Source of the DNA: Halobellus clavatus | GTDB taxonomy: Archaea > Halobacteriota > Halobacteria > Halobacteriales > Haloferacaceae | Length of the DNA stretch: 64,000 nt | Assembly (NCBI RefSeq): GCF_900107195.1 | Contig: NZ_FNPB01000006.1 | Span: 62,001 to 126,000 of the forward strand | Direction of reading: 5' to 3' | Shown: piece after piece, positions 1 through 64,000 of the stretch | Layout of the letters: each line of letters starts with the position of its first letter | Position numbering within the stretch: the stretch's first letter is position 1 | Notes under the pieces: model-generated | Seen by the model: only the letters and a program-made list of their open reading frames with translations | Databases searched by the model: none | Told to the model about the DNA's origin: nothing | Program-made: the position numbers and the translations under genes

Positions 1-525
1 CACGGGATCGAACTGCCGTTCGAGGACCGCCGCACCGACCACGAGGTCGAACTCGCGTTCGTGATGGGCGAGGAGGCGAAGGACGTCTCCGCCGAGGAGG
101 CCTGGGACCACATCTTCGGATACACGATCCTCCTCGACATCTCGCTGCGCGGCGATCAGGACCGCTCGAACCGGAAGTCCTACGACACGTTCACCGTCAT
201 CGGCCCGTGCGTCGTCACGGCCGACGAGATCGACGATCCGCAGGACCTCCAGATGGAACTCGAACTCAACGGCGAGCGCCGCCAGTACGAGAACACCGGC
301 GATATGGTTTACACCTGCGCGGACGTCGTCAAGTACGCCTCGCTCGGCGCGACCCTCGAAGTCGGTGACGTCATCACCACCGGCACGCCCGAGGGCGTCA
401 GCGAACTACACGACGGCGACACCATCGACGCCGAGATCGAGGACGTGGGCTCGATGACCGTCGACGTCACCGGCCGCGACGTGAGCTACGCCGACGCGAA
501 CGTCCAGAAGGGCGGGCAGGAGTAG
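1..525 (+). CDS. Fumarylacetoacetate hydrolase family protein (5' end outside window)
   Basis: The reading frame is open from base 1 and ends with TAG, so only the last 174 residues are visible. They carry the family's metal-binding EVELAFVMG segment near visible residue 15 and the GTPEGV motif near visible residue 128. The family cleaves C-C bonds of acylpyruvates or hydrates/isomerises related keto-acids using a divalent metal. A gentisate dioxygenase-like gene lies 4.5 kb away, so hydrolysis of fumarylpyruvate to fumarate and pyruvate is a reasonable inference. Ureidoglycolate lyase-like or hydroxyhepta-dienedioate isomerase roles cannot be excluded. Confidence 0.85.
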   Translation, partial: HGIELPFEDRRTDHEVELAFVMGEEAKDVSAEEAWDHIFGYTILLDISLRGDQDRSNRKSYDTFTVIGPCVVTADEIDDPQDLQMELELNGERRQYENTGDMVYTCADVVKYASLGATLEVGDVITTGTPEGVSELHDGDTIDAEIEDVGSMTVDVTGRDVSYADANVQKGGQE

Positions 526-558
526 GCTGCACTCGGCGCGCGCTCTGCGCACATCGCT

Positions 559-564
559 CTTTTT
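559..564 (+). terminator. T-rich stretch after the FAH-family gene
   Basis: A CTTTTT-type run lies about 35 bases after the stop codon of the upstream gene and before the livF promoter. Haloarchaeal transcription commonly ends in such oligo-T runs. No strong hairpin was seen. Confidence 0.35.
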
Positions 565-614
565 CTGGCCAAGTGACCGGTGAGCTCCCCGCGGCGCGTC
601 GACCGAAAGGTAGG

Positions 615-643
615 CTTAAGAAAGACCGTGACAATCCACGTGG
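615..643 (+). promoter_or_regulatory. livF promoter: TATA-like box and CCACGTGG palindrome
   Basis: A TATA-like CTTAAGAAAG (615-624) sits about 30 bases before the ATG at 650, the spacing of a short-leader haloarchaeal promoter. A perfect 8-base palindrome, CCACGTGG (636-643), lies between the box and the start codon, where a repressor could block initiation. The box is supported by spacing; the operator role is inferred. Confidence 0.5.
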
Positions 644-649
644 TAGTCA

Positions 650-1354
650 ATGTCACTACTCGAAGTGGACGCCATCGATGTCGCGTACGGCAACGTACAG
701 GTCCTCTGGGACGTGAGTCTCGAAGTCGAGGAAGGCGAGACTGTCGCGCTCCTCGGCGCGAACGGTGCGGGGAAGACGACGACGCTGAAGACTATCTGTG
801 GGGACCTCTCGCCGATGTCCGGAGAAATCAGGTACAAGGGCCAGTCGATCGGCGACCTGCCGCACGAGGAAGTCGTCGCCAAGGGCGTCGCACACGTTCC
901 GGAGGGACGGGAGGTCTTCACCGAGAGCACCGTCCGCGAGAACCTCGAACTCGGTGCGCACCTCGATCGGAGCCGAATGCAGGAGCGACTCGAACGGATC
1001 TACGACATCTTCCCGCGACTCGAGGAACGCAAAACGCAGACCGCCGGCACGCTCTCCGGCGGGGAGCAGCAGATGCTCGCCATCGGCCGCGGGCTGATGA
1101 GCGAACCGGACCTCCTCCTTCTGGACGAGGCCAGCCTGGGGCTCGCACCCGTCCTCGTCGACGACGTGTTCGAGGCGATCCAGCGGATCAACGACGAGGG
1201 AACGACGGTACTGCTCGTAGAACAGGACATCTACAACGCCCTGCGCGTCGCCGACCGCGGCTACGTGATCAAGACCGGCGAGATCTCGCTCTCGGGCACG
1301 GCTTCGGAACTCGCACAGGACAAGCGCGTCGAGGAGTCGTACCTCGGGGCCTGA
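650..1354 (+). CDS. livF: Branched-chain-type ABC transporter ATP-binding protein LivF
   Basis: This 234-residue protein is the right length for LivF, one of two cytoplasmic ATPases that power HAAT-family uptake of branched-chain amino acids, amides or aromatic acids. Walker A reads GANGAGKTT near residue 36, the signature is LSGGEQQMLAIGRGL, and Walker B is LLLLDEAS, with Ala in place of the usual Pro after DE. It is transcribed away from livM, livH and livK, and its partner livG lies 8 kb downstream. An aromatic acid or side-chain acid substrate is inferred from the neighbouring catabolic genes. The ATG at 650 fits the promoter spacing. Confidence 0.92.
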   Translation: MSLLEVDAIDVAYGNVQVLWDVSLEVEEGETVALLGANGAGKTTTLKTICGDLSPMSGEIRYKGQSIGDLPHEEVVAKGVAHVPEGREVFTESTVRENLELGAHLDRSRMQERLERIYDIFPRLEERKTQTAGTLSGGEQQMLAIGRGLMSEPDLLLLDEASLGLAPVLVDDVFEAIQRINDEGTTVLLVEQDIYNALRVADRGYVIKTGEISLSGTASELAQDKRVEESYLGA

Positions 1355-1521
1355 GGTCGAACGCGACGGGGTGTTCTGCGACGGAACCCGTCCTCCACGC
1401 CGATCGTCGGTACGGGTTCGGCGGGCGGACCGGTCCCCTTCGGACACCCGCGTCGATGGCGTTTCTCTTGGCCGTCGTCGGATCCGAACGATTCACCGCG
1501 AGAAGTGAGCAATCCCCGCCG

Positions 1522-1527
1522 AAAAAA
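1522..1527 (-). terminator. T6 terminator after livM (minus strand)
   Basis: Six A residues on the + strand read as T6 on the minus strand, 9 bases beyond the livM stop and inside a GC-rich context. This fits termination of the livK-livH-livM transcript. Confidence 0.5.
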
Positions 1528-1535
1528 CGGCCCGG

Positions 1536-2576
1536 TCAGTCGTCTGCAACGTCGGCGTCCATCTCGCCGCCGGTGTCGGCAGTCTCCGAGACGAGATAGT
1601 CGTCGACGAGGCCGTAGAGGCCACTCGGGAGGAAAATGATGAAGAGGATGATCAAGATCCCCTCGACGGCCTCCGCCCAGCCCCCGACGATGGCCGAGAG
1701 GCCGTTGTCTAAGAGCAGGAACAGCCCGGCGCCGAAGAACGGCCCCGCGAAGGTGCCCATACCACCGAGGATCACGACCACGAGGGAGTCGACGGTCCAC
1801 GTGACCGCGAGGGTCGACTGAGCGTTGATGTACAGCGAGAAGTGCGCGTACAGCGCGCCGGCGATCCCCGCGAAGAACGAGGACGCCACGAAGGCGTACA
1901 TCTTGTACTTCAGCGGGTTGACGCCCAGGCTGCTCGCGGCCTCCTCGTCGTCGTGGATGGCTTTCATTCCGAGACCGGCCGGCCCCCGGACGATGTAGTA
2001 CGTCACCCAGACGGTGATGACCGTCGCGAGGAGCGTCAGGAAGAACATCATATCGCCGTGAGAGATCGTCTCCCCGAGGCCGATGTCGGCGTTGACGTAG
2101 TACCCGGTCGCGCCGCCGGTGAGGTCCCGGCGGTCGTTCATCACGAGTTCGATCACGGCTGCGAGCGCCAGCGTCCCGATGGCGAAGTAGTGCCCCGTCA
2201 GGCGGAAGATGACCGGGCCGATGACGAGCGCGATGAGCGCGGAGACGACCCCGCCAACGAGGACGGCGGCGACGACGGGGATCTGGAGCGCCTCTGGGAG
2301 GCCAGCGCCCGACGGCGTCGTCACCCACGCGGAGGCGAACGCGCCCATCCCGAAGAACGCCGCGTGGCCCAGCGAAATCTGCCCGGCGTACCCGGCGATC
2401 AGGTTCCACGACACGCCGAGCATCACGTAGACGAGTCCCGTCAGGATGAGCCCCGTCAGGGAGTCGGTCGTGACGAACGGGACGACCGCCAATGCGAGGA
2501 CCGCGACCACGCCGAGGGCCTGGACACGTCGGTCGTCGGCGAGCGACCCGCCGGGGGCGCGCTCGAGTAGGCTCAC
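1536..2576 (-). CDS. livM: Branched-chain-type ABC transporter permease LivM
   Basis: This 346-residue multi-spanning membrane protein has the LivM hallmark GQISLGHAAFFGMGAF near residue 65, at the start of the conserved permease domain. It forms the channel with LivH. The start is GTG and overlaps the livH stop in a GTGA arrangement, which indicates translational coupling in a livK-livH-livM order on the minus strand. The last 30 residues are hydrophilic and acidic, facing the cytoplasm as expected in a halophile. Substrate is not evident from sequence; the gentisate-type genes nearby suggest an aromatic or branched acid. Confidence 0.92.
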   Translation of the reverse strand: MSLLERAPGGSLADDRRVQALGVVAVLALAVVPFVTTDSLTGLILTGLVYVMLGVSWNLIAGYAGQISLGHAAFFGMGAFASAWVTTPSGAGLPEALQIPVVAAVLVGGVVSALIALVIGPVIFRLTGHYFAIGTLALAAVIELVMNDRRDLTGGATGYYVNADIGLGETISHGDMMFFLTLLATVITVWVTYYIVRGPAGLGMKAIHDDEEAASSLGVNPLKYKMYAFVASSFFAGIAGALYAHFSLYINAQSTLAVTWTVDSLVVVILGGMGTFAGPFFGAGLFLLLDNGLSAIVGGWAEAVEGILIILFIIFLPSGLYGLVDDYLVSETADTGGEMDADVADD

Positions 2577-3451
2577 GAGTCACCCCCCGAGCCGAAGAGG
2601 CCCTGTGGTCGCACCAACAGCACGCCCAGGAAGATGAGGAGACTCACGACGTTGCGGTAGCCGCCGCCCAAAAACAGCGCCCCGAGGTTCTCGGAGACGC
2701 CGATGATCAACCCGCCGACGAGCGTGCCGAGGACGCTGCCGACGCCGCCGAGGACGACCACGGCGAACGTCGTCAGCAGGTACGACCAGCCGATGTACGG
2801 ATCGATCGGGAATATCATCGACAGCAGCGCGCCGGCCGCACCGGCGAGCGAGACCCCGATACCGAGCGTGATGACGTAGATCCGGTCGGTGTTGATGCCC
2901 ATATACTTCGCTGCCGTCCGGTTCTGGGCGGTCGCGCGGATCGCCTGCCCGGTGCTCGTGTACTGCAAGAACGCCCACGTGCCGACGATGAGCAGGACCG
3001 AGACGACGAACGTCACGGTGCGGGGGAACGACAGGAACGCGAACCCGAGATCGATTCCGCTCCCGGGGATCCCGATCCCGGCGGTCTGGGCGTCGCCACC
3101 GAACACCTCGCGGGCGACGTTTTGGAGGATCAACGCGAGTCCGAACAGCACGATGATCGGCTGTTCGAGCCCTTCGCCGACGACGTGCTCCAACAGCACC
3201 TTCTGGAGGACGACGCCGAAGACGAAGAGGACCCCGATGGCGATCACCATCCCGACGAGCGGCGTGATGCCCAGAGCGCCGAAGATGACGATCGCGATGT
3301 AGGCCCCGACCATCAGGATGTGCCCGTGCGCGAGATTCACGATGTCCATGATCCCGAACACGAGGGAGAGACCCAGGGCTGCGAGGGCGTAGATGCCCCC
3401 GAGGAGGAGCCCGTTCGCGATCGACTGCGTTACGAGGTCGGATGCGACCAT
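2573..3451 (-). CDS. livH: Branched-chain-type ABC transporter permease LivH
   Basis: The 292-residue hydrophobic protein has the LivH pattern ALGLSLVFGIMDIVNLAHGH near residue 25, followed by about seven further membrane spans. It pairs with LivM to form the translocation pore of a HAAT-type importer. It starts 21 bases after the substrate-binding gene ends and overlaps livM by four bases, so all three are read from one promoter before livK. Function as a transporter is secure, the ligand is not. Confidence 0.92.
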   Translation of the reverse strand: MVASDLVTQSIANGLLLGGIYALAALGLSLVFGIMDIVNLAHGHILMVGAYIAIVIFGALGITPLVGMVIAIGVLFVFGVVLQKVLLEHVVGEGLEQPIIVLFGLALILQNVAREVFGGDAQTAGIGIPGSGIDLGFAFLSFPRTVTFVVSVLLIVGTWAFLQYTSTGQAIRATAQNRTAAKYMGINTDRIYVITLGIGVSLAGAAGALLSMIFPIDPYIGWSYLLTTFAVVVLGGVGSVLGTLVGGLIIGVSENLGALFLGGGYRNVVSLLIFLGVLLVRPQGLFGSGGDS

Positions 3452-3472
3452 ATTACGCGTGGATTGCCGTGG

Positions 3473-4804
3473 TCATCGCTCGCTCCACGGAGGGATCGGG
3501 TAGCGGAAGTCGAGTGCGCGTTCGGAGTCGGTGTCAGGGAAGACAAGCCGCTGCGCACCGTCCCACCACTGCCCGGTCGGTGCGGTCAGTTCGCCTTCGG
3601 AGGGAAGCCCGTTGTCCTCGAAGCTGAACGTTCCGATGACGGTCTCGAACTCGGTGTTCCGCAGTGCATCCCGGACCGCTTCCGGTTCGACGGAGCCAGC
3701 CGCTGAGACGGCCTGTTCTGCGACCTGCGTCAGATTGTACGACCCACCGACGTTGACCGGCATATACTGGGCGTCAGTGTCGTAGGCATCGAAGAACGTC
3801 TCACGGAGTTGCGCGTTGCCGTTGCCGGTCAGCCCCGGCACCCAGCCGGGACACATCAGTGCGTACGCGCCCGCCTGACCGAGCGCGGACCACCACGCCG
3901 AGGGGTCGGCACCGCGGACGAACTTCAGCATATCCGGCGCCCACCCGCTGTCAGACATCTGGTTGACAGCCGTAATGCCGCCACCGGGCGTTGGGTTCGA
4001 GAGCAGGGCTTCTACGTCGGCGTTCTGTGCCTGCGAGATGAGCGTCGAGAAGTCCGAGGATCCGATCTCGAAGACCTCGCGCATCACGACGTCGTAGCCG
4101 GCTTCGGTGAGGACGTCTTCCCAGTAGTTGGCCTGCTCCTCGCCCCACCCGGAGTTGGGCTCCCAGATGCCGATGTTGGTCGGACGGTCTTCTTCGGGGA
4201 GGAGTTCGATCGTTCCCAGCGTCGACCGCGCCACGTCCCGAGACTTCGGGAAGGGCGCGAAGGTCCACTCGTAGTTGTCGTTTCGATGCGGCTCCTCGTA
4301 CGCGAATGCGATCCCGATGAAGGGGAGGTTCTGATTCTCCGCGAAGGCGCTTCCCGCAGTGACGAGCAGACTGGAGAAGCTCCCCCAGATCATGTTCACG
4401 TCGTTGTTGCTGACGATGGCCTGGAGTTGCTCGCGAAGCGTTTGGGCGTCACTCTCGTCGTCTCGAATGATGAGTTCGACCTCGCGGTCGAGGTTCTGGT
4501 TCATCCGCTCGACGCCGAGTTCGTAGCCTCGACGAAGGTCCTGCCCGAGTGAGGAGAACGCCCCCGTCTCAGGGACGGTCGCAGCGATCGTGAGCGGCGT
4601 CGTGTCGTCGCCGCTGTCGGTGGTTTCGGTTCCACTGTCAGTGCCGTCTGATCCGCTGTCTCCACCGGAGTCACCACCGTCGTCGCCGCCGTTGCCCCCG
4701 TCCCCACCGAGGGTACACCCGGCGAGGCCAGTGATCGCGACCGAGCCGGCCGCGCCTGCTCCTTTTAGATACGTCCGTCGTCGAATTGTGTCATCACGAG
4801 CCAT
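3473..4804 (-). CDS. livK: ABC transporter substrate-binding lipoprotein (LivK type)
   Basis: This 443-residue protein begins with a twin-arginine signal (RRRTYLKG, residues about 9-16) and a lipobox ending LAGC, followed by a Gly/Ser/Asp/Thr-rich linker, the typical layout of a Tat-exported lipid-anchored binding protein in haloarchaea. The rest is the periplasmic-binding fold of the Leu/Ile/Val family, beginning IAATVPETGAFSSLGQD. It captures the ligand outside the membrane and delivers it to LivH/LivM. It is first in the minus-strand operon and has a clear TATA box upstream. Ligand unknown; aromatic acid inferred from context. Confidence 0.92.
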   Translation of the reverse strand: MARDDTIRRRTYLKGAGAAGSVAITGLAGCTLGGDGGNGGDDGGDSGGDSGSDGTDSGTETTDSGDDTTPLTIAATVPETGAFSSLGQDLRRGYELGVERMNQNLDREVELIIRDDESDAQTLREQLQAIVSNNDVNMIWGSFSSLLVTAGSAFAENQNLPFIGIAFAYEEPHRNDNYEWTFAPFPKSRDVARSTLGTIELLPEEDRPTNIGIWEPNSGWGEEQANYWEDVLTEAGYDVVMREVFEIGSSDFSTLISQAQNADVEALLSNPTPGGGITAVNQMSDSGWAPDMLKFVRGADPSAWWSALGQAGAYALMCPGWVPGLTGNGNAQLRETFFDAYDTDAQYMPVNVGGSYNLTQVAEQAVSAAGSVEPEAVRDALRNTEFETVIGTFSFEDNGLPSEGELTAPTGQWWDGAQRLVFPDTDSERALDFRYPIPPWSER

Positions 4805-4832
4805 ACCGTACGCGACGTTAATTATTATGGGA

Positions 4833-4840
4833 TATAAATA
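4833..4840 (-). promoter_or_regulatory. TATA box for the livKHM operon
   Basis: TATAAATA on the + strand (TATTTATA on the minus strand) lies about 30 bases before the livK ATG at 4804, in an AT-rich stretch. It predicts a leaderless or very short-leader transcript. Confidence 0.65.
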
Positions 4841-4966
4841 TGGGTGGTTCGTGCGAACGCGCGCGGCCTCGCACCGGGGGACGCTGCTGGGATCCCAGTT
4901 GGCGCCGGTGCTACTGGACGTGGTAGTTTCACGACAAGTCGAGTCGCGCGTCGGACGGACCGAGCC

Positions 4967-4972
4967 AAAAAA
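4967..4972 (-). terminator. T6 terminator after the gentisate dioxygenase-like gene
   Basis: A run of six A on the + strand gives T6 on the minus strand, 15 bases beyond the stop codon of the cupin gene. Confidence 0.5.
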
Positions 4973-4986
4973 GACAGGCGGTGTCG

Positions 4987-6063
4987 TTACGAGGACGGCG
5001 TGGCTTCGGCGTAGAGGTTGAACGCCTCGTAGACCGGCCGGTCAGTCATCGCCAGCAGCGTCGCCTCGCCGTCGGGTTCGTGGTGGTGGATCTCGTCCGG
5101 CGGGACGATGAAGGTGTCCCACTTGCCCCACTCGAGCGCTTTGTCGCCGACGTGAGTGGCCCCCTCGCCCTCGATGACGAAGAAGACCTCCGTCATATTG
5201 TGGAAGTGCGGGTCGGTCTCCTCCTGCATCAACTGCGCGCGGAACGACATCGTCGGGAACAGCGGCGGTTCGCCAGTCGCCGGGTTGACGTACGCCAGAC
5301 TGTAGCCGTCGTGCGGGTTGGGGTCGTTGTTGTCGGATCGCTGATGCAGCGATTCGACCATATTGTCCCACTGGAATCGATACGGCGGCGTCGGCTCGCG
5401 AATCCCGTCGAACGGACCGGGAATGTCGTCGCCCTGGAGGTCTTCCTGGGCGCGACCGCGGCCGTACTGGGACGCCCAGTACCCCTGGCTCTTGGTGACC
5501 GGCTGTCGTTCGAGTTCGTGGTACTCGAACGTGTTCTTCGCGTTGAGCGAGTCGAGGACCAGCGGCAGGTCGAGCACGTCGAGCCACGCGGCGGTCTCGT
5601 CGCTCTCGTTGACGTGATCGTGCCACTCCCACTGTGGGGTGGTGATCAGGTCGTTGTCCTTCATCGGGAACTCCTCGCCCGCGACCACCGTCTTCATGTC
5701 CTCGTGTCCGTCGATGGTGAACCGCAGGGCGTTCGCCCCGTGACGGTGCGAGGGCGCGGTCTCGCCGGGCGAGACCGTCTGGACGCCCACGTAGATCGAG
5801 TTCGAGATCGCGTGCGCGGTGTTGATCGGCACGGCGACCCGCCGCTGGAAGCCCGGCGGGAGTTCCGAGATCGGAACGTCGCGCTCGATGGCGTCGATCG
5901 CTTCCTGCATGTCCTCCCACTTCCAGATCTCCGCCTCGGGGTCCTCGAGGGCGTTCCCCATATCGTCCTCGATCTCCCACAGCGGCTGGAGGTTGTGCTC
6001 CTCGAGAATGTCCCAGGTGTCGGAACTCATCTCTAGGAGTTCCTCTGGTTCTTGCTGTGCCAT
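4987..6063 (-). CDS. Gentisate 1,2-dioxygenase-like bicupin
   Basis: The 358-residue length and two cupin domains match gentisate 1,2-dioxygenase, the Fe(II) enzyme that opens gentisate to maleylpyruvate. The N-terminal cupin has metal-ligand candidates H106 and H108 (PSHRHGAN) and a His-rich PQWEWHDH segment near 148-150. The C-terminal cupin has DPHFHNMTEVFFVIEGEG and a later IHHHEPDG. An in-frame start 16 codons upstream exists, but the ATG at 6063 gives a normal MAQQEP N-terminus. A 1-hydroxy-2-naphthoate or salicylate dioxygenase of the same family is possible. Haloarchaea are known to use the gentisate route. Confidence 0.85.
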   Translation of the reverse strand: MAQQEPEELLEMSSDTWDILEEHNLQPLWEIEDDMGNALEDPEAEIWKWEDMQEAIDAIERDVPISELPPGFQRRVAVPINTAHAISNSIYVGVQTVSPGETAPSHRHGANALRFTIDGHEDMKTVVAGEEFPMKDNDLITTPQWEWHDHVNESDETAAWLDVLDLPLVLDSLNAKNTFEYHELERQPVTKSQGYWASQYGRGRAQEDLQGDDIPGPFDGIREPTPPYRFQWDNMVESLHQRSDNNDPNPHDGYSLAYVNPATGEPPLFPTMSFRAQLMQEETDPHFHNMTEVFFVIEGEGATHVGDKALEWGKWDTFIVPPDEIHHHEPDGEATLLAMTDRPVYEAFNLYAEATPSS

Positions 6064-6253
6064 ACGGTTTTGTAGGTTGAACTCGATAATAAGTGTGTTG
6101 GACGTGTTCACGGAGCACGGCGGACGGAGCCGCGGCTCTTGCCGACAGAGACGATCGCACCGGCCCGTTTTCGGGGTTCTGACGCGCTTGGCTCCGTGGG
6201 ACTCCTCGATCCGGGTGCCAGCGAATCACTCGACGCTTCGTGCTGTCGTCGGA

Positions 6254-6442
6254 TTACGCTTCGGCCTGCGGCTTCGCCTGGGCACTGAACACCTCTTCGG
6301 TCGTGAAGAGCGCCCGACAGTCTTCACACACCATCTGGCGCTGGATGGCGTACTCCCAGAGTTTGCCGCCACACTCCAGACAGTCGAAGTGTGCCTCCAC
6401 GAACGGATCCTCCGTCGCATACGGGTTTTCGAACTCCGCCAT
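6254..6442 (-). CDS. Small zinc-ribbon protein
   Basis: This 62-residue acidic protein has four cysteines in a zinc-ribbon pattern, C21-x2-C24 and C39-x2-C42. It was chosen over longer in-frame extensions because a promoter-like element lies just upstream of the ATG at 6442. Many haloarchaeal proteins of this size are conserved but uncharacterised, with roles proposed in regulation or protein contacts. It lies between the gentisate dioxygenase and thioesterase genes on the same strand, so co-regulation is possible, but no specific function can be assigned. Confidence 0.75.
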   Translation of the reverse strand: MAEFENPYATEDPFVEAHFDCLECGGKLWEYAIQRQMVCEDCRALFTTEEVFSAQAKPQAEA

Positions 6443-6464
6443 ACACAATGAATGCCTCGTTACT

Positions 6465-6473
6465 CTAAAAAGG
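6465..6473 (-). promoter_or_regulatory. TATA-like element of the small zinc-ribbon gene
   Basis: The minus strand reads CTTTTTAGA about 27 bases before the ATG at 6442, which supports that start and a leaderless transcript. Confidence 0.45.
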
Positions 6474-6573
6474 GTATCGCCCGGCCCCCACCGAGACGCC
6501 CGGTGATGACGCTCGTCCCGTGGGCAGCGGGACACGGTTTCGACGGCCGGCTCAGTCGCCGGGCCGGAGCGCG

Positions 6574-6975
6574 TTACTCCTCGGCGTACTCTTCGAACTG
6601 TTCGTAGATTTCGTCCGGGATCTCCACCGCTCCGCCGCCGCCCGTCTCCGCGCAGACGCGCTGTTCGTAGCCCGAGAACGCCAGCGTGTCGCCGACGTAG
6701 GCCTCGTACACGAAGCGAACGGCGCGCGTGCTCGGTTCGGGCGTCAGGGTGATCCGGACCTCGTCGCCCGCGTTCAGCGGCGCCTCGAACTCGAAGCCCA
6801 TATCGACGAGCGGGAACCCGAAGTCGTAGTTCTGGGTGAGGTCCCAGAAGGGGAACCCGATCTCCTGCATAAACATATCGGAGGTCTCGTGAAGCGCGTC
6901 GACGATGCGCGGGTAGTGAGCGATGCCGTGTGGGTCTGTGTCCGAGAAGCGGACCGTCCAGGTTCGTTCGAACAT
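6574..6975 (-). CDS. Hot-dog acyl-CoA thioesterase, 4-hydroxybenzoyl-CoA type
   Basis: The 133-residue protein is a single hot-dog domain. Near residue 13 it has the DTDPHGIAHYPRIVDALHE segment typical of 4-hydroxybenzoyl-CoA thioesterase/YbgC relatives, with the catalytic Asp in that position. Such enzymes hydrolyse aryl- or acyl-CoA to free acid and CoA. Release of a hydroxybenzoate before ring hydroxylation or cleavage fits the adjacent gentisate dioxygenase. Its ATG overlaps the stop of the upstream acyl-CoA synthetase beta gene by one base (TAATG), so the three genes 9114-6574 form one operon. Confidence 0.85.
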   Translation of the reverse strand: MFERTWTVRFSDTDPHGIAHYPRIVDALHETSDMFMQEIGFPFWDLTQNYDFGFPLVDMGFEFEAPLNAGDEVRITLTPEPSTRAVRFVYEAYVGDTLAFSGYEQRVCAETGGGGAVEIPDEIYEQFEEYAEE

Positions 6976-7676
6976 TAGTGATCCTCAAGCACCACGAGAG
7001 CGTCGAGGGCCATCACTCCATCGGTCCGCGCAAGCACCGGGTTGACGTCGAGTTCGGCGATCGGGTGCTCGACGACGAGATCGCCCACGGCCGCGATCGC
7101 GGCCGCCAGCGCGTCGACGTCCGCCGGCTCGGCCCCGCGATAGCCACGGAGCAGTTCGATGGCTTGCAGGTCTTCCACGGCCGAGCGCGCTTCCGCGTGA
7201 TCGACCGGCGCGATGCGGTGACTCGTGTCCTCGAAGACCTCGGTGAAGACCCCACCCAGTCCGGTGAGGACGACCGGCCCGAAGGAGGGATCCCGGAGCC
7301 CTCCGACGATGACCTCGGTCCCGCGCTCGGTGTCCATCGCCGACTCGACGAGGACGTCGGCGTCGATTCCCCGCTCCTCGGCCGCCGAAGCGATCGCTGA
7401 CGCGGCATCCCGTACCGCATCGGCTGAGTCGAGGCCGACCGCGACGCCGACGCCACCGGCCCAGTCGCTCTTGTGCGTGACTGCCGTCGAGGCGACCTTC
7501 ACGACGACGGGGTAGCCGATCGCTGCCGCCGCATCGACCGCGGCCTCGGCGTCTTCACAGACCGAGAAGGGTGGCGTGTCGATACCGACCGACGCGAGCA
7601 GCTCCTTCCCCTCGGCCTCGGTCAGCGTGCGTCGACCGTCTGCACGAGCCGACGCGATCGGGTCCGGTTCACGCAT
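6975..7676 (-). CDS. ADP-forming acetate/acyl-CoA synthetase, beta (ATP-grasp) subunit
   Basis: This 233-residue protein matches the beta subunit of ADP-forming acyl-CoA synthetase (ATP-grasp fold): YPVVVKVASTAVTHKSDWAGGV near residue 55 binds nucleotide and LDVNPVLA near the C-terminus is conserved. With the alpha subunit it interconverts acyl-CoA, ADP and Pi with acid, ATP and CoA. The ATG at 7676 overlaps the alpha gene stop by 8 bases (ATGCGTGA), indicating coupling. Characterised haloarchaeal homologues are usually single fused polypeptides, so a separate beta gene is notable. The substrate may be an aryl acid, given the thioesterase and dioxygenase in the same locus. Confidence 0.85.
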   Translation of the reverse strand: MREPDPIASARADGRRTLTEAEGKELLASVGIDTPPFSVCEDAEAAVDAAAAIGYPVVVKVASTAVTHKSDWAGGVGVAVGLDSADAVRDAASAIASAAEERGIDADVLVESAMDTERGTEVIVGGLRDPSFGPVVLTGLGGVFTEVFEDTSHRIAPVDHAEARSAVEDLQAIELLRGYRGAEPADVDALAAAIAAVGDLVVEHPIAELDVNPVLARTDGVMALDALVVLEDH

Positions 7677-9114
7677 CGTCGGCCACCCCCGTGGTGTCGC
7701 CGCCGACGTCGGTGACAGTCCGGTCGTGACCCCCGTTGTCGTCGCCGCCACCGTCCGTCACGGTTGTCTCCTCGGCGTACAATCGGGCGTACCGCGCCAG
7801 GGTGCCGGCGGCGTCGGCGGCACGCTCCGGCGTCGGGAAGGTCGGGACTCCGATCGCCTCCAACTTGGATCGCGCCGCGCTGAGATCCTCCTCGATTCCC
7901 TCGGTCGCGAAGAGGACCGGCTTGTCGACGCGCGACGCGAGGCCTTCGAGCGCGTCGATCGGGAACCCGATCGATTCCTCGAAGAGTTCGTAGACGAGGA
8001 CGATGTCGATGCGGTCGTCCTCGGCGACGGCGGTGACGACCTCGCCGAACGCAGGCATCGGCCGGCCGGTGTCGACGGGGTTGTCCGCGTAGGTGATTCC
8101 CGGGAGGATCTCGTCCACCCGCGATTGGGTCTCCGCGGTCAGTTCCGGCAACCGACCGCCGGCGCGCTGGATGCGATCGGTGATGATGATTCCCGGGCCC
8201 GCCTGGGCCGTGACGACACCCACGTTCGGGCCGTCGGGTTCGGGTGCGGTGCCGAGCGCCGCGGCCGCGTCGAGCAGGTCGTCGGTCGCGTCGACCGTCG
8301 GCGTGCCGTACTGTTCGAACCCCGCGGTGTACAGTTCGTGATCCCCCGTCAGCGCGCCCGTGTGCGACTCAGCGAAGTCGCCCACGTCGGACTGTCCGAC
8401 CTTGTAGGCGACGACGGGCGTCTCGCTCTCCCGGCAGGCTTCCAGCAGTTGACGACCGTCGTCGGTGCCCTCGATGTGGAGGACGATCGCGTCGGTCTTC
8501 TCGTCGCTGTCGAAGTACTCGACCGCCTCGGCGAAGCCCACGTTGGCGCGGTTCCCGAGACCGACCTCCGCGGAAACGCCTCGGCCCTGGCGTCGAGACT
8601 GGAACGCCAAGACGAGTCCCACGCCCCCGCTCTGGGCGACGACAGCGATGTTCCCCTCGGGGACCTTCTCGGCCCCGCTGGCGAAGGAACACCGGAGATC
8701 CAGCGACGGGACGATGAAGCCGCTCGTGTTGGGACCGAGCAGCGAGATGTCGTACGCGTCGGCGACCTCGACAGCCGCTTCCTGAAGCGCTTCGCCCTCG
8801 CCGCCGGCCTCGGCGAACCCGCTGGCGTAGATGACCGCCGCGCCGATGCCGGCCTCGCCACACTCCTCGAGGACGTCCGGGACGGCCGGCCCCGGCACAC
8901 AACAGAGCGCGAGGTCGACCTCGCCGTCGATTTCCGTCACGGACGGGACGAACTCCCGGCCGAACAGTTCGCCCTCCGTAGAGGGATTCACGGGGTAGAC
9001 GGGACCGTCGAACGTCGCTGCGTTCGCCATCGCCTCGTATCCGATCTTGCCCTCGGTCTTCGACGCGCCGACGACGGCGACGCCCGAGGGATCGAATAGC
9101 TCACCAAGAGTCAC
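7669..9114 (-). CDS. ADP-forming acetate/acyl-CoA synthetase, alpha subunit
   Basis: The 481-residue protein has an N-terminal CoA-binding domain (GVAVVGASKTEGKIGYE near residue 10) and a succinyl-CoA-ligase-like domain with AQSGGVG. It also has the phospho-histidine motif SHTGALTGD, the His that carries phosphate between subunits. The frame is open further upstream, but homology begins at VTLGELFDPSG, so the GTG at 9114 is chosen. The C-terminal 25 residues are a Gly/Asp/Thr-rich tail. It is first in an operon with the beta subunit and thioesterase and is divergent from livG. Confidence 0.87.
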   Translation of the reverse strand: MTLGELFDPSGVAVVGASKTEGKIGYEAMANAATFDGPVYPVNPSTEGELFGREFVPSVTEIDGEVDLALCCVPGPAVPDVLEECGEAGIGAAVIYASGFAEAGGEGEALQEAAVEVADAYDISLLGPNTSGFIVPSLDLRCSFASGAEKVPEGNIAVVAQSGGVGLVLAFQSRRQGRGVSAEVGLGNRANVGFAEAVEYFDSDEKTDAIVLHIEGTDDGRQLLEACRESETPVVAYKVGQSDVGDFAESHTGALTGDHELYTAGFEQYGTPTVDATDDLLDAAAALGTAPEPDGPNVGVVTAQAGPGIIITDRIQRAGGRLPELTAETQSRVDEILPGITYADNPVDTGRPMPAFGEVVTAVAEDDRIDIVLVYELFEESIGFPIDALEGLASRVDKPVLFATEGIEEDLSAARSKLEAIGVPTFPTPERAADAAGTLARYARLYAEETTVTDGGGDDNGGHDRTVTDVGGDTTGVADDA

Positions 9115-9219
9115 AGCCAACCATAGCCACAACTCCGACAAAGCGTTTTCCACTGTGTCTCGCTCGGTCACAACTGCCGGGGCTCTCGACGAGCGGCCGC
9201 GATTCGCACATTCCGTAAG

Positions 9220-9228
9220 TTTATGATT
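9220..9228 (+). promoter_or_regulatory. TATA-like box of livG
   Basis: TTTATGATT lies about 28 bases before the ATG at 9251, supporting this start over an in-frame start at 9227. Confidence 0.45.
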
Positions 9229-9250
9229 GTGCATAGGGTATCGGACGGCA

Positions 9251-10018
9251 ATGACGCTACTCGAAGGCCGAGGCCTGACGAAGAAGTTCGGCGGGGTCGT
9301 CGCGATCGAGGACGTATCCTTCACCGTCGAGCGCGGCGAGGCCGTCGGGCTCATCGGGCCGAACGGCGCGGGCAAGAGTACGCTCTTCCGGACGATCACG
9401 GGCGTTCACCCGCCGACGGAAGGCGAAGTGTACTTCGACGGCGACGAGATCACCGGCAAGAGTCAACACGAGATCTGCCACCGCGGGCTGGCGAAGACCC
9501 ACCAGATCGTCCGGCCGTTCGAGAGCCTCTCGCTCTTAGAAAACGTCGTCGTGGGCGCGGAGTACGGCGGCCGCGAATTCGACGACACGCGGGCGAGAGC
9601 ACGGGAGATGCTGGAGTTCGTCGACCTCGGCGATCAGATGCACGCCGACCCGGGCGAACTCAGCGTCGGGGGACTCAAGCGACTGGAGATCGCCCGGGTG
9701 CTGGCGACTGACCCCGAGATGGTCCTCTTCGACGAGGTCGCCGGCGGCCTCGACCCCGAAGAGACCGAGGGCATCATCGACCTCGTCGGCGACATTGTCG
9801 ACGAGGGCAAGACGGTGTTCCTCATCGATCACGTGATGCGTGCGCTGATGTCCGTAAGCGAACGCGTGATGGTGCTCGACAACGGGAAACTCATCGCCGA
9901 GGGGACGCCAGACGAGATCCAGAACGACGACGAAGTCATCGAGGCCTATCTCGGCGAGCACGCCGGAAAGGACCTCTCAGACGCCGTCGCCGACGACGAA
10001 GCTATCGCGGGCGACTGA
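9251..10018 (+). CDS. livG: Branched-chain-type ABC transporter ATP-binding protein LivG
   Basis: This 255-residue ATPase has Walker A GPNGAGKST near residue 38 with the LivG-typical continuation TITGVHPPTEG. The signature region is LSVGGLKRLEIARVL, and Walker B is MVLFDEVAGGLDP. It is the natural partner of the livF at 650, because the first transporter otherwise lacks a livG. The displacement by about 8 kb shows that the gentisate and acyl-CoA synthetase genes lie within one transporter locus. The ATG at 9251 is preferred to the upstream in-frame start at 9227. Confidence 0.9.
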   Translation: MTLLEGRGLTKKFGGVVAIEDVSFTVERGEAVGLIGPNGAGKSTLFRTITGVHPPTEGEVYFDGDEITGKSQHEICHRGLAKTHQIVRPFESLSLLENVVVGAEYGGREFDDTRARAREMLEFVDLGDQMHADPGELSVGGLKRLEIARVLATDPEMVLFDEVAGGLDPEETEGIIDLVGDIVDEGKTVFLIDHVMRALMSVSERVMVLDNGKLIAEGTPDEIQNDDEVIEAYLGEHAGKDLSDAVADDEAIAGD

Positions 10019-10033
10019 CTGGTACTGCAGCGC

Positions 10034-10672
10034 TCAGCGCTTACCCGCGAAGTCGACGAACGCCGCGATCTTCTCGCTCGCGTTCTCGGTCACGCTGGAG
10101 CCGTGATACACGAGGCCGACGTCGAAGTCGTACTCGAGCAAGTTCGACAGTTCCTCGTCGGCCCGACCGAGGTCCGCTGAGTAGTGGGCCGTCGGGAGGA
10201 CGTAGTACCCCGAGGGCAGGCCTCGGGCGTCCGATCCGAACAGCGCGTCGCCGATGACGGCGATGCCGCGGTCCCCGTCGACCAAAGAGTGATGGCCCTG
10301 CGCGTGCCCGGGGACCGAAACGGCGGTGAACGGCCCGACCCGATCGCCGTCGCCGAAGCGGTGATCCGGTTCGATGTCGACCTCGACCCCCTCAGGCACC
10401 CACGATTCGAGATCGAATCGGTCGACGAGCCCCGCGAGCCCGCCGACGTGGTCGCCGTCGCCGTGTGTGATGACGATTCGCGCGGGCGTGATGCCGAGTT
10501 CCTCGGCGGCCGAGGCGACGACGTCGACGGTGTCTTCGAACCCTGCATCGACGAGCGTCGGCGTCTCTCCGTCGAAGAGGAACACCCGCCAGCGGGCGTC
10601 CGGGGCCTCCTTGACGGTGATGTCGTACACGTCCGGTGCGATCTCAGTGATGTCTGGGAGTGCTGTCGTCAT
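10034..10672 (-). CDS. Metallo-beta-lactamase-fold hydrolase
   Basis: The 212-residue protein has the metallo-hydrolase fold with THGDGDHVGG near residue 80 (the HxHxDH position with Asp as the third residue). A downstream His in PGHAQGHHS, an Asp in VIGDALFG and a final His in YHGSS follow, all expected zinc ligands. Enzymes of this group include glyoxalase II-like thioesterases, lactonases and quorum-type hydrolases. An upstream GTG at 10678 is possible, but the ATG at 10672 gives a natural MTTALPDI start. It lies tail to tail with livG, so its role in the island is unproven. Confidence 0.85.
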   Translation of the reverse strand: MTTALPDITEIAPDVYDITVKEAPDARWRVFLFDGETPTLVDAGFEDTVDVVASAAEELGITPARIVITHGDGDHVGGLAGLVDRFDLESWVPEGVEVDIEPDHRFGDGDRVGPFTAVSVPGHAQGHHSLVDGDRGIAVIGDALFGSDARGLPSGYYVLPTAHYSADLGRADEELSNLLEYDFDVGLVYHGSSVTENASEKIAAFVDFAGKR

Positions 10673-10805
10673 CAGCACAGCCTACATCGTATGGGGTAAT
10701 AAACGTACGTCGCGGCGGGGGTTGCACTCGTGTCGCCCGACGGCTCGCCGGACGCATCGTCATCCTCATAACGGACCGCGGTGACACGTTTCGCAACGAC
10801 CCGCT

Positions 10806-12212
10806 ATGATCGATGGACTCCCCACGCGCGCGCTCACGACGATTCCGTTCGATCCCTCCTGGCTCTCGCTGCCCGCCGGCGTCCTCGCGGCTGGCAGCGT
10901 GCTCGAGTACGCGCCCTTCGCGCCCGATACCGTCCGGATGCTCGCGATCACCGTCTTCTGTGTCGCGCTCTGGATCGGGACGCCGGTCAGACCGTGGTTC
11001 ACGGCCCTCGTGGGAATCGGTCTCATGGGCGTCGGGTTCTCGACCGAACTGGCCCTCTTCGGCTTTCGCTCGCCGGCCACCTGGCTCGTCGTCGTCGGCC
11101 TCCTGATCGGCGAGGCCGCCAGCGAGAGCGGTCTGGCCGAACTCGTCGAGCGGATCACGCTCCGCCGGATGCCCGAGCGGATCACGACCGATGCGGTCGC
11201 GGTGTATCGCTACCTCCTGATCGTCCTCTCGCTGGGGAGCCTGGCGCTCGCCGTCCTCGTGCCGTCGTCGCTTGTCCGGGTGCTCATCCTCGCGCCGATC
11301 CTCAAGTCGCTCGGCGACCTGTTCACCGAACGCAGCGCGAAGATCGGACTCTTTCTCGGCCCGCTGTTTGCGACCTACTACGGCGGCTCGGGGTTTCTGA
11401 CCGCCTCGCTCGCGAACATCATCGTCAGCGGCCTCGTGGAGTCAGGCGGCGGGCCCGCAATCTCGTGGGCCCAGTGGGCGCTGTATATGGGCCCGGTCAT
11501 GGGGATCGGCCGCGTCGCCGTGATCGTGGCGGTCACCTATCTCCTCTATCGACCGAGTAGCCGCGATGCGATGACCGATACCGACATCGAGATGACCACC
11601 GCCTCGCCCTCCGAGCGACGGATGCTCGGGTTCCTCTCGGTGGGCGCCGTGATCTGAAAGACAGACTTCGTCCACGGACTGCATCCGCTGTTCGGGGCGG
11701 TCGTGGTCGCTCTGCTCGCGTTCGCCCCGAAGATCGGCGTCATCGATCACGACGCCATCGGCGAGACCGACTTTTCGATCCTCTTCTTCCTCGGCGCGAT
11801 CTTCGCGATCGCCGAGGGCCTGCAGCGAACCGACTTCACCGACCTGGCGGCTGAGTCGCTGTTGTCGTACCTTCCGGCGGACCCTTCGCTCCCGGTGGTC
11901 CTGCTCTTCGTGCTGGGGATCTCCGCCGGACTCGCGTTCCTGATGGAGGGACTCGCGGTCGCGAGCGTCATCACGCCGGTCTTCGTCTCCTTCGCCCAGA
12001 GCACTGGGCTCCCCCTGGTCCCGATCGCGATGATCGAGAGCGTGGCGCTGAACGCGTACTTCTTCCCCTATCAGTCGGCGGTGCTCGTCGGCATCCTGGG
12101 ACTGGGCGTCGTCGATTCGGTCGAACTCAGTCGGATGGCGAGTGTCTGCACCGTCGCGACGTACGTGGTCCTCCTGCCGATTCAGATCGGTCTGTTCGTG
12201 CTGTTGTTCTGA
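10806..12212 (+). pseudogene. SLC13/DASS-type anion transporter interrupted by in-frame TGA
   Basis: One reading frame runs from the ATG at 10806 to a stop at 12212 (469 codons, a normal length for a divalent anion:sodium symporter) except for TGA at 11655-11657 (codon 284). Before and after it the frame encodes matching hydrophobic spans. The text around the stop (GAVI-stop-KTDFVHGLHP) resembles family members where Trp precedes the TD-x-H segment, so TGG to TGA is the simplest explanation. The C-terminal half could restart at GTG 11703. The substrate would be a di- or monocarboxylate. A sequencing error is the main alternative. Confidence 0.8.
11655..11657 (+). other. In-frame TGA within transporter gene
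   Basis: This single stop codon splits the anion-transporter frame. No frameshift is needed to continue the homology. No selenocysteine machinery or insertion element is visible nearby. Confidence 0.85.
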
Positions 12213-12266
12213 AGAGCGGCCGGCCGCCGATCGACGGTTGTGAACGAACGACTGGGGCGCGTCGAG

Positions 12267-13820
12267 TCAGTCGAAGTGCTTGTCGATCAACTGCTCGCGC
12301 ATAATGGTCCCCGTGTCGGTCCGTGGCAGCTCGTCCTCGGTGATCGCGTACGCCCGCGGGCGTTTGAAATCAGCGAGGCCGTCGTGCTGTAGACAGTACT
12401 CGTCGAGTTCGTCGTCGGTCAGCTCCTGGCCTTCCTCGACGACGACGACGGCGGTCACGACCTGTCCCCACTGCTCGTCGTCCCGGCCGAAGACGCAGGC
12501 CTCGATGACGTCGGGGTGGTTTCCGAGCACGCGCTCGACTTCGGCCGGGTAGACGTTCTCGCCGCCGCTGACGATCATATTGTCCACGCGGTCGACGATG
12601 TACAGATAGCCGTCCTCGTCGATCCGCGCGACGTCGCGAGTGCGGAGCCAGCCGTCGAAGTACGAGCGTTCGCTCGCTTCGTCGTTGTCGATGTACTCGT
12701 GAGACATCCCCGGACCGCGGGCGATGATCTCGCCCCGTTCGCCGGCGTCGACGGTCGCTTCGGGGTCGGGGTGCTCGTCGAGCGGCACGCTGTCGACCAC
12801 GCGGATCTCCCAGGTGAACGACTCCTTGCCGATAGTGCCGGGATGCTCCTCCTGCACGCTCGGATGCGCGAAGGTGAGGTCCGGCCCCGCCTCGGTCATC
12901 CCGTAGGTGTTATAGACGTGTTCGCTGATGTGTTCGTGCGTCTCCTCGATGAGGTTCTCCGTGACAATCGCGCCGCCGGTTCGGATGTACCCGATGGTGT
13001 CGGTGTCGTAGGTCCGCCCGTCACCGCGCTGGATGTCGTTGAGCGTCTTCAACTGCGTCGGGACCGCGAGCAGTCCGGTGACGCCGTGGGTCTCGATGAG
13101 ATCCAGTGCCTCCTCGGGCTCGAACGTCGAGTGCAGGACCACGGTCGCGCCGGCCACGAAGTGCGGGTACAGCCAGGCGTCGGTCGTCACCATATGGTAC
13201 CACGGCGACGTGCACAGCGCGACGTCGGTCTCGTCGATGCCGTGCTCCATAATGACCTGGACGGCCCCGTACCAGAGTTGCTCCTGGTCGAACTGGACGG
13301 TCTTGGGGACGCTCGTGGTCCCGCTGGTGTGGAGGACCGCGCACTCCTCGCCGTGCGGCAGCGACGCGTCCAGTTCAGGGGAGGCGTCGTCGAGGACGGC
13401 CTCGTAGGACTCGATCGCCTCGTGGTCGACCGACTTCTCGCCCGCGTGGATCGCCCGCTCGAACGTGCCGCGGTCGACCAGTTCGACGGCGTCCTCGACG
13501 TTGTGGTCGTCGAAGACGAGCAGCTCCGCGTCGGCCGTCGTGGCCATATCGGCGAGTTCGGTCACGGTGGCTCGGTAGGAGAGTTGCACCGTCGCCGACC
13601 CCCGCTTGTTGCCCGCCCACATCGACTCGATGGACGAGGCGTCGTTGATCGTCAGGACGGCGACACGCGCCGCCCCGACCCGCTCGCTGAGCGCGTTCGC
13701 CAGCCGTGTGCTCCGCTCGTCGAGTTCGGCGTACGTGAACGATCGCCCGTCGTCGGTCACGAGTGCGAGTTTGTCGGGATAACACCTGACCGTTCGGGCA
13801 AGCGCGTCGTTGAGCTTCAT
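12267..13820 (-). CDS. AMP-forming acyl/aryl-CoA ligase
   Basis: This 517-residue member of the ANL superfamily has the P-loop HTSGTTSVPKTV near residue 170, the A5 motif YGMTEAGPD and the hinge/A8 region VDRVDNMIVSGGENVYPAEVE. A C-terminal catalytic Lys would fall in the RTDTGTIMREQL region, but the usual GK is not seen there: the sequence reads TGTIMRE, an unusual feature. It activates a carboxylic acid to its CoA thioester via an adenylate. The ATG at 13820 gives MKLNDALART; 23 further in-frame codons upstream are not family-like. It is divergent from the UbiA gene. The substrate cannot be read from the sequence. Confidence 0.87.
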   Translation of the reverse strand: MKLNDALARTVRCYPDKLALVTDDGRSFTYAELDERSTRLANALSERVGAARVAVLTINDASSIESMWAGNKRGSATVQLSYRATVTELADMATTADAELLVFDDHNVEDAVELVDRGTFERAIHAGEKSVDHEAIESYEAVLDDASPELDASLPHGEECAVLHTSGTTSVPKTVQFDQEQLWYGAVQVIMEHGIDETDVALCTSPWYHMVTTDAWLYPHFVAGATVVLHSTFEPEEALDLIETHGVTGLLAVPTQLKTLNDIQRGDGRTYDTDTIGYIRTGGAIVTENLIEETHEHISEHVYNTYGMTEAGPDLTFAHPSVQEEHPGTIGKESFTWEIRVVDSVPLDEHPDPEATVDAGERGEIIARGPGMSHEYIDNDEASERSYFDGWLRTRDVARIDEDGYLYIVDRVDNMIVSGGENVYPAEVERVLGNHPDVIEACVFGRDDEQWGQVVTAVVVVEEGQELTDDELDEYCLQHDGLADFKRPRAYAITEDELPRTDTGTIMREQLIDKHFD

Positions 13821-13875
13821 AATGAGCGTTAGAAGCGAACAACGGAACTGCGACATTAATTGTTTTGATTGTGGA

Positions 13876-13886
13876 TGGACCGTCCA
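13876..13886. promoter_or_regulatory. Palindrome between CoA ligase and UbiA genes
   Basis: TGGAC-C-GTCCA is a perfect inverted repeat within the 129-base divergent promoter region. It could be an operator, but it is short and occurs once. Confidence 0.3.
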
Positions 13887-13916
13887 CATCGGCGCCGGTC
13901 TCGTCGCCTGAGGAGT

Positions 13917-13925
13917 GGTTTTATC
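13917..13925 (+). promoter_or_regulatory. TATA-like box of the UbiA-family gene
   Basis: GGTTTTATC is centred about 28 bases before the ATG at 13950, consistent with a leaderless transcript. Confidence 0.45.
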
Positions 13926-13949
13926 ACTGCATAGCGGGACCGACCGCGT

Positions 13950-14831
13950 ATGTCGCGCGTGACTGGAGGGCTCCTCGCGTACGTGCGCCCGACGTTTATG
14001 CTCCCGGCGGTCGGGATGTCTGTCTACGCGGCGGTGCTGGCTCCCGGAGAGCGGCTAGCGCTGCCGGCCGCAACGCTCCACGCGTTCGCGGCTGGGGCTG
14101 CCCTCTACGTCGCGCACCTCCGAGACGGCTACGTCGATGGACACCACCGCGGCGAGGAGACGCCGCGTCTGTCCGTCCCGGCCTTCCGGTGGGCGATCCG
14201 TCTCGGGGCCGGTCTGGTACTCGCGCTCGCGGCGGCGCTGGGGAGCATAGCGACCCCGATCGCCGGACTCTCGGTACTCGGGTTGCTGGCGCTCGCGCTG
14301 GCCCACGCACCGTATCTCGATCAGCACCCGGTCACGGTCACCGTCGATTACCCACTCGGCATCGCGCTCGTGGTGATCGGCGGCTATGCCACCCAGTCGG
14401 CGATCGACTCGCGCGTCCTCGCGGTCGCCGCGGCCTTTTTCGGCCTCCTCGCGGGGATCAAGATCAGCATCGACGCGCTCGACGCCGACTTCGATCGGTC
14501 GATCGACAAGCAGACCATCCCGGTGCGATTCGGGTCGGTGGCCGCCGACCGCATCGCCGCGGGCATATTCGGGGCGACGGCGGTGTGGACGGTCGCGATC
14601 GCCGTCGCGGGCGTGGTCGGCGTGCTCACTATCGACCCACTGCTCGCACTCGCGGCCGCGGTGGGGCCGCTCGGGTGCCTGGGGGCGGCCGTGACGACCG
14701 ACGACGAACGAACGGTTCGTCTCCAGATGGGACTCACCTACGCGTTCGCCGCATCGCTGTTTTTCGCGGTGTGCAACGGCCGGTGCGTCGGCGCGGCCCT
14801 CCTGCGCTCGGCGGGACTGGGCCTCGGCTGA
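13950..14831 (+). CDS. UbiA-family prenyltransferase
   Basis: The 293-residue protein has about eight membrane spans and the two Asp-rich regions of UbiA enzymes. The first is modified (HLRDGYVDGHH near residue 55). The second is canonical, DALDADFDRSIDKQTIPVRFG near residue 175. UbiA members attach prenyl chains to aromatic or glycerol-phosphate acceptors in quinone, heme or archaeal lipid synthesis. The altered first motif and the location in an aromatic island leave the acceptor open. It is encoded alone on the + strand between oppositely oriented genes. Confidence 0.85.
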   Translation: MSRVTGGLLAYVRPTFMLPAVGMSVYAAVLAPGERLALPAATLHAFAAGAALYVAHLRDGYVDGHHRGEETPRLSVPAFRWAIRLGAGLVLALAAALGSIATPIAGLSVLGLLALALAHAPYLDQHPVTVTVDYPLGIALVVIGGYATQSAIDSRVLAVAAAFFGLLAGIKISIDALDADFDRSIDKQTIPVRFGSVAADRIAAGIFGATAVWTVAIAVAGVVGVLTIDPLLALAAAVGPLGCLGAAVTTDDERTVRLQMGLTYAFAASLFFAVCNGRCVGAALLRSAGLGLG

Positions 14832-14858
14832 CGGACCCCCCGGTGCCCATCGCCGCCG

Positions 14859-15626
14859 TTACTGATACGCGAGCGTGAGATCGATCTCGTCGGTCGCCGC
14901 CCGCAGTCGATCCAGGATCTCACCCTCACACCGCTCTTTCGACATCCGGTGGGCGGGTCCGGCGACACTCAGCGCGCCCTGGATCTGATCGTCGACGGTG
15001 AGCGGGACGCCGATCGCCTGGATCCCCTCGATGTCCTCGCTGAGGTTGAGCGCGTAGCCCTGTTCTCTGATTCGCGCGAGTTCCTCGTCGAGGTGGTCGC
15101 GATCAGTGATCGTGTTGTCGGTCTTTCCGGGGAGCCCGTGCTGGTCGATGATTTCGTCGACTCGTCCGTCGGAGAGATTGGCGAGAATGGCCTTCCCGCC
15201 GGAGTTACAGTGCATATACGCCCGGGTTCCCAAGAGCGCGTTGACGTTGATGTCGTTGTCGCCGGCGCGGCCATAGACGTACATCGCTTTGCCATTCTGG
15301 TAGGTGATGAGCCAGACCATCTCGTCAGTCTCCCGCTCGAGTCGGTCGACCACGACCATTCCCGATTGGAAAATGTCCAGTTCGCCGCGGACGTACTGGC
15401 CGTACTCGAAGAATTTCAATCCGAGATGGTACCTGTTGTCCCGCTTGACGACGAATCCCCGATCGCGGAGCGTCGTGAGGTGCCCGTGCGCGGTGCTCTT
15501 AGCGACCCCGAGAGAGTCAGCGATCTCGGTGACGCCGGCCCCGTTTCGATCACGGAGCAGTTCGACGATGTCGAACAGTTTCTCGTCGGACTTGATGCCG
15601 CGCCCGGCAGTTGCGTCCCGTCCCAT
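14859..15626 (-). CDS. IclR-family transcriptional regulator
   Basis: The 255-residue protein has an N-terminal winged helix (VTEIADSLGVAKSTAHGHLTTLRDRGF, about residues 30-56) and a C-terminal effector-binding GAF-like domain, with the family phrase GKAILANL followed by IGVPL. IclR proteins typically sense aromatic or organic acids and control adjacent catabolic genes. An in-frame GTG at 15638 would add four residues; the ATG at 15626 is preferred. It is one of four IclR genes in this window. The target genes are not certain, because it is flanked by oppositely oriented or unrelated genes. Confidence 0.92.
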   Translation of the reverse strand: MGRDATAGRGIKSDEKLFDIVELLRDRNGAGVTEIADSLGVAKSTAHGHLTTLRDRGFVVKRDNRYHLGLKFFEYGQYVRGELDIFQSGMVVVDRLERETDEMVWLITYQNGKAMYVYGRAGDNDINVNALLGTRAYMHCNSGGKAILANLSDGRVDEIIDQHGLPGKTDNTITDRDHLDEELARIREQGYALNLSEDIEGIQAIGVPLTVDDQIQGALSVAGPAHRMSKERCEGEILDRLRAATDEIDLTLAYQ

Positions 15627-15781
15627 ACCTATGCTCACGGAACAGCGATTAAGTATTTATCGTGTGGATTTTCGGCTTCACGCTGAATGTGACTCCCGCT
15701 GGGCCCGAGTTTTGTTCGATGGGAGCGAATATCGGTGTTCAAACCGGATCTCATAACAACCGTACGGCTGTTACTACACGA

Positions 15782-15800
15782 GTTCTGAATTTTCAGGAAC
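15782..15800. promoter_or_regulatory. Imperfect inverted repeat upstream of IclR gene
   Basis: GTTCTGAA and TTCAGGAAC arms separated by two bases lie 156 bases before the IclR start, inside a 269-base gene-free stretch. An operator role is possible but unsupported by repeats elsewhere. Confidence 0.25.
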
Positions 15801-15895
15801 AAAATACGAAGATTCTGGCCTGCGACGGAGGCCTCGGTCGACTCGTCGGTGGGTTGCTTCGATGCCGTGTCACGTCTATATCGCTGGTCGCCCGG

Positions 15896-16408
15896 TCACG
15901 CCGTCTCATCGCGACCCAGGCCAGCGGCCCGGAACCGCTCGGCGAGTTCGACGTACGTCTCGTGCGTTCGCTCGATCTGCGCACGTTGATCGTCGGTCAA
16001 CGGACGAGTCTCCGCCGGCGTCCCGTACGCCAGGTGTCCCGACGGAATGGTCTGCTCCTGGAGCACGACTGCGTTGGCGGCCACCACGCAGTGATCCCCG
16101 ACGGTTGCGCCCCGCATCACCGCGCTCTGCATCCCGACGAGCGTCTGATCGCCGATCTCCGCGTAATCGACGACGGCCCCGTGCCCGACCGTGACGGCGT
16201 CACCGAGCGTGGCCCCGTGGAGCGTCGTGAACTCCTGGACGTTCGTCTCCGTGCCGACCGTCACCCCGCCGTCGTTACCGCGCAAACACACGAACGGCCA
16301 GACGCTCGCCCTGCTCTCGACGGTGACGTCGCCCACGAGATACGCCATCTCCGAGACGAACGCCGTCTCGGCTACCGTCGGTTTCATCGCTTCGAACGTG
16401 CGCTGCAT
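15896..16408 (-). CDS. Gamma-carbonic-anhydrase-like hexapeptide-repeat protein
   Basis: This 170-residue protein is a left-handed beta-helix of hexapeptide repeats, related to gamma carbonic anhydrase and PaaY/CaiE proteins. Two of the three family zinc ligands are seen (His in TLHGAT and His in VGHGAVVDY), while the third, normally His five residues later, is Asp. The protein may therefore be catalytically altered or use a 2-His-1-Asp site. PaaY-like relatives act as thioesterases in aromatic pathways, an alternative role that suits this locus. The ATG at 16387 (MKPTVAET) is an equally plausible start. Confidence 0.82.
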   Translation of the reverse strand: MQRTFEAMKPTVAETAFVSEMAYLVGDVTVESRASVWPFVCLRGNDGGVTVGTETNVQEFTTLHGATLGDAVTVGHGAVVDYAEIGDQTLVGMQSAVMRGATVGDHCVVAANAVVLQEQTIPSGHLAYGTPAETRPLTDDQRAQIERTHETYVELAERFRAAGLGRDETA

Positions 16409-16638
16409 AGAGACCAGGCGGTCAGCATCGGTGATAAAACCCACGCGTGGTGCGGGATTCAGTGCGGCCGCACAGGCCGGTGTCCCGATTTCGACGACGC
16501 ACGGTATTCGACTGTGTCGAACAGCGCTGAAACAGTCGTTGTGTGCGCCCGAATCGTCGGACGGACGGGCAGTGTGCGCCGGCCGATTCACCGAGAACGA
16601 CCGTGGAATTATAAGTAGGTGGCCGGTGGAAATGACGT

Positions 16639-17043
16639 ATGGTCCGAATACTGCTTGCACTTGACGACGAAATCCCACAGGCGCGCGCACAGACCAACGC
16701 GATCAGAGACATCGTCGATACCGCCGAGAGCGCGGAGGTGTACATACTCCACGTGTTCAGCGATAATCCCGAAGGGGCCTCAGTCCAGCAGGTCGAGGCG
16801 GTTCGAGAAGCCCAAGAACGGCTCGAATCCGCCGGCGTCCACGTCAACCTCTTGGAGGCCAGCGGGTCGTCGTCGGACGAGATCCTGCGGTTCGCCGACG
16901 AGTACGACGTCGATCAGATCTGTGTCGGCGGGCGCAAGCGCTCGCCCACGGGGAAGGCGCTGTTCGGGAGTGTCACGCAGGACGTCATCCTCGGCACCCA
17001 CCGTCCCGTGCTGGTCTGTGGCAGCACCCCCGAAGAAGAGTAA
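16639..17043 (+). CDS. Universal stress protein (UspA family)
   Basis: The 134-residue single-domain protein begins MVRILLALDDE and ends with the ATP-binding G-x2-G-x9-G(S/T) pattern in GGRKRSPTGKALFGSVTQ, followed by the typical PVLVCG strand. Such proteins are cytoplasmic dimers that bind nucleotides and are induced by stress; haloarchaea carry many copies. A TATA-like AATTATAAG lies about 27 bases upstream. It is monocistronic and ends in a T7 run. No direct link with the catabolic genes is evident. Confidence 0.92.
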   Translation: MVRILLALDDEIPQARAQTNAIRDIVDTAESAEVYILHVFSDNPEGASVQQVEAVREAQERLESAGVHVNLLEASGSSSDEILRFADEYDVDQICVGGRKRSPTGKALFGSVTQDVILGTHRPVLVCGSTPEEE

Positions 17044-17080
17044 CGAACCGCCCGGTGGCCGCGAATCCCCGTCGAATCGG

Positions 17081-17087
17081 TTTTTTT
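17081..17087 (+). terminator. T7 terminator after the universal stress gene
   Basis: Seven consecutive T lie 38 bases after the stop codon, in the short gap before the convergent chemoreceptor gene. This is a strong oligo-T terminator for the + strand only. Confidence 0.65.
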
Positions 17088-17103
17088 GGCGACTCTCGCC
17101 GAC

Positions 17104-18462
17104 TCAGTTGTCGTCGATTACGGAGTCGAGGTTTCGCTCCAGTGACTCGACACTCTGCCGGATCTCGGCGACCTGCTCGCTCTGTTGCTGATTGGCGGTG
17201 GCGAGTTCGGCCACTTCGTCGGCGATCCGTTCGACCCCCTCGACGGTCGTTCCCAGCATCGCAGAGATGTCCTCAGCGCTCGATGCCTGTTCGTCGGTCG
17301 CGGTCGCGATCTGTTCTAACTGCTCTGAGACGTCCGCGATCGCGTCCTGGATCTCGCGCTGATTCGCGTTCACGGTCTCGATCTGGGCCTCGATCTCGTC
17401 GACGCGCTGGGCGGTTTGCTCGACTCCACTGACGGTCTCTTTGGCGATCGTCGCGATCGATTCGACGAGGCCTTCGATCCGCTCGGCCTCCTGCTTCGAT
17501 TCCGCGGCGAGTGACTTCACCTCGTCGGCGACGACTGCGAAGCCCTCGCCAGCCTCGCCGGCACGGGCAGCCTCGATCGACGCGTTCAGTGCCAAGATAT
17601 TGATCTGGTCGGCGATGTCGTCGATCACGGCCACGACGTCGTCGATCTCTTCGACCCGGTCTGCGAGGTCCACCGCGTCGTCTGCCATACGATCACTGGC
17701 GTCTGCGACGTCTTCGACCGTCTGCAGCAACTCGTTCGTCGACTCCTCCGACTGGGTGGCGAGATCGGCCGTCTCAGAACTCTGCGTCGAGATTGTCTCG
17801 ACGCTCGCGGCGACCTCTTCGGTCGTCGCGCTGAACGTCTGGATCTCGTCGTCGACTTCCCGGACGTGTTCGGCCTCCTGCTCTGCGACTTCGGCGATCA
17901 CGTCGACGTTGTCTGTCACCTGCGAGGACGCAGTTTCGAGGCCCGCGACGGTGCCCTCGAGATCTTCGCGGACTCGGGTCTGGACTTCCTGCATCGACTT
18001 CCGCTGCTTGACGAGGTCAGTGACGCGATAGAGGATCTCGAAGGACCCCGCGACCTCACCTTCGGGCGTCGTCAGGGGAACGCCCATCGCTCGGCCGTGT
18101 CGCTTCTCGCCGTCGGCGCTCGTGATCGTTCGAACCTCGGTCTCTCTGATCCGCTCGCCCGTCCGCGCGACCTTCTCGGCGAGCGTCTCGGTGACGTCTT
18201 CGGTCCCGATCACCTCGTGGGCGGGTTTTCCGAGTGCTTCTTCGGCCGGCAGCCCAGTGAACTCCGTCTGCATCTCGTTCCAGTGCGTCAATCGGCCGTC
18301 GTCGTCGACGGCGATCACGGGCTCGGGGATCTCCGCAGCGAGTTGGTTGAACAAACTGCGCCAGTGATCGCGTTCGGCGCGGTATCGTTCGGCGTCGTTG
18401 CGGATGTCGGAGAAGTCGGGGGCGAGCGTTGCGTCCCGCGGCACCGGGCTTTGCTTCGTCAT
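17104..18462 (-). CDS. Soluble PAS-domain methyl-accepting chemotaxis transducer
   Basis: The 452-residue protein has no membrane span. The first 140 residues hold a coiled segment and a PAS domain (VIAVDDDGRLTHWNEMQTEFTGLPAEEALGKP). The rest is a long coiled coil ending in an MCP signalling module with the hairpin region EGFAVVADEVKSLAAES. Cytoplasmic haloarchaeal transducers of this type sense internal metabolites, redox or energy state and signal through CheA/CheW. No HAMP domain was seen. It may link taxis to metabolism of imported substrates, which is inference. The ATG at 18462 is preferred to the GTG one codon earlier. Confidence 0.9.
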   Translation of the reverse strand: MTKQSPVPRDATLAPDFSDIRNDAERYRAERDHWRSLFNQLAAEIPEPVIAVDDDGRLTHWNEMQTEFTGLPAEEALGKPAHEVIGTEDVTETLAEKVARTGERIRETEVRTITSADGEKRHGRAMGVPLTTPEGEVAGSFEILYRVTDLVKQRKSMQEVQTRVREDLEGTVAGLETASSQVTDNVDVIAEVAEQEAEHVREVDDEIQTFSATTEEVAASVETISTQSSETADLATQSEESTNELLQTVEDVADASDRMADDAVDLADRVEEIDDVVAVIDDIADQINILALNASIEAARAGEAGEGFAVVADEVKSLAAESKQEAERIEGLVESIATIAKETVSGVEQTAQRVDEIEAQIETVNANQREIQDAIADVSEQLEQIATATDEQASSAEDISAMLGTTVEGVERIADEVAELATANQQQSEQVAEIRQSVESLERNLDSVIDDN

Positions 18463-18579
18463 CACTCACTGATGATTGATACGGATACATTAACCTGTCC
18501 GGCTGATTTTCAATGGTGATACTCCTTGGTCACCCCCATTCGGAGCTAGCCATTCAGCCCGGCCGGCGACCCGGTGCAG

Positions 18580-19023
18580 TCACTCGTCGTACGCGCGAGT
18601 CTTCACCAGCGCCGTGGTCTCGTAGGTGACGACCGCATCGCCGTGTTGGTCGCGCGCTTCGATGCCGCGCGTGATGAACCCACTGACGTCGCGGTCCGAG
18701 GGCCACTTGTCCACGATCTCGGTGTGGAGTTCGAGCTGGAGTCCGGGCGTCACGGGCTTGTGCCATCGGATGTCGTCAGCACCGATCCCGGCGATGGCTG
18801 CCACCGGATCGGGATTCTGATTCACCATTCGCATACACATCGCCATCGTGTGCCACCCCGAGGCGACGAGTTCGCCGAACATCGAGTCCGCAGCCGCCTC
18901 CTCGTCGACGTGGAACGGTTGCGGATCGTACTTCTCGGCGAACTCTTTGATCTCCTCGGCGGTGACCTCATAAGAGCCGAAGGAAGCAGTCGTCCCGACC
19001 TCGATATCCTCGTAGTATTGCAT
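18580..19023 (-). CDS. MaoC-type (R)-enoyl-CoA hydratase-like protein
   Basis: This 147-residue hot-dog protein has the hydratase-2 motif YDPQPFHVDEEAA (about residues 31-43) with the catalytic Asp and His in the expected positions. MaoC-like enzymes add water to enoyl-CoA or act as dehydratases in acyl-CoA breakdown and polyhydroxyalkanoate synthesis. It is encoded alone, 2 kb before the acyl-CoA dehydrogenase and beta-oxidation genes, and may serve the same pathway. The N-terminus MQYYEDIEVG is typical, which supports the ATG at 19023. Confidence 0.87.
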   Translation of the reverse strand: MQYYEDIEVGTTASFGSYEVTAEEIKEFAEKYDPQPFHVDEEAAADSMFGELVASGWHTMAMCMRMVNQNPDPVAAIAGIGADDIRWHKPVTPGLQLELHTEIVDKWPSDRDVSGFITRGIEARDQHGDAVVTYETTALVKTRAYDE

Positions 19024-19149
19024 TACCTGTTACTGGGGTGCCGACGTAGAAAATCCTTCGACGGCGACGCGGTTCGTGTCGGGAGCCGTCTCCGAATCGT
19101 GCCGACAGATCGGCGCGTGTGCGAAGGGCTCACGAGCGGACCAGAAAGG

Positions 19150-19160
19150 TTTACATATGG
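19150..19160 (+). promoter_or_regulatory. TATA-like box of the small acidic protein gene
   Basis: TTTACATATGG lies about 24 bases before the ATG at 19179, supporting that start over a GTG at 19170. Confidence 0.4.
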
Positions 19161-19178
19161 TAGCCCAAAGTGGCAAAT

Positions 19179-19502
19179 ATGGCGTTACCGGACGACCTCA
19201 AAGAGGCTGCCGAGGAAGCTGAAGACCTGCCAAACCCGCGCGACATCGTCGCAGAAGACGAGGAAGTTCCGCTCGAGGAACTGTTCGACGAGGCATTTAT
19301 GACCGCGCACACGGACTTCGACACCTTCGACGAGATGGTGGCTGCGAGTCCGTCCTCGGCGTCCGCCGCGTCGGAACTCGATCTGATTCCCCGCGGCGAG
19401 TGGGACGACTTCGTCGCGGAGACGACGGAGTACGACGACGAAGAGGAGTTCGTCTTCGCTGTCCGCGACCACTGGGTCGCGACGAAACTCGGCCTGAACT
19501 GA
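19179..19502 (+). CDS. Small acidic protein of unknown function
   Basis: The protein has 107 residues and is strongly acidic, beginning MALPDDLKEAAEEAEDLPNP. It has a mixed helical C-terminal half ending WVATKLGLN. No catalytic motif, signal or membrane segment is visible. Codon use and acidity match true haloarchaeal genes, and a promoter-like box precedes the ATG. A four-residue-longer form from a GTG is possible. Its neighbours (MaoC on the other strand, FAD monooxygenase downstream) give no clear functional hint. Confidence 0.75.
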   Translation: MALPDDLKEAAEEAEDLPNPRDIVAEDEEVPLEELFDEAFMTAHTDFDTFDEMVAASPSSASAASELDLIPRGEWDDFVAETTEYDDEEEFVFAVRDHWVATKLGLN

Positions 19503-19645
19503 GGCGATCGCTCCGACTGGCAGTCGCACCGCCCGCCGACCGACCACCGACCGGTCTATCGACCGAATCGGGCGTTTTCGCCGTTCTTACCCCGGTCTGA
19601 CCGCAATAATTATGTAGAGCCTGTCGTAAGCATACAGTATAGACG

Positions 19646-20893
19646 ATGAGTTCAACTGACTCCGATCAGCCAGTGTTGATCGCCGGTGCGGGACCGACGG
19701 GGATGACGGCAGCGCTTGCACTCCACGCGCGCGGTGTGCCCGCGGCAATCGTCGAGGCGGATTCCGCGGACCGCGACCGCGACGGGAGCCGGGCCATCTA
19801 CGTCCACGGTGCGACGCTCCGAACCCTCGAACGGATTCACCCGGGCCTCGGGACCGACCTCGTCGAAGAGGGGCTCGTCTGGCCCACCCGTCACACGAAG
19901 TGGCGCGGCAAGACCGTCTTCCGACGGACCTACGACAACCCCGGCGGCGACAGCGAGATTCCGCACTTCTCGAGCCTCCCGCAGGTCGTCACCGAGAAGT
20001 ACATGCACGAAGCGCTGGACGAAGCGGGCATCGACATCCACTGGGACGCCGGCGTCGAGACCGTCGAGTCGACGCCCGAGGGCGTCCACGTCGAAACGGC
20101 CGACGGGCAGGAGTGGGACACGCCGTACCTCATCGGTGCCGACGGCGGCGGCTCGCAGGTGCGAAACGAGATCGGCTCCGAGTTCGAAGGGACCCAATCG
20201 GAGAACTCGTTCATCATCGTCGACGTCGAGACCCTCGACGACAACTCCATCGAGGAGGAACCGATCCCGTTCGAGCGGCTCTTCCACTACGACTCGCCCC
20301 ACGCCGACGGCCGGAACGTGATGCTCGTGCCGTTCACCGGCGGCTGGCGGCTCGACATCCAGTGTCTCGGCGACGACGACCCCGACGAGATTGCGAGCGA
20401 CGAACGGATGCGTGAGTTCGTCCGCGACATTATGGGCGAGGAGTACGTCGACAACATCCAGTGGACGTCGACGTACAAGTTCCTCCAGGTGCAGGCTGAC
20501 TCCTTCGTCGACGAGCACCGTCGCGTCCTCCTCGCCGGTGAGGCCGCACACCTGCTCGCGCCGTTCGGTGCCCGCGGGATGAACTCCTGCGTCGCCGACG
20601 CCGACGAGGCCGCCTCGGCGGTCGCCGTCGCGATGCGCTCGAACGACGCCGTCGCCCGTGACGAGGTCGAACTCTACGCGGCCCGTCGAGAGCGCGCGGC
20701 AGAGTACAACATCGACGCCGCGGGTGAGGCGCTGGATTACCTCCAGGGCGACAGCCCCGTGACGGTGCTCCGAAAGGAGGCCGCCGCGTCGCTCGCCGAC
20801 TACTTCGAACCGGCCGGCGAGTACCTCGACGACGCGCCGTACGGTCCGCACACGGCACCGCCCATCGCCTCGACCGGCCGCGCCAACTACTGA
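19646..20893 (+). CDS. FAD-dependent aromatic-ring monooxygenase (PHBH family)
   Basis: The 415-residue protein has the FAD-binding GAGPTG motif (residues 14-19), the family's central YLIGADGGGSQVRNEIG segment and a second FAD motif, LLAGEAAHLLAPFGARGMN, near residue 298. In that motif Glu replaces the usual Asp of GDAAH. Such flavoproteins hydroxylate phenolic acids with NAD(P)H and oxygen, for example 4- or 3-hydroxybenzoate. Making gentisate for the cupin dioxygenase encoded in this island is a plausible role. A TATA-like AT-rich element lies about 32 bases before the ATG. Confidence 0.88.
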   Translation: MSSTDSDQPVLIAGAGPTGMTAALALHARGVPAAIVEADSADRDRDGSRAIYVHGATLRTLERIHPGLGTDLVEEGLVWPTRHTKWRGKTVFRRTYDNPGGDSEIPHFSSLPQVVTEKYMHEALDEAGIDIHWDAGVETVESTPEGVHVETADGQEWDTPYLIGADGGGSQVRNEIGSEFEGTQSENSFIIVDVETLDDNSIEEEPIPFERLFHYDSPHADGRNVMLVPFTGGWRLDIQCLGDDDPDEIASDERMREFVRDIMGEEYVDNIQWTSTYKFLQVQADSFVDEHRRVLLAGEAAHLLAPFGARGMNSCVADADEAASAVAVAMRSNDAVARDEVELYAARRERAAEYNIDAAGEALDYLQGDSPVTVLRKEAAASLADYFEPAGEYLDDAPYGPHTAPPIASTGRANY

Positions 20894-20927
20894 CTCCTCC
20901 CCGAGGAAGTCATCGATCCCATTTTTT
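20892..20927 (+). terminator. Hairpin plus T6 after the monooxygenase gene
   Basis: An imperfect stem (GACTCCTC with GAGGAAGTC) begins at the stop codon and is followed within a few bases by six T (20922-20927), resembling an intrinsic terminator. Confidence 0.5.
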
Positions 20928-21045
20928 GCGGTACGTTCCGAGCGACCGACAGCCGTACAGCGGCCCACCGTCTCACGATCCTTTTGTGGACCTGTCGCTT
21001 GCGAAGAATACTACCGAAGGTGAGAGACGATCCGAGGGCCGGCGA

Positions 21046-22197
21046 TCAGAAGTTCCGATAGATCAGGTCCCGCTGGACCGCGCCCACGCCCTCGTAGGTC
21101 ATCGGCATCCGAACGTCGCGGTAGACGCGGGTGACCCGCTCGTCGTCGAGGAGCGCCCGACCGCCGTGCAGTTTCATCGCCGTCTCTGCGCACTCGGCGG
21201 CGACTTCGGTGGCCTTGGCTTTCGCCATCGCGGCCCAGCGCTCGGCGTCCTCGCCGTGCATCACCTGTTCGACGGCCTGCCACAGGAGCGCGCGAGCGCT
21301 CTCGAACTCCATCCGCATCTCCGCGAGGTCGTGCTGGACCGACTGGAAATCGGCGACCTCCTGGCCGAACTCCTCTCTGTCGTGGACGAACTCCCAGGCC
21401 TCCTCTATGGCGGCGGCCGCGAGGCCGATGCCGTGCGCCGCCACCCGGACCCGGCCGGAGTTGAAGAACTCCGCGACCATCCTGAACCCCTGGCCGCGCT
21501 CGCCCACGAGGTTCTCTTCTGGCACGCGACAGTCGTCGAGGACGATGTGCGCCTGCTCGGAGGCCCGATAGGCCATCTTCTCGGGGATCGATTCGGCCTC
21601 GTACCCGGGTGCGTCGGTCGGGACCAAGATGAGCGAGTGGTTGCTGTGACGGTCGTCGGTGTCCTCGGTCTTCGCGTAGACGGTGATGTAGTCGCCAGAG
21701 ATGCCGTTTCCGATCCAGTACTTTTCGCCATTGAGCACCCACTCGTCGCCGTCCAGTCGGGCCGTCGTCTCCATCCCCGCCAGGTCGCTTCCCGTGTCGG
21801 GTTCGGAGATCGCCATTCCCGTCCGTTTCTCACCCTCGGCGACCGCACGGAGATACGTCTCCTTCTGGGCCTCCGTCCCGAACTCCTGGAGGATTTCGGT
21901 GCCGAAGCTCTGACTGACAATGCCCAAGCCGAGGCCGGCGTCCGCCCGGAAGAGTTCCTCGACGGTCGCGACGATTTCGTCGAGGGACCGACCGGGACCG
22001 CCGTACGCCTCGTCGATCTCCTGGGCGACGAGGTCGGCGTCGTGTGCCGCTTCGACGATGTCGACCGGATACGCCGCCGACTGGAAGTACTCGCTCGCGC
22101 GAGGCCGCAGCTCCGTCTCCGCGAAGTCGCGTGCGTGCGCTTTCAGGTCCTGTGCCGCGTCGGGAACGACCGCGTCGGTGAGTAGGTCTGATTCCAT
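21046..22197 (-). CDS. Acyl-CoA dehydrogenase
   Basis: This 383-residue protein has the acyl-CoA dehydrogenase signature AISEPDTGSDLA near residue 155. The catalytic-base position is at Glu369 in TYEGVGAVQRDLIYR, close to the C-terminus. The FAD enzyme introduces the alpha-beta double bond into an acyl-CoA and passes electrons to ETF. It starts just after the CoA ligase on the same strand (49-base gap), giving an order of HAD-ECH fusion, thiolase, DUF35, CoA ligase, dehydrogenase, a full beta-oxidation set. Phenylpropanoid side-chain shortening is inferred from context. Confidence 0.92.
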   Translation of the reverse strand: MESDLLTDAVVPDAAQDLKAHARDFAETELRPRASEYFQSAAYPVDIVEAAHDADLVAQEIDEAYGGPGRSLDEIVATVEELFRADAGLGLGIVSQSFGTEILQEFGTEAQKETYLRAVAEGEKRTGMAISEPDTGSDLAGMETTARLDGDEWVLNGEKYWIGNGISGDYITVYAKTEDTDDRHSNHSLILVPTDAPGYEAESIPEKMAYRASEQAHIVLDDCRVPEENLVGERGQGFRMVAEFFNSGRVRVAAHGIGLAAAAIEEAWEFVHDREEFGQEVADFQSVQHDLAEMRMEFESARALLWQAVEQVMHGEDAERWAAMAKAKATEVAAECAETAMKLHGGRALLDDERVTRVYRDVRMPMTYEGVGAVQRDLIYRNF

Positions 22198-22246
22198 CGT
22201 GTTCGCCGTTGATGTTCCGTGTTCGAGATGTTCGTGCGCCGGTGCG

Positions 22247-23869
22247 TTACTGCTCTAGCGGGAGTTCGCCCTCCTCCTCGATGAACTGGTCGCGGAGGTC
22301 TTTCTTGTTGAACTTCTGGGTGGTCGTCTTCGGAATCTCATCGACGAACCGGAAGACGTCGGGCAGCCACCACTTCGGGAACGTCTCCAACAGGTGCTCG
22401 CGGAGCGACGCCTCGTCGATGGAGTCATCCTCGGTGACGACGAACGCGACGGGGCGCTCTTGCCACTTCTCGTGTGGGGCCGCGATCACGGCCGCCTCGC
22501 CGACCCCGTCGGCGTCGATGAGCGAGATCTCCAGTTCGACCGAAGAGATCCACTCCCCGCCGCTCTTGATCGCATCGTCGATCCGGTCGACGATGTCGAG
22601 GTAGCCGTACTCGTCGATCGTTCCGATGTCGCCCGTCTTGAACCAGCCGTCCTCGAAGGACGATTCGTTGGCCTCGGGACGCTTGAAGTACCCGTCGGTG
22701 AGCCAGGGCGAGCGGGCGTGGATCTCGCCCGGGGTGTCGCCGTCGTGTGGGACCGGCTCGCCGTCCTGCGTCCGAAGGCGGATTTGCGCGCCGGGCGCGG
22801 GGATGCCGGCCTTCCGCTTGAGTTCGTACCCCTCCTCGTCGGGGAGGTCTTGCATCTGCGTCGTCTCGAAGGTGTTCGCCAGGTGTGGCGACGCCTCGGT
22901 CATCCCGTAGCCCTGGTATATCGGCGCCTCGTAGACCTCCTCGAACTTCTGCATCAGCGAGGCCGGCGGCGCGCTCCCGCCGGTCAGTACTCGATCGAGG
23001 CTCTCCAGCGGCTCGCTCTCGCTTGATTCGAGGTAGCTGTCCATGTCGATCCACACCGTCGGGACCGCCGCCGCGACGGTCACGTCCTCGGCCGCGATGA
23101 GGTCGGCGACTGCCTCGGGGCTCGTGTGCTGTCCCGGGAGGACCAGCTTCGACCCGTAGAACGTCCCCGAGTACGGAAAGCCCCAGCCGTTGACGTGGAA
23201 CATCGGCACTACCGGCATCACCGTGTCGTTTTCGCTCACACCGAACACGTCGACGTGGCCGTGGACGAGCGTGTGCAGGAACATTCGGCGGTGCCGGTAC
23301 TGAACGCCCTTCGGGAGCCCCGTGGTACCGGAGGTGTAACACAGCGCGAACTCGCGCTCCTCGTCGAGTTCGGGCCAGTCGTATTCGGTGTCGTAGCCCG
23401 CGATGAACGACTCGTAGTCGACGACGGGATCCAGCGAGGTCTCGGGCACCTCGTCGTCGAGGACGACGTACTGTTCGACCGTCTCGAGGTCGTCGGCCAC
23501 GGCTTCGGCCGTCTCGACGAATGCCGGATCGACGAACAGCAGTCGGTCTTCGGCCTCGTTGATGATCTCGGTCAGGTGGTGCTCCGGAAGCCGGTGGTTC
23601 GTGGTATGGATGCTCCGGCCGCTACAGGAGGGACCGAAGTACAACTCGTAGTGGCGGTAGTGATTGACGGCCATCACCGACACCCGGTCGCCCAGTTCGA
23701 GCCCGTAGTCGTCGAGTGCGTGAGCGAGCTGACAGATCCGCTCGTAGGCGTCCGCGTACGTGTAGCGGTGGAGCGATCCGTCCGACAGTTTGGAGACGAT
23801 CTCCTTGTGGCTAAAGAGATCGACGGCTCGCTGCAGGAACTTCGTAATGGTGAGCTCGTAGTCTTTCAT
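22247..23869 (-). CDS. AMP-forming fatty/aryl-alkyl acyl-CoA ligase
   Basis: The 540-residue ANL-family enzyme has the P-loop CYTSGTTGLPKGVQYRHR near residue 185, A5 motif YQGYGMTEASPHLA and hinge VDRIDDAIKSGGEWISSVELE. A C-terminal TTTQKFNKKDL segment bears the usual catalytic Lys. Its length and motifs match medium- to long-chain ligases that activate acids for beta-oxidation. It is separated by one base from the upstream DUF35 gene stop, so it belongs to the same transcript as the thiolase and dehydrogenase-hydratase genes. Confidence 0.92.
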   Translation of the reverse strand: MKDYELTITKFLQRAVDLFSHKEIVSKLSDGSLHRYTYADAYERICQLAHALDDYGLELGDRVSVMAVNHYRHYELYFGPSCSGRSIHTTNHRLPEHHLTEIINEAEDRLLFVDPAFVETAEAVADDLETVEQYVVLDDEVPETSLDPVVDYESFIAGYDTEYDWPELDEEREFALCYTSGTTGLPKGVQYRHRRMFLHTLVHGHVDVFGVSENDTVMPVVPMFHVNGWGFPYSGTFYGSKLVLPGQHTSPEAVADLIAAEDVTVAAAVPTVWIDMDSYLESSESEPLESLDRVLTGGSAPPASLMQKFEEVYEAPIYQGYGMTEASPHLANTFETTQMQDLPDEEGYELKRKAGIPAPGAQIRLRTQDGEPVPHDGDTPGEIHARSPWLTDGYFKRPEANESSFEDGWFKTGDIGTIDEYGYLDIVDRIDDAIKSGGEWISSVELEISLIDADGVGEAAVIAAPHEKWQERPVAFVVTEDDSIDEASLREHLLETFPKWWLPDVFRFVDEIPKTTTQKFNKKDLRDQFIEEEGELPLEQ

Positions 23870-23870
23870 C

Positions 23871-24401
23871 TCAGGTCTCTTTGGGCTCGAAGCGATAAAA
23901 TACCCGCTCGTGGTCGACCGGGCCGTCGATCTCGACGATCTTGAGTTCGACGGGGTCGCCGATCGAGAGGTCGTCGTACTCGGCGTCGTCGAGGTGCGCT
24001 GAGAGGGTGATCTCGCCGAGGTCGACGATGCCGATCACGAACGGCACGTCGTCTTCCATCCCCATCGGGGCACCGGCGCGGACCGTCGAGAAGGCGAACA
24101 ACTCTCCCTCGTGCGGCAGGTCGACGTACGCCAAGTCGTCGCTCTGGCATTCGGGACAGACGATCCGCGGCGGGAAGTGCAGTTCGCCGCAGTCCTGACA
24201 CTCGGTCGTCGTGAGTTGTCCCTCCCGGAGGTTGTCGTAGAACTCCGCGATCTCGGTCGTCTCCTCGGTCTGCAGTTCGTAGAAGTCCAACAGCCGCGGC
24301 AGTTCGACCTGATCGGGGAGTTCGACGACGTCTCTGCCGCCGTCGGTCCGGATATGGTTGCGCGTGTCCGTGCTGTCTGTGGGGTCGTAGTGGTCGGTCA
24401 T
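23871..24401 (-). CDS. DUF35/OB-fold zinc-ribbon partner of thiolase
   Basis: The 176-residue protein has a rubredoxin-like zinc ribbon with C68-x2-C71 and C82-x2-C85, then an OB-fold domain (LFAFSTVRAGAPMGMEDDVPFVIGIVDL region). In archaea such proteins form complexes with thiolases and HMG-CoA synthase, bridging acyl-CoA intermediates. It lies two bases from the thiolase gene, which supports that partnership. Longer in-frame extensions (to 24581) overlap the thiolase gene and are rejected. The first 30 residues are a polar Asp/Thr-rich extension. Confidence 0.9.
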   Translation of the reverse strand: MTDHYDPTDSTDTRNHIRTDGGRDVVELPDQVELPRLLDFYELQTEETTEIAEFYDNLREGQLTTTECQDCGELHFPPRIVCPECQSDDLAYVDLPHEGELFAFSTVRAGAPMGMEDDVPFVIGIVDLGEITLSAHLDDAEYDDLSIGDPVELKIVEIDGPVDHERVFYRFEPKET

Positions 24402-24403
24402 TG

Positions 24404-25603
24404 TTAGGGTCGCTCCCGCGAGAGGGTCATCACGCTGTGCACCGAGGCGCTCCCGCTGAGGTTGTGGATCAGGCCCGTCTCCGGCGCGGGCACCTGGCGG
24501 TCGGACTCGACGGTGCCGCGGAACTGATTGAACACTTCGAGCGCCTGGGAGACGCCGGTCGCTCCCAGCGGGTGGCCACAACCCAGCAGGCCGCCGCGTG
24601 GGTTGACGGCGATGTCGCCGTCGAGTTCACTCCGGCCATCCTCGATGAACTTCCCGCCCTCGCCCTTCTCGACCCAGCCGAGATCCTCGTATTCGACGAT
24701 CTCGCTGATCGAGAAGCAGTCGTGGACCTCCGCGACGTCGAGTTCTTCGAGCGGGTCGTCGATGCCCGCCTGATCGTACGCCTGCTCGGCCGCGGTCGTC
24801 GCCTGCGGCCACGCCGACATCGACGGGAGGTTGTTGATCGAGTTGCCCGAGAAGCACGCCTGCCCGCTGCCGGTGATCCAGGCGGCCTCGTCGCTCACTT
24901 CGCGCGCCTTCTCTTCGCTCATCAGGATCAGGCCGGCCGCGCCGTCGGTGACCCCGCTGCAGTCGTACAGACACAGCGGCGGCGAGAGCTCGAACGAGTC
25001 GATGACCTCGTCGACGGAAACCTCGCTCTGGAACTGCGCGAACGCGTTGGAGGCGGCGTGGGTCTTGTTCTTCGCGGCCACCTGCGCGAGTTGCTCGCGC
25101 GTGGTGTCGTACTCGTGCATATGCCGCTGGGCGATCATCGCGAAGTACGGCGGCGCGTTGAAGCCGTTGACGCCGTCGAACTCCCGGTCCATCACGTTGG
25201 CCATACTGGCCTGGGCCTCCGGGGCGTACTCCCGCGGGAGGTTCATCTTCTCGACGCCCAGCACCAGGGCGGTGTCTAACTGCCCCGCAGCGATCGCCAG
25301 CCACGCGTATCGGAGCGCCGCCTGTCCGCTGGCGCACGCGAGTTCCGTCCGGGCGATCATACTGTCGACGTCGATGCCGAGCAGTTCCGCGACCATCGGG
25401 GCGACGTGCGTCTGGAACGCGAACCGCTCGGGCTGGACGCTCCCGACGAAGAGCCCCTCGACGTCCTCGGGGCCGACGTTCGGCGTGTCGTCGAAGGTGG
25501 CCTTGCCGGCCTCCTGTATCAGATCCTTATAGCTGGCCTCTCTGGTCCCCCACTTGGTGTGACCGCCGCCGACGATGCCGACGTTTCGCGTCACGTCAGT
25601 CAC
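24404..25603 (-). CDS. Thiolase (SCP-x type acetyl-CoA acyltransferase)
   Basis: The 399-residue protein has the nucleophilic Cys at residue 90 in TELACASGQAALR and the C-terminal GCGHPLGATG motif of thiolases. SCP-2-type thiolases cleave 3-ketoacyl-CoA. No ATG fits; the GTG at 25603 overlaps the upstream gene's stop (GTGACTGA), a common coupling arrangement. A GTG at 25594 is the alternative, giving VTRNVGIVGG. It pairs with the DUF35 gene directly downstream and follows the dehydrogenase-hydratase fusion, completing the beta-oxidation cycle. Confidence 0.9.
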   Translation of the reverse strand: MTDVTRNVGIVGGGHTKWGTREASYKDLIQEAGKATFDDTPNVGPEDVEGLFVGSVQPERFAFQTHVAPMVAELLGIDVDSMIARTELACASGQAALRYAWLAIAAGQLDTALVLGVEKMNLPREYAPEAQASMANVMDREFDGVNGFNAPPYFAMIAQRHMHEYDTTREQLAQVAAKNKTHAASNAFAQFQSEVSVDEVIDSFELSPPLCLYDCSGVTDGAAGLILMSEEKAREVSDEAAWITGSGQACFSGNSINNLPSMSAWPQATTAAEQAYDQAGIDDPLEELDVAEVHDCFSISEIVEYEDLGWVEKGEGGKFIEDGRSELDGDIAVNPRGGLLGCGHPLGATGVSQALEVFNQFRGTVESDRQVPAPETGLIHNLSGSASVHSVMTLSRERP

Positions 25604-27545
25604 CCCCGAAGTCGGGTTCGCGATCCTGATTGAACGCCGCGACACCTTCGAGCATATCGTCCGTCGTCGCCAGCAGGCCGAAGCCCTGCGCCTCCAGCGA
25701 GAGCCCCGTATCGAGGCTGGCGTCCTGGCCCTCCTGGATCACCTGCTTCGCGACTTCGAGCGCGGTCTGGGGGCCGTTGACGAGGTCGTCGACCACGTCG
25801 TCGATCGTCTCCTCGAACTCGTCTGCCTCGACGGCGCGGTTGAGGATGCCCCAGTCTTCGGCCTGATCAGCCGATAACTGCATCCCGCGATAGACCAGCT
25901 CTTTGGTCCGCGGCTCGCCGACGAGGCGCACCAGGCGCTGGGTGCCGCCGCCACCGGGGATCAGTCCGAGGTCGATCTCCGGACTGCCCAGTCGGGAGCC
26001 TTCGGTCGCGTACCGGAGGTCACAAGCGAGCGTGATCTCGAGTCCCGCACCGAGACAGAAGCCGTCGATCTTCGCGACCGTCGGCCGCGGGTACTCGTAG
26101 ATCGTCTGGACCGTCTCGTCGACGCTCGCCAGGTCAGTGGGTTCGGCGACGGTGAAGCCGGTGATGTCCGCCCCGGCGGAGAACGCCCGGTCGCCGGCCC
26201 CCTCGAAGACCACGCAGGCGACGTCCTCATCGTCTACTGTCTCGAGGAGCCGCTGGACCTCGTTGAACATATCCGTCGAGAAGGCGTTGAGCCGCTCCTC
26301 GCGGTCGAAGAGGACGTGCAGTTTCCCCTCCTCGGTGAGTTCGTGGCTGATGTAGTGGTACGGACCGCCGTCGCTGTAGTCGTAGAAGCCCTTGCCAGCC
26401 TTCTCGCCGGTGTGGCCGTTCTCGACCAGCTCGACGAGGTAGTCGGCCGGTTCGTAGCGCTCGGCACCGGTCCGCTCGTGGAGGTCTCGGAGCTTCTCCA
26501 GCACGGTGTCGAGGCCGAGTTTGTCGCCGGTTCGGCAGGTCCCCTCGGGCAGTCCGCCGCCCAGTCGCATTCCGATGTCGATATCTTCGGGGTCAGCGAC
26601 GTCGTCGCCGACGAGCTTCGCCGCCTCGTTGATCATTCGGGCTTCGATCCGGAGTGTGTCGATCCCCTCGCCGTCAGTGGGTTCGTAGTTGACACCCTCG
26701 CCGTCGTCGTAGTCGTAGAACCCCTTGCCGGTCTTCCGACCGAGGTCCTCCGCGTCGACGCGAGAGCTGATCGACTCCGGAATCGGGTCGTCCCACTGCT
26801 CGCGACTATGATAGAAGATGTCGAGCCCGCCGAAGTCGTTGAGTTCGAAGGGGCCCATCGGATAGCCGCGCTGGAACACCATCGCCGCGTCGACGTCTTG
26901 GATCTCGACGTCGCCCTCGTCGTACATAAATCCGGCTTCGCCCATGAACGGGGTCAGGACGTTGTTGACGACGAACTGCGGGACGTCCTTTCTGACGCGG
27001 ATCGGCGTCTTGTCGAGTGACTCGACGAATTCCACGCCGGCGTCGATGACTGCTGCTGCGGTCTGCTCGCCGGCGGCGACCTCTACGAGGTCCATCTTCA
27101 CCGGCGGGTTGAAGAAGTGCATCCCACAGACGTACTCCGGGCGATCGGTCGCTTCGGCGATGTCGCCGACCCGGAGACTGGAGGTGTTGGTGGCCATAAT
27201 CGTCTCTTCGCCCGACGCCGCGTCCACGTCGGCGAAGATGTTCCGCTTGATCTCCAGATCTTCGGGCGCGGCCTCGATCACGAGGTCGGCGTCCGCGACC
27301 GCCGCCTCGAGATCGACCATCGTCGAGATTCGCGCCAGCACGTCGTCGGGATCCTGGTCGATCTGGTTCTTTTCGGCGAGTTTCTCGAGGCTCCACTCGA
27401 TCTGTTCGTATCCGTCCTCGACGAGGTCCTCTTCGATGTCGCGAAGCACGACATCGTAGCCGGCGATCGCGGCCACCTCCGCGATACCGTGACCCATACT
27501 GCCGGCTCCGAGGACTGCAAGGCTCTCGATTTCTGCGTCCATCAT
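25596..27545 (-). CDS. 3-Hydroxyacyl-CoA dehydrogenase / enoyl-CoA hydratase fusion
   Basis: This 649-residue bifunctional protein has an N-terminal dehydrogenase (residues 1 to about 390) with the NAD motif GAGSMGHGIAEVA, and a C-terminal hydratase (about 400-649). The hydratase has both catalytic Glu positions, in GAGLEITLACDL and GSPEIDLGLIPGGGG. The domain order is the reverse of bacterial FadB but is known in archaea. It performs hydration and oxidation of enoyl-CoA. It heads the minus-strand operon of five genes ending at 21046. Either of two adjacent ATG codons (27545, 27542) may be the start. Confidence 0.93.
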   Translation of the reverse strand: MMDAEIESLAVLGAGSMGHGIAEVAAIAGYDVVLRDIEEDLVEDGYEQIEWSLEKLAEKNQIDQDPDDVLARISTMVDLEAAVADADLVIEAAPEDLEIKRNIFADVDAASGEETIMATNTSSLRVGDIAEATDRPEYVCGMHFFNPPVKMDLVEVAAGEQTAAAVIDAGVEFVESLDKTPIRVRKDVPQFVVNNVLTPFMGEAGFMYDEGDVEIQDVDAAMVFQRGYPMGPFELNDFGGLDIFYHSREQWDDPIPESISSRVDAEDLGRKTGKGFYDYDDGEGVNYEPTDGEGIDTLRIEARMINEAAKLVGDDVADPEDIDIGMRLGGGLPEGTCRTGDKLGLDTVLEKLRDLHERTGAERYEPADYLVELVENGHTGEKAGKGFYDYSDGGPYHYISHELTEEGKLHVLFDREERLNAFSTDMFNEVQRLLETVDDEDVACVVFEGAGDRAFSAGADITGFTVAEPTDLASVDETVQTIYEYPRPTVAKIDGFCLGAGLEITLACDLRYATEGSRLGSPEIDLGLIPGGGGTQRLVRLVGEPRTKELVYRGMQLSADQAEDWGILNRAVEADEFEETIDDVVDDLVNGPQTALEVAKQVIQEGQDASLDTGLSLEAQGFGLLATTDDMLEGVAAFNQDREPDFGGD

Positions 27546-27664
27546 CTAAAACTTCGGATCGTTCATATTTAATGTGTCGGTGCTGTTACGCGCTCCGTCA
27601 CATCGCAGACCACCGCAGACTGACTCGGTTTCGACGATTCCCCGTCGAACGCGGGTTGAGGCCG

Positions 27665-28675
27665 CTACTTTGATTTGCCACGTCCGAGTGCACCACTGAG
27701 CGCCGCCGGGAACTCCCGATCGTCCACCAGCGACTGCAGGGAGGGGACGATACCGTCCCGGAAGTAGAGGAAGAGGATTGTCAGCAGGATGCCGAACGCG
27801 ACGGTCCGCCACTGTCCGAAGTTACCCAGGAAGTTGTCGATGTAGATCACCACGGCCGCGCCGACGAGCGGACCGTACCGCGACCGGAGGCCACCGAGGA
27901 CCAAGACGATGAGCACCAGCACGTCGACCGTGTTGAAGCTGAACAGTGACGGGATGATGAGCCCGGTCGTCTGTCCGTAGAACGGCCCCACGAGGCCGAT
28001 GATGAACGTCGCCACGAATCCGGCGAACACCTTCAGCCGGATGACGTTCACGCCGGTCGCCCGGGCGGCGAATTCGTCCTGGCGGATGGCGGCGAACGCC
28101 AGTCCGTACTTCGAGCGTTTCAGCCAGGTGTAGACGCCGAGGACCGCCGCGAAGATCGCGACGAGCACGTAGAACTGGACCGCAAACGGCCCCAGTCCGG
28201 TCAGCTGCTCGACGGCGGGGAGTTCGAGCCCCCGGAACGGGAAGCCAGTGCTCCCGCGGGTGATGTCCCGAAGGCCGACCAGTACCTCTGAGATGATCAT
28301 CTGGAACGCGAACGTCACGATCGCCAGGACGATCACGGTGAACTGTCGACGGGCGGCGACGTAACAGACCAGTGCGCCGAACGTCCCCGCGAACAACGCG
28401 CCCACGACGAGCGTGAGCCACGGTGAGATCCCAAGATACTGAGCCAACAGCGCGGTCGTGTAGGCGCCGACTGCCGCGATGCCGCCCATAAAGAGGATCA
28501 GCTGATTGGTCTCTCCGAAGATGATGTTGAGCGCCATCGCGAAGATGGCGAAGATGATCACCCGGATGAAGCGTCGGGAGATGTAAGTCGTCGAGGGATC
28601 GAAGAACAGCAGCGGGACTGCCAACAGTGCGACGAACACGAGCGGGGTGACGAGACGGTCGCGAGTCACGTTCAT
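27665..28675 (-). CDS. Branched-chain-type ABC transporter permease (LivM-like)
   Basis: The 336-residue protein has about ten membrane spans in the LivM arrangement, but the usual GxxSLGHAAF hallmark is replaced by TNQLILFMGGIAAVGAY near residue 55. It therefore belongs to a divergent branch. It overlaps the stop of the partner permease gene by four bases (ATGA). With the neighbouring livG- and livF-like genes and the binding protein at 31.1-32.4 kb it forms a second complete importer. The ligand is unknown. Confidence 0.88.
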   Translation of the reverse strand: MNVTRDRLVTPLVFVALLAVPLLFFDPSTTYISRRFIRVIIFAIFAMALNIIFGETNQLILFMGGIAAVGAYTTALLAQYLGISPWLTLVVGALFAGTFGALVCYVAARRQFTVIVLAIVTFAFQMIISEVLVGLRDITRGSTGFPFRGLELPAVEQLTGLGPFAVQFYVLVAIFAAVLGVYTWLKRSKYGLAFAAIRQDEFAARATGVNVIRLKVFAGFVATFIIGLVGPFYGQTTGLIIPSLFSFNTVDVLVLIVLVLGGLRSRYGPLVGAAVVIYIDNFLGNFGQWRTVAFGILLTILFLYFRDGIVPSLQSLVDDREFPAALSGALGRGKSK

Positions 28676-29526
28676 GATATCTGCTCCGGCTTGTAAATCA
28701 GCACGGCGATTGCAGCGGCAAAAAGCGTAACGGTGGACAGGTACGAACCGAACAGTGCGCCTGCCACCGTGATGATGATGCCGAGGACGATACCTGCCGC
28801 GACGGTGCCACGGATACTATCGACACCGCCGACGATCGAGACCATGATCGCGAACGTCGTCAACTCGAAGGCGCTCGCCGGGGCCACCTCCGCGTCGAGC
28901 GCGTACAGGATCCCACCTGCGCCGGCGATCGCCGCACTCAGTACGAAGACGATCGACTGGACCCGTCGGGGTCGAATCCCACAGAGGATCGAGCCGGTCT
29001 CGTCCTGAATGACGGTCCGGGTTGCGATCCCGAGGTACGTGTAGTTGAAGAAGTAATAAATGAGGCCGAACAGCACCGACGCGGAGACGATGACGGCGAT
29101 TGACGATCCCGTGATGCTGGCGCCGCCGAGATCGATCGACGGCACGTCACTCTCGAGGAAGAAGCTATCCGCGAAGAACACGAAGAGCAGCCCCTCGAAG
29201 AGCAACGAGAGCCCGAGGGTGACGAAGATGCCGAGCAGTTCGCGGTCCTCGCCTTCCTCTTCGTACACGAGCGAGAGGACCGATCGGTCCACCACCAATG
29301 CGAACAACGCCACGGCAGCGACGCCACCGACACCAGCCACGAGCAGTTCTGGCACGACGCCGAGGATGAATGAACACACGATCACGGCGACAACGGCGAA
29401 CACCCCGAGTACGAGGTTGAGGATTCCCCCCAACCCGAAGACGAGGGTGATCCCCAATCCGAGGAGTGAGAGGATCATCCCCCTCGCCAACCCGTCCACA
29501 AGTAACTCTGCACCTCTGGCAAGCAT
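28672..29526 (-). CDS. Branched-chain-type ABC transporter permease (LivH-like)
   Basis: The 284-residue hydrophobic protein begins MLARGAELLVDGLARGMILSL and has LGLGITLVFGLGGILNLVLG, the LivH position in which NxAHG is normal but here is NLVLG. It pairs with the LivM-like permease, whose gene overlaps its stop. Its promoter faces away from the livG-like gene across a 93-base gap, so the two halves of this transporter are divergently expressed. Confidence 0.88.
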   Translation of the reverse strand: MLARGAELLVDGLARGMILSLLGLGITLVFGLGGILNLVLGVFAVVAVIVCSFILGVVPELLVAGVGGVAAVALFALVVDRSVLSLVYEEEGEDRELLGIFVTLGLSLLFEGLLFVFFADSFFLESDVPSIDLGGASITGSSIAVIVSASVLFGLIYYFFNYTYLGIATRTVIQDETGSILCGIRPRRVQSIVFVLSAAIAGAGGILYALDAEVAPASAFELTTFAIMVSIVGGVDSIRGTVAAGIVLGIIITVAGALFGSYLSTVTLFAAAIAVLIYKPEQIS

Positions 29527-29550
29527 AGTCAGCCATCTTGTGACTGTGTG

Positions 29551-29558
29551 TATAAATA
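29551..29558 (-). promoter_or_regulatory. TATA box of the second liv permease operon
   Basis: TATAAATA on the + strand (TATTTATA on the minus strand) is centred 28 bases before the permease ATG at 29526. Confidence 0.6.
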
Positions 29559-29571
29559 TTATGGATAGTGG

Positions 29572-29587
29572 ATTCGCGGTACCGAAT
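29572..29587. promoter_or_regulatory. Inverted repeat between divergent transporter promoters
   Basis: ATTCG and CGAAT arms flank CGGTAC, and the core also contains the 8-base palindrome CGGTACCG. The site touches the TATA-like box of the livG-like gene, a good place for shared control of both divergent transcripts. Confidence 0.4.
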
Positions 29588-29588
29588 T

Positions 29589-29598
29589 CTTTATGTAG
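29589..29598 (+). promoter_or_regulatory. TATA-like box of the second livG-like gene
   Basis: CTTTATGTAG lies about 26 bases before the GTG start at 29620, consistent with leaderless initiation and supporting the GTG. Confidence 0.45.
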
Positions 29599-29619
29599 AA
29601 TCGTGGGAAAGCCGAGCCT

Positions 29620-30345
29620 GTGCTAACCGCCACCAACGTAACCAAGCGATTCGGCGGGCTCGTCGCCGTCGACGGCGTCGACTTCTCGATCGGCGAGGAG
29701 GAGATCGTGGGACTGATCGGCCCTAATGGAGCCGGGAAGACCACGCTGTTCAACACGATCACCGGCGTCCATCCCCCGAACGAGGGATCGATCGACTTCG
29801 ACGGCGAAGAACTGGTCGGGAAGACGCCGAACCAAGTGGCGCAGCGCGGCGTCGCGCGGACGTTTCAGGCCGTCCGGACGTTCAACGAGTCCACAGTCCT
29901 CGAAAACGTGCTGACTGGCGCCGTGTTCGGGAACAGCGAGTCGGTCTCGATGAACGAGGCCGAAGATCGTGCCCGCGACGCGCTCGAGTTCGTCGGACTG
30001 GACGGCCTCGAATCGGAGGAAGCCGGATCGCTGACGATCGCCGACCGAAAGCAACTGGAGCTCGCGAAGGGACTCTCCGCGCAGCCAGAACTCATCCTCG
30101 TCGACGAGATCGGTGCAGGCCTGACCCCGAAAGAGATCGACGAGATCACGCAGACCATCGAGCGTGCACGCGACGAGCGGGGAGTCTCCGTGTTCTGGAT
30201 CGAACACATTATGGAGGCGATTATGAGCGTGACCGACCGGATCATCGTCCTCAACCGCGGTGAGAAGATCGCCGACGGGACACCCGAGGAGATCCGCTCG
30301 AACGAAGCGGTCACGCAGGCGTATCTGGGGGAGGTCGAATCGTGA
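29620..30345 (+). CDS. Branched-chain-type ABC ATP-binding protein (LivG-like)
   Basis: The 241-residue ATPase has Walker A GPNGAGKTT near residue 33 and Walker B LILVDEIGAGLTP. The signature position reads LTIADRKQLELAKGL rather than LSGGQ, as in one LivG subgroup. The start codon is GTG, supported by the promoter spacing. Its stop overlaps the next gene in a GTGA arrangement. Together with the LivF-like ATPase it powers the second importer. Confidence 0.9.
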   Translation: MLTATNVTKRFGGLVAVDGVDFSIGEEEIVGLIGPNGAGKTTLFNTITGVHPPNEGSIDFDGEELVGKTPNQVAQRGVARTFQAVRTFNESTVLENVLTGAVFGNSESVSMNEAEDRARDALEFVGLDGLESEEAGSLTIADRKQLELAKGLSAQPELILVDEIGAGLTPKEIDEITQTIERARDERGVSVFWIEHIMEAIMSVTDRIIVLNRGEKIADGTPEEIRSNEAVTQAYLGEVES

Positions 30346-31046
30346 CGCTCGTCGACGTGTCGGGACTCGACGTCCACTACGGGGATCTGCAGGTACTCTG
30401 GGACATCTCACTGGAAGTGCGCGAGGAGGACTCGGTCGTCTCGATCGTCGGGCCGAACGGGGCCGGCAAGACGACGCTATTGAAGACGCTCTCGGGGATC
30501 CTCACACCGACGAACGGCAGCGTCGAAGTCCTCGGACAAGACGTCAGCAGGGTCCCGTCCGACGAGATTGTCGAACGGGGATTCGTGCAGGTGTCCGAGG
30601 AGCGCAATCTCTTCGGCGACCTCTCCGTCGAAGCCAACCTCCGGATGGGGTCGTTCACCAAGCGCGAGAACTTCGCGGAGAACCGCGATATGGTGTTCGA
30701 GATGTTCCCCGTCCTCGAAGACCGCCGAGACAAGAACGCCCGAACGCTCTCGGGCGGCGAGCAGCAGATGCTCGCGATCGGTCGCGGACTGATGGCGGAA
30801 CCGGAGGTGTTAGCGTTCGACGAACCCTCGAACGCGCTGGCCCCGCAACTCGCCGAACAGGTCTTCGAGACGATCGAAGAGATCTCTGACGACGTGACCG
30901 TCATTCTGGTCGAGCAACACGTCGACCGAGCGCTCCAGCTTGCAGATCGCGGATATCTCCTCGAAAACGGTCGGATCGAGACCGAAGGCAGTGGAGCGGA
31001 ACTGCTCGAAAGCGACGCGATCAAAGAAGGCTACCTCCGCGGGTAG
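30342..31046 (+). CDS. Branched-chain-type ABC ATP-binding protein (LivF-like)
   Basis: The 234-residue ATPase has Walker A GPNGAGKTT near residue 34, a full signature LSGGEQQMLAIGRGL and Walker B VLAFDEPSNALAP. It starts at GTG overlapping the livG-like stop. It lies tail to tail with the substrate-binding gene, 78 bases away. It closely resembles the first LivF (650-1354), so the two transporters may share ancestry by duplication. Confidence 0.92.
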   Translation: MTLVDVSGLDVHYGDLQVLWDISLEVREEDSVVSIVGPNGAGKTTLLKTLSGILTPTNGSVEVLGQDVSRVPSDEIVERGFVQVSEERNLFGDLSVEANLRMGSFTKRENFAENRDMVFEMFPVLEDRRDKNARTLSGGEQQMLAIGRGLMAEPEVLAFDEPSNALAPQLAEQVFETIEEISDDVTVILVEQHVDRALQLADRGYLLENGRIETEGSGAELLESDAIKEGYLRG

Positions 31047-31124
31047 CGCTGTCGGCACTCACTGGCTACGTCTCGAACCGAACCCGTGGGAGAAGGCCCG
31101 CTTTTTCAGCCGAGCGCCGTCGGA

Positions 31125-32435
31125 TTACGACAGGAGGTCGCTCGACGGGTCGTACGCCGGAAGCGGCTCGGAGCGGAACTGCTCGGTCAGGTTCACGCTC
31201 CCGTCGGGGTAGTAGTCCGGTGCACCGGTTTCGAAGGCAGTCATCAGCTGGACGAGATTCTCCAGTTCGCCCCACTCAGTGTACTGGATCGGCGAGGCGA
31301 ACAGCGTATCGAGGTTGACGTTGCGAATCGACTCGGCGACCGCGGTGGGGTTCGCCTCGCCCGCATCCTCGATCGCCGTCCCGATGAGGTCGGCGACGAC
31401 GTACCCGACGGCGTTCAATGCGCCGAACCAGTTCCCGGTCTGGTCGTAGTACCGCTGTGCGACTTCGGCGTACTGATCGGAGAAGGGATCGGGCTGCGTC
31501 TGTGCGAGGAACCCTTGGGTGACAGAGTCACCGAGCGCGTTCGCCGAGAGCTTCGCGTCGCTCCGTCCGATAACGTAGTCCGGATTGACGTTGTCGAGGC
31601 CCTGAAGCTGATTGTAGATGGTGAATACGCCCGGCGGGTGGCTGGCGGAGATGAGCAGTTCGATGTCGTCGGGCATCGATCGGAGGTAGGTGGTGAAGGA
31701 ACTCTCACCGAACGGAGCGACCTCCATCTGGAGGTCGATATCGTCCGGGAAGAGCTGGTTCATACTCGCCTCCCAGTTCCGACCGTAGGAGTAGTCCGCG
31801 ACGATGGCGCCGACGCTCTGGAAGCCCTGGTCCTCGATGAACTGGGCCACAGCGCGGGCGTTCGTCGGGGCGGGAGCCAGTCCCATCCGGAAGTTGTACC
31901 GCGAGTCACGTGTGAGGAAGTCGGCGCTCCCGACGAACTGCGGGACGTGCGGCACCTGATTCTGCTCTGCGATCGGGGCGACCGTCAGCCCGATGTCACT
32001 CGAAATCGAGCCCGTGAGGGCCACGGCGTCCTCCGCCTCGATGAGTTCGGTCGCGAGCGTACTCGCCTCCGCCGGGTCCAACTGGGTGTCGCGGTCCTCG
32101 AAAATCAGGTCTCGACCGAGCACGCCGCCGTTCGCGTTGATCTCCTCGCGGCGGAAGTTGAAGCCGTCCACGAACTCCTGTGTCGTCTGCGCGTACGGGC
32201 CCGTATAGGGCTGGAGCCCGCCGACGACGATCTCACCGCTTCCCCCGCTGCTCGTTCCGGTGGTTGCACCGTCGCCGTTGCTCGTCCCACCACTGGCATC
32301 GGTTCCGCCGTCACCGTCACCGTCACCGCCGCCCATACAGCCGGCGAACGCACCGGCGACGACGCTCGCTCCGGTCAATCGTAGGAAGTTTCGTCTGTCT
32401 GTCGCGCCCGAATCAGTGCCGTTACCGGATGACAT
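31125..32435 (-). CDS. ABC transporter substrate-binding lipoprotein (LivK type)
   Basis: The 436-residue protein has a Tat signal (DRRNFLRLTG, residues 13-22) and lipobox FAGC, followed by a Gly/Asp/Thr/Ser-rich linker. The periplasmic-binding domain begins EIVVGGLQPYTGPYAQTTQEF. It would deliver the ligand of the second transporter. The gene is oriented opposite to the ATPase genes and has its own strong TATA box, so binding protein and ATPases are separately expressed. An adjacent CoA ligase suggests that the ligand is an organic acid. Confidence 0.92.
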   Translation of the reverse strand: MSSGNGTDSGATDRRNFLRLTGASVVAGAFAGCMGGGDGDGDGGTDASGGTSNGDGATTGTSSGGSGEIVVGGLQPYTGPYAQTTQEFVDGFNFRREEINANGGVLGRDLIFEDRDTQLDPAEASTLATELIEAEDAVALTGSISSDIGLTVAPIAEQNQVPHVPQFVGSADFLTRDSRYNFRMGLAPAPTNARAVAQFIEDQGFQSVGAIVADYSYGRNWEASMNQLFPDDIDLQMEVAPFGESSFTTYLRSMPDDIELLISASHPPGVFTIYNQLQGLDNVNPDYVIGRSDAKLSANALGDSVTQGFLAQTQPDPFSDQYAEVAQRYYDQTGNWFGALNAVGYVVADLIGTAIEDAGEANPTAVAESIRNVNLDTLFASPIQYTEWGELENLVQLMTAFETGAPDYYPDGSVNLTEQFRSEPLPAYDPSSDLLS

Positions 32436-32456
32436 AGTTTCTATTGATATATTGGT

Positions 32457-32466
32457 TATATTTATA
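32457..32466 (-). promoter_or_regulatory. TATA box of the second substrate-binding protein gene
   Basis: The minus strand reads TATAAATATA, centred about 26 bases before the ATG at 32435 in an AT-rich stretch. It is one of the clearest promoters in the window. Confidence 0.65.
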
Positions 32467-32506
32467 TCTTTCTACTAGGTTAAGAAAATCGGGGCACACC
32501 AGAGGG

Positions 32507-34177
32507 TTATTGGTCCGGGAGCGACTGCCGCTGGATCTTCCCGGTCGTCGTCTTCGGGAGGTCGTCGACGAATTCGATCTCACGGGGATACTCGTACTTC
32601 GCGAGTCGGTCTTTGACGTAGTCTTGGAGTTCTTCGACGAGCGCAGGGCTCGGCCCGTAGCCGTCTTCGAGAACCACGAACGCCTTCGGAATTTCGCCGC
32701 GCGTGTCGTGCGGGACGCCGGCGACGCCGACGTTCTGGACCGCCTCGTGGGTGAGCATCGCTTCCTCGATCTCCTTCGGCGCGATGCGGTAGCCCGAGCT
32801 GATGATCAGATCGTCTGCCCGCGAGTGGAAGCGGAAGAACCCGTCTTCGTCGAACGAAACGAGATCATCGGAGAACAGCCAACCGTCCTGAATCGTCTCG
32901 TCGGTCTTTTCGGGGAGTTCCAGATACGCCTCGAACAGCATCGGATCCTCGCCGTACCGGACCGCGAGTTCACCGATCTCGTGGGGCTCGTCGATGCGTT
33001 CGTGGGTTTCGGGATCGAAGACGGCGACGTCGTGGCCGACCGACGGAACACCGAAGTATCCGACGCGGTGCGAGAGGCCGACCGCGGGATCGTCAGAGAC
33101 GAGTCCGCCGATCTCCGAGGTGCCGTACCCTTCGAGGAAGGACGCGTTCTCGAACGTCTCGGTCACCCACTGGATGATGCTCTCGTCGGCCGACTCCCCA
33201 CCCGTCGTGAACGACTGGACGCTGGAAAGATCGAACCGCCCGCGAGGGTCGTCGACCTGCATCATCATCCGCACGGCGGTCGGCGGCAGATTCAGGTGCG
33301 TGATGCCGAAGGCGTCGGTGAGTTCGAACTCGATCTCGGGATCGAAATCACGCCCGGAGTAGCCGACGACCGGGATCCCATAGAACAGCGCCGGCAGCAC
33401 GACCCCCGGAAGCGACATAATCCACGACCACTCCGCGACGGTCCGGAGGACCTGGTCGTCGTCGGTGTTTTGCCCCTGCAGGCTGAGGAACTGCGGCAAT
33501 TCGCCGAGGAGGTGCTGGTGGGTGTGGACGACCCCCTTCGGTTGGCCGGTCGTTCCGCTCGTGTAGATGATGAACGCCGTCTCATCGGCGTCGGTCGCCG
33601 CCGTCTCGAACTGCGGGTCGTGGGTCTCGATCGCGTCCCAGAAGTTCACTTCGTCCGCGTCGTCGAACGCGTCGTTCGTGACCACCAGATCCAGCGAGTC
33701 CACGTCGTCGCGGATCGATCGGATCGCCTCGATCGCGCCGCGGTCAGCGAGGAACGCGTCGGCCTCGCAGTCCGAGAGCCGGTAGCGGAGGCCCTCAGTG
33801 CCCAGGAGGACAGTGAGCGGGACCGAGACGGCACCGATCTTGAACACTGCCAGGTGACCGACGAGCGATTCGAGGCGCTGGGTCCCGTTGATCGCGACCC
33901 GATCGCCCGGGCCGATTCCCTGGTCGACCAGGTAGTTCGCGAACCGGTTCGCGTAGCGCTGCACCTGCCTGAACGTGTACGCCGCTTCGTCGCCGTCGGG
34001 GCCCCGGTGATACAGCGCGACGCGGTGTTTCCGCGCCGAGGCCCACCGGTCACAGACGTACTCCGCGATGTTGAACTGCGCTGGCACCTGCCACTCGAAC
34101 CACTCTTCGATCTCTTCGATCGTGTCGAAGCCCTGTTCGTGGTAGTAATACTTTTCCAGTTCGCGTGGTTCGGCCAT
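32507..34177 (-). CDS. AMP-forming acyl-CoA synthetase (medium-chain/benzoate type)
   Basis: The 556-residue ANL enzyme has P-loop IYTSGTTGQPKGVVHTHQH, A5 motif EGYGTSEIGG, hinge RADDLIISSGYRIAPKEIEE and the catalytic Lys in DLPKTTTGKIQR near the C-terminus. The sequence type matches ACSM/benzoate-CoA ligase-like synthetases. It lies directly downstream of the binding-protein gene on the same strand but has its own TATA box, and an IclR regulator follows on its other side. Activation of the acid imported by the second transporter is inferred. Confidence 0.92.
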   Translation of the reverse strand: MAEPRELEKYYYHEQGFDTIEEIEEWFEWQVPAQFNIAEYVCDRWASARKHRVALYHRGPDGDEAAYTFRQVQRYANRFANYLVDQGIGPGDRVAINGTQRLESLVGHLAVFKIGAVSVPLTVLLGTEGLRYRLSDCEADAFLADRGAIEAIRSIRDDVDSLDLVVTNDAFDDADEVNFWDAIETHDPQFETAATDADETAFIIYTSGTTGQPKGVVHTHQHLLGELPQFLSLQGQNTDDDQVLRTVAEWSWIMSLPGVVLPALFYGIPVVGYSGRDFDPEIEFELTDAFGITHLNLPPTAVRMMMQVDDPRGRFDLSSVQSFTTGGESADESIIQWVTETFENASFLEGYGTSEIGGLVSDDPAVGLSHRVGYFGVPSVGHDVAVFDPETHERIDEPHEIGELAVRYGEDPMLFEAYLELPEKTDETIQDGWLFSDDLVSFDEDGFFRFHSRADDLIISSGYRIAPKEIEEAMLTHEAVQNVGVAGVPHDTRGEIPKAFVVLEDGYGPSPALVEELQDYVKDRLAKYEYPREIEFVDDLPKTTTGKIQRQSLPDQ

Positions 34178-34204
34178 CGGTATCGGAGAATTGTAATTAC
34201 CTAT

Positions 34205-34214
34205 CTTAAATATT
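34205..34214 (-). promoter_or_regulatory. TATA box of the acyl-CoA synthetase gene
   Basis: The minus strand reads AATATTTAAG, about 32 bases before the ATG at 34177. Confidence 0.6.
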
Positions 34215-34286
34215 CTGTCGGTGCGACGAGCAGAGATACCCCGGCGTCGGCCCGTACGAGATATTCGAACGGCCGTTCCACCGCGA

Positions 34287-35048
34287 TCACGGGGCGTACT
34301 GATAGTTCACCGAGACGATGTTGGCCGATTTCTGCACCTCGGCGGCGAGCGTCTCGCGGTAGTCCTCCTCGAGGAGTCGGTCGCTCGGACAGACGATGCC
34401 GATCGAGCCGACGACCCGATCTTCGATCTGGACCGGTGCGGCCACCGCCCCCATACCGACGACCTGCTCGTTTCGGTCGACGCCGTACCCCTGTTCACGG
34501 AGCGTCGCGAGTTCCTCGACGAGGTCGTCGGGATCCGTGATCGTGTACTCGGTCCGCGCGGTCAGTCCGTGGTTCGCGACGATCTGTTCGATCCTCTCTT
34601 CGGGGAGATGGGCTAAGATCACCTTCCCGCCGGCGTGCGTGTGAATCGGGGTCCGGAGACCAGGGTAGATCCCGAGCCGGAGCGAGTCAGCCCCGAACTC
34701 GGTGTGGAGGATGACGAACTCGCCCCGCTCCTCTACGTTGATGCTGGCCTGCTCGCCGGTCTCCTCGACCAGGCGTTCGAGTTCCGGTTTGGCCACGTGG
34801 AAGAGCCGGTTCCGGTACTTGACTTGCCCACCCAGTTCGAGGATCTGCAGACTGAGCCGGTAGCTACCGCTTTCGTTGACGACGTAGCCCATCGTGCGGA
34901 GGGTCCGGAGGTAGTCGTGGACGGTACTCTTCGGGAGGTCGAGCGTCTGTGCCAGTTCCGCGACACCGATCTGTTTCTCTCGTTTGAGCAGGTCCAGAAT
35001 CTCGAAGGCGCGTTGGATCGTCTTCAGCGGGGGTGGACCGTCTGTCAT
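34287..35048 (-). CDS. IclR-family transcriptional regulator
   Basis: The 253-residue protein has a winged helix (IGVAELAQTLDLPKSTVHDYLRTLRTMGY, about residues 22-50) and the IclR effector domain with GGKVILAHLPEERIEQI. Haloarchaeal IclR proteins of this length, such as those controlling sugar or aromatic pathways, act as local activators or repressors. It lies on the same strand, upstream of the acyl-CoA synthetase, with its own start at 35048. Control of the second transporter and synthetase is a reasonable inference. Confidence 0.92.
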   Translation of the reverse strand: MTDGPPPLKTIQRAFEILDLLKREKQIGVAELAQTLDLPKSTVHDYLRTLRTMGYVVNESGSYRLSLQILELGGQVKYRNRLFHVAKPELERLVEETGEQASINVEERGEFVILHTEFGADSLRLGIYPGLRTPIHTHAGGKVILAHLPEERIEQIVANHGLTARTEYTITDPDDLVEELATLREQGYGVDRNEQVVGMGAVAAPVQIEDRVVGSIGIVCPSDRLLEEDYRETLAAEVQKSANIVSVNYQYAP

Positions 35049-35693
35049 CCTTGTCGGGGCCTAGGACTCCGGCGACCTAAATACTGCGGTTATCTCGAAC
35101 GCACAGGTCAGCGGAATAATGCACGGCCCGCTCGACGCGAACCGGTCGTTCGCGGCGGCTGCGGAGTTATCTGCGCGGCCAATGCGACAAGGTACTGTCT
35201 CGGCGACGCCGAATTCGACGACGGCAGCGGTCCTGGCGCTGCCCAGTGGCGTTCGAGATACCCACAGGCACAGTTGAGCAACTCGAAGGCAATTCGATCG
35301 ACGCCTGACGGCAGTGTTGTCTCCGATCGGCTGAGTCGTCTCTGGATGCGACGCCCGGTTCGGCTCCTTCGCCGAGGTACTCCTTCCTACCCGATTCTCT
35401 TGTGCACGGGCAATAACGGAAGTACAACTGTTATCTCGGCATCGCGGCGATTGAGTCGACATCCTCCGGCGCTGTGTGACCGTCTGCAACGTGAGCGGTT
35501 CGGATTCGGTCGAGACTCGACTTCGCGGTGCGCTGTTTCGAGGATCACACAGTACTCCTGGTCTGACGTTGGCGTCGCGTGACGGTTACCCACACCGTCT
35601 GTTCGGAAATCTCGAATGGAGTCCGCAGCAGAAACGTACTCGCGACTGAGTAGCTACACAAAGTATATATGCACATAGACAGTTGTGACGGGT
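35049..35693. other. Gene-free stretch before the SMC-like gene (645 bases)
   Basis: No open frame here has haloarchaeal acidity or homology; the translated frames are Arg/Ser-rich. On the + strand the frame 34635-35582 stays open across most of the gap, which may reflect a decayed gene, but its product is not family-like. A promoter (TATATAT, 35664-35670) ends the stretch. No tandem repeat or strong hairpin was seen. Confidence 0.6.
35664..35670 (+). promoter_or_regulatory. TATA box of the SMC-like/rdfA operon
   Basis: TATATAT lies about 27 bases before the ATG at 35694 and about 18 before an in-frame GTG at 35685. The spacing favours the ATG. Confidence 0.6.
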
Positions 35694-37634
35694 ATGGCTG
35701 CCTCCGAGCAACTGACTGAGTCTGCTCATTTCACGGTCGAGAACATCGGTGGGATCGACCACACTGACGTAGAGATTCCTCGTGGCGTGACCGTTCTGAC
35801 AGGGAAGAATGCGACGAACCGGACCTCCTTCTTGCGCTCGATTATGTGTGCAATGGGGAGTCAGCGGGTTTCACTCAAAGGCGACGCCGATCAAGGGAAG
35901 GTAGAACTGACACTCGGTGAGAACACCTACGAGCGGACGGTGAAACGCGTCGGCGACGGCGTCCAGTTCGAGGGCGAACCGTACCTCGACGATCCGGACG
36001 TTGCCGATCTCTTCGCGTTCTTGCTGGAAACGAACAACGCTCGACAGGCGGCTGCCAGAGAGGAGCAGCTCCGAGACGTCATTATGCGGCCCGTCGACGT
36101 CGAGGCGATCCGCGACGAGATCCGACGTCTGGAAACGAAGAAGGGCGATATCAACGACGAACTGGCCCAGATCGAGTCGCGAAAGCGTGACCTACCGGAT
36201 CTCGAACGACAGCGCACCACGCTACAGGAGAAGATCGAAGACAAGCGAGAGGAACTCGCTGCGCTCGAAGCGGACATCGACGACAGCAGCCGAGACGTCG
36301 AGCAGGGCCGCAAAGAGCAGGCTGAACTCGAATCGAAACTGCAGGACCTCCGAGAGACTCGCTCGGAGCTCGAATCGGTCCGCCGGAAGATCGAGCGACA
36401 GAACGAGAGCATCTCCTCGCTCAAGCGGGAACGGAGCGAGTTGCAAGAGGACCTCGACGAACTCCCGGAGACGCCGATGGGCGATCACCGGGATCTGGAG
36501 GCCGAGATCGACCGTCTCCGGAGTCAGAGACAGGAACTGAACACCGAAATCAACGAGCTCCGGAGCCTGATCCAATACAACGAAGAGCGGCTCGAAGCAG
36601 AGGACTACGAACTGCTCCAGGACGGCGGGGGGGCGGCCACGGGCGATAACTCAGTGACCGATCAGCTGGTCGGCGACGACGACACGGTCGTCTGCTGGAC
36701 GTGTGGTTCCTCCGTCGGTCGCGACCAGATTGAATCCACGATCGAGCGACTGAAAGACCTCCGGAGCGAGAAGGTCGAAACGCTCAACGAAGTGAAGAGC
36801 GACCTCGACGACCGCAAGGAGGAACAGCGGGAGGCGACGCAAAAACAGCGTCGCCGCACGGAGATCGAGCGCAAACTCGACGACATCGACGACGAACTCG
36901 ACCGGCGGAACGAACAGGTCGAGGCGCTCAAAGAGACGCGCGAGTCGCTGACCGAAGACGTCGAATCCCTCGAATCAGAGGTCGACAGTCTCGAATCCGC
37001 GGACTTCGACGAGATCCTCTCGCTCCACAAGGAGGCCAATCAGCTCGAGTTCGAGATCGACAACCTCGAGTCCGAACTCGACGAGGTCACAGCCGAGATC
37101 GAAGCGATCGAGGACGACGTCGAACGCGCCGAAGAACTCCGGGAGGAGCGTTCGGAACTCGTCGACGAACTCACCGATCAGCGGACGAAGATCGATCAGA
37201 TCGAGGCCGAGGCGGTGGCGTCGTTTAACGAACATATGGAGTCGATCCTCGACCTGCTCGCCTACGAGAATATCGAACGGATCTGGATCGAGCGGATCGA
37301 AGCGAACGATGCCAGCGACGCGGAGACGCAGTTCGAGCTCCACATCGTCCGGACGACCGAGAACGGGGCGGCGTACGAGGACACGATCGACCACCTCTCT
37401 GAGAGCGAACGAGAGGTAACCGGGCTGATCTTCGCGCTGGCGGGGTATCTGGTCCACGACCTCCACGAGTCGGTGCCGTTTATGTTGCTGGACTCGCTGG
37501 AGGCGATCGACTCCGACCGGATCGCCGCCCTCGTCGAGTACTTCGCCGACTACGCCGACTTCCTCGTGGTGGCACTCCTGCCCGAGGACGCACAGGCCCT
37601 CGACGACGACTTCACGCGCGTGACGTCTATCTAA
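35694..37634 (+). CDS. Archaea-specific SMC-related protein (Rad50-like ATPase)
   Basis: This 646-residue protein has ATPase head halves at both ends and a long coiled coil (about 130-330 and 345-530). A hinge-like CWTC motif (C334, C337) resembles half of a Rad50 zinc hook. The head motifs are altered: the P-loop reads GKNATNRTS (G37-S45) with Arg at the usual Lys position, the signature region is LSESEREVTG (about 568), and the Walker B region is FMLLDSLEAID (D600). Family members are haloarchaeal and poorly understood. The gene directly precedes rdfA, as in Haloferax volcanii (recalled, not checked). The ATG at 35694 fits the promoter better than GTG 35685. Confidence 0.88.
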   Translation: MAASEQLTESAHFTVENIGGIDHTDVEIPRGVTVLTGKNATNRTSFLRSIMCAMGSQRVSLKGDADQGKVELTLGENTYERTVKRVGDGVQFEGEPYLDDPDVADLFAFLLETNNARQAAAREEQLRDVIMRPVDVEAIRDEIRRLETKKGDINDELAQIESRKRDLPDLERQRTTLQEKIEDKREELAALEADIDDSSRDVEQGRKEQAELESKLQDLRETRSELESVRRKIERQNESISSLKRERSELQEDLDELPETPMGDHRDLEAEIDRLRSQRQELNTEINELRSLIQYNEERLEAEDYELLQDGGGAATGDNSVTDQLVGDDDTVVCWTCGSSVGRDQIESTIERLKDLRSEKVETLNEVKSDLDDRKEEQREATQKQRRRTEIERKLDDIDDELDRRNEQVEALKETRESLTEDVESLESEVDSLESADFDEILSLHKEANQLEFEIDNLESELDEVTAEIEAIEDDVERAEELREERSELVDELTDQRTKIDQIEAEAVASFNEHMESILDLLAYENIERIWIERIEANDASDAETQFELHIVRTTENGAAYEDTIDHLSESEREVTGLIFALAGYLVHDLHESVPFMLLDSLEAIDSDRIAALVEYFADYADFLVVALLPEDAQALDDDFTRVTSI

Positions 37635-37661
37635 CCGGAGCTTTCGGGCACAATTCAATCT

Positions 37662-38279
37662 ATGGCTAACACGACCGACAGCAGACCCTCGAGCAAGGTC
37701 GCACGATTGATCGAAGAGTACGACCTCCGCGGACTCGGCGACGAACTGGAGGTGCGGTGGACGGGCGACGGCGTCGAGCGGACGAGCCTCCGGGACCTGG
37801 CGGACTACTTCAACAAACAACTTTTAGAGCAGGCACTCATCGATGCGGGGATGAGCGCTCTGGAGAGCGACGTCGACTCGACGTACCGGAACCTCACCGA
37901 AGACAACGTCAGTACCGGGGTCCGGACCGACACCCGCAACCGACTGGAGCAGAACGGGATCGACGTCGACGACCTGGAGTCAGATTTCGTCAGCTACCAG
38001 GCGATCCGATCGTTCCTGACGGAGTACCGGGACGCTGAGTACCGAAAGCTCTCGGATCAGGAGAAAGTCGAAAAGGACCTCCAGAGCATCCAGCGGCTGA
38101 TGACACGCACGCTCTCGGTCACCGAAGAGCGGATCGAGAAGCTCAGGCAGACCGAACGGATCGACGCGGGGGCGTTCGAGGTCTTGCTCGACCTGCAGGT
38201 GCTGTGTCAGGAGTGCGGGGAGCAGTACTCGGTGGCGGAGTTCCTCGACGAGCGCGGGTGTCAGTGCCAACGGGAGTGA
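37662..38279 (+). CDS. rdfA: Rod-determining factor RdfA
   Basis: The 205-residue protein begins MANTTDSRPSSKVARLIEEYDLRGLGDELE, with the KVxRLIxxYxLxGLGxxLExxW pattern of the RdfA family. The middle is helical, and the C-terminus has cysteines C182, C185, C200 and C202 that could bind zinc. RdfA is a haloarchaeal factor needed for rod-shaped cells in Haloferax volcanii. It starts 27 bases after the SMC-like gene and is almost certainly in its operon. Its mechanism is unknown. Its presence inside a catabolic island may mean that the module travels as a cassette. Confidence 0.85.
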   Translation: MANTTDSRPSSKVARLIEEYDLRGLGDELEVRWTGDGVERTSLRDLADYFNKQLLEQALIDAGMSALESDVDSTYRNLTEDNVSTGVRTDTRNRLEQNGIDVDDLESDFVSYQAIRSFLTEYRDAEYRKLSDQEKVEKDLQSIQRLMTRTLSVTEERIEKLRQTERIDAGAFEVLLDLQVLCQECGEQYSVAEFLDERGCQCQRE

Positions 38280-38295
38280 GGCCACGGCCGCAGTC

Positions 38296-39054
38296 TCACG
38301 CCTGACTGAGTTTGAGTTCGAGTTCGTTCGCCGCACCCAGGACCCGATCGACGAGTCCGTTCTCCAGTTGTTGGTCGGTGAGCCGATTCGCTGGTCCGAC
38401 CACGCTGATCGCGCCGACGACGTCGCCGTCGACGATGATGGCCTTCCCTATCGCGCGGGCGCCCCTGACGTTCTCCTGATCGTTGAGCGCGTAGTTGCGT
38501 TCCCGAGTGGCCTCCAGTTCCTCGAAGAGAGCCTCCCGGGAGTCGACGGTCCGTGAGGTCTGCTGTTGGAGTCCTCGGTGGTCGAGGATTTGCTCGACAC
38601 GCTCTCTGGGGAGGTGCGCGAGGATACTCTTCCCAGAGGCGAGATAGTGTAGGTGAGACCGAGTGCCGATGCGAGCGTGCGTCTGAACCGCGTACTCGCC
38701 GAGCGCGTAATCCAGGTAGACGGCCTGTCCGTGTTCTTCGGTGACGAGCCAGACTGCCTCGCCCGTCGTATTCGCCAACTGTTCGATCGTCGATTTCCCT
38801 TCGCGTGCGATCGGATGCCGATTTCGCGCCCCGATGCCGTGATCCAACAGCCGCAGCCCGAGGTCGTACTTCCCGTTGACCTTGATCAGATATTCGAGGT
38901 CATACAGCGTCGAGAGGTAGTCGTGAGCGGTACTCGTCGGGACGTCCAGCGACTCTGTGATCTCGGTGGTTCCCATTGGACCGTGTTCCTGTAACAGTTC
39001 GATAATCTCGGAGACCCGCTGGATCGACCGCAACTTCACCGCATCGTTTGTCAT
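38296..39054 (-). CDS. IclR-family transcriptional regulator
   Basis: This 252-residue protein has a winged helix (MGTTEITESLDVPTSTAHDYLSTLYDLEY, about residues 27-55) and effector domain with SGKSILAHLPRERVEQIL. Longer in-frame extensions to 39237 are basic and not family-like, so the ATG at 39054 is used. Upstream lie a TATA-like element and three copies of a TTCCGA-N5-TCGGAA palindrome, the best operator candidates in the window. Autoregulation and control of the O-demethylase cluster beyond the gap are inferred. It is convergent with rdfA, 16 bases apart. Confidence 0.93.
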   Translation of the reverse strand: MTNDAVKLRSIQRVSEIIELLQEHGPMGTTEITESLDVPTSTAHDYLSTLYDLEYLIKVNGKYDLGLRLLDHGIGARNRHPIAREGKSTIEQLANTTGEAVWLVTEEHGQAVYLDYALGEYAVQTHARIGTRSHLHYLASGKSILAHLPRERVEQILDHRGLQQQTSRTVDSREALFEELEATRERNYALNDQENVRGARAIGKAIIVDGDVVGAISVVGPANRLTDQQLENGLVDRVLGAANELELKLSQA

Positions 39055-39118
39055 TGTCTTACGTTCCGTTTGCCGCCCCGACTCCTTAGCTTTGCGATTA
39101 GATCGGGAGACGGAACGG

Positions 39119-39139
39119 TATTCCGACAGTTTCGGAATA
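39119..39139. promoter_or_regulatory. Operator-like palindrome, copy 1
   Basis: Arms TATTCCGA and TCGGAATA flank CAGTT. The site lies just downstream of a minus-strand TATA-like box (39147-39153) and 65 bases before the IclR start, where a bound protein would sit over the transcription start. Confidence 0.65.
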
Positions 39140-39146
39140 CAATCAC

Positions 39147-39153
39147 ATATATA
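39147..39153 (-). promoter_or_regulatory. TATA-like box of the IclR gene
   Basis: ATATATA lies 7 bases upstream (minus-strand sense) of palindrome copy 1. It predicts a leader of about 65-70 bases for the IclR transcript. Confidence 0.45.
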
Positions 39154-39239
39154 GCTGTGCGTAATCCCGCATTTTCGATGGAAAACGGACCACGTCGTCG
39201 TGTGACGCGACTGAACACCCGTGCACGCGGTTCGCACTC

Positions 39240-39255
39240 TTCCGAAACTGTCGTA
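39240..39255. promoter_or_regulatory. Operator-like palindrome, copy 2 (imperfect)
   Basis: TTCCGA-AACTG-TCGTA matches the other two copies in inverted orientation, with one arm degraded. No promoter element is adjacent. Confidence 0.5.
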
Positions 39256-39373
39256 TCGAGATCAGCCGCAGGTTTACCCCACGACGGGTCACGGGTGTCC
39301 ACCGCTCGGATCGCATAACACAAGTACATATGTTAGGACTCTGCCGACATCGGGTATTTATCACAATCATTCA

Positions 39374-39399
39374 TATAAATAATTCCGAGACTGTCGGAA
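39374..39399 (+). promoter_or_regulatory. TATA box plus operator-like palindrome, copy 3
   Basis: TATAAATAA (39374-39382) is followed directly by TTCCGA-GACTG-TCGGAA (39383-39399). The layout repeats that of copy 1 but faces the + strand, towards the 3' end of the O-demethylase gene. No protein gene starts there, so a short or antisense transcript is possible. Confidence 0.5.
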
Positions 39400-39494
39400 A
39401 ACCGGTGCTACGGCGGACGGTGGAAGGTTCGAGAGAGTCGTGATTGCAGGCGGTCGCGCTCGAGGAGCAGCGATTCGACGGACCGGTGCGTCAC

Positions 39495-40838
39495 TTATTC
39501 GCCCTTCCGTCGATCCGGCGAGTACGGGACTGTACCGACCGTCGCCGAGATCTCGGTCTGTTCGTGCCGCTCGACTTTCGGGTTCGGTGAGTCCTCGTCG
39601 CCCCACACGAGCGTGACCTCTGTGCCCGGGTCCGCGTGGTCGACGTCGATGCTGCACAGCGAGATGATGGTGCCGGCGTCGTACTCGTAGGACCGCGAGT
39701 GCGAGAGCCCGACCAACTCGCCGTCTTTCAGCACTTCGTCGTAGTTCGCGCGGCCCCACCCGATCCGTGGCAGTTCTATGAGCTTGTTACTCGGACCGTC
39801 GCGGAAGAGCGAGGCATACACGTCGATGACGTCCGCTTCGTCCCAGGCCAGCGAGACCAGCGTCCGGTCGGGGTCCTCGACCTTGGCCTCGAGCGCCTCA
39901 CGGCCGACGAAGTCGTGATCGAAGCTGATGAGTTTCTCGTATCCGAGTTCGATCGGGTCCATGTAGTAGTCGGTGATGTCCTCCGAGACGAAGCTCCCGT
40001 CGATGGAGTACGTGGCCTCCCGGCTGTCGGCGTCGAGCCACGCCCGGTATCCGGCCATCTCCTCGACGTCGTACAGGGGTGGGACGCCCGGCGGGACCCA
40101 GCCGAGTTTCACCGAGAGCGTGTGATAAGCCTTCGAGCCCAGCTGTCGGAGCCCGTGATCCTGGCCCGCCTCGACGATAGCCTCGCGGACGTGGTCTGCC
40201 TGCTCGAAGGGACCGATGAACTCGAAGCCGAACTCCGTGGACATCCCGTGACCCAATGCAATCGCCTCGACCCCCGCCAGTTCGACCGTATCGAAGCTGT
40301 AGAACGGAATGGAGTCGAGGTCGGCGTCTGTCACCTGTTCGAGCACGGGCCGCGCGTTGGGGCCCTGCACCTGGAACACGAACTTCTCGGGATCGCCCGC
40401 CTGCGCAGAGGTGCGGGGTTCGGTCTCGATTTCCACGTCGTACTCGCCGGTCTCGACGTTGTAGCGCACCCAGTTGGCCGCCAGCATCCCAGCGCTGTAG
40501 TACTCGTCCGCGGCGAGTTTGAGCATCGGGCCGTCGCCGATGATGTGGCCGTTGGGGTTGCACATCACCAGCTGTTTCGCCGTCCCGACCTCGTAGTGCT
40601 CGAAGCTATTGACGCTCAGGTCGCGAAGCAGCGTCTCCGCGTCAGGCCCGGTGACGCGGAGCGAGGTCATGTGATGCGAGAGATTTGCGAGGGAGACAGT
40701 CTCCGTCACCGCGCGCTGTTCGTCGAGCCAGTTCGTAATCTCGTTGGGGACGACGGGGAAGTTGTTCGTGTAGTCCCCACCCTTGCGGCGGAGCACCTCG
40801 ACTGGATCACCGGATGCTTGGATCTCCTCGGGGTCCAT
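39495..40838 (-). CDS. GcvT/LigM-like tetrahydrofolate-dependent O-demethylase
   Basis: The 447-residue protein is a GcvT-fold enzyme: an N-terminal folate-binding domain (VSLANLSHHMTSLRVTGPDAE, about 48-68) and a C-terminal beta-barrel (about 330-430). LigM and DesA of this length move the methyl group of vanillate, 3-O-methylgallate or syringate to tetrahydrofolate. The neighbours (amidohydrolase, aldehyde dehydrogenase, SDR, IclR) suit methoxy-aromatic breakdown. Other GcvT relatives, such as dimethylglycine or DMSP demethylases, are the main alternative. A TATA-like AT-rich stretch lies 20-30 bases upstream. Confidence 0.8.
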   Translation of the reverse strand: MDPEEIQASGDPVEVLRRKGGDYTNNFPVVPNEITNWLDEQRAVTETVSLANLSHHMTSLRVTGPDAETLLRDLSVNSFEHYEVGTAKQLVMCNPNGHIIGDGPMLKLAADEYYSAGMLAANWVRYNVETGEYDVEIETEPRTSAQAGDPEKFVFQVQGPNARPVLEQVTDADLDSIPFYSFDTVELAGVEAIALGHGMSTEFGFEFIGPFEQADHVREAIVEAGQDHGLRQLGSKAYHTLSVKLGWVPPGVPPLYDVEEMAGYRAWLDADSREATYSIDGSFVSEDITDYYMDPIELGYEKLISFDHDFVGREALEAKVEDPDRTLVSLAWDEADVIDVYASLFRDGPSNKLIELPRIGWGRANYDEVLKDGELVGLSHSRSYEYDAGTIISLCSIDVDHADPGTEVTLVWGDEDSPNPKVERHEQTEISATVGTVPYSPDRRKGE

Positions 40839-40929
40839 ACTGCGAAGGGCTCGACGAACATTAATAATAACAGTCTCCGCGGCAAATTATGAACCGCGAG
40901 CTGATCGCTCGACAGCGCAAACGCGGGCG

Positions 40930-41919
40930 TTACTCCAGGTCGAGCAGCCGCTTGATGTTCCCGGAGAAGATCTTTTCTCTGTCCGCTTCGGGAATATCGA
41001 GATCCTCGATGAGCGGGATGATCTCGGTCGCCCAGTACTGGCCCTTGTCGGGGCCGAACGGGTAGTCCGCGCTGTAGACGACGTTGTCGGCGCCGAAGAA
41101 TTCGAGCCCGCACTCCAGCGGGAACGACTCACCCTGGCTGCTGACCGCGGTGTCGCCGTAGATCCGATCGAAGTACGCCTCGAGGGGCTCGGAGAGATCG
41201 GCGATCGCGGGGTTCTGATACAGTTCGGGCTCCTCCGTCCGGGTCTGGTACCACGAGCGGATGCGGCCGACCTGGTAGGGGAACGATCCGCCGAGGTGAT
41301 GCGAGATGACCTCGATGTTCTCATAGCGGTCAAGGATCCCCGAGAAGATGAGTCGGGCGAGCGCGATGTTGGTGTCGAACGGCCACGCCAGCATCTTGTA
41401 GATCCACGTGTGAGAGGTGTCGTAGTCGTGCCAGTCTGCCAGTTGGGGATGGATCCACAGCGGGACGTCGAGATCGTCGATGGTGGCGTAGAACTCCTCG
41501 AAGTCGTCGTCGTCGAGCATCCGGCCGTTGATGTTCGAGAAGATCTGGATCCCGTGCATCCCGAGGTCCTCGATACAGCGCCGCGCCTCGTCGACGTACT
41601 CGTCAGTGAGGAACGGCACCGTGCCGACCGGAATGAACCGGTCGTGCTCCTCGCCGATCCTGGCGATTTCGTCGTTGGCGACGCGGGTCGCTTCGATCCC
41701 GTTGTCGGGGTCAATGTCCTGCCAGATCATCGGGGCCGCGAGGTCGATGACCTGCCGGTCGATCCCGTTCTTGTCCAAGTACTCGATACGCCCTTCCACG
41801 TCGGACATTCGAGGTGCGTTCCGGAGGCTGGAGAGTTCGTCCGTGGGATGGACTTTCTCGAGCGTGTCGAGAACCTCGTCGGTAATGATGTGCGAGGTCG
41901 CGTCTATGATCTCTGGCAT
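40930..41919 (-). CDS. Amidohydrolase-2 family decarboxylase-like protein
   Basis: The 329-residue TIM-barrel protein belongs to the ACMSD/LigW group of metal-dependent decarboxylases. Ligand-type residues are visible in PLWIHPQL, VISHHLGGSFPY and SADYPFG. The N-terminal HxH metal motif, normally D-x-H-x-H, reads DATSH, so the first His is Thr. The second family copy in this window (57608-58585) has the same loss. It is encoded just upstream of the O-demethylase, so decarboxylation of a demethylated or ring-cleaved aromatic acid is a fair inference. The ATG at 41919 gives the family start MPEIIDA. Confidence 0.85.
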   Translation of the reverse strand: MPEIIDATSHIITDEVLDTLEKVHPTDELSSLRNAPRMSDVEGRIEYLDKNGIDRQVIDLAAPMIWQDIDPDNGIEATRVANDEIARIGEEHDRFIPVGTVPFLTDEYVDEARRCIEDLGMHGIQIFSNINGRMLDDDDFEEFYATIDDLDVPLWIHPQLADWHDYDTSHTWIYKMLAWPFDTNIALARLIFSGILDRYENIEVISHHLGGSFPYQVGRIRSWYQTRTEEPELYQNPAIADLSEPLEAYFDRIYGDTAVSSQGESFPLECGLEFFGADNVVYSADYPFGPDKGQYWATEIIPLIEDLDIPEADREKIFSGNIKRLLDLE

Positions 41920-42039
41920 CGTTTCGCACTTTGGTACACCGTTACTTAAAACATACTGTGGATCAGGTAGGTTCCCCCGTTCGAGACGCCCGCCAGCCCG
42001 GGAGTAAAGGCTAATAGCCGCTCTCCAGTACCGTCGGGT

Positions 42040-43482
42040 ATGTCCGAAGGCCGAGTGCCACACCGAGGGATGTTCGTCGACGGCGATTACCACCGGCGAA
42101 ACGACACGTTCCGGGTCACCGATCCCTCGACTGGCCGACCGGTCGCCGTGGTCACGAGCGCCGGGCCTGACGGCGTCGACACCGCACTCGACGCGGCCGT
42201 CGCGGCCCAATCCGAGTGGGCGGCGATCGATCCCATCGAGCGCGGTCGGATCCTGCGCCAGGTCGCCCGGGAGCTCAAACGTCACGTCGACGAACTGGCC
42301 GAACTCGCGACGCGAGCCATCGGCCGGCCGCTCGGTCAGTCGAAAGGCCTCGTGGACAGCGCCATCGACTACGTCGACTACTACGCCGGGATGACAGACA
42401 AAGTGGAGGGCGAGAGCCTCCCCGTTGGCCAGACGAACCAGGCGTTCACCCGGCGGGAGCCGATCGGGGTCAGCGCCCAGATTGTCCCCTGGAACGCGCC
42501 GGTGCTCCTCACGTTCCGTGGGGTCGCACCGGCGCTGGCCGCCGGCAACGCGGTCGTCGTCAAGCCCTCCCCGTTCGCACCCCGGGTGATCCTCACACTC
42601 GCCGAGATCGCCAGCGAGGCGGGCCTGCCCGACGGCCTGTTCAACGTGGTCCCCGGGCGGGTCGAGACCAGTCAGGCGCTGACGACGGACGATCGCGTCG
42701 ACCAGCTCACCTTCACCGGGTCGGTCTCGACGGGGCAGCTCGTCGGCAAGACCGCGATCGACCGAGTCGTGCCCACGGTCTTAGAACTCGGTGGAAAGAG
42801 CCCCGCGGTCGTCTTCGAAGACGCTCCCCTCGACGACGCCGTCGACGGCGCGATGCAGGCGATGACGATGATCAACGGCCAGGTCTGCTTCGCCACCACC
42901 CGTGTCTTCGTCCACGAGGACGTCTACGACGAGTTCACACGACGGTACGTCGACGCCGTCGACGCCCTCGAACTCGGGGCCGGCATCGACGACCCGGACC
43001 TCGGTCCGGTGATCTCCGAAGATGCGCTCGCGGAGATCGATCAGTACGTCCAAGCAGCGATCGACGACGGAGCGACAGTGCTCACCGGGGGCCGGCCGGC
43101 CGACCGCGAGGGCACCTTCTACGAACCGACGATCATCGAAGGGGCCGACGACGACGCGGCTATCTCCTGTGAGGAGGTCTTCGGTCCGGTGATTAGCCTC
43201 TACGAATTCGCAGACGAGAAAGAGGCGATCCGGCGGGCGAACGACACCGACTACGGCCTCTACGCGACGGTGTGGACGAACACGCTGGACCGCGCTCATC
43301 GAGTCGCCAACGGTATCGAGGCGGGCAGCGTGATGGTGAATCAGTACGCCGGGTCCCGGCCCCAGACGCCGTTCGGCGGCTACAACAAGAGCGGGCTTGG
43401 ACGCGAGAAGGGAATGCAGGCGGTCGATCACTACACGGAGCTGAAGACGATCAACGTAGAGATCGGCTCCGTCGAGGAGTAG
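42040..43482 (+). CDS. NAD(P)-dependent aldehyde dehydrogenase
   Basis: The 480-residue enzyme has the catalytic Glu249 in ELGGKSP and nucleophilic Cys283 in GQVCFATTR, with the TGSVSTGQLVGK cofactor loop before them. ALDH enzymes oxidise aldehydes to acids. Next to an O-demethylase, vanillin- or benzaldehyde-type aldehydes or muconic semialdehydes are likely substrates. It is divergent from the amidohydrolase gene, sharing a 120-base promoter region, and is followed 66 bases later by an SDR gene on the same strand. Confidence 0.93.
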   Translation: MSEGRVPHRGMFVDGDYHRRNDTFRVTDPSTGRPVAVVTSAGPDGVDTALDAAVAAQSEWAAIDPIERGRILRQVARELKRHVDELAELATRAIGRPLGQSKGLVDSAIDYVDYYAGMTDKVEGESLPVGQTNQAFTRREPIGVSAQIVPWNAPVLLTFRGVAPALAAGNAVVVKPSPFAPRVILTLAEIASEAGLPDGLFNVVPGRVETSQALTTDDRVDQLTFTGSVSTGQLVGKTAIDRVVPTVLELGGKSPAVVFEDAPLDDAVDGAMQAMTMINGQVCFATTRVFVHEDVYDEFTRRYVDAVDALELGAGIDDPDLGPVISEDALAEIDQYVQAAIDDGATVLTGGRPADREGTFYEPTIIEGADDDAAISCEEVFGPVISLYEFADEKEAIRRANDTDYGLYATVWTNTLDRAHRVANGIEAGSVMVNQYAGSRPQTPFGGYNKSGLGREKGMQAVDHYTELKTINVEIGSVEE

Positions 43483-43548
43483 CGGTCGGTCCCACGCGCT
43501 CCCGGGCGACGCCAATGGTTATAGGCTGGGAAGGCGTTCTCCCACCTG

Positions 43549-44277
43549 ATGTTCACAGACCAGACCGCGGTCGTGACCGGTGCTGCGACGGGGATCGGAC
43601 GAGCCATCGCCGAGCGTCTCGCAAGCGACGGCGCGCACGTGATCGTCGTCGACGTCGCCGACGGATCTGAGACGGTCCAGCAGATCGAAGCCGCCGGCGG
43701 GAGCGCCGCCTACCGCGAGGCCGACGTCACCGACGAGGACGCGATGGCGGCCGTGTTCGATGGCACTGACGTCGATATCCTGGTCAACAACGCGGCGTAC
43801 TACGCACCGCTCGTTACCGACAAGAAGCGCTTCGACCAGATCAGCGCCGACGAGTGGGACACCGTGATGGCAGTCAACGCCAAGGGGCCGTTTCTCGCGG
43901 CAAAGCACGCACTCGAGGATCTCTCCGGTGGCGGTCGCATCGTCAACATCTCCTCCTCGGTGGTGACGATGGGCGTCCCGGGGTTCCTGCACTACGTCGC
44001 CTCGAAGGGGGCCGTGCTCTCGATGACGCGAGCGATGGCGGCCGAGGTGGGTGACCTGGACGTGCGAGTGAATGCGGTGCTGCCGGGCTACACGTGGTCG
44101 GAGGCCTCACAGCAGGCCGGCGAGGCATACTTAGCAGACTACGTCGAGAAACAGGCGCTCGATCGTGTGGTGAAACCGGACGACATCGCGGGCGTCGTGA
44201 CCTTCCTCGCCGGCCCCGACAGCAGCGCGATGACGGGACAGGCGATCAACGCCGACCCCGGACTCTCCTACTACTGA
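43549..44277 (+). CDS. Short-chain dehydrogenase/reductase
   Basis: The 242-residue Rossmann enzyme has TGAATGIG near residue 8, the NNAAYY segment, and the catalytic Tyr149-x3-Lys153 (YVASK) preceded by Ser in NISSSV. It interconverts alcohols and ketones or dihydrodiols and catechols with NAD(P). It has its own TATA-like GGTTATAGG about 28 bases before the ATG. In this setting, a benzylic alcohol or dihydrodiol dehydrogenase is possible, but the substrate is not determined by sequence. Confidence 0.92.
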   Translation: MFTDQTAVVTGAATGIGRAIAERLASDGAHVIVVDVADGSETVQQIEAAGGSAAYREADVTDEDAMAAVFDGTDVDILVNNAAYYAPLVTDKKRFDQISADEWDTVMAVNAKGPFLAAKHALEDLSGGGRIVNISSSVVTMGVPGFLHYVASKGAVLSMTRAMAAEVGDLDVRVNAVLPGYTWSEASQQAGEAYLADYVEKQALDRVVKPDDIAGVVTFLAGPDSSAMTGQAINADPGLSYY

Positions 44278-44292
44278 GGGGCGGATCCGCCA

Positions 44293-45201
44293 TCAACTCA
44301 GGAGCGTCACGCCGATGGCTCCGCCGACCGCGACGAGCGCCCCGAGGACGAGCCGCGGGGTGATCCGTTCGAGGTCGTCGCTCACGAAGAAGACGGAGAG
44401 GAAGATCACCACGAGCGGGCTTGACTGCACCAGCGGCACGACGAGCGAGACCGGCTCTACCTCCAGCGCGCCGTAGTACCCGAGCAGGAAGACGGTGTTC
44501 GCGAGACCTGCACCCACGAGCCACGGGAGTTCCTCGCGCTCGACCTCGCGGAGATCCGGGATCCCTTGCGTCCACCACAGATACACGAGGAAGCCGAGCC
44601 CGGCGCTGACGGTCTTCACTGTCAGCCCCGTCAGGACTGCTGCACCCTCGGCGAATCCGAGTTTGGCGAACGTCGGTTCGATCCCATAGAAGAACGCCGC
44701 GGCGAAGGGGAACGCGAGGCCGACGTACCCCGTATTGCCCGCCGTCTGGCCGCCCCGACCGTGTTCGTAGGTGATGATCGCGATCCCGGCGACGATGGCG
44801 ATCATCGAGACCAAGTGGCCGGGCGAGACGACCTCGCCGAGCACCACCACAGCCACCAGCGAGGCGTGCAGCGGCTGTGAGGCCTTGATCGGTTCTGCCC
44901 GGCTGGAGCCGATCCGTTTGATCCCCTCGAAGTGCATCGCTCGCCCGACCATCGTCCCCAAGAGCCCCGCCGCGGTGAAGGCGGCGAGCGAGCGCAGCGT
45001 GAGTTCCTGCAGCGGTGAGCCGAGGACGAACGCCGCTGGCACGAGGGCGAGGATATTCACCGCCAGGACGATCACGAGCGCGTCAGATGAGTCGCTGGTG
45101 ATCGTCCCGTAACGGATCGACAGCGACTGCACCGCGAGCGCGCACGCCCCGAGCACCGCAAGGAGGACGCCGACGCTGAACACGTCACCGACGGGCGTCA
45201 T
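44293..45201 (-). CDS. EamA/DMT-family membrane transporter
   Basis: The 302-residue protein has ten predicted membrane spans in two EamA repeats (about residues 8-140 and 155-300), the second ending RLVLGALVAVGGAIGVTLLS. DMT-family proteins export or import metabolites, often amino acids or aromatic compounds. It is convergent with the SDR gene, 16 bases apart. Its relation to the catabolic genes is positional only. Confidence 0.87.
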   Translation of the reverse strand: MTPVGDVFSVGVLLAVLGACALAVQSLSIRYGTITSDSSDALVIVLAVNILALVPAAFVLGSPLQELTLRSLAAFTAAGLLGTMVGRAMHFEGIKRIGSSRAEPIKASQPLHASLVAVVVLGEVVSPGHLVSMIAIVAGIAIITYEHGRGGQTAGNTGYVGLAFPFAAAFFYGIEPTFAKLGFAEGAAVLTGLTVKTVSAGLGFLVYLWWTQGIPDLREVEREELPWLVGAGLANTVFLLGYYGALEVEPVSLVVPLVQSSPLVVIFLSVFFVSDDLERITPRLVLGALVAVGGAIGVTLLS

Positions 45202-45321
45202 ATCGTGGCTCCCTGGCTCGATCTGCCCGAATCGGCGGAGTGGCCGAGGCAGTCGATACGCGCGCTGACCCCAACTGAAGATACCGAGACGGCGGCGAAT
45301 ACTCGCACGATCATCACGGGA

Positions 45322-46083
45322 TCAGCGCCACTTCATCAGTCGGTGTTCAGCAGCGCGAAGGCCTTCCTGAGCGAGGATGATGAGTAACACCGGGATGAGA
45401 ACCCACCCGAGAAGCAGGTCGACGCGTTGCTGCTGGAACCAGTAGTTGACCATATAGCCGACACCCGAGCCCGCACCGAACACCTCCGCGATGAAGAGCA
45501 CCTTCCAGGAGACGACCAGACCCCAGTACATCGACGGGAAGAGGTACTCAAGCACCTGCGGCAAGAGGATGTCGCGATACTTCTGCAGGGTACTCGCCCC
45601 GAAGAAGTCCGCCATTTCGGTGATCTCGGGGTCGAGTTCCTGGGTCCCCTCCCACATATTCAGGATGACGAAGGGGACGCCGACGATCACGACCGTTAGC
45701 ACCGGGACCCACTCGGAGATGCCGATCGCGATGATGAGCGCGAACGCGACGGCGATGGCCGGGACGGACAGGCCGAGAACGATCCACGACCGAAGGAACG
45801 CTTCGGCGTCCTCGCGGAGGCCCATCGCGGTGCCGACGATCGTGCCGACGACGACCGAGATCGCGAAGCCCGCCAACAGCCGGCGGAAGGTGTCCGTGAC
45901 ATTTCCCCGATACGTGCCGAACTGTGGGTCCGAGATCACCGTCTGCGTGGCGGTGAGCAACTCCGGGATACTGGGAAACACGTAGTAGGCGAAGAACTGC
46001 GAGGCGACCTGCCAGGCGGCCAGTAGCACGACGGCCACGAGGGCCTTCTTACCGAGGTTTCTATCAGTAATATAAGATTTCAT
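45322..46083 (-). CDS. ABC transporter permease (SsuC/TauC type)
   Basis: The 253-residue protein has about six membrane spans and the permease EAA loop, MADFFGASTLQKYRDILLPQ near residue 165. It belongs to the nitrate/sulfonate/taurine-type importer group, which includes phthalate transporters. It follows the binding-protein gene on the minus strand with an 18-base gap. A second permease of the same family is encoded on the + strand next to the ATPase, so the channel may be a heterodimer. Confidence 0.9.
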   Translation of the reverse strand: MKSYITDRNLGKKALVAVVLLAAWQVASQFFAYYVFPSIPELLTATQTVISDPQFGTYRGNVTDTFRRLLAGFAISVVVGTIVGTAMGLREDAEAFLRSWIVLGLSVPAIAVAFALIIAIGISEWVPVLTVVIVGVPFVILNMWEGTQELDPEITEMADFFGASTLQKYRDILLPQVLEYLFPSMYWGLVVSWKVLFIAEVFGAGSGVGYMVNYWFQQQRVDLLLGWVLIPVLLIILAQEGLRAAEHRLMKWR

Positions 46084-46101
46084 TAGAACGATGGCCAGCC
46101 G

Positions 46102-47172
46102 CTACAGCGGATTCCGGAGCAGTTCGTCCTGGGCGGGTACTTCGTCGACGAACTCGTACTGGTTCATCAGTTCGATGAACTGCCAGGTGGCGTCCCGGTA
46201 GCCCGAGTCCCACCCGCCGCGGAAGACCTGCTCGTCGTTGGCCCACTCGTCGACCACGTCGACCTTCGCTTGGGTGTCGACCGAGGCGGTCTCGCCGTAC
46301 TCCTCGAGGATGGAGACGGTGTTCTCGCGCCAGTGGGTGGCGGCTGCCTCTGCGCCGCGAAGGAGTCCCGCTGCGGTTTCGGTGTTGTTGTCGTACCAGT
46401 CGGAGTACGTGAACCACGCGGTGAGCGGCAGCGTGTACCCCGCGCGCTCGCGCCACATCGCGTTCAGTTGCGAGAGCCGACGGTAGGTATCCGGCTGCGC
46501 CTCCATCGTGATGGTGAGGCCGCTGACGTTGATCACCCCATCGACCTGTTCGTCCGTGAGCAGGCCGAGGAGCGCCGGCGGCGCCGCCGTCGTCGTCTCG
46601 AAGTCCTGACGCATTCGGAGGCCCGATTCCTCCGCGACGACCGCCTGGAACGCTTGAACGGTCGAGGACCCCCACGACCAGACGCCGATCCGCTGGCCTT
46701 CGAGGTCGCTGATCGACATATAATCGCTGCTTTCCCGCGTGTACAGCGCGTTGATGCTCTGGAGGCACCCGTTCCAGCCGAACGTTACGAGGTCTTCGCC
46801 CTTCAGGTAGTTACTCACGTAGGGCATCATCGACACCATATTGACGTCGACTTCACCACCGGTGAGCGACTGGACCTGTGCGCCGAAGGGGGCGTAGTCG
46901 ACTGTCAGGTCGATGCCCTCGTCCTCGAAGACGCCGTCGTCCGTGGCGGCCTCGTACATCGGGTAGTGAATCGTCCCTTCGGGGAGGAGGATGCGGACCG
47001 AGGTCATCCCACCGTCGGCTGACCCCATCGTCGTGGCCGTGGAATCGCTCTCGGTCGCCGTCTCCGTGCTCTCGTCACCGTTTCCGTCGCCGCCTCCACT
47101 ACATCCGGCGAGTCCGGCAACGCCGACCGCACCCGTGCCGGTAATAAAACGCCTTCTGGTAACACGATGCAT
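46102..47172 (-). CDS. ABC transporter substrate-binding lipoprotein (SsuA/NMT1 type)
   Basis: The 356-residue protein has a Tat signal (TRRRFITGTG, residues 5-14) and lipobox LAGC, then a Gly/Asp/Ser/Thr linker. The NMT1-like domain includes ITISDLEGQRIGVW-type text (SISDLEGQRIGVWSWGSS). Such proteins bind sulfonates, pyrimidine precursors or aromatic acids such as phthalate. A 24-codon upstream extension is rejected, because the ATG at 47172 is preceded by a TATA box and a palindrome at normal spacing. The ligand is inferred to be an organic acid from the surrounding genes. Confidence 0.9.
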   Translation of the reverse strand: MHRVTRRRFITGTGAVGVAGLAGCSGGGDGNGDESTETATESDSTATTMGSADGGMTSVRILLPEGTIHYPMYEAATDDGVFEDEGIDLTVDYAPFGAQVQSLTGGEVDVNMVSMMPYVSNYLKGEDLVTFGWNGCLQSINALYTRESSDYMSISDLEGQRIGVWSWGSSTVQAFQAVVAEESGLRMRQDFETTTAAPPALLGLLTDEQVDGVINVSGLTITMEAQPDTYRRLSQLNAMWRERAGYTLPLTAWFTYSDWYDNNTETAAGLLRGAEAAATHWRENTVSILEEYGETASVDTQAKVDVVDEWANDEQVFRGGWDSGYRDATWQFIELMNQYEFVDEVPAQDELLRNPL

Positions 47173-47181
47173 ACATCGACC

Positions 47182-47206
47182 ACCATAGTCTATGGTAATA
47201 AAAATA
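47182..47206 (-). promoter_or_regulatory. TATA box and perfect palindrome before the SsuA-like gene
   Basis: ACCATAG-T-CTATGGT (47182-47196) is a perfect palindrome with 7-base arms. It abuts a TATA element (minus-strand TATTTTTATTA, 47196-47206) and ends 10 bases before the ATG at 47172. A protein bound there would block initiation, so it is a strong operator candidate. Confidence 0.6.
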
Positions 47207-47394
47207 CCGGGAACGTTTATGATAGATCCATCGGCTCTCGACACTTCTGGACCTTGGCCCGCGGCACCGGACGGGAGTCGCCCGGGGCTATGGAAAGATT
47301 ATTATGATCCTCACGTCTTTCGCTAACTGTTCACACGATCTATGTTCCGAGACCATCCCCGCACAGCTATTCTCCTGCGGAACCCCGGAGGGCG

Positions 47395-48195
47395 ATGATG
47401 ATGGCAGCCGAAGAACGATCTGTATCGTCCGAGACCACGGGCGAGACCCTCGAACTCCGTGACATCGTCAAGCACTATCCCAGGCCCGGGCAGGGTCGCA
47501 TCCAGGTGCTCGACGAAGTCGATCTCGACGTCGAATCCGGCGCGTTCGTCTCGCTGCTCGGTCCCTCTGGCTGCGGAAAGACCACGCTGATGAACGTCAT
47601 CTCGGGGCTCGTCGAACCCACCGAGGGGACGATGCGGCGCGGCGGCCGCGACGTCACCCCCAACGATCTCTCCCTCGGCTATATCTTTCAGGAGCCGCGC
47701 CTGCTGGACTGGAAAACCGTCGCAGGCAACATCGAGTTCGCGCTCGAAGCCCGGGACGTGCCGGAATCGGAGTGGGACGAGCGGGTAACCCGGTACCTAG
47801 AGATGGTCAATCTCGACACGGAGGGCGATAACTATCCCACACGCCTCTCCGGGGGGATGAAACAGCGGGTGGCCATCGCACGAGCGCTCGCGATCGAACC
47901 CGAGATCATCCTGATGGACGAACCGTTCAGTAGTCTCGACGAGATCACGGCCCGCGACCTCCGGCAGGAGTTACTCGACATCTGGCAGCGGGAGCAGAAG
48001 ACGATCCTGTTCGTCACTCACGACATCAACGAGGCCGTGTTCCTCTCGGATTACCTCTATATGATGAACTCCAACGGAAAGATGTTCGCCCGGCGGAATA
48101 TCGGAATCGACCGGCCGCGCCAGTACGACGACCCCGAAATCGCCCAGCGCGAGGCGGAACTGTACAGAGAGTTCCACGAGCACGTGGTGGAGTGA
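47395..48195 (+). CDS. ABC transporter ATP-binding protein (SsuB/TauB type)
   Basis: The 266-residue ATPase has Walker A GPSGCGKTT near residue 54, signature LSGGMKQRVAIARAL and Walker B IILMDEPFSSLDE, all canonical for nitrate/sulfonate/taurine importers. Three ATG codons in a row (47395, 47398, 47401) may serve as start. The stop is followed after one base by the ATG of the permease gene (48197), so the two are co-translated. It is divergent from the binding-protein gene across about 220 bases. Confidence 0.93.
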   Translation: MMMAAEERSVSSETTGETLELRDIVKHYPRPGQGRIQVLDEVDLDVESGAFVSLLGPSGCGKTTLMNVISGLVEPTEGTMRRGGRDVTPNDLSLGYIFQEPRLLDWKTVAGNIEFALEARDVPESEWDERVTRYLEMVNLDTEGDNYPTRLSGGMKQRVAIARALAIEPEIILMDEPFSSLDEITARDLRQELLDIWQREQKTILFVTHDINEAVFLSDYLYMMNSNGKMFARRNIGIDRPRQYDDPEIAQREAELYREFHEHVVE

Positions 48196-48196
48196 G

Positions 48197-48985
48197 ATGA
48201 ACCGAACGCAGCGATTCGGGTACGGCGTGGCGTCGATCGCGACCCTTCTCGCCATCTGGTACGCCGGCGGGATCACCTACCCGGAGGTCCTCCCGGGACT
48301 TCCGGAGACGGTGGATTCGCTCGTTACGGTGTTGACGACGCCGGGACCGTACGATCATATGTTCTACTTCCACGTCTGGAAGACGATCGAGATGCTCTTC
48401 GCGTCACTGATCGTCTCGATGATCCTGGGAACACTTCTGGGGATCGCGCTCGGGCGGAGCGAAACGCTCGAGAGCACCATCTCGACGTGGATCTACGCCT
48501 GGCTCGCGATCCCATCGCTCGTGATCGTCTTCATCTCGGCCATCTGGATCGGGTTCAACGCGAGCAGCGGGTTCTTCGCGGTCCCAGTCGTCATCACACC
48601 CTTCGTCGCACTGAATATGTGGGAGGGCGCACGGAACCTCGATTCGGACCTCGCCGAGATGGCGGAATTCTTCGGCGCGGATCGGGTGCAGATGTTCACC
48701 GACATCATCGTCCCCCAACTCGCACCGTTCCTGTTCGCGAGCTTCCGCTCAGCCCTCTCGATCGGGTGGAAGATCACGCTACTCGTCGAGGCGTTCCTCC
48801 TCACCCGCGGTGTCGGATTTATGTTCCGACGGTACTTCGATCAGTACGACCTCCCGACGATGATGAGTTGGCTCATCATCTTCGTGGTCTTCCTGATCGT
48901 CGTCGAATACGGCGTCCTCGCACCCCTCCACGAGCGCGTGATGCGGTGGCGACCCGACGCCGAAGGCGTCCGCGTGACTGAGTGA
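48197..48985 (+). CDS. ABC transporter permease (SsuC/TauC type), second copy
   Basis: The 262-residue protein has about six membrane spans and the EAA loop MAEFFGADRVQMFTDIIVPQ near residue 155. It is related to, but distinct from, the permease at 45322-46083, so this importer likely uses two different channel subunits. It ends the ATPase-permease operon. A perfect inverted repeat follows 36 bases after its stop. Confidence 0.9.
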   Translation: MNRTQRFGYGVASIATLLAIWYAGGITYPEVLPGLPETVDSLVTVLTTPGPYDHMFYFHVWKTIEMLFASLIVSMILGTLLGIALGRSETLESTISTWIYAWLAIPSLVIVFISAIWIGFNASSGFFAVPVVITPFVALNMWEGARNLDSDLAEMAEFFGADRVQMFTDIIVPQLAPFLFASFRSALSIGWKITLLVEAFLLTRGVGFMFRRYFDQYDLPTMMSWLIIFVVFLIVVEYGVLAPLHERVMRWRPDAEGVRVTE

Positions 48986-49540
48986 TCGGCCATAGGGTGC
49001 GCCACCGATTATAGCGGCCCTTATTTTCAAAACGAAAATAAACGACTGGCAGGAGTGTCGCTCTCTCCCGATGATGGAAACGAACTGCCCCGACGTCCGG
49101 TGGAACGTATCCATTTGCTAAGGCTGACAGAGAGAACGGCCGAGAAACGCAATATACAACTACTTCATATATTATCTACAATTATCTAGTATTGTGTAGG
49201 AACACAGAACGGATTCTTATTCTAGGCTATAATAAACCGAGAGAAACAAGATACAATTATTCCTCGGAATTTTCAGAAGTAAAACGCGAGTCTCCGATCG
49301 TCAGGGCGCGGGGGACAGTGCCCCACGGAGACGGTGGGAGCCGGACTGTCTGTCGGTCGAAGTGTACCGAGCGATGGGGGCAGCTTCAGAGTACACGCAC
49401 CCTCGCTGCGCTCGTGCGAACGCCGCCATCGGCGTCGATCCACCCGTCGCCCGCTCCACAATCCGCCGCGCTGTCGGGTGAATGTGCGCTGCGGCGCCGT
49501 CTGCGAATAGTTTTTGTATCGGGTTATGCATACGTATAGT
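48986..49540. other. Gene-free AT-rich stretch (555 bases)
   Basis: The central part (about 49130-49290) is notably AT-rich compared with its surroundings. No acidic, homologous open frame was found in either direction; the frames at 49192-49539 and 49273-49632 have basic or atypical composition. Two palindromes mark its ends. It may be regulatory, a non-coding RNA locus or the scar of an insertion. Confidence 0.65.
49021..49041. repeat. Perfect inverted repeat with 8-base arms
   Basis: Arms TTATTTTC and GAAAATAA flank AAAAC. The position just after the permease gene suggests a terminator-like element or a protein-binding site. Confidence 0.6.
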
Positions 49541-49544
49541 ATGC
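49511..49544 (+). promoter_or_regulatory. TATA-like box and palindrome over the start of the AOR gene
   Basis: TTTTTGTA (49511-49518) lies about 26 bases before the ATG at 49541. GCATAC-GTATA-GTATGC (49528-49544) is a perfect inverted repeat that overlaps the start codon. Together they resemble a repressed leaderless promoter. Confidence 0.45.
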
Positions 49545-51217
49545 TCCACGCGACAGGATCACTCTTGACCATCGACGTCGGTGACCGGGAGACGGAGACG
49601 ACCACCATCGACGAGGAACTCGAGGAGTTCATCGGCGGACGGGGGATTTCGACGAAGTTGGCGCACGACCGAATCCCGTTCGACGCCGACCCGCTCGGCC
49701 CGGAGAACCGGGTCTATCTGGCCGCCGGACCGCTCCAGCAGTCCGATATGAGCTTCACCGGCCGGATGAATATGACGGGGCTCTCCCCACTGACCGACGG
49801 TATTCTCTCTTCGAACGCTGGCGGCTATCTCTCGCGGAACTTCGTCGGCACTGGTCACTCCGTAGTCGAACTCACCGGGGCGAGCGACGAGTTGCTGGCC
49901 GTCCACGTCACTGACGAGGGCATCGAATTCGAGACGGTTTCAGCGCTCGAAGGCGCGACGGTTCCGGAAGTCACCGAGGAGATGAACGAGCGGCACGGAC
50001 TCGAGAGCGAAAATCTCGTCACCATCGGGCCGGCAGGCGAGAACGAAGTCCGATTCGCCTCGGCGATGACCTACGACGAGCGCGCGTTCGGCCGCGGCGG
50101 CCTGGGTGCGATCCTCGGATCGAAGAACGTCAAGTGCATCTCCTTCGCGGGCGACTCCGCACCGGAGCTCGAAATGCCGAACGAGGATATCCAGATGGAC
50201 GTCCACCGACAGGCGGCCACGAGCGACGACATCTTCCGCCGACAGGGGACGACCCACCTCGTGCAGGTCCTCAACGACAACTTCTCGCTGCCGTCGCACT
50301 ACTTCGCCGATCAGTCCTTCGAGGGCGTCGAGCAGATCAACGGCGACCGCGTCGAGGAGAAGAAGTACAAGAAGGCGGCCTGCTCGGTGTGCGCCTTCGC
50401 GTGTAAACTCCCGACTCGCGACGAAGCGACCGGACTGGAGACCGAGGGACCGGAGTTCGAGACCATTATGGCGTTCGGGAGCAACTCCGGCGTCGACGAC
50501 ATCGTCGACATTATGAAGTCCAACGATATGTGCGACGACCTCGGGATGGACACCATCTCCTGCGGCAACACGATCGCCGCATACCTCGCGAGCGAGGACG
50601 AGTTCGGCAACGTCGAACTGATCCACGAACTGGTCGAGAAGATCGCCCACCGCGAGGGTATCGGCGATACGCTCGCTGAAGGCATCGACCGGGCCCACGA
50701 AGAACTCGGCGTCGAGAACTGGACCGTGAAGGGGATGGACTTCGCCGCCCACGACGGGCGCGTCGTCCACGGACAGGGCCTCTCGTACGCCGTCGCCAAC
50801 CGCGGTGCGGACCACATGTACTCGACGGTGATGATTCCGGAGTACAACGACGTGATCCCCGCCGAAGGCACTAGCGGCAAAGCGGACTTCATCATCGATC
50901 ACGAGAACCGCAACGCCGTCCGCGACAGCGCTGTCCTCTGTCAGTTCGGGCTGGGTCGGGTCATCGAAGAAGAGATCTTCGAGGCGCTGTTCGGCACCGA
51001 CTACGAGGACCTGCTGGCCGTCGGTGACCGCGTGGTGACCCTCGAACGGCACTTCGCGAACCAGCGTGGCCGCGACGCCGAGGACGACCGCCTCCCGTAC
51101 GACCTCCCGGACCTCGACTCGTCGATCCAGGAGTACTACGACGCACGCGGGTGGACCGACGACGGACACGTCCCCGGCGACCTCGTCGCGGACTTCGCGC
51201 AAGCGGCCGACGACTGA
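49541..51217 (+). CDS. Aldehyde ferredoxin oxidoreductase (tungsten enzyme)
   Basis: The 558-residue protein fits the tungsten aldehyde:ferredoxin oxidoreductase family. Iron-sulfur ligands C281, C284 and C288 (CSVCAFAC) and a distant C467 (VLCQFG) match the family spacing. The N-terminal domain carries the tungstopterin-binding phrase GRGGLGAILGSKNVK. The enzyme oxidises aldehydes to acids with ferredoxin. In-frame ATG codons upstream (such as 49526) exist; 49541 is chosen for the MLHATGSLLTIDV family start. It may remove aldehydes arising from the adjacent aromatic pathway. Confidence 0.9.
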   Translation: MLHATGSLLTIDVGDRETETTTIDEELEEFIGGRGISTKLAHDRIPFDADPLGPENRVYLAAGPLQQSDMSFTGRMNMTGLSPLTDGILSSNAGGYLSRNFVGTGHSVVELTGASDELLAVHVTDEGIEFETVSALEGATVPEVTEEMNERHGLESENLVTIGPAGENEVRFASAMTYDERAFGRGGLGAILGSKNVKCISFAGDSAPELEMPNEDIQMDVHRQAATSDDIFRRQGTTHLVQVLNDNFSLPSHYFADQSFEGVEQINGDRVEEKKYKKAACSVCAFACKLPTRDEATGLETEGPEFETIMAFGSNSGVDDIVDIMKSNDMCDDLGMDTISCGNTIAAYLASEDEFGNVELIHELVEKIAHREGIGDTLAEGIDRAHEELGVENWTVKGMDFAAHDGRVVHGQGLSYAVANRGADHMYSTVMIPEYNDVIPAEGTSGKADFIIDHENRNAVRDSAVLCQFGLGRVIEEEIFEALFGTDYEDLLAVGDRVVTLERHFANQRGRDAEDDRLPYDLPDLDSSIQEYYDARGWTDDGHVPGDLVADFAQAADD

Positions 51218-51539
51218 TCGGGATCGAGCGGGGAGTGAGAGCTGCCATACTTCGACCGTTGACGTCGGTTAGCGGGTGACAGACCAGACAATTTCGAGAT
51301 GGTGTACTCTCCGGCTGCGGCCGTTTGAACGGACGGGATTTCGAGGTACTCGGTAGCCTCTTTTTCACCGAAGTCGATTACTCACCATTCGAGCCGCCGA
51401 AAGATCACCGGGTATCCCAACGCGCCCCCGGGACGGCAATCACCAGCGAACACACCGGAGTCCAGTCGCTCCGTCCCGGGATCGGTGGGTCAGGACCGTC
51501 TGATTGGGCCGGAGTTCGCGCCGAAGCCCCCCATCGGCC
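51218..51539. other. Gene-free gap between convergent genes (322 bases)
   Basis: The gap separates the ends of the AOR gene and the hydratase gene. No acidic open frame, repeat or strong hairpin was seen apart from a CTTTTT run near 51360 that could end the AOR transcript. Confidence 0.55.
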
Positions 51540-52316
51540 CTACTCACTCAACCGGGCGTTCACCGTGCCGATCGACGTGAACTCGACCGAGATCACGTCG
51601 CCGGGCGCGAGGTCGACGGCGGGCGTCAGCGACCCGCTCAGCACGATGTGGCCCGCCTCGATCGTCTCGTCGAGATCGGCGAGCGTGTTCGCGAGCCACG
51701 CGACCGACCGGGCCGGGTGATCGAGGACCGCCGCCCCGACGCCGGAGGATTCGAGCGTGCCGTTCTTGTACAGCTTCACGCCTTCGAGCGAGAGGTCGGT
51801 CTCGGGGACGCTCGTCCGTTCGCCAGCGACGTACAGCGCCGAGGAGGCGTTGTCGGCGATGGTGTCTTCGATGCGGATGTCCCAGTCGCGAACGCGGCTG
51901 TCGATGACTTCGACGACGGGCAGAACCGACCCCGTCGCGTCGAGGACGTCCAGGTAGGTCACCGGCGGTTCCAGTGGCTCGTCGAGGATGAATCCGATCT
52001 CTGGTTCGACTCGCGGCTGCAGGAGCTCTTCGCTCGGGATCTCGCGGCCTTCGACGAACATCGTATCGAGGAGGCGGCCGAAGTCGGGTTCGTCGACGCC
52101 CAGCTGTTCTTGAATGCCGTCGCTGGTGAGTCCGACCTTGTGACCGACGACTTCCGCTCCGTCGTCGAGGCGACGGTCGATCAGCCGGGTCTGGATGTCG
52201 TACGCGTCCGAGATCGAGAGGTCGTATTCGGCCGTGAGCCGGTCGATCGGCGACTGTTCACGGAGCGCCGTGTACAGCGATTCGGCCAACTGGTCGCGGG
52301 TGTCTGCTGTGACCAT
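51540..52316 (-). CDS. 2-Oxopent-4-enoate hydratase / 4-oxalocrotonate decarboxylase family protein (copy 1)
   Basis: The 258-residue protein belongs to the FAH-fold hydratase/decarboxylase group (MhpD, DmpE, DmpH). It has GHKVGLTSDGIQEQLGVDEPDFGRLLD near residue 55, the metal-binding RVEPEIGFIL segment near 102 and LPVVEVIDSRV. The group either hydrates 2-hydroxypenta-2,4-dienoate or decarboxylates 4-oxalocrotonate, and sequence alone does not decide. A second copy lies 5 kb away (56655), so one may be the decarboxylase and the other the hydratase, as in bacterial meta-cleavage operons. Confidence 0.87.
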   Translation of the reverse strand: MVTADTRDQLAESLYTALREQSPIDRLTAEYDLSISDAYDIQTRLIDRRLDDGAEVVGHKVGLTSDGIQEQLGVDEPDFGRLLDTMFVEGREIPSEELLQPRVEPEIGFILDEPLEPPVTYLDVLDATGSVLPVVEVIDSRVRDWDIRIEDTIADNASSALYVAGERTSVPETDLSLEGVKLYKNGTLESSGVGAAVLDHPARSVAWLANTLADLDETIEAGHIVLSGSLTPAVDLAPGDVISVEFTSIGTVNARLSE

Positions 52317-52429
52317 ACCAACGCTATCCGGCGGGTCGTCAAATAGATTGGTGTCCTGTCGTCGTCCGACTGTCCCCCGCGCCGTCGTCGATCCCCGAGA
52401 TTTATGTCGCCGCCTCGCGCCGTACCGGT

Positions 52430-52816
52430 ATGGACGTCATCCACAGCGCGATCTGGATATCGGACATCGAGGAGACGCTTGACTTCTACGTCGGGGCCCT
52501 CGGACTCGAGAAGACCAACGAGTTCGTCGGCGGCGACGGCGCGACGAACCTCTACGTGCGTGGCGATGGTGCGGCCGAGATCCAGTTCAAGCACAAGGAG
52601 GACCACGACCTCGGCGAGGCCACTCGGAGTCGGTTCGACCACCTGGCACTCGAGGTTGACGACACCGACGCGGAGGTCGAACGACTCCAAGAAGAGACGG
52701 ACACGGAACTGCTCCGTGGCCCGCTCGATTCGACCGGGGCGAGCGCCCGTGTGGCGTTCATCACCGACCCCGACGGTCACATGATCGAACTGGTCGAACC
52801 GCGCGACGACCTGTAA
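52430..52816 (+). CDS. VOC-superfamily (glyoxalase/extradiol-dioxygenase-like) protein
   Basis: The 128-residue single-module protein begins MDVIHSAIWISDIEETLDFYVGALGLE. It has metal-ligand-type residues His4 (VIHSAIW), His in RFDHLALEV and Glu in GHMIELVE. The VOC fold includes glyoxalase I, epimerases and extradiol ring-cleavage dioxygenases. A typical extradiol enzyme has two modules, so this is more likely a lyase or epimerase, but it is the only VOC gene in an otherwise dioxygenase-less cluster. It is encoded between oppositely oriented pathway genes. Confidence 0.85.
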   Translation: MDVIHSAIWISDIEETLDFYVGALGLEKTNEFVGGDGATNLYVRGDGAAEIQFKHKEDHDLGEATRSRFDHLALEVDDTDAEVERLQEETDTELLRGPLDSTGASARVAFITDPDGHMIELVEPRDDL

Positions 52817-52833
52817 AATCTGCAGCGCGCCGC

Positions 52834-53880
52834 TCAGTCGTCGGAGGCCGCTTCCGCGGCGGTTCCGGCGTCGCGGTCTTCTGCGAGACGCGCGGCGACG
52901 TCGGTGATCAGGTCCTCCTGACCGCCGACGACTTCCATCTCGCCCAGTTCCACCAGGATCTCGCGGGGGTCGATGTCGTACTTCTCGCCCACGCGACGGG
53001 TGTGCCGCAGGAACGAGGAGTAGACGCCCGCGTACCCGAGCATCAGCGAATCGTTGTCGAGTTCGGGCATCTCGTCGTCGGAGATCATCGGGACGAGGAC
53101 GTCCTCGGCGGCGTCCATCACGCCGAAGAAGTCCGGGTTGATATCGTAGCCGGCCTTGTCGAGGACGCCGACGAGCACCTCGATCTGTGCGTTACCCGAA
53201 CCGGCGCCGAGGCCGCGGAGACAGCCGTCGACCGTGGTTGCGCCGGCGTCGAGTGCTGCCAGCGTGTTCCCGATACCGAGTCCGAGGTTGTTGTGGGCGT
53301 GGTAGCCGACCTCGATATCGAGTTCGTCGGCGAGCAGGCCCACGCGGTCGCGCACGTCGCTCGGCAGGAGGGCACCCGCAGAGTCCATCACGTACACGGC
53401 GTCAGCGCCGTACTCCTGCATCAACTCGGCCTCGTGGAGGATCCGCTCGGGCTCGGCCATATGTGAGAGCATCAGGAGCCCATTGGCTTCCAGTCCGCGA
53501 TCCTTCACGTAGGTGAAGTGATCCTCCGAGATGTCGGCCTCCGTGACGTGGGTCGCGACCCGACAGATGTCGGCCCCGCGATCGATCGCCATATCGATCT
53601 CTTCGACCGTCCCGATGCCGGGCAGGAGCAGCACCGACAGTTCCGTGTCGTTCAGTTCGGGGACCACGGCGTCGAGGTACTCCTCGGTGTCGGCCGCGGC
53701 GAAGCCGTAGTTGATCGACGAGCCGCCCATCCCGTCGCCGTGGGAGACTTCGACGACGTCCATGTTCGCGGCGTCGAGCGCCGCGGCGACGTCGGCCATC
53801 TCCTCGGGGGTGAACTGGTGATCGACGGCGTGCATCCCGTCGCGGAGGGTCATATCGACCATCCGGACCTCGTCAGTCAT
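52834..53880 (-). CDS. mhpE: 4-Hydroxy-2-oxovalerate aldolase
   Basis: The 348-residue TIM-barrel enzyme begins MTDEVRMVDMTLRDGMHAVDHQF, with catalytic Arg-Asp in TLRDGMH, and has the metal-binding H194-x-H196 in YHAHNNLGLG. It splits 4-hydroxy-2-oxovalerate into pyruvate and acetaldehyde. The ATG at 53880 overlaps the acetaldehyde dehydrogenase stop by 8 bases (ATGACTGA), which matches the tight aldolase-dehydrogenase complex known in bacteria. An extra GTG three codons earlier is not preferred. The last 20 residues are an acidic Ala-rich tail. Confidence 0.93.
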   Translation of the reverse strand: MTDEVRMVDMTLRDGMHAVDHQFTPEEMADVAAALDAANMDVVEVSHGDGMGGSSINYGFAAADTEEYLDAVVPELNDTELSVLLLPGIGTVEEIDMAIDRGADICRVATHVTEADISEDHFTYVKDRGLEANGLLMLSHMAEPERILHEAELMQEYGADAVYVMDSAGALLPSDVRDRVGLLADELDIEVGYHAHNNLGLGIGNTLAALDAGATTVDGCLRGLGAGSGNAQIEVLVGVLDKAGYDINPDFFGVMDAAEDVLVPMISDDEMPELDNDSLMLGYAGVYSSFLRHTRRVGEKYDIDPREILVELGEMEVVGGQEDLITDVAARLAEDRDAGTAAEAASDD

Positions 53881-54817
53881 CGCTGACACCTCCGGCGACG
53901 TCGGCCTCGATCGATTGCTCTGCGACCCGTTCTGCTGTTCCGAGTGCTGCGCTCGTCATAATGTCTAGGTTGCCTGCGTACGGGGGAAGGTGCTGCCCTT
54001 CGCCCTCGACCTCGATCATCGTCGTGAGGATGATCGAATCGCCGAGGTCGAAAGCGACGTCGTCCTGCGCTTTGACTTCCGGTTCCAGCGTGATCTCGTA
54101 ACCGGGGACGTCCGACTGTACGTCGGAGGCGACCTCGTCGACCGAGTCGCGGACCTCGTCGACGTCGGTGGACTCGTCGACCATCGTGTAGACCGTGTTC
54201 CGCATCATAATCGGCGGTTCGGCCGGGTTCAGCGTGATGATCGCCTTGCCGTCCTCGGCGCCGCCGACCTCCTCGAGGCCCGCGGCGGTCGTCTGCGTGA
54301 ACTTGTCGATGTTCTGTCGCGTTCCCGGGCCGGCGCTCTTCGAGGCGATGTGGGACGTCATCTCCGCGTACTCGACGCTCGAAACCCGATCAACGGCGTG
54401 TACGATCGGAATCGTCGCTTGGCCACCACAGGTGACCATATTCACGTTCTCGTGACCCTCCGCGACGACGTCGTCGGCGTTGACCACGGGGACGGTGTAG
54501 GGACCGATCGCCGCGGGCGTGAGGTCGACTGCGAACAGCCCGAGATCCTCGTACACGGGCGCGTGCTGTTCGTGGATGCCCGCACTCGTGGCCTCGAAGA
54601 CGAGATCGAACTCGTCGGCGTGCGCTTTGATGCTGTCGATGCCCTCGGTACCGACGTCGACGCCCTCGTCGACGGCGGCCTGGAGCCCATCGCTCTCTTC
54701 GACCGGGAAGATTCCGACCATCCGCTGGAGGTCGATGTTCTCCCCCCGGTCGAGAATCTTGTACATCAGGTCGGTGCCGATGTTACCCGGACCGACGATC
54801 GCCGCGTCTAACGACAT
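53873..54817 (-). CDS. mhpF: Acetaldehyde dehydrogenase (acylating)
   Basis: The 314-residue enzyme has the NAD motif IVGPGNIGTDLMYK near residue 7 and the catalytic Cys130 in MVTCGGQATIP. It converts acetaldehyde, NAD+ and CoA to acetyl-CoA, taking acetaldehyde directly from the aldolase. An operon with the aldolase gene is shown by the overlapping stop and start. A minus-strand TATA-like GTTATTTGT lies about 28 bases before the ATG. Confidence 0.93.
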   Translation of the reverse strand: MSLDAAIVGPGNIGTDLMYKILDRGENIDLQRMVGIFPVEESDGLQAAVDEGVDVGTEGIDSIKAHADEFDLVFEATSAGIHEQHAPVYEDLGLFAVDLTPAAIGPYTVPVVNADDVVAEGHENVNMVTCGGQATIPIVHAVDRVSSVEYAEMTSHIASKSAGPGTRQNIDKFTQTTAAGLEEVGGAEDGKAIITLNPAEPPIMMRNTVYTMVDESTDVDEVRDSVDEVASDVQSDVPGYEITLEPEVKAQDDVAFDLGDSIILTTMIEVEGEGQHLPPYAGNLDIMTSAALGTAERVAEQSIEADVAGGVSDD

Positions 54818-54840
54818 AGTGATAAGTACGAAACTACCGT

Positions 54841-54849
54841 ACAAATAAC
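54841..54849 (-). promoter_or_regulatory. TATA-like box of the mhpF-mhpE operon
   Basis: The minus strand reads GTTATTTGT, centred about 28 bases before the ATG at 54817. Confidence 0.45.
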
Positions 54850-54975
54850 TTCGCCTACGGACCCGTTGACGGCCGCGACTGGGGCCGATCTCGGCCGCGA
54901 CTAGCGGATGCGACTCCCCGACGGCCGTCGGTCAGCGACGAACTCCGGGCGGGATTCTGCGGTTCGCGCTGTGCC

Positions 54976-56460
54976 TCAGAAGAGGTAGTCGCGGGGCTCG
55001 CGCTGCACCGACGTCCACTTCGTCTCGGTGAACTCGTCGATGATCCACTTGCCGTTGTACCGGCCCATCCCCGAGTCTTTCATCCCGCCGAACGGAACGT
55101 GCGGTTCGACGTTGACCGTCTGGTCGTTGACGTGGACCATCCCGGCGTCGATCTGGTCGGCCACGTCGCGTGCGCGACCGCGGTCCTCGGAGTGGACAGA
55201 CGCTGCGAGTCCATACTCGGTGGCGTTCGCGAGTTCGACCGCCTCCTCGTCGTCGCTGAAGGGAATCACGGGTGCGATGGGACCGAAGTGCTCGTTGCAG
55301 GCGGCCGCCATATCGTTCGTGACATCCGAGAGGACGGTCGGTTCGACGAACAGGCCGTCGGCCGCACCACCGGCTTCGAGCGTGGCTCCTTGCTCGAGGG
55401 TCTCTTCGAGGTATGCCATCATCTCATCGCGCTGGTCCTCGTTGATGATGGGACCGATGACGACGTCGTCGTCGGTGGGATCGCCGATCTCCAGCGATGC
55501 GGCGCGATCGGCGAGTCGCTCGACGTACTCGTCGTAGACGGACTCGTGAACGAGGTGGCGGTTGATGGAGATGCACACCTGTCCCTGGTTCCAGAAGGAG
55601 CCGAAGGTTCCCGCGGCGACTGCCTGATCCAGATCGGCGTCCTCCAGAACCACGTGGGGATTGTTGCCGCCGAGTTCCAGCGCGGGGAAGGCGAAGTGAT
55701 CGACCGCGTTCTGGCCGACGAGTTGGCCGACCGGCGTCGATCCCGTGAAGGCGATCACGTCGCTGTCGGGATGTGCAGCGGTCCGATCGCCGGCCTCGCT
55801 ACCCTTGCCGGGGACGACGTTGAGGACGCCGTCGGGGAGACCTGCCTTCTCGAAGAGTCGCGCGAGAAGGAGTCCGCCCGAGATCGACGTCTCTCGGGCC
55901 GGCTTGAGGACGACGCTGTTACCAAGAGCAATCGCGGGCGCGACTGCGCGGATCGAGAGCTTCATCGGGACGTTCCACGGGGAGATGACGCCGACGACGC
56001 CGACGGGTTCTTTCTGGATGATGTTCTCCTTCCCGGGGATCTTCGATTGGTTGTGCCCGCCCGAAGACCGGAAGGCGAAGGAGGCGGCGTCGTGGACGAA
56101 GGTGACCGTCCCGCCGTGTTCGATGTCCTGTCGGGGCTTCGCCGCCCCGCTCTCGACTGCGAGGATTTCGCGGATCTCGGCCTCGTACTCGTCGATCAGG
56201 TCTGCCGTCCGACGGATCACCGCGGCGCGCTCGTCGGGCGTCGTCTGTTCCCACTGTTCTTGTGCCTCGACAGCGGCCTCGTAGGCGTCGTCGACGTCCG
56301 CGGCCGTCGCCGCCGGGACCTGTGTCACGGTCTCGCCGTTGGCCGGGTTCGTTACGTCGAGTTGCGCTCGGTCGCCGGGCGCCACCCACTCGCCGTCGAT
56401 GTAGAGGGCGTTCCAGAACGCGTCGATAGAGATGTCCTGGGCTACCTCAGCTTCTGACAT
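54976..56460 (-). CDS. NAD(P)-dependent aldehyde dehydrogenase (semialdehyde/aromatic type)
   Basis: The 494-residue enzyme has the ELGGNNP catalytic Glu segment, the nucleophile Cys296 in GQVCISINR and the conserved EPHVPFGGMKDSG near the C-terminus. In bacterial meta-cleavage and aminomuconate pathways the ALDH acts on 2-hydroxy- or 2-aminomuconate semialdehyde. The context here, between acetaldehyde dehydrogenase and hydratase genes, fits that role, though benzaldehyde-type substrates are also possible. A 67-codon upstream extension is rejected, because the ATG at 56460 gives the family N-terminus and has a TATA-like element. Confidence 0.92.
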   Translation of the reverse strand: MSEAEVAQDISIDAFWNALYIDGEWVAPGDRAQLDVTNPANGETVTQVPAATAADVDDAYEAAVEAQEQWEQTTPDERAAVIRRTADLIDEYEAEIREILAVESGAAKPRQDIEHGGTVTFVHDAASFAFRSSGGHNQSKIPGKENIIQKEPVGVVGVISPWNVPMKLSIRAVAPAIALGNSVVLKPARETSISGGLLLARLFEKAGLPDGVLNVVPGKGSEAGDRTAAHPDSDVIAFTGSTPVGQLVGQNAVDHFAFPALELGGNNPHVVLEDADLDQAVAAGTFGSFWNQGQVCISINRHLVHESVYDEYVERLADRAASLEIGDPTDDDVVIGPIINEDQRDEMMAYLEETLEQGATLEAGGAADGLFVEPTVLSDVTNDMAAACNEHFGPIAPVIPFSDDEEAVELANATEYGLAASVHSEDRGRARDVADQIDAGMVHVNDQTVNVEPHVPFGGMKDSGMGRYNGKWIIDEFTETKWTSVQREPRDYLF

Positions 56461-56619
56461 ACAAAGCGTAGTACGGGATAGGAGAGTAAAATGGTGTCGC
56501 CACCGGAACCAGTTACTGAGTTGGATTAATCGGGATAGATGGAAGGACATTCGCTTACGTCTCGCGGGGCGATCGCAGGAAGGAGCGGAGTGTGCCCGTC
56601 CGCGGCGTCCGTTGTCGAA

Positions 56620-56628
56620 AGTATAATC
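56620..56628 (+). promoter_or_regulatory. TATA-like box of the second hydratase gene
   Basis: AGTATAATC lies about 31 bases before the ATG at 56655, supporting that start over an in-frame one at 56592. Confidence 0.45.
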
Positions 56629-56654
56629 AGTGCACCAGCGAACGTAGAGGGTGT

Positions 56655-57440
56655 ATGCCACTCAGCCAGGACGAAATCGACGACCTCGCGACGCGGCTCT
56701 ATGAAGCCTACGACACCAAGGAACCGATCCCGCCGCTGAGCGACGACGCCGAACTCACCACCGAAGAGGCGTATCAGATCCAGTTCGAGGTATTCGACCG
56801 ACTCAGCGCGGCCGGCCGCGACGATGTCGTCGGCCACAAACTCGGCCTCGTCAGTGAGGCGAAACAGGAGCAACTCGGCATTCCGGAGCCGATCTTCGGA
56901 TACGTGGCCCACGAGACCGTCCTGGAGAACGAGCCGATCCCGACCGACGAGATGATCGCCCCCCGGATCGAGGCCGAAATCGGTGTCGTCCTCGACGAAG
57001 ATCTCGAACCGCCGGTGACGACGACTGACGTACTCACCGCGACTCGGGCGGTCGTTCCCGTCGTCGAGATCCTCGAGAGCCGATTCCAGGGATGGGCGAT
57101 CCCCTCGGCGCAGGACGTCATCGCGGATCTGACGTCCGCGGGGAAGGTCATCGTCGGCGAACAGCACCGGGACGTCACCGATCTGGACCTGAAGATGGAA
57201 GGCGTCGCCGTCTCGGTCAACGGCGAGGTCGAAGCCACCGGCATCGGTGCTGACATTATGGGGAACCCGGCACGGCCCGTCGCCTGGCTCGCCGAGCGTC
57301 TCGACGACGTCGACGACCACCTCCGCGCGGGCGAACTCGTGATGACCGGCGGCATCTCGGCTGCGATCGACATCGAACCCGGAGACGTCTACCACGTCGA
57401 GTTCTCGAACCTCGGATCGATGGAGATTCGGGCGGAGTAA
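56655..57440 (+). CDS. 2-Oxopent-4-enoate hydratase / 4-oxalocrotonate decarboxylase family protein (copy 2)
   Basis: The 261-residue protein is a paralogue of the one at 51540-52316. It has VGHKLGLVSEAKQEQLGIPEPIFGYV near residue 57, RIEAEIGVVLDE and VPVVEILESRF. The copies share layout but are clearly different sequences, as expected if one hydrates oxopentenoate and the other decarboxylates oxalocrotonate. It is divergent from the aldehyde dehydrogenase gene across a 194-base gap. A 21-codon extension to 56592 is rejected on promoter spacing. Confidence 0.87.
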   Translation: MPLSQDEIDDLATRLYEAYDTKEPIPPLSDDAELTTEEAYQIQFEVFDRLSAAGRDDVVGHKLGLVSEAKQEQLGIPEPIFGYVAHETVLENEPIPTDEMIAPRIEAEIGVVLDEDLEPPVTTTDVLTATRAVVPVVEILESRFQGWAIPSAQDVIADLTSAGKVIVGEQHRDVTDLDLKMEGVAVSVNGEVEATGIGADIMGNPARPVAWLAERLDDVDDHLRAGELVMTGGISAAIDIEPGDVYHVEFSNLGSMEIRAE

Positions 57441-57607
57441 CGGCCGCGTTTTCACATTCGAAACACATCCTGTATAATTGCTATCTCTGCGGTCTTCGAT
57501 CGCACAGATTGAAACGATATCTCTGCCAGTAGAGAAACCATAACATTTGTACGTCTGTTTGTCATTCCCCGGAGGCCCGGCAGCGAATTTCGAGTGTGAA
57601 AACGGAT

Positions 57608-58585
57608 CTACTCGATCAGTTCGTAGAGGTTGCCGGCGAAGATGTCCTCGCGGGCCTCGGTGCCGACGTTCATCTCCTCGACGGCGTCGATAGTGACCTC
57701 GACGGTGCGGCGACCGCGCTCGGGGCTGAAGGGGTAGTCGGTCCCGAAGACGAGGTTCCCGTCGTTGAAGAAAGTCTCCGCGCACTCGAGTGCGGACGTC
57801 GACCCCGAGACCGCGGCGTCGGCGTAGAACTTCTTGAAGTACTCCTCGGCGGGTCGGGAGAGGTCTGCGGCGTTCTCGTGGAACTCCGGATAGTTCTCGG
57901 GGTAGGCCTGTCGCTGCTGATAGAACATCTCGATGCGGCTCCCGTAGTACGGGACCATACCGCCGCCGTGGTGTGAGACGATCTTCAGGTCCGGGTACTC
58001 CTCCATCACACCGCCGAATACGAGCCGAGAGAGCGCGAGCGTCGTATCGAACGGCCAGCCGAAGAGGCGGTGTTCCATATACTCGGAGGCCCAGTCGTAC
58101 CACTCCCAGAGCTGTGGGTGGATCCACAGCGGCGTGTCCGTCGCCTCGGCGTCCGCAAAGAGCGGCCAGAACTCCTCGTGATCGAGCGGCTTGCCGTCCA
58201 CGTTCGAGAAGATCTGTACGCCCTTCATATCGAGGTCGTTCACACAGCGGTCGAACTCCGCGAGAAACGCATCACTCACTTTCGGGAGTGTCGCCACCGG
58301 AATGAAGTCGTCAGGATGCTCGTCGGCGAGCCGTCGGACCTCGTCGTTCGCGAGTTTGGTGATCTCTAGAGCTAGGTCGTGGTCCATTCCCTGGAACAGC
58401 GTCGGGAGTGCGAGGGTGATGACCTGTTTGTCGACGCCGTAGTCAGCCATATCCTCCTTGCGGCTCTCGACGTCCCAGAGGAACTCGGGACGTCCGGAGA
58501 GTCCCTGGAAGCCGAACCGATCTGTCAGTTCTTCGAAGAAGTGCTCCGTCAGGATGTGGGTGTATCCGTCGACGATTTCCGGCAT
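57608..58585 (-). CDS. Amidohydrolase-2 family decarboxylase-like protein (second copy)
   Basis: The 325-residue TIM-barrel protein is a paralogue of 40930-41919. It has PLWIHPQLWEW, IVSHHGGGMVPYYGSR and FGTDYPFS, three of the metal and active-site regions of ACMSD-type decarboxylases. The N-terminal metal motif reads DGYTH, with Tyr where the first His of HxH is expected. Next to the aldehyde dehydrogenase, hydratase, aldolase and acylating dehydrogenase genes it would fill the decarboxylation step of a carboxymuconate-semialdehyde route. That order of steps is known from bacterial nba and pra pathways. Confidence 0.87.
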   Translation of the reverse strand: MPEIVDGYTHILTEHFFEELTDRFGFQGLSGRPEFLWDVESRKEDMADYGVDKQVITLALPTLFQGMDHDLALEITKLANDEVRRLADEHPDDFIPVATLPKVSDAFLAEFDRCVNDLDMKGVQIFSNVDGKPLDHEEFWPLFADAEATDTPLWIHPQLWEWYDWASEYMEHRLFGWPFDTTLALSRLVFGGVMEEYPDLKIVSHHGGGMVPYYGSRIEMFYQQRQAYPENYPEFHENAADLSRPAEEYFKKFYADAAVSGSTSALECAETFFNDGNLVFGTDYPFSPERGRRTVEVTIDAVEEMNVGTEAREDIFAGNLYELIE

Positions 58586-58671
58586 ACGTAGGTACTACGC
58601 CGGACCGTAGTCATAATTGTTCTCACTGTGGTGCGTGCCCTCGGAGTGGTCGCCGCGCCGTCCGCCCCGGC

Positions 58672-59439
58672 TTACTGTCGGGCATACTTGATATCGAGTG
58701 CGAGTTCGTGGGCGGTGCTCTCGACTTCGGCGGTGATGTCGTCGTCGAAGCCCGCGTTCCCCAGCCGCTTCGTCGGCGCGGAGATGCTGATCGCACCCAG
58801 CACCTCGCCGCCGAGGTTGACCGGCGCACCGATGCAGGTGAGCCCCTCGGTGCGCTCCTCGTCGTCAGTCGCGTAGCCCCGTTCGTCGATCTGGGCCAAC
58901 TCCTCGAACAGTTCCTCCCGGTCAGTGATGGTGTTTTCAGTGGCCTTCGGGAGTCCCCACTGATCGATGATCTCCTCGACACGCTCGCGGGGCAGGGACG
59001 CCAGGATGGCTTTCCCGATCCCGATGTTGTGCAGCGGGAGGCGGAATCCGACGTGGGTGTCGAGGTTGACGGCGTACTGCCCCCGGGACTGGTAGAGGTA
59101 CACCGCTCGGCCGTTTTCCTCGGTCGCGAGGTTCGCCAACATTCCGGTATCGTCCGCTAACTGGTCGATCTTCGACCGCCCGTGGCGGTACAGCGACGAC
59201 CGGCTCCGGACGTGCCCCCCGAGCGAGAGAAACTTGAGGCTCAGCGAGTACTCGTCGCCGTCCTTCTCGACGTACCCGTGTTCGCGGAGCGTGCTGAGGT
59301 GGTTGTGAATCCCGCTCTTGCTCATCTCCAGTCGGTCTTCGAGTTCGCTGAGGCGGAACCCGTCGTCGGTGTCTAACGTCTCGATGAGTTCGAGCGTCTT
59401 CTCGGTCGTCCTGACGGGGTGATTCGCCTTCTTTGTCAT
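58672..59439 (-). CDS. IclR-family transcriptional regulator
   Basis: The 255-residue protein has a winged helix (FRLSELEDRLEMSKSGIHNHLSTLREHGY, about residues 28-56) and the IclR effector domain with IGKAILASLPRERVEEII. It lies next to the second amidohydrolase on the same strand and probably controls the meta-type cluster at 51.5-58.6 kb. Inverted arms TCATACCG and CGGTATGA upstream may be its operator. Extended frames to 59580 are not family-like, so the ATG at 59439 is used. Confidence 0.93.
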   Translation of the reverse strand: MTKKANHPVRTTEKTLELIETLDTDDGFRLSELEDRLEMSKSGIHNHLSTLREHGYVEKDGDEYSLSLKFLSLGGHVRSRSSLYRHGRSKIDQLADDTGMLANLATEENGRAVYLYQSRGQYAVNLDTHVGFRLPLHNIGIGKAILASLPRERVEEIIDQWGLPKATENTITDREELFEELAQIDERGYATDDEERTEGLTCIGAPVNLGGEVLGAISISAPTKRLGNAGFDDDITAEVESTAHELALDIKYARQ

Positions 59440-59481
59440 ACCGTTTCGAAGCAGCAAGAGACACTTACATTTTCGGTATGA
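59436..59481. promoter_or_regulatory. Inverted repeat spanning the IclR start
   Basis: TCATACCG (59436-59443) and CGGTATGA (59474-59481) are perfect 8-base inverted arms 30 bases apart. The first arm covers the start codon. Spacing is wide for one dimer site, so a looped or two-site arrangement is possible. Confidence 0.35.
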
Positions 59482-59606
59482 AAACCAGTCGGAGAGAACC
59501 GGCCAGAGAGAAACAGCTACAAATTTATTAATCGACATAGTACTTTGATTCTCAAGAAAATTGGCAACACGTAGCTTCACGCAAATACAATATAGATAAG
59601 ATTTAA

Positions 59607-59616
59607 ACTATATAGT
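59607..59616. promoter_or_regulatory. ACTATATAGT palindrome in an AT-rich divergent region
   Basis: A perfect 10-base AT-rich palindrome lies in the 289-base gap between the IclR and glutamate dehydrogenase genes. It may be a promoter element or regulator site, but AT-rich palindromes are common by chance here. Confidence 0.3.
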
Positions 59617-59699
59617 AATTGTAATCGGCGCGCTTGTATACCAATCGATGCCTGGACTGGAAACACGGTGAAGGGGCACGGAACGAGGATTCACCAGTT

Positions 59700-59708
59700 G
59701 TTAAAATG
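59700..59708 (+). promoter_or_regulatory. TATA-like box of the glutamate dehydrogenase gene
   Basis: GTTAAAATG lies about 25 bases before the ATG at 59729. Confidence 0.5.
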
Positions 59709-59728
59709 CTACCGACGGAAGTTCGTGT

Positions 59729-60979
59729 ATGGCCGAGGTCAATCCGTTCGAGAGTTTACAGGAACAGGTCGACGATGCGGCGGCGTATCTCGATGTCGAT
59801 GACGACATCGTCGAGCGACTGAAACACCCAGAACGCGTTCTGGAACTGAATCTCTCGGTGACGATGGACGACGGGTCGCTCGAACGATTCAAAGCCTTTC
59901 GCTCGCAGTTCAACGGCGACCGCGGTCCCTACAAGGGCGGCATCCGGTATCACCCGGGGGTCACCCGCGACGAAGTGAAGGCGCTCTCCGGGTGGATGGC
60001 CTACAAGTGCGCGGTCGTCGATATCCCGTACGGAGGCGGCAAGGGGGGGATCGTCGTCGATCCCGGCGAGTACTCGACGACGGAACTCGAACGGCTCACG
60101 CGGTCGTTCGCGACCGAACTGCGGCCGCTGATCGGCCCCGACCGCGATATTCCCGCGCCCGACGTGAACACGGGCCAGCGCGAGATGAACTGGTTCAAAG
60201 ACACCTACGAGACGCTGGAACGGACCACCGCACCGGGCGTCATCACGGGGAAAGCGATCTCCTCGGGCGGCAGCGCCGGGCGCGTCGAAGCGACGGGTCG
60301 CTCGGTGATGCTGAGCGCCCGCGAGGTGTTCGAGTATCTGGATCGCGACATCGAGGGGGCGACCGTCGCCGTTCAGGGGTTCGGAAACGCCGGTTCCGTC
60401 GCCGCGAAACTCATCGACGACCTCGGGGCCACAGTCGTCGCCGTCTCGGACTCCTCGGGCGCGATTTCCGATCCGGACGGACTCGATCCCCGCGAGGTGA
60501 AGGCGTACAAGGGCGAGACCGGCGCGGTCTCGGGATACGGCGAGACGGAGGCGATGACGAACCAGGAACTGCTCACTCTCGACGTCGACCTGCTCGTGCC
60601 GGCGGCGCTGGAGAACGCGATCGACCGCGACACCGCGACGAACGTGCAGGCCGACGTGATCGTCGAGGCTGCCAACGGGCCGCTGACTCCCGACGCCGAC
60701 GACGTTCTCGCCGAGAGCGACGTCCACGTGGTGCCCGACATCCTGGCGAACGCCGGGGGCGTGACCGTCTCGTACTTCGAGTGGGTCCAGAACCGCCAGC
60801 GGTTCGGCTGGACCGAGTCACGGGTGAACGACGAGCTCGAAGCCGTCATCACCGACGCGTTCGACGAACTGGTGACCGCGTTCGACACCTTCGAGGTGCC
60901 AGATCTCCGGACGGCCGCGTACGTCGTCGCGAGCCAGCGGATCATCGAATCGTATCGAGAGGGCGGTAACTGGCCCTGA
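59729..60979 (+). CDS. gdhA: Glu/Leu/Phe/Val dehydrogenase, glutamate dehydrogenase type
   Basis: The 416-residue enzyme has the substrate-binding Lys cluster ([24 protein letters not shown] with Lys93, and PYGGGKGG with Lys105) and the dinucleotide-binding [10 protein letters not shown] near residue 214. It interconverts glutamate with 2-oxoglutarate and ammonia. Haloarchaea have several paralogues with NAD or NADP preference, which the sequence does not decide. It begins the housekeeping end of the window, is divergent from the IclR gene and appears monocistronic. Confidence 0.93.
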
Positions 60980-61075
60980 TCGGCGATTGCGGGTCGGGCT
61001 CAGTTCTGTGCGGACAGCAGTCACACCGGCGTCGACCCGAGCCATTCAAGTTCGTTCCCCCCGGGGACGTACACG

Positions 61076-62014
61076 ATGCGTCAGGACCACCTCATCTCCG
61101 CGACTCAGCTCTCGCGGGCCGATATCGAGGCGGTGCTCGACCGCGCAGCGGAGATCGACGCCGACCCGGGGGCCTGGGAAGGGCGCCGGCGCGGCGAGAT
61201 TCTCGGCCTCTGTTTCTTCGAGCCGAGCACCCGCACGCGGATGAGTTTCGACACCGCGATGAAGCGTCTGGGGGGCCAAACGATCGATATGGGCTCGGTC
61301 GAATCCTCGTCGGTGAAGAAGGGCGAGACGCTCGCCGACACGATGCGCGTCGTCGAGGGGTACGCCGACGCCCTCGTCCTCAGACACCCGCTCGAGGGCT
61401 CGGCAAAGATGGCGACCGAATTCGTCGACGTTCCGCTCGTCAACGCTGGCGACGGGGCGGGACAACACCCGACACAGACGCTCTTGGACCTCTACACGAT
61501 GCGAGAGAACGCGGGACTCGACGACGTCACGGTCGGGATTATGGGCGATCTGAAGTACGGGCGGACCGTTCACTCGCTGGCGTCGGCGCTGACGAACTTC
61601 GACATCCGACAGCACTTCGTCAGTCCCGAGAGCCTCCAGCTTCCACGGAGCGTCCGCTACGACCTGCACGAGTCTGGCGCGCAGGTCCGTGAGCACACCG
61701 AGCTCGGCGAAGTCCTCCCGGACCTCGACGTCCTCTACGTGACCCGCATTCAGCGCGAGCGCTTCCCCGACGAGAACGAGTACCTGAAAGTGGCCGGCGA
61801 GTATCAGATCGACACCGACGACCTCGAGGCGGCCAAGGACTCCCTGACCGTGATGCACCCGCTGCCCCGCGTCGACGAGATCGCCCCTGAGGTCGACGAG
61901 ACGACCCACGCGAAGTACTTCGAGCAGGCACACAACGGGGTCCCCGTCCGAATGGCGCTGCTGGATATGCTCCTCGAGAACGCGCAGACAGACACGACGG
62001 GAGGAGACGAATGA
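61076..62014 (+). CDS. pyrB: Aspartate carbamoyltransferase catalytic chain
   Basis: The 312-residue protein has the carbamoyl-phosphate motif STRTR at residues 51-55, the [10 protein letters not shown]-type aspartate loop and the [16 protein letters not shown] motif. It joins carbamoyl phosphate and aspartate in the first committed step of pyrimidine synthesis. Its stop overlaps the pyrI start by four bases (ATGA), the classical pyrBI order. This operon is core metabolism and marks the edge of the catabolic island. Confidence 0.97.
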
Positions 62015-62481
62015 GCGACACCGATCGCGAACTCCGCGTCTCGAAGATCCGCAACGGGACCGTCATCGACCACCTCGCTGCCGGCCAGGCCCTGAACGTC
62101 CTCGCGCTGCTCGGCATCGACGGTTCCGGCGGCGAGGGCGTCTCCATCGGGATGAACGTCCCGTCGGACAAACTCGCGAAGAAAGACATCGTGAAGGTCG
62201 AGGACCGCGAGCTGAGCCAGTCGGAAGTGGACGTCCTCTCGGTCATCGCCCCGGAAGCGACGATCAACATCATCCGCGAGTACGACGTCGTCGACAAGAA
62301 GCGGATCGACCGACCCGACGCCGTCGCCGGCGTCCTCTCCTGTCCGAACCGAAACTGCATCACCAACGCCGAGGAACCGGTCGCGACCCGGTTCGCCGTC
62401 CTCTCGGACGGACTCCGGTGTGACTACTGCGGAGAGATCGTCCGCGAGGACGAGGTGGCCGAACACCTCGACGTCACCTGA
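62011..62481 (+). CDS. pyrI: Aspartate carbamoyltransferase regulatory chain
   Basis: The 156-residue protein has the N-terminal allosteric domain ([22 protein letters not shown]) and the C-terminal zinc domain with C111, C116, C137 and C140. It binds nucleotides and adjusts the activity of the PyrB trimers in the mixed dodecamer. Length and motifs are those of typical archaeal PyrI. It is translationally coupled to pyrB. Confidence 0.97.
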
Positions 62482-62655
62482 TCAGACGGAATCCGACTCG
62501 ACGCGGTTCGATCCGGTCCCGGCCTCGTCGCTGTTCCGCTCCCCGGCGAGATGGGTTGTTGATCTGACCGCGGTCGTGTGCGCCCGGCCAGCACCGACAG
62601 GAGTTCACCACAGCGGAGGGAAACCACTTTGTACCGAGACGCTGTACCCTCGGGT

Positions 62656-62763
62656 ATGTCCGGAAAATCAAAGTTCATCCTGGTACTGGCCCTCATCGCA
62701 CTCGTCTACTTCGTCGTCTCCGGCGGCGAGGACCCCGTCGAGGTCGAAGTCGACGACGAATAA
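62656..62763 (+). CDS. Small single-span membrane peptide (35 residues)
   Basis: The 35-residue product has a short polar start (MSGKSK), one hydrophobic span (about residues 7-21) and an acidic tail (GGEDPVEVEVDDE). Its composition suits a haloarchaeal membrane microprotein. It has no recognised family. A longer frame from 62578 has basic atypical residues and is not supported. It lies 174 bases after pyrI. Confidence 0.6.
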   Translation: MSGKSKFILVLALIALVYFVVSGGEDPVEVEVDDE

Positions 62764-62862
62764 CTCCCGGAACCTCGGGCGGTCCCCACACACCGCCCTG
62801 CAGTTGCGCTCCGGACGCCAGCCTGACGCGGCGTCCGCAGGCCACGCTTCTTTAGCTTGCGA

Positions 62863-62991
62863 TCAGTGCAGTCCCTTCCCTTCGACTTCACACGCCGGCG
62901 AGCAGTACCCGTTCGTGGCAGCGTTGGCGTCCGGGAGGGCTGCGAACGATTCGCCACAGGCCGTACACTCGTAGGTCTCGAACTCCGACAT
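62863..62991 (-). CDS. Small zinc-finger protein (42 residues)
   Basis: The 42-residue protein has C9-x2-C12 and C30-x3-C34, with flanking aromatic residues, as in haloarchaeal zinc-finger microproteins. Its start ATG at 62991 follows a GC-rich region and no extension is family-like. Such proteins are often conserved but of unknown role, perhaps in regulation. It is convergent with the upstream membrane peptide gene. Confidence 0.7.
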   Translation of the reverse strand: MSEFETYECTACGESFAALPDANAATNGYCSPACEVEGKGLH

Positions 62992-63082
62992 ACGACCGTG
63001 CCTTCTCACCCGAGCGAAAAGAACGTTCCTGCGTCCGACGAGCGAGCGAACGGTTGATACCGCTCGGCCCGAAACGGCGGGT

Positions 63083-63919
63083 ATGTACGGTGTAGTCACG
63101 CGGAACGCCGAAGAAGTCGACTGGGGCGAATTCGACGTCGGGTTCTACGAAGTCAAAGACGTCACTGGGCGCGCCGCGGCCCCGCTCTCGAACGCGGTGA
63201 ATATGGTCTCCTGTTTCGGTGACAACGCGGCCGCGGAGTCGGATCCGGACCTGGTCCCCGTCGATGCGGACGGACAGTTGGCCACGCGCGACCGCCGGTA
63301 CTTCGATTGGTCCTACATCTGTCCCACGAACGAGGAGTACCGCGCGGGGCTGCTCGAAATCGTCGAAGACTGCGCCGAGGAGAACGACCCCGTCAGACTC
63401 GACGACGTCGGATTCCCGCGCGAGGGATTCTGTCACTGCGAGCGCTGCGAGCGCCGCTTCGCGGAGAGCGACCGCGACGAGTGGTTCGCGTGGCGCGCCG
63501 ACGAGATCACGGCGTTCGTCGCGGCCGCGGCTGATCGGATCCCGGGCGAGGTACATCTCACGCTGTACCCGGATCCCTACGAGGGCCACCTCTACCGTCG
63601 CGCCGGACTCGACCTCCCGGCGCTGGCCGATCACGTCGACGAATTCGTCGTCCCGCTCTACGACACGCACTACGGGACGACCTACTGGCTCGAGACGATC
63701 GCCAAGGGGTTCCAGAGCCGGCTGGACCCGCTCGATGCGACCTTTTCGGTCGAACTGTACGCGGTGGACGTCGATCTCGACGACCTAGTCGGAGCCGCGG
63801 ACGTCGCCGAGCAGTACGGCGAGAACGTCTACTTCGGCTACGACGCTAGCAACGCCGCGGCGGCGATCCGTCGGAAAGGAGCCGACAGCCGCTCGGGTGC
63901 CACCCATCGGCCCGAGTGA
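63083..63919 (+). CDS. Conserved TIM-barrel-like protein of unknown function
   Basis: The 278-residue acidic protein has text like a glycoside-hydrolase-like TIM barrel. It has an Asp pair at 107-108 (RLDDVGFP), a Cys cluster C117, C119, C122 (FCHCERC) that may bind metal, and later strands such as HLTLYPDPYEGH and DEFVVPLYDTHYG. No signal peptide or known catalytic set is obvious. It is alone on the + strand. The annotation is cautious because I recognise the fold pattern but not a defined family. Confidence 0.75.
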   Translation: MYGVVTRNAEEVDWGEFDVGFYEVKDVTGRAAAPLSNAVNMVSCFGDNAAAESDPDLVPVDADGQLATRDRRYFDWSYICPTNEEYRAGLLEIVEDCAEENDPVRLDDVGFPREGFCHCERCERRFAESDRDEWFAWRADEITAFVAAAADRIPGEVHLTLYPDPYEGHLYRRAGLDLPALADHVDEFVVPLYDTHYGTTYWLETIAKGFQSRLDPLDATFSVELYAVDVDLDDLVGAADVAEQYGENVYFGYDASNAAAAIRRKGADSRSGATHRPE

Positions 63920-63928
63920 GCCGCCGAG

Positions 63929-64000
63929 TCAGATCGCCCCAGCGAGAAACGCGACGACGACGATTCCACCGACGAACACCAGGCCCGCGAAGACGAAGAG
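63929..64000 (-). CDS. C-terminal end of a membrane protein (5' end outside window)
   Basis: The minus strand reads 23 mostly hydrophobic residues (beginning LFVFAGLVFVGG) followed by TGA, in frame to the window edge. This is the last membrane span of a protein that continues beyond the window. The family cannot be named from this fragment. Confidence 0.6.
   Translation of the reverse strand, partial: LFVFAGLVFVGGIVVVAFLAGAI

Follow-up and report, generated by a model that had tools for sequence, protein, structure and literature searches.

An anion transporter gene of Halobellus clavatus with a single in-frame TGA, probably a recent nonsense pseudogene

The window analyzed here is a stretch of 64,000 nucleotides from Halobellus clavatus (assembly GCF_900107195.1, contig NZ_FNPB01000006.1, positions 62,001 to 126,000). 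One frame in it, running from ATG 10806 to TGA 12210-12212 and corresponding to 468 residues, carries a single internal TGA as codon 284 (Table 1). An earlier note, made from the letters alone, had described this lone stop, with the frame continuing unchanged on both sides, and the sequence confirms it; GC3 is 0.887 before the stop and 0.886 after. The transporter gene stands alone between two genes on the minus strand, one for an MBL-fold protein upstream and one for an AMP-binding CoA ligase downstream, and both neighbors are present at seven of the nine named loci, with one locus (L039) possessing the ligase side only and another (L035) possessing neither. A scan of positions 11500-12300 for promoters and terminators found none, with sigma-70 patterns, which do not fit archaea.

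Table 1. The interrupted transporter gene and its parts, in positions of the window.
Feature	Position	Strand	Basis or remark
DASS-like (SLC13/INDY-type) anion transporter gene, interrupted	10806..12212	+	Frame, homology, PF00939, Foldseek
5' open frame, 283 aa	10806..11657	+	First structural repeat and the greater part of the helix that opens the second (repeats assigned by eye on the model)
8-codon patch, residues 278-285	11637..11660	+	Four departures from genus-invariant residues, stop included
In-frame TGA, residue 284	11655..11657	+	Trp (TGG) in 26/26 aligned homologues
3' remainder, ending in TGA	11658..12212	+	Still near the family consensus
GTG, candidate restart of the earlier note	11703..11705	+	Ordinary Val codon; GTG in 4/27 rows

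As to the identity of the protein, the whole frame matches PF00939 (Na_sulph_symp, SLC13/DASS clan) with 103.3 bits, and the parts upstream and downstream of the stop score 74.4 and 31.0 bits, each above the Pfam gathering cut-off of 27, in line with the clear family homology proposed for both sides of the TGA. An AlphaFold2 model of the read-through frame is of moderate confidence (pLDDT 73.8, pTM 0.74), and its top 33 Foldseek matches are all divalent-anion, citrate, sulfate or phosphate transporters of the INDY/DASS fold, the best PDB matches being VcINDY (5ul7), LaINDY (6wtw), AtDiT1 (9mcr), and NaDC1 (8w6c), with query TM of 0.54-0.73. Searches against PDB chains with phmmer and with a profile found no sequence match. 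The modeled fold points to a small anion as substrate, such as a di- or tricarboxylate. Two Ser-Asn-Thr motifs form the sodium sites of the sodium-coupled DASS symporters, as established in work on VcINDY. This tripeptide is absent in all 27 aligned proteins, that of the window included, the presumed places being occupied in the alignment by SLANI-like and MEGLAVASV-like stretches, and since the motifs are missing in this haloarchaeal subgroup (the protein of the window and its 26 homologues), its coupling ion may differ from that of the sodium-coupled members. The frame scores 129.6 bits with TIGR00785 (NCBIfam dass, sodium-coupled DASS symporters), below the curated cut-off of 198.6, and, because of this and of the missing motifs, the family name is given here with reserve.

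Tryptophan was expected to fit the family at the position of the stop, and all 26 homologues in the 27-row alignment indeed possess TGG in this column. This alignment includes the copy of the window and leaves out split or distant matches (L025-L031), weaker matches without a locus, and contigs that, judged by their length, duplicate rows already included (L032, L033, L034, L037, and L039). Among the 118 genomes searched, 35 have a protein match, and an internal stop is found only in the match from the genome of the window itself. Within the genus, 12 of 17 genomes match at the DNA level, and 11 of 17 encode an orthologue of at least 75% identity, the genome of the window counted in both cases. 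The nearest named relatives are Halobellus rufus, Halobellus captivus, Halobellus rarus, and Halobellus inordinatus, at 77-80% identity over 466-468 residues. In the model, residue 284 lies at the end of helix 268-285, where confidence is low; another Trp, at residue 56, invariant in all 27 rows, sits in helix 40-58, and, judged by eye, the motifs LWxxxP and xWxTDxxHG seem to occupy equivalent positions in the two repeats.

The site turns out to be more than a lone TGA, a point that the earlier note had missed: codon 285 and two codons just upstream of the stop also differ. All four departures, L278S, V281A, W284*, and A285K, occur within 8 codons, at columns that are invariant in the other ten genus orthologues. 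In total, the copy of the window departs at ten of the 267 genus-invariant columns, and the placement of four of the ten within 8 codons has a p of 0.0022 (5000 shuffles), while the same test on each of the other ten orthologues detects no clustering (p of 0.5 or more). The clustering is weaker at the nucleotide level, where seven private changes in 30 bases are found (p 0.05) and two further members of the genus have clusters of their own at other places in the gene (p 0.0015 and 0.01). In pairwise comparison with the sister genome, windows as divergent as the patch number 167 of 13566 and come from 17 of 44 genes. Overall, the patch provides moderate evidence of a real, complex change at the site, not of one miscalled base. 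As to its source, template switching was considered and rejected: with up to three mismatches allowed, the 18-base string of the site matches the genome at just two further places, and nearby direct or inverted matches reach 10 bases at most.

The patch bears directly on what we consider the main, if rather unlikely, rival explanation, an error of sequencing or assembly, with an intact gene in the living strain. Because several departures are clustered, miscalling of one base would be insufficient to produce the site: a number of neighboring bases differ, three of them adjacent at genus-invariant columns, and correction of a lone miscall would still leave Lys next to the Trp site, versus Ala, Met or Thr in all 26 homologues. 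The location, well inside a 225-kb contig, also argues against an error, as does the lack of any frameshift or interior stop in the other genes compared. On the other hand, the 3.75-Mb genome is a draft assembly in 30 contigs, no other compared gene in the window is broken, and no further decay is seen in the transporter gene before or after the stop, as would equally be expected under an error.

The age of the break was approached through Nei-Gojobori distances, with six outgroups for the branch estimates. For the whole gene, the branch of the window has dN of 0.040-0.052 and dS of 0.36-0.43; for the part after the stop, the values are 0.020-0.043 and 0.29-0.48 on this branch, and 0.030-0.053 and 0.16-0.35 on the sister branch. 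There is thus no excess of dN downstream of the stop, and change is confined to the local patch, as expected if the break is recent. The values after the stop are similar on the two branches, and by these estimates purifying selection still appears visible in the remainder of the gene, before as well as after the stop. As decay after the stop is lacking over most of the branch, the break is recent, or not real, or tolerated via readthrough. Of the three choices offered in the earlier note, a recent nonsense mutation, a sequencing error, and a split protein, the first is the best supported, dN/dS being low before the stop as well as after it, and the last is disfavored.

Functional readthrough of the single UGA, in which a near-cognate tRNA would insert Trp or some other amino acid and some full-length transporter would be produced, we consider improbable. 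It would agree with the low dN/dS after the stop, as this absence of decay is equally expected under readthrough, and with Trp as the family residue at the site, and passages of PMC8211752 describe stop readthrough as a kind of recoding, along with frameshifting and the redefinition of UGA and UAG for Sec and Pyl. However, none of the other genomes among the 118 searched has a stop here, the residues around the stop have changed as well, and, according to the abstract of PMC8037382, Sec and Pyl are the sole established cases of stop readthrough in Archaea. The tRNA complement also speaks against it: RF00005 has 42 matches in the genome, ARAGORN reads 41, and none of the 41 has a UCA anticodon, in a set that is incomplete, as tRNA-Trp itself was not recovered; the best tRNA-Sec match (RF01852) scores 41.9 bits versus a cut-off of 47, and such matches lie at places of ordinary tRNAs. 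Slightly less probable still is the fuller form of this proposal, in which readthrough would be context-dependent and selection would still act past the stop on a haloarchaeal transporter made full-length. If true, it would present a rare case of stop decoding in an archaeon involving neither Sec nor Pyl. A separate observation concerns a tRNA-like RF00005 match that ARAGORN does not read (L094; contig 20 of this genome, positions 119458-119751). Close to the anticodon region it contains a perfect 8-bp hairpin, it is present in 12 of the 17 genus genomes, and it possibly represents an intron-bearing tRNA.

Genome-wide reading of UGA as Trp is hardly credible, its sole support being that Trp fits the site. 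The end codons of the 43 intact neighbor frames compared are 23 TGA, 13 TAA, and 7 TAG; the transporter gene itself also ends in TGA, and the tRNA list, with the gap noted above, provides no tRNA with the UCA anticodon. End codons and tRNAs together led to the rejection of this reassignment as well as of selenocysteine.

A split protein, with the 3' part translated separately from the GTG and pairing with the 5' half, is very improbable. This codon is in frame, 45 bases past the stop, and up to residue 353 no other in-frame start codon is present after the stop; the break is also near the start of the second repeat. The alignments, in which the codon is not conserved, nevertheless speak against a restart there. 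No start codon overlaps the TGA, and a protein restarted at the GTG would begin inside predicted helix 293-306 and would omit residues 285-299, including the HGLHP segment and eight residues that are invariant in a 19-row alignment (T286, D287, H290, G291, H293, P294, G297, and A298). Among the 118 genomes, no relative was found to have the gene as two separate frames.

Wider decay of the region was also considered and rejected: of 64 sister-genome frames, 53 were matched at 60% identity or more, and 43 were covered over at least 85% without a stop, the other in-frame stops in the comparison belonging, as judged by eye, to antisense shadow frames or preceding the likely start. Eight genus genomes that possess the orthologue also encode a second DASS-like protein, at 45-49% identity. 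It is absent from the genome of the window, and this absence fits with loss of this uptake function, without proving it. At positions 48988-49474, the window has about 0.5 kb of partly A+T-rich sequence, versus about 4.3 kb in the sister genome (G013), where the second DASS-like transporter is encoded together with a transposase-like frame and an enzyme (by eye, of the thiamine-diphosphate type). Elsewhere in the window, positions 4987-6111 encode a double-cupin protein that by eye resembles gentisate dioxygenase, and positions 51540-57440 have frames like those of a meta-cleavage pathway (hydratase, aldolase, and aldehyde dehydrogenase, by eye), suggesting an aromatic-degradation region.

Overall, the evidence favors a recent nonsense pseudogene, the product of ordinary gene loss, at a probability of about 0.72. 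According to this explanation, the first helix of the second repeat would have acquired, in this Halobellus lineage, a few clustered changes, among them the conversion of the Trp codon to TGA; translation should end after 283 residues, and the product would be a half-transporter devoid of the second repeat and, presumably, of transport. Since decay has yet to set in downstream of the stop, the inactivation would be recent in comparison with the divergence from the closest relative. For annotation, caution is in order: despite the family match of its gene, the strain is probably without this uptake route, and the related second transporter is missing as well.

With respect to known systems, the frame agrees with the SLC13/DASS family in passing the Pfam cut-off and in the match of its modeled fold to VcINDY, LaINDY, AtDiT1, and NaDC1, and it differs in being too distant for a sequence match to PDB chains, in falling short of the dass cut-off, and in lacking Ser-Asn-Thr. 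The orthologues in the four named Halobellus relatives share the same flanking genes (MBL-fold, ABC ATPase, CoA ligase, UbiA-like, and IclR), while they are intact, with no internal stop. Literature on Halobellus pseudogenes provided no title on this gene, and, for DASS transporters in haloarchaea, no title on this family was among the matches listed. The event itself looks like ordinary gene loss and not a new decoding mechanism. Such loss is routine in haloarchaea; for Haloquadratum walsbyi, passages of PMC3119063 report over 300 pseudogenes per strain. The pseudogenes described there are largely degraded transposases and conserved hypotheticals, whereas the case presented here is a conserved single transporter with little further decay.

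Follow-up and report, generated by a model that had tools for sequence, protein, structure and literature searches.

A LigM/DesA-family O-demethylase homologue in a predicted meta-cleavage island of the haloarchaeon Halobellus clavatus

The vanillate/3-O-methylgallate O-demethylase LigM of Sphingobium SYK-6 is coupled to a reversed MTHFR in what is known as the LigM-S6MTHFR module (PMC12585457), and the syringate O-demethylase DesA (NF047633) belongs to the same superfamily. Among archaea, methoxydotrophy has been described in Methermicoccus and Archaeoglobus, where it is anaerobic and involves the corrinoid Mto system (PMC8630106, PMC8359953); the literature searched yielded no LigM system from an archaeon. 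In addition, the ACMSD-like decarboxylases OpaD and PraH function in meta-cleavage routes (PMC6362003).

We analysed a 64,000-nt stretch of DNA, hereafter the window, from Halobellus clavatus (GCF_900107195.1, NZ_FNPB01000006.1, forward positions 62,001-126,000). Four adjacent genes are of primary interest, and open reading frames as well as Pfam and NCBIfam identities agree with the positions at which the preliminary description had placed them:

39495-40838, minus strand: LigM/DesA-family tetrahydrofolate-dependent O-demethylase homologue, 447 aa (Pfam GCV_T 3.5e-39; NCBIfam, PDB phmmer, alignment, tree)
40930-41919, minus strand: ACMSD-superfamily amidohydrolase, decarboxylase-like, 329 aa (Pfam Amidohydro_2 4e-24; PDB comparison)
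42040-43482, plus strand: aldehyde dehydrogenase (ALDH), generic, betaine-aldehyde- or muconic-semialdehyde-like, 480 aa (Pfam Aldedh 2e-160; NCBIfam, PDB)
43549-44277, plus strand: short-chain dehydrogenase/reductase (SDR), 242 aa, kept across the island (Pfam adh_short_C2 3e-56; NCBIfam)

The amidohydrolase gene lies 91 bp upstream of ligM on the same strand, and the two are probably co-transcribed; the ALDH gene is divergent to it. From its sequence and surroundings, we read the first gene as encoding a LigM/DesA-family, tetrahydrofolate-dependent aryl O-demethylase within an IclR-bounded meta-cleavage catabolic island, at a probability of roughly 0.68.

With LigM of SYK-6, this protein shares full-length homology and two key residues, and family members likewise stand beside folate C1 genes (MTHFR, FolD, PurU). 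It differs in its lower score, a replaced arginine, its archaeal host and IclR control, and in place of LigAB it is accompanied by an amidohydrolase, an ALDH, an SDR and an extradiol pathway of the VOC type. The proposed removal of aryl methoxy groups by an archaeon recalls Mto, but would here be carried out by a different protein family, a folate-dependent GcvT-fold enzyme beside O2-dependent ring-cleavage genes. As in the Opa and Pra pathways (PMC6362003), an ACMSD-like decarboxylase, extradiol dioxygenase, ALDH, hydratases, aldolase and acetaldehyde dehydrogenase are brought together in one island, whereas the amidohydrolases of the window have an altered N-terminal metal motif and the island lacks a tautomerase, the sole family match in the genome lying on C17.

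The island and its regulators

The four genes form one end of an island of about 21 kb (38296-59439), which is bounded by IclR genes and further comprises:

38296-39054, minus strand: IclR-family regulator, downstream of ligM on the same strand (Pfam IclR_C 2e-33; NCBIfam)
39121-39137, 39240-39256, 39383-39399: three operator-like sites, TTCCGAAACTGTCGGAA, with 0, 2 and 1 mismatches, respectively (motif scan)
44293-45201, minus strand: EamA-family transporter, kept in sister islands (Pfam)
45322-48985, mixed strands: NMT1/SsuABC-type ABC importer, also beside LigM in Halarchaeum (Pfam, NCBIfam), made up of the next four genes
45322-46083, minus strand: permease
about 46102-47244, minus strand: substrate-binding protein
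47395-48195, plus strand: ATPase
48197-48985, plus strand: second permease
49541-51217, plus strand: aldehyde:ferredoxin oxidoreductase family protein, kept in sister islands (Pfam)
51218-51539: gap, site of a catechol-2,3-dioxygenase-like gene in six sister genomes
51540-52316, minus strand: 2-oxopent-4-enoate hydratase family, DmpE-like (260 bits, under cut-off)
52430-52816, plus strand: small VOC/glyoxalase-like protein
52834-53880, minus strand: 4-hydroxy-2-oxovalerate aldolase (TIGR03217, above cut-off)
53873-54817, minus strand: acylating acetaldehyde dehydrogenase (TIGR03215, above cut-off)
54976-56460, minus strand: benzaldehyde/4-hydroxybenzaldehyde dehydrogenase-like ALDH (PDB comparison, 446 bits)
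56655-57440, plus strand: oxalocrotonate decarboxylase/hydratase family, DmpH/DmpE-like
57608-58585, minus strand: second ACMSD-type amidohydrolase (sequence identity to the first copy)
58672-59439, minus strand: second IclR regulator, closing the island

The linkage of these genes exceeds chance, as the order IclR-LigM-amidohydrolase-ALDH, with the SDR nearby, recurs in all six other Halobellus genomes with an orthologue, and the same set, rearranged, is found in Halarchaeum rubridurum, a member of another family. The islands of the six other Halobellus genomes are syntenic and carry extra genes, among them those for a catechol-2,3-dioxygenase (C23O)-like enzyme and for benzoylformate-decarboxylase-like TPP enzymes. 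The H. clavatus island lacks both of these, together with the second ABC importer and the transporter of its sisters, and the gap at 51218-51539 holds no remnant of the C23O-like gene; the small VOC protein, being glyoxalase-like, was rejected as a ring-cleaving enzyme. Since the extradiol and TPP enzymes of the island are missing, the local route may be broken, and the H. clavatus copy could be a decaying remnant that gives no growth support and is kept by chance or for detoxification, a reading that would be compatible with an aryl O-demethylase function in the sister species. The meta-cleavage lower pathway is retained. We regard such decay as unlikely, as the genes that remain have intact reading frames, most of them sharing about 80-94% identity with their sister copies, and four other C23O-like genes occur elsewhere in the genome. 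All four score under the TIGR03211 cut-off and the one nearest to the sister-island type is only 50% identical to it; we infer that one of them may serve the pathway in H. clavatus.

The strong operators that had been noted beside the IclR gene are real, with five matches to the motif (at three sites) in 64 kb against 0.18 expected, all of them between ligM and iclR, and related TCCGAnAnTnTCGG sites are present in six orthologous intergenic regions. As the minus strand carries both ligM and iclR, however, these sites precede iclR and follow ligM in the direction of transcription; the gene orientation places them outside the ligM promoter, and a role in driving ligM was rejected.

Family, residues and partner enzymes

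Among the NCBIfam models scored, those for DesA (425.1 bits) and LigM (399.8 bits) match the 447-aa protein best and over its full length, versus 88 bits for GcvT, 78 for TMAO demethylase, 71 for sarcosine oxidase alpha and 52 for DmdA. Similarly, a phmmer comparison with the PDB aligns residues 6-444, i.e., the full length, with LigM (5x1i/5tl4) at an E-value of 6e-95, whereas chains of dimethylglycine oxidase/dehydrogenase reach 6e-8 or weaker. The protein hence belongs to the LigM/DesA family and does not group with dimethylglycine or DMSP demethylases, the outcome that the preliminary description had named as contrary to its proposal. Both scores nevertheless stay under the curated equivalog cut-offs, 580 bits for LigM (NF047885) and 800 bits for DesA, the latter being exceeded by bacterial plasmid DesA-type sequences (L078 and L083, 835-898 bits), which also keep the arginine discussed below.

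An alignment to LigM reveals that His60 and Tyr247, which we take to be the catalytic residues in LigM, are retained as H56 and Y238, while three other paralogues, from this genome or its sisters, lack both. Arg122, presumably the residue of LigM that contacts the carboxylate of its substrate, is missing; Halobellus and Halarchaeum members of the window clade have a hydrophobic residue (Met/Leu/Val) at this position, and LigM and 8 of the 10 bacterial plasmid rows have Arg. In the tree, the protein falls in a separate clade of 10 rows (SH-aLRT 100), with Halobellus and Halarchaeum, apart from the GcvT rows of its own genome. By its scores, residues and phylogeny it is placed in a distinct haloarchaeal subfamily of LigM/DesA, and it probably demethylates methoxylated ring compounds, with folate as the methyl acceptor. 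The predicted structures, with a mean pLDDT of 46 for this protein and 66 for the amidohydrolase, were too poor for use.

The neighbouring amidohydrolase matches ACMSD, LigW and gamma-resorcylate decarboxylase chains alike, at about 1e-25 and over most of its length. At the site of the usual N-terminal HxH (or E-x-H) motif it reads T-S-H, and the other His and Asp positions are conserved; with Thr in place of the first metal-binding His, decarboxylase activity is uncertain. The second copy is 42% identical to it, and neither receives a specific NCBIfam name. The adjacent ALDH is most similar to betaine aldehyde dehydrogenases in the PDB, yet scores under the BADH cut-offs of NCBIfam, and its generic type led us to drop it as a vanillin dehydrogenase. 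The ALDH whose nearest solved structures are benzaldehyde and 4-hydroxybenzaldehyde dehydrogenases lies 11 kb from the four-gene set.

The preliminary description had compared the set with bacterial conversion of vanillin via vanillate to protocatechuate. A functional equivalent of LigM/DesA, fed with vanillate by the neighbouring ALDH and followed by ring cleavage of protocatechuate, would fit the two top-scoring families, the full-length LigM match and the benzaldehyde-dehydrogenase-like ALDH, but seems improbable given the sub-threshold scores, the missing Arg122 and the generic adjacent ALDH. Furthermore, the genome encodes neither an intradiol (PF00775) nor a LigB-type (PF02900) dioxygenase, so that 3,4- or 4,5-cleavage of protocatechuate was rejected and the route as a whole is unlikely, although PraA-type 2,3-cleavage may apply; the surrounding genes suggest that a catechol-type ring is opened by meta-cleavage. 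What remains of the earlier interpretation is the LigM/DesA family, the folate link, the aromatic-catabolic context and the rarity among haloarchaea. Equally improbable is a pathway, with ALDH and SDR as further members, in which the protein supplies folate with the methyl group of a non-aromatic compound, be it a methylated amine, a betaine, a sulfonium or a methyl ester: the betaine-aldehyde-like ALDH, the breadth of the GcvT superfamily, which takes in DmdA, dimethylglycine oxidase and TMAO demethylase, and the paralogues devoid of His60 and Tyr247 are set against a lead of more than 300 bits over DmdA, GcvT and TMAO demethylase, retention of both residues in the window protein, synteny with extradiol dioxygenase and meta-cleavage genes, and the ALDH's place under the BADH cut-offs.

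Folate C1 genes and a proposed route

The genome encodes eight members of the LigM-type family, and LigM occurs in 22 of 391 haloarchaeal genomes; no paper on it was found in the literature searched, in agreement with the preliminary description, which had called the trait unfamiliar in haloarchaea. Folate C1 enzymes, whose presence the preliminary description had proposed to check, are encoded as well: MTHFR adjoins a LigM paralogue, FolD is present twice, and Fhs, FDH and FolC/FolP lie together with a C23O-like gene on C18. MTHFR is found in 21 of the 22 genomes with LigM versus 81 of the 369 without (p=1.8e-12, kinship ignored), and with the own genus left out in 11 of 12 versus 78 of 366 (p=7e-7). 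The LigM-MTHFR coupling of SYK-6 thereby has a haloarchaeal counterpart in gene adjacency and co-occurrence. Nine genomes have MTHFR within 230-700 bp of a LigM gene, and in two others the distance is no more than 2.2 kb. These links concern other LigM paralogues; the copy in the window has no MTHFR neighbour.

In the aryl O-demethylase reading, the ABC and EamA transporters would import a small methoxylated aromatic compound, whose side chains may be trimmed to the aryl aldehyde and acid by the SDR and ALDHs, in relatives also by the TPP enzymes, and whose carboxyl groups would be removed by the ACMSD-type amidohydrolases. The LigM-like enzyme would then transfer the methyl group to tetrahydrofolate, presumably via Tyr and His as in LigM, given their conservation, and expose a catechol for an extradiol dioxygenase, after which hydratases, aldolase and acetaldehyde dehydrogenase could complete the path to pyruvate and acetyl-CoA. 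The 5-methyl-tetrahydrofolate might be oxidised via MTHFR and FolD, with formate released by Fhs or PurU and converted to CO2 by formate dehydrogenase.

More tentatively, and at somewhat less than even odds, aerobic haloarchaea may possess a corrinoid-free, folate-dependent catabolism of methoxy-aromatics, in which a genome may encode as many as eight LigM-type paralogues, the majority paired with an IclR regulator and an importer of their own, that draw on a shared folate one-carbon oxidation pathway and shared meta-cleavage enzymes; the window clade would use a carboxylate-free substrate (guaiacol or methoxycatechol) after decarboxylation. If true, this would constitute a second archaeal solution for aryl demethylation, folate-dependent and oxygen-compatible, in salt-lake archaea, would help to account for the patchy distribution of MTHFR in haloarchaea, and would make lignin-derived or algal methoxy-phenolics a food in brines. 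The enzyme family is directly testable and seems to act on substrates other than those used by LigM and DesA. In other haloarchaea, LigM, MTHFR, PurU and C23O genes are clustered, in one case also with FolD, and the same LigM-MTHFR-PurU-FolD sets are found on bacterial plasmids.

Family membership and active site

We put at roughly two in three the probability that the protein encoded by ligM demethylates methoxy-aromatics in a folate-dependent manner as part of a meta-cleavage island. The four genes named in the preliminary description were recovered, with the same coordinates and families, by ORF and profile searches, and are listed here with the neighboring regulator gene:

38296-39054, minus strand, IclR regulator (iclR)
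39495-40838, minus strand, 447-aa LigM/DesA-family homologue (ligM)
40930-41919, minus strand, amidohydrolase
42040-43482, plus strand, aldehyde dehydrogenase (ALDH)
43549-44277, plus strand, SDR

Crystallised LigM (5x1i/5tl4) aligns end to end with the 447-aa protein (E 6e-95), and the NCBIfam models DesA (425 bits) and LigM (400 bits) lead over the other GcvT-fold models GcvT (88), TMAO demethylase (78), sarcosine oxidase alpha (71) and DmdA (52 bits), which upholds the LigM-like label. The curated equivalog cut-offs (DesA 800, LigM 580 bits) are both unreached, likewise by two other haloarchaeal paralogues tested; among bacterial plasmid homologues run as controls, L079 and L085 exceed the LigM and L078 and L083 the DesA cut-off. 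On these scores the protein is placed, by sequence, in the LigM/DesA family, and identity with either enzyme is left unclaimed. A maximum-likelihood tree was built from 57 rows, the bacterial ones all plasmid-borne. The protein groups there in a haloarchaeal clade of 10 rows (SH-aLRT 100), alongside rows from Halobellus and Halarchaeum rubridurum and two more paralogues from H. captivus; a separate 12-row group (99) holds LigM, DesA-type plasmid rows and one haloarchaeal row.

The residues equivalent to LigM His60 and Tyr247, which we take to be the catalytic pair, are kept in the alignment to LigM. The loop around Arg122, presumably the contact to the carboxylate, reads SAGML-AANW vs VGRAPAANW in LigM; within the 10-row clade, the Halobellus and Halarchaeum sequences are hydrophobic at the Arg122 position, which is Arg in LigM and 8/10 bacterial plasmid rows. 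We read this as putatively conserved LigM chemistry with changed substrate recognition. Vanillate or syringate as substrate, in the LigM/DesA sense, would accord with the leading family scores and less with the altered loop, and is quite unlikely.

The genome encodes eight LigM-family members, most with an IclR gene and ABC importer nearby. Divergent paralogues without both His60 and Tyr247 (L017:9336-10676 and L018:6135-7463 in this genome, L073:1050-2315 in H. captivus) probably use another methyl donor. Second-type H. captivus paralogues (L072:6376-7836, L073:7746-9260) have as neighbors a Rieske ferredoxin-like gene and an amidohydrolase of another kind (~380 aa).

The IclR-bounded island

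The four genes are just one end of a larger unit, whose frame in the window spans 38296 to 59439. In six sister Halobellus genomes the order, within the extent of the compared stretches, is IclR, LigM, amidohydrolase, ALDH, TPP enzyme, ABC importer, universal stress protein, SDR and EamA; then a second ABC importer, a second TPP enzyme (2/6 genomes), transporter, aldehyde:ferredoxin oxidoreductase and catechol-2,3-dioxygenase (C23O)-like enzyme; and finally hydratase, VOC protein, aldolase, acetaldehyde dehydrogenase, ALDH, hydratase/decarboxylase, amidohydrolase and IclR. The window's aldolase and acetaldehyde dehydrogenase exceed their TIGRFAM cut-offs. In Halarchaeum rubridurum, of another family, LigM clusters with amidohydrolase, ALDH, SDR, NMT1-type importer and IclR genes in another arrangement, and on a Thermomicrobium roseum plasmid a LigM homologue is likewise paired with a TPP enzyme.

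No trace of the island C23O, TPP enzymes or TPP-side substrate-binding protein was found in the window, and a TPP enzyme query against the whole genome gave a sole match, 31% identical. Four C23O-like genes lie elsewhere in the genome, the nearest to the island type (~50% identical) on contig C20. With TIGR03211 the sister C23O reaches 247 bits, below the cut-off of 320; its matches in PDB are to catechol and homoprotocatechuate 2,3-dioxygenases.

The strong operators ascribed to the IclR regulator are present as three operator-like sites, TTCCGAAACTGTCGGAA, with 0-2 mismatches at 39121-39399 and none elsewhere in the 64 kb, against 0.18 matches expected. Six other genomes share related sites at two positions of this intergenic region. 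Since both ligM and iclR lie on the minus strand, the sites are upstream of iclR, which suggests IclR autoregulation through these putative operators.

Several flanking features were also observed. Several sister genomes, too, keep an AMP-forming ligase and IclR (32507-35048) next to the LigM island, and a coiled-coil ATPase (35685-37634) and the 37662-38279 protein, which we take to resemble the haloarchaeal rod-determining factor RdfA, are both conserved adjoining it. In H. captivus an additional LigM-family gene (L089:4186-5649, 40% identical) is inserted in the importer section.

Link to folate one-carbon metabolism

Known archaeal O-demethylation systems are corrinoid-based. Folate-dependent aryl O-demethylation had been called unfamiliar in haloarchaea, and consistently, no LigM-type archaeal system was found in largely non-subscription literature on haloarchaeal O-demethylase/vanillate, Halobellus and lignin, and archaeal O-demethylation. 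Archaeal O-demethylation systems as such have already been described (PMC8630106, PMC8359953).

Among 391 sampled haloarchaeal genomes, 22 carry a LigM-family gene, 102 MTHFR and 21 both (Fisher p=1.8e-12); with Halobellus left out, MTHFR occurs in 11/12 LigM-positive vs 78/366 LigM-negative genomes (p=7e-7). Shared ancestry is only partly corrected for in both tests. The two genes lie 230-700 bp apart in nine genomes and <=2.2 kb apart in two more. In a whole-phylum sample, matches were confined to the window's own order. The folate one-carbon enzymes that the preliminary description had left to be checked are encoded here: MTHFR directly adjoins a LigM paralogue on contig C18, which also holds together formate-THF ligase, formate dehydrogenase, FolC/FolP and a C23O-like gene, and FolD is present twice. 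In other haloarchaeal families (L070, L071) LigM adjoins MTHFR, PurU and a C23O-like gene. FolD lies close by in one of them, and PabA/PabB-like, FolC/FolP-like and formate-dehydrogenase-like genes (some named by eye) in one or both; we read the whole as a cassette for folate supply and C1 oxidation. Equivalent LigM-MTHFR-PurU-FolD sets occur on Sphingobium and Rhodococcus plasmids. In SYK-6, LigM works with reversed MTHFR (PMC12585457); in haloarchaea MTHFR is linked to LigM genes by adjacency and co-occurrence.

Proposed route

The preliminary interpretation was half right: LigM/DesA membership and the folate link were supported, and the vanillin to vanillate to protocatechuate route was not. 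Neither intradiol (PF00775) nor LigB-type (PF02900) dioxygenases were found in the genome, so protocatechuate 3,4- or 4,5-cleavage is unlikely, and ALDH 42040-43482 is of a generic type that comes nearest to betaine aldehyde dehydrogenases (363 bits). ALDH 54976-56460 most resembles benzaldehyde and 4-hydroxybenzaldehyde dehydrogenases (446 bits), and the closest solved structures to the sister TPP enzymes are benzoylformate decarboxylases. The Opa and Pra routes use ACMSD-like decarboxylases at a point after extradiol cleavage and before the semialdehyde dehydrogenase (PMC6362003). Together, these absences and likenesses suggest a substrate and step order, as we infer them, in which side chains would be trimmed to aryl aldehyde and acid, decarboxylation would follow, O-demethylation would yield a catechol, and meta-cleavage of its ring would come last.

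A second aromatic locus in the window comprises a gentisate 1,2-dioxygenase-like cupin (4987-6063; 200 bits, cut-off 442) near 4HBT thioesterase, AMP-ligase and LIV-type ABC genes.
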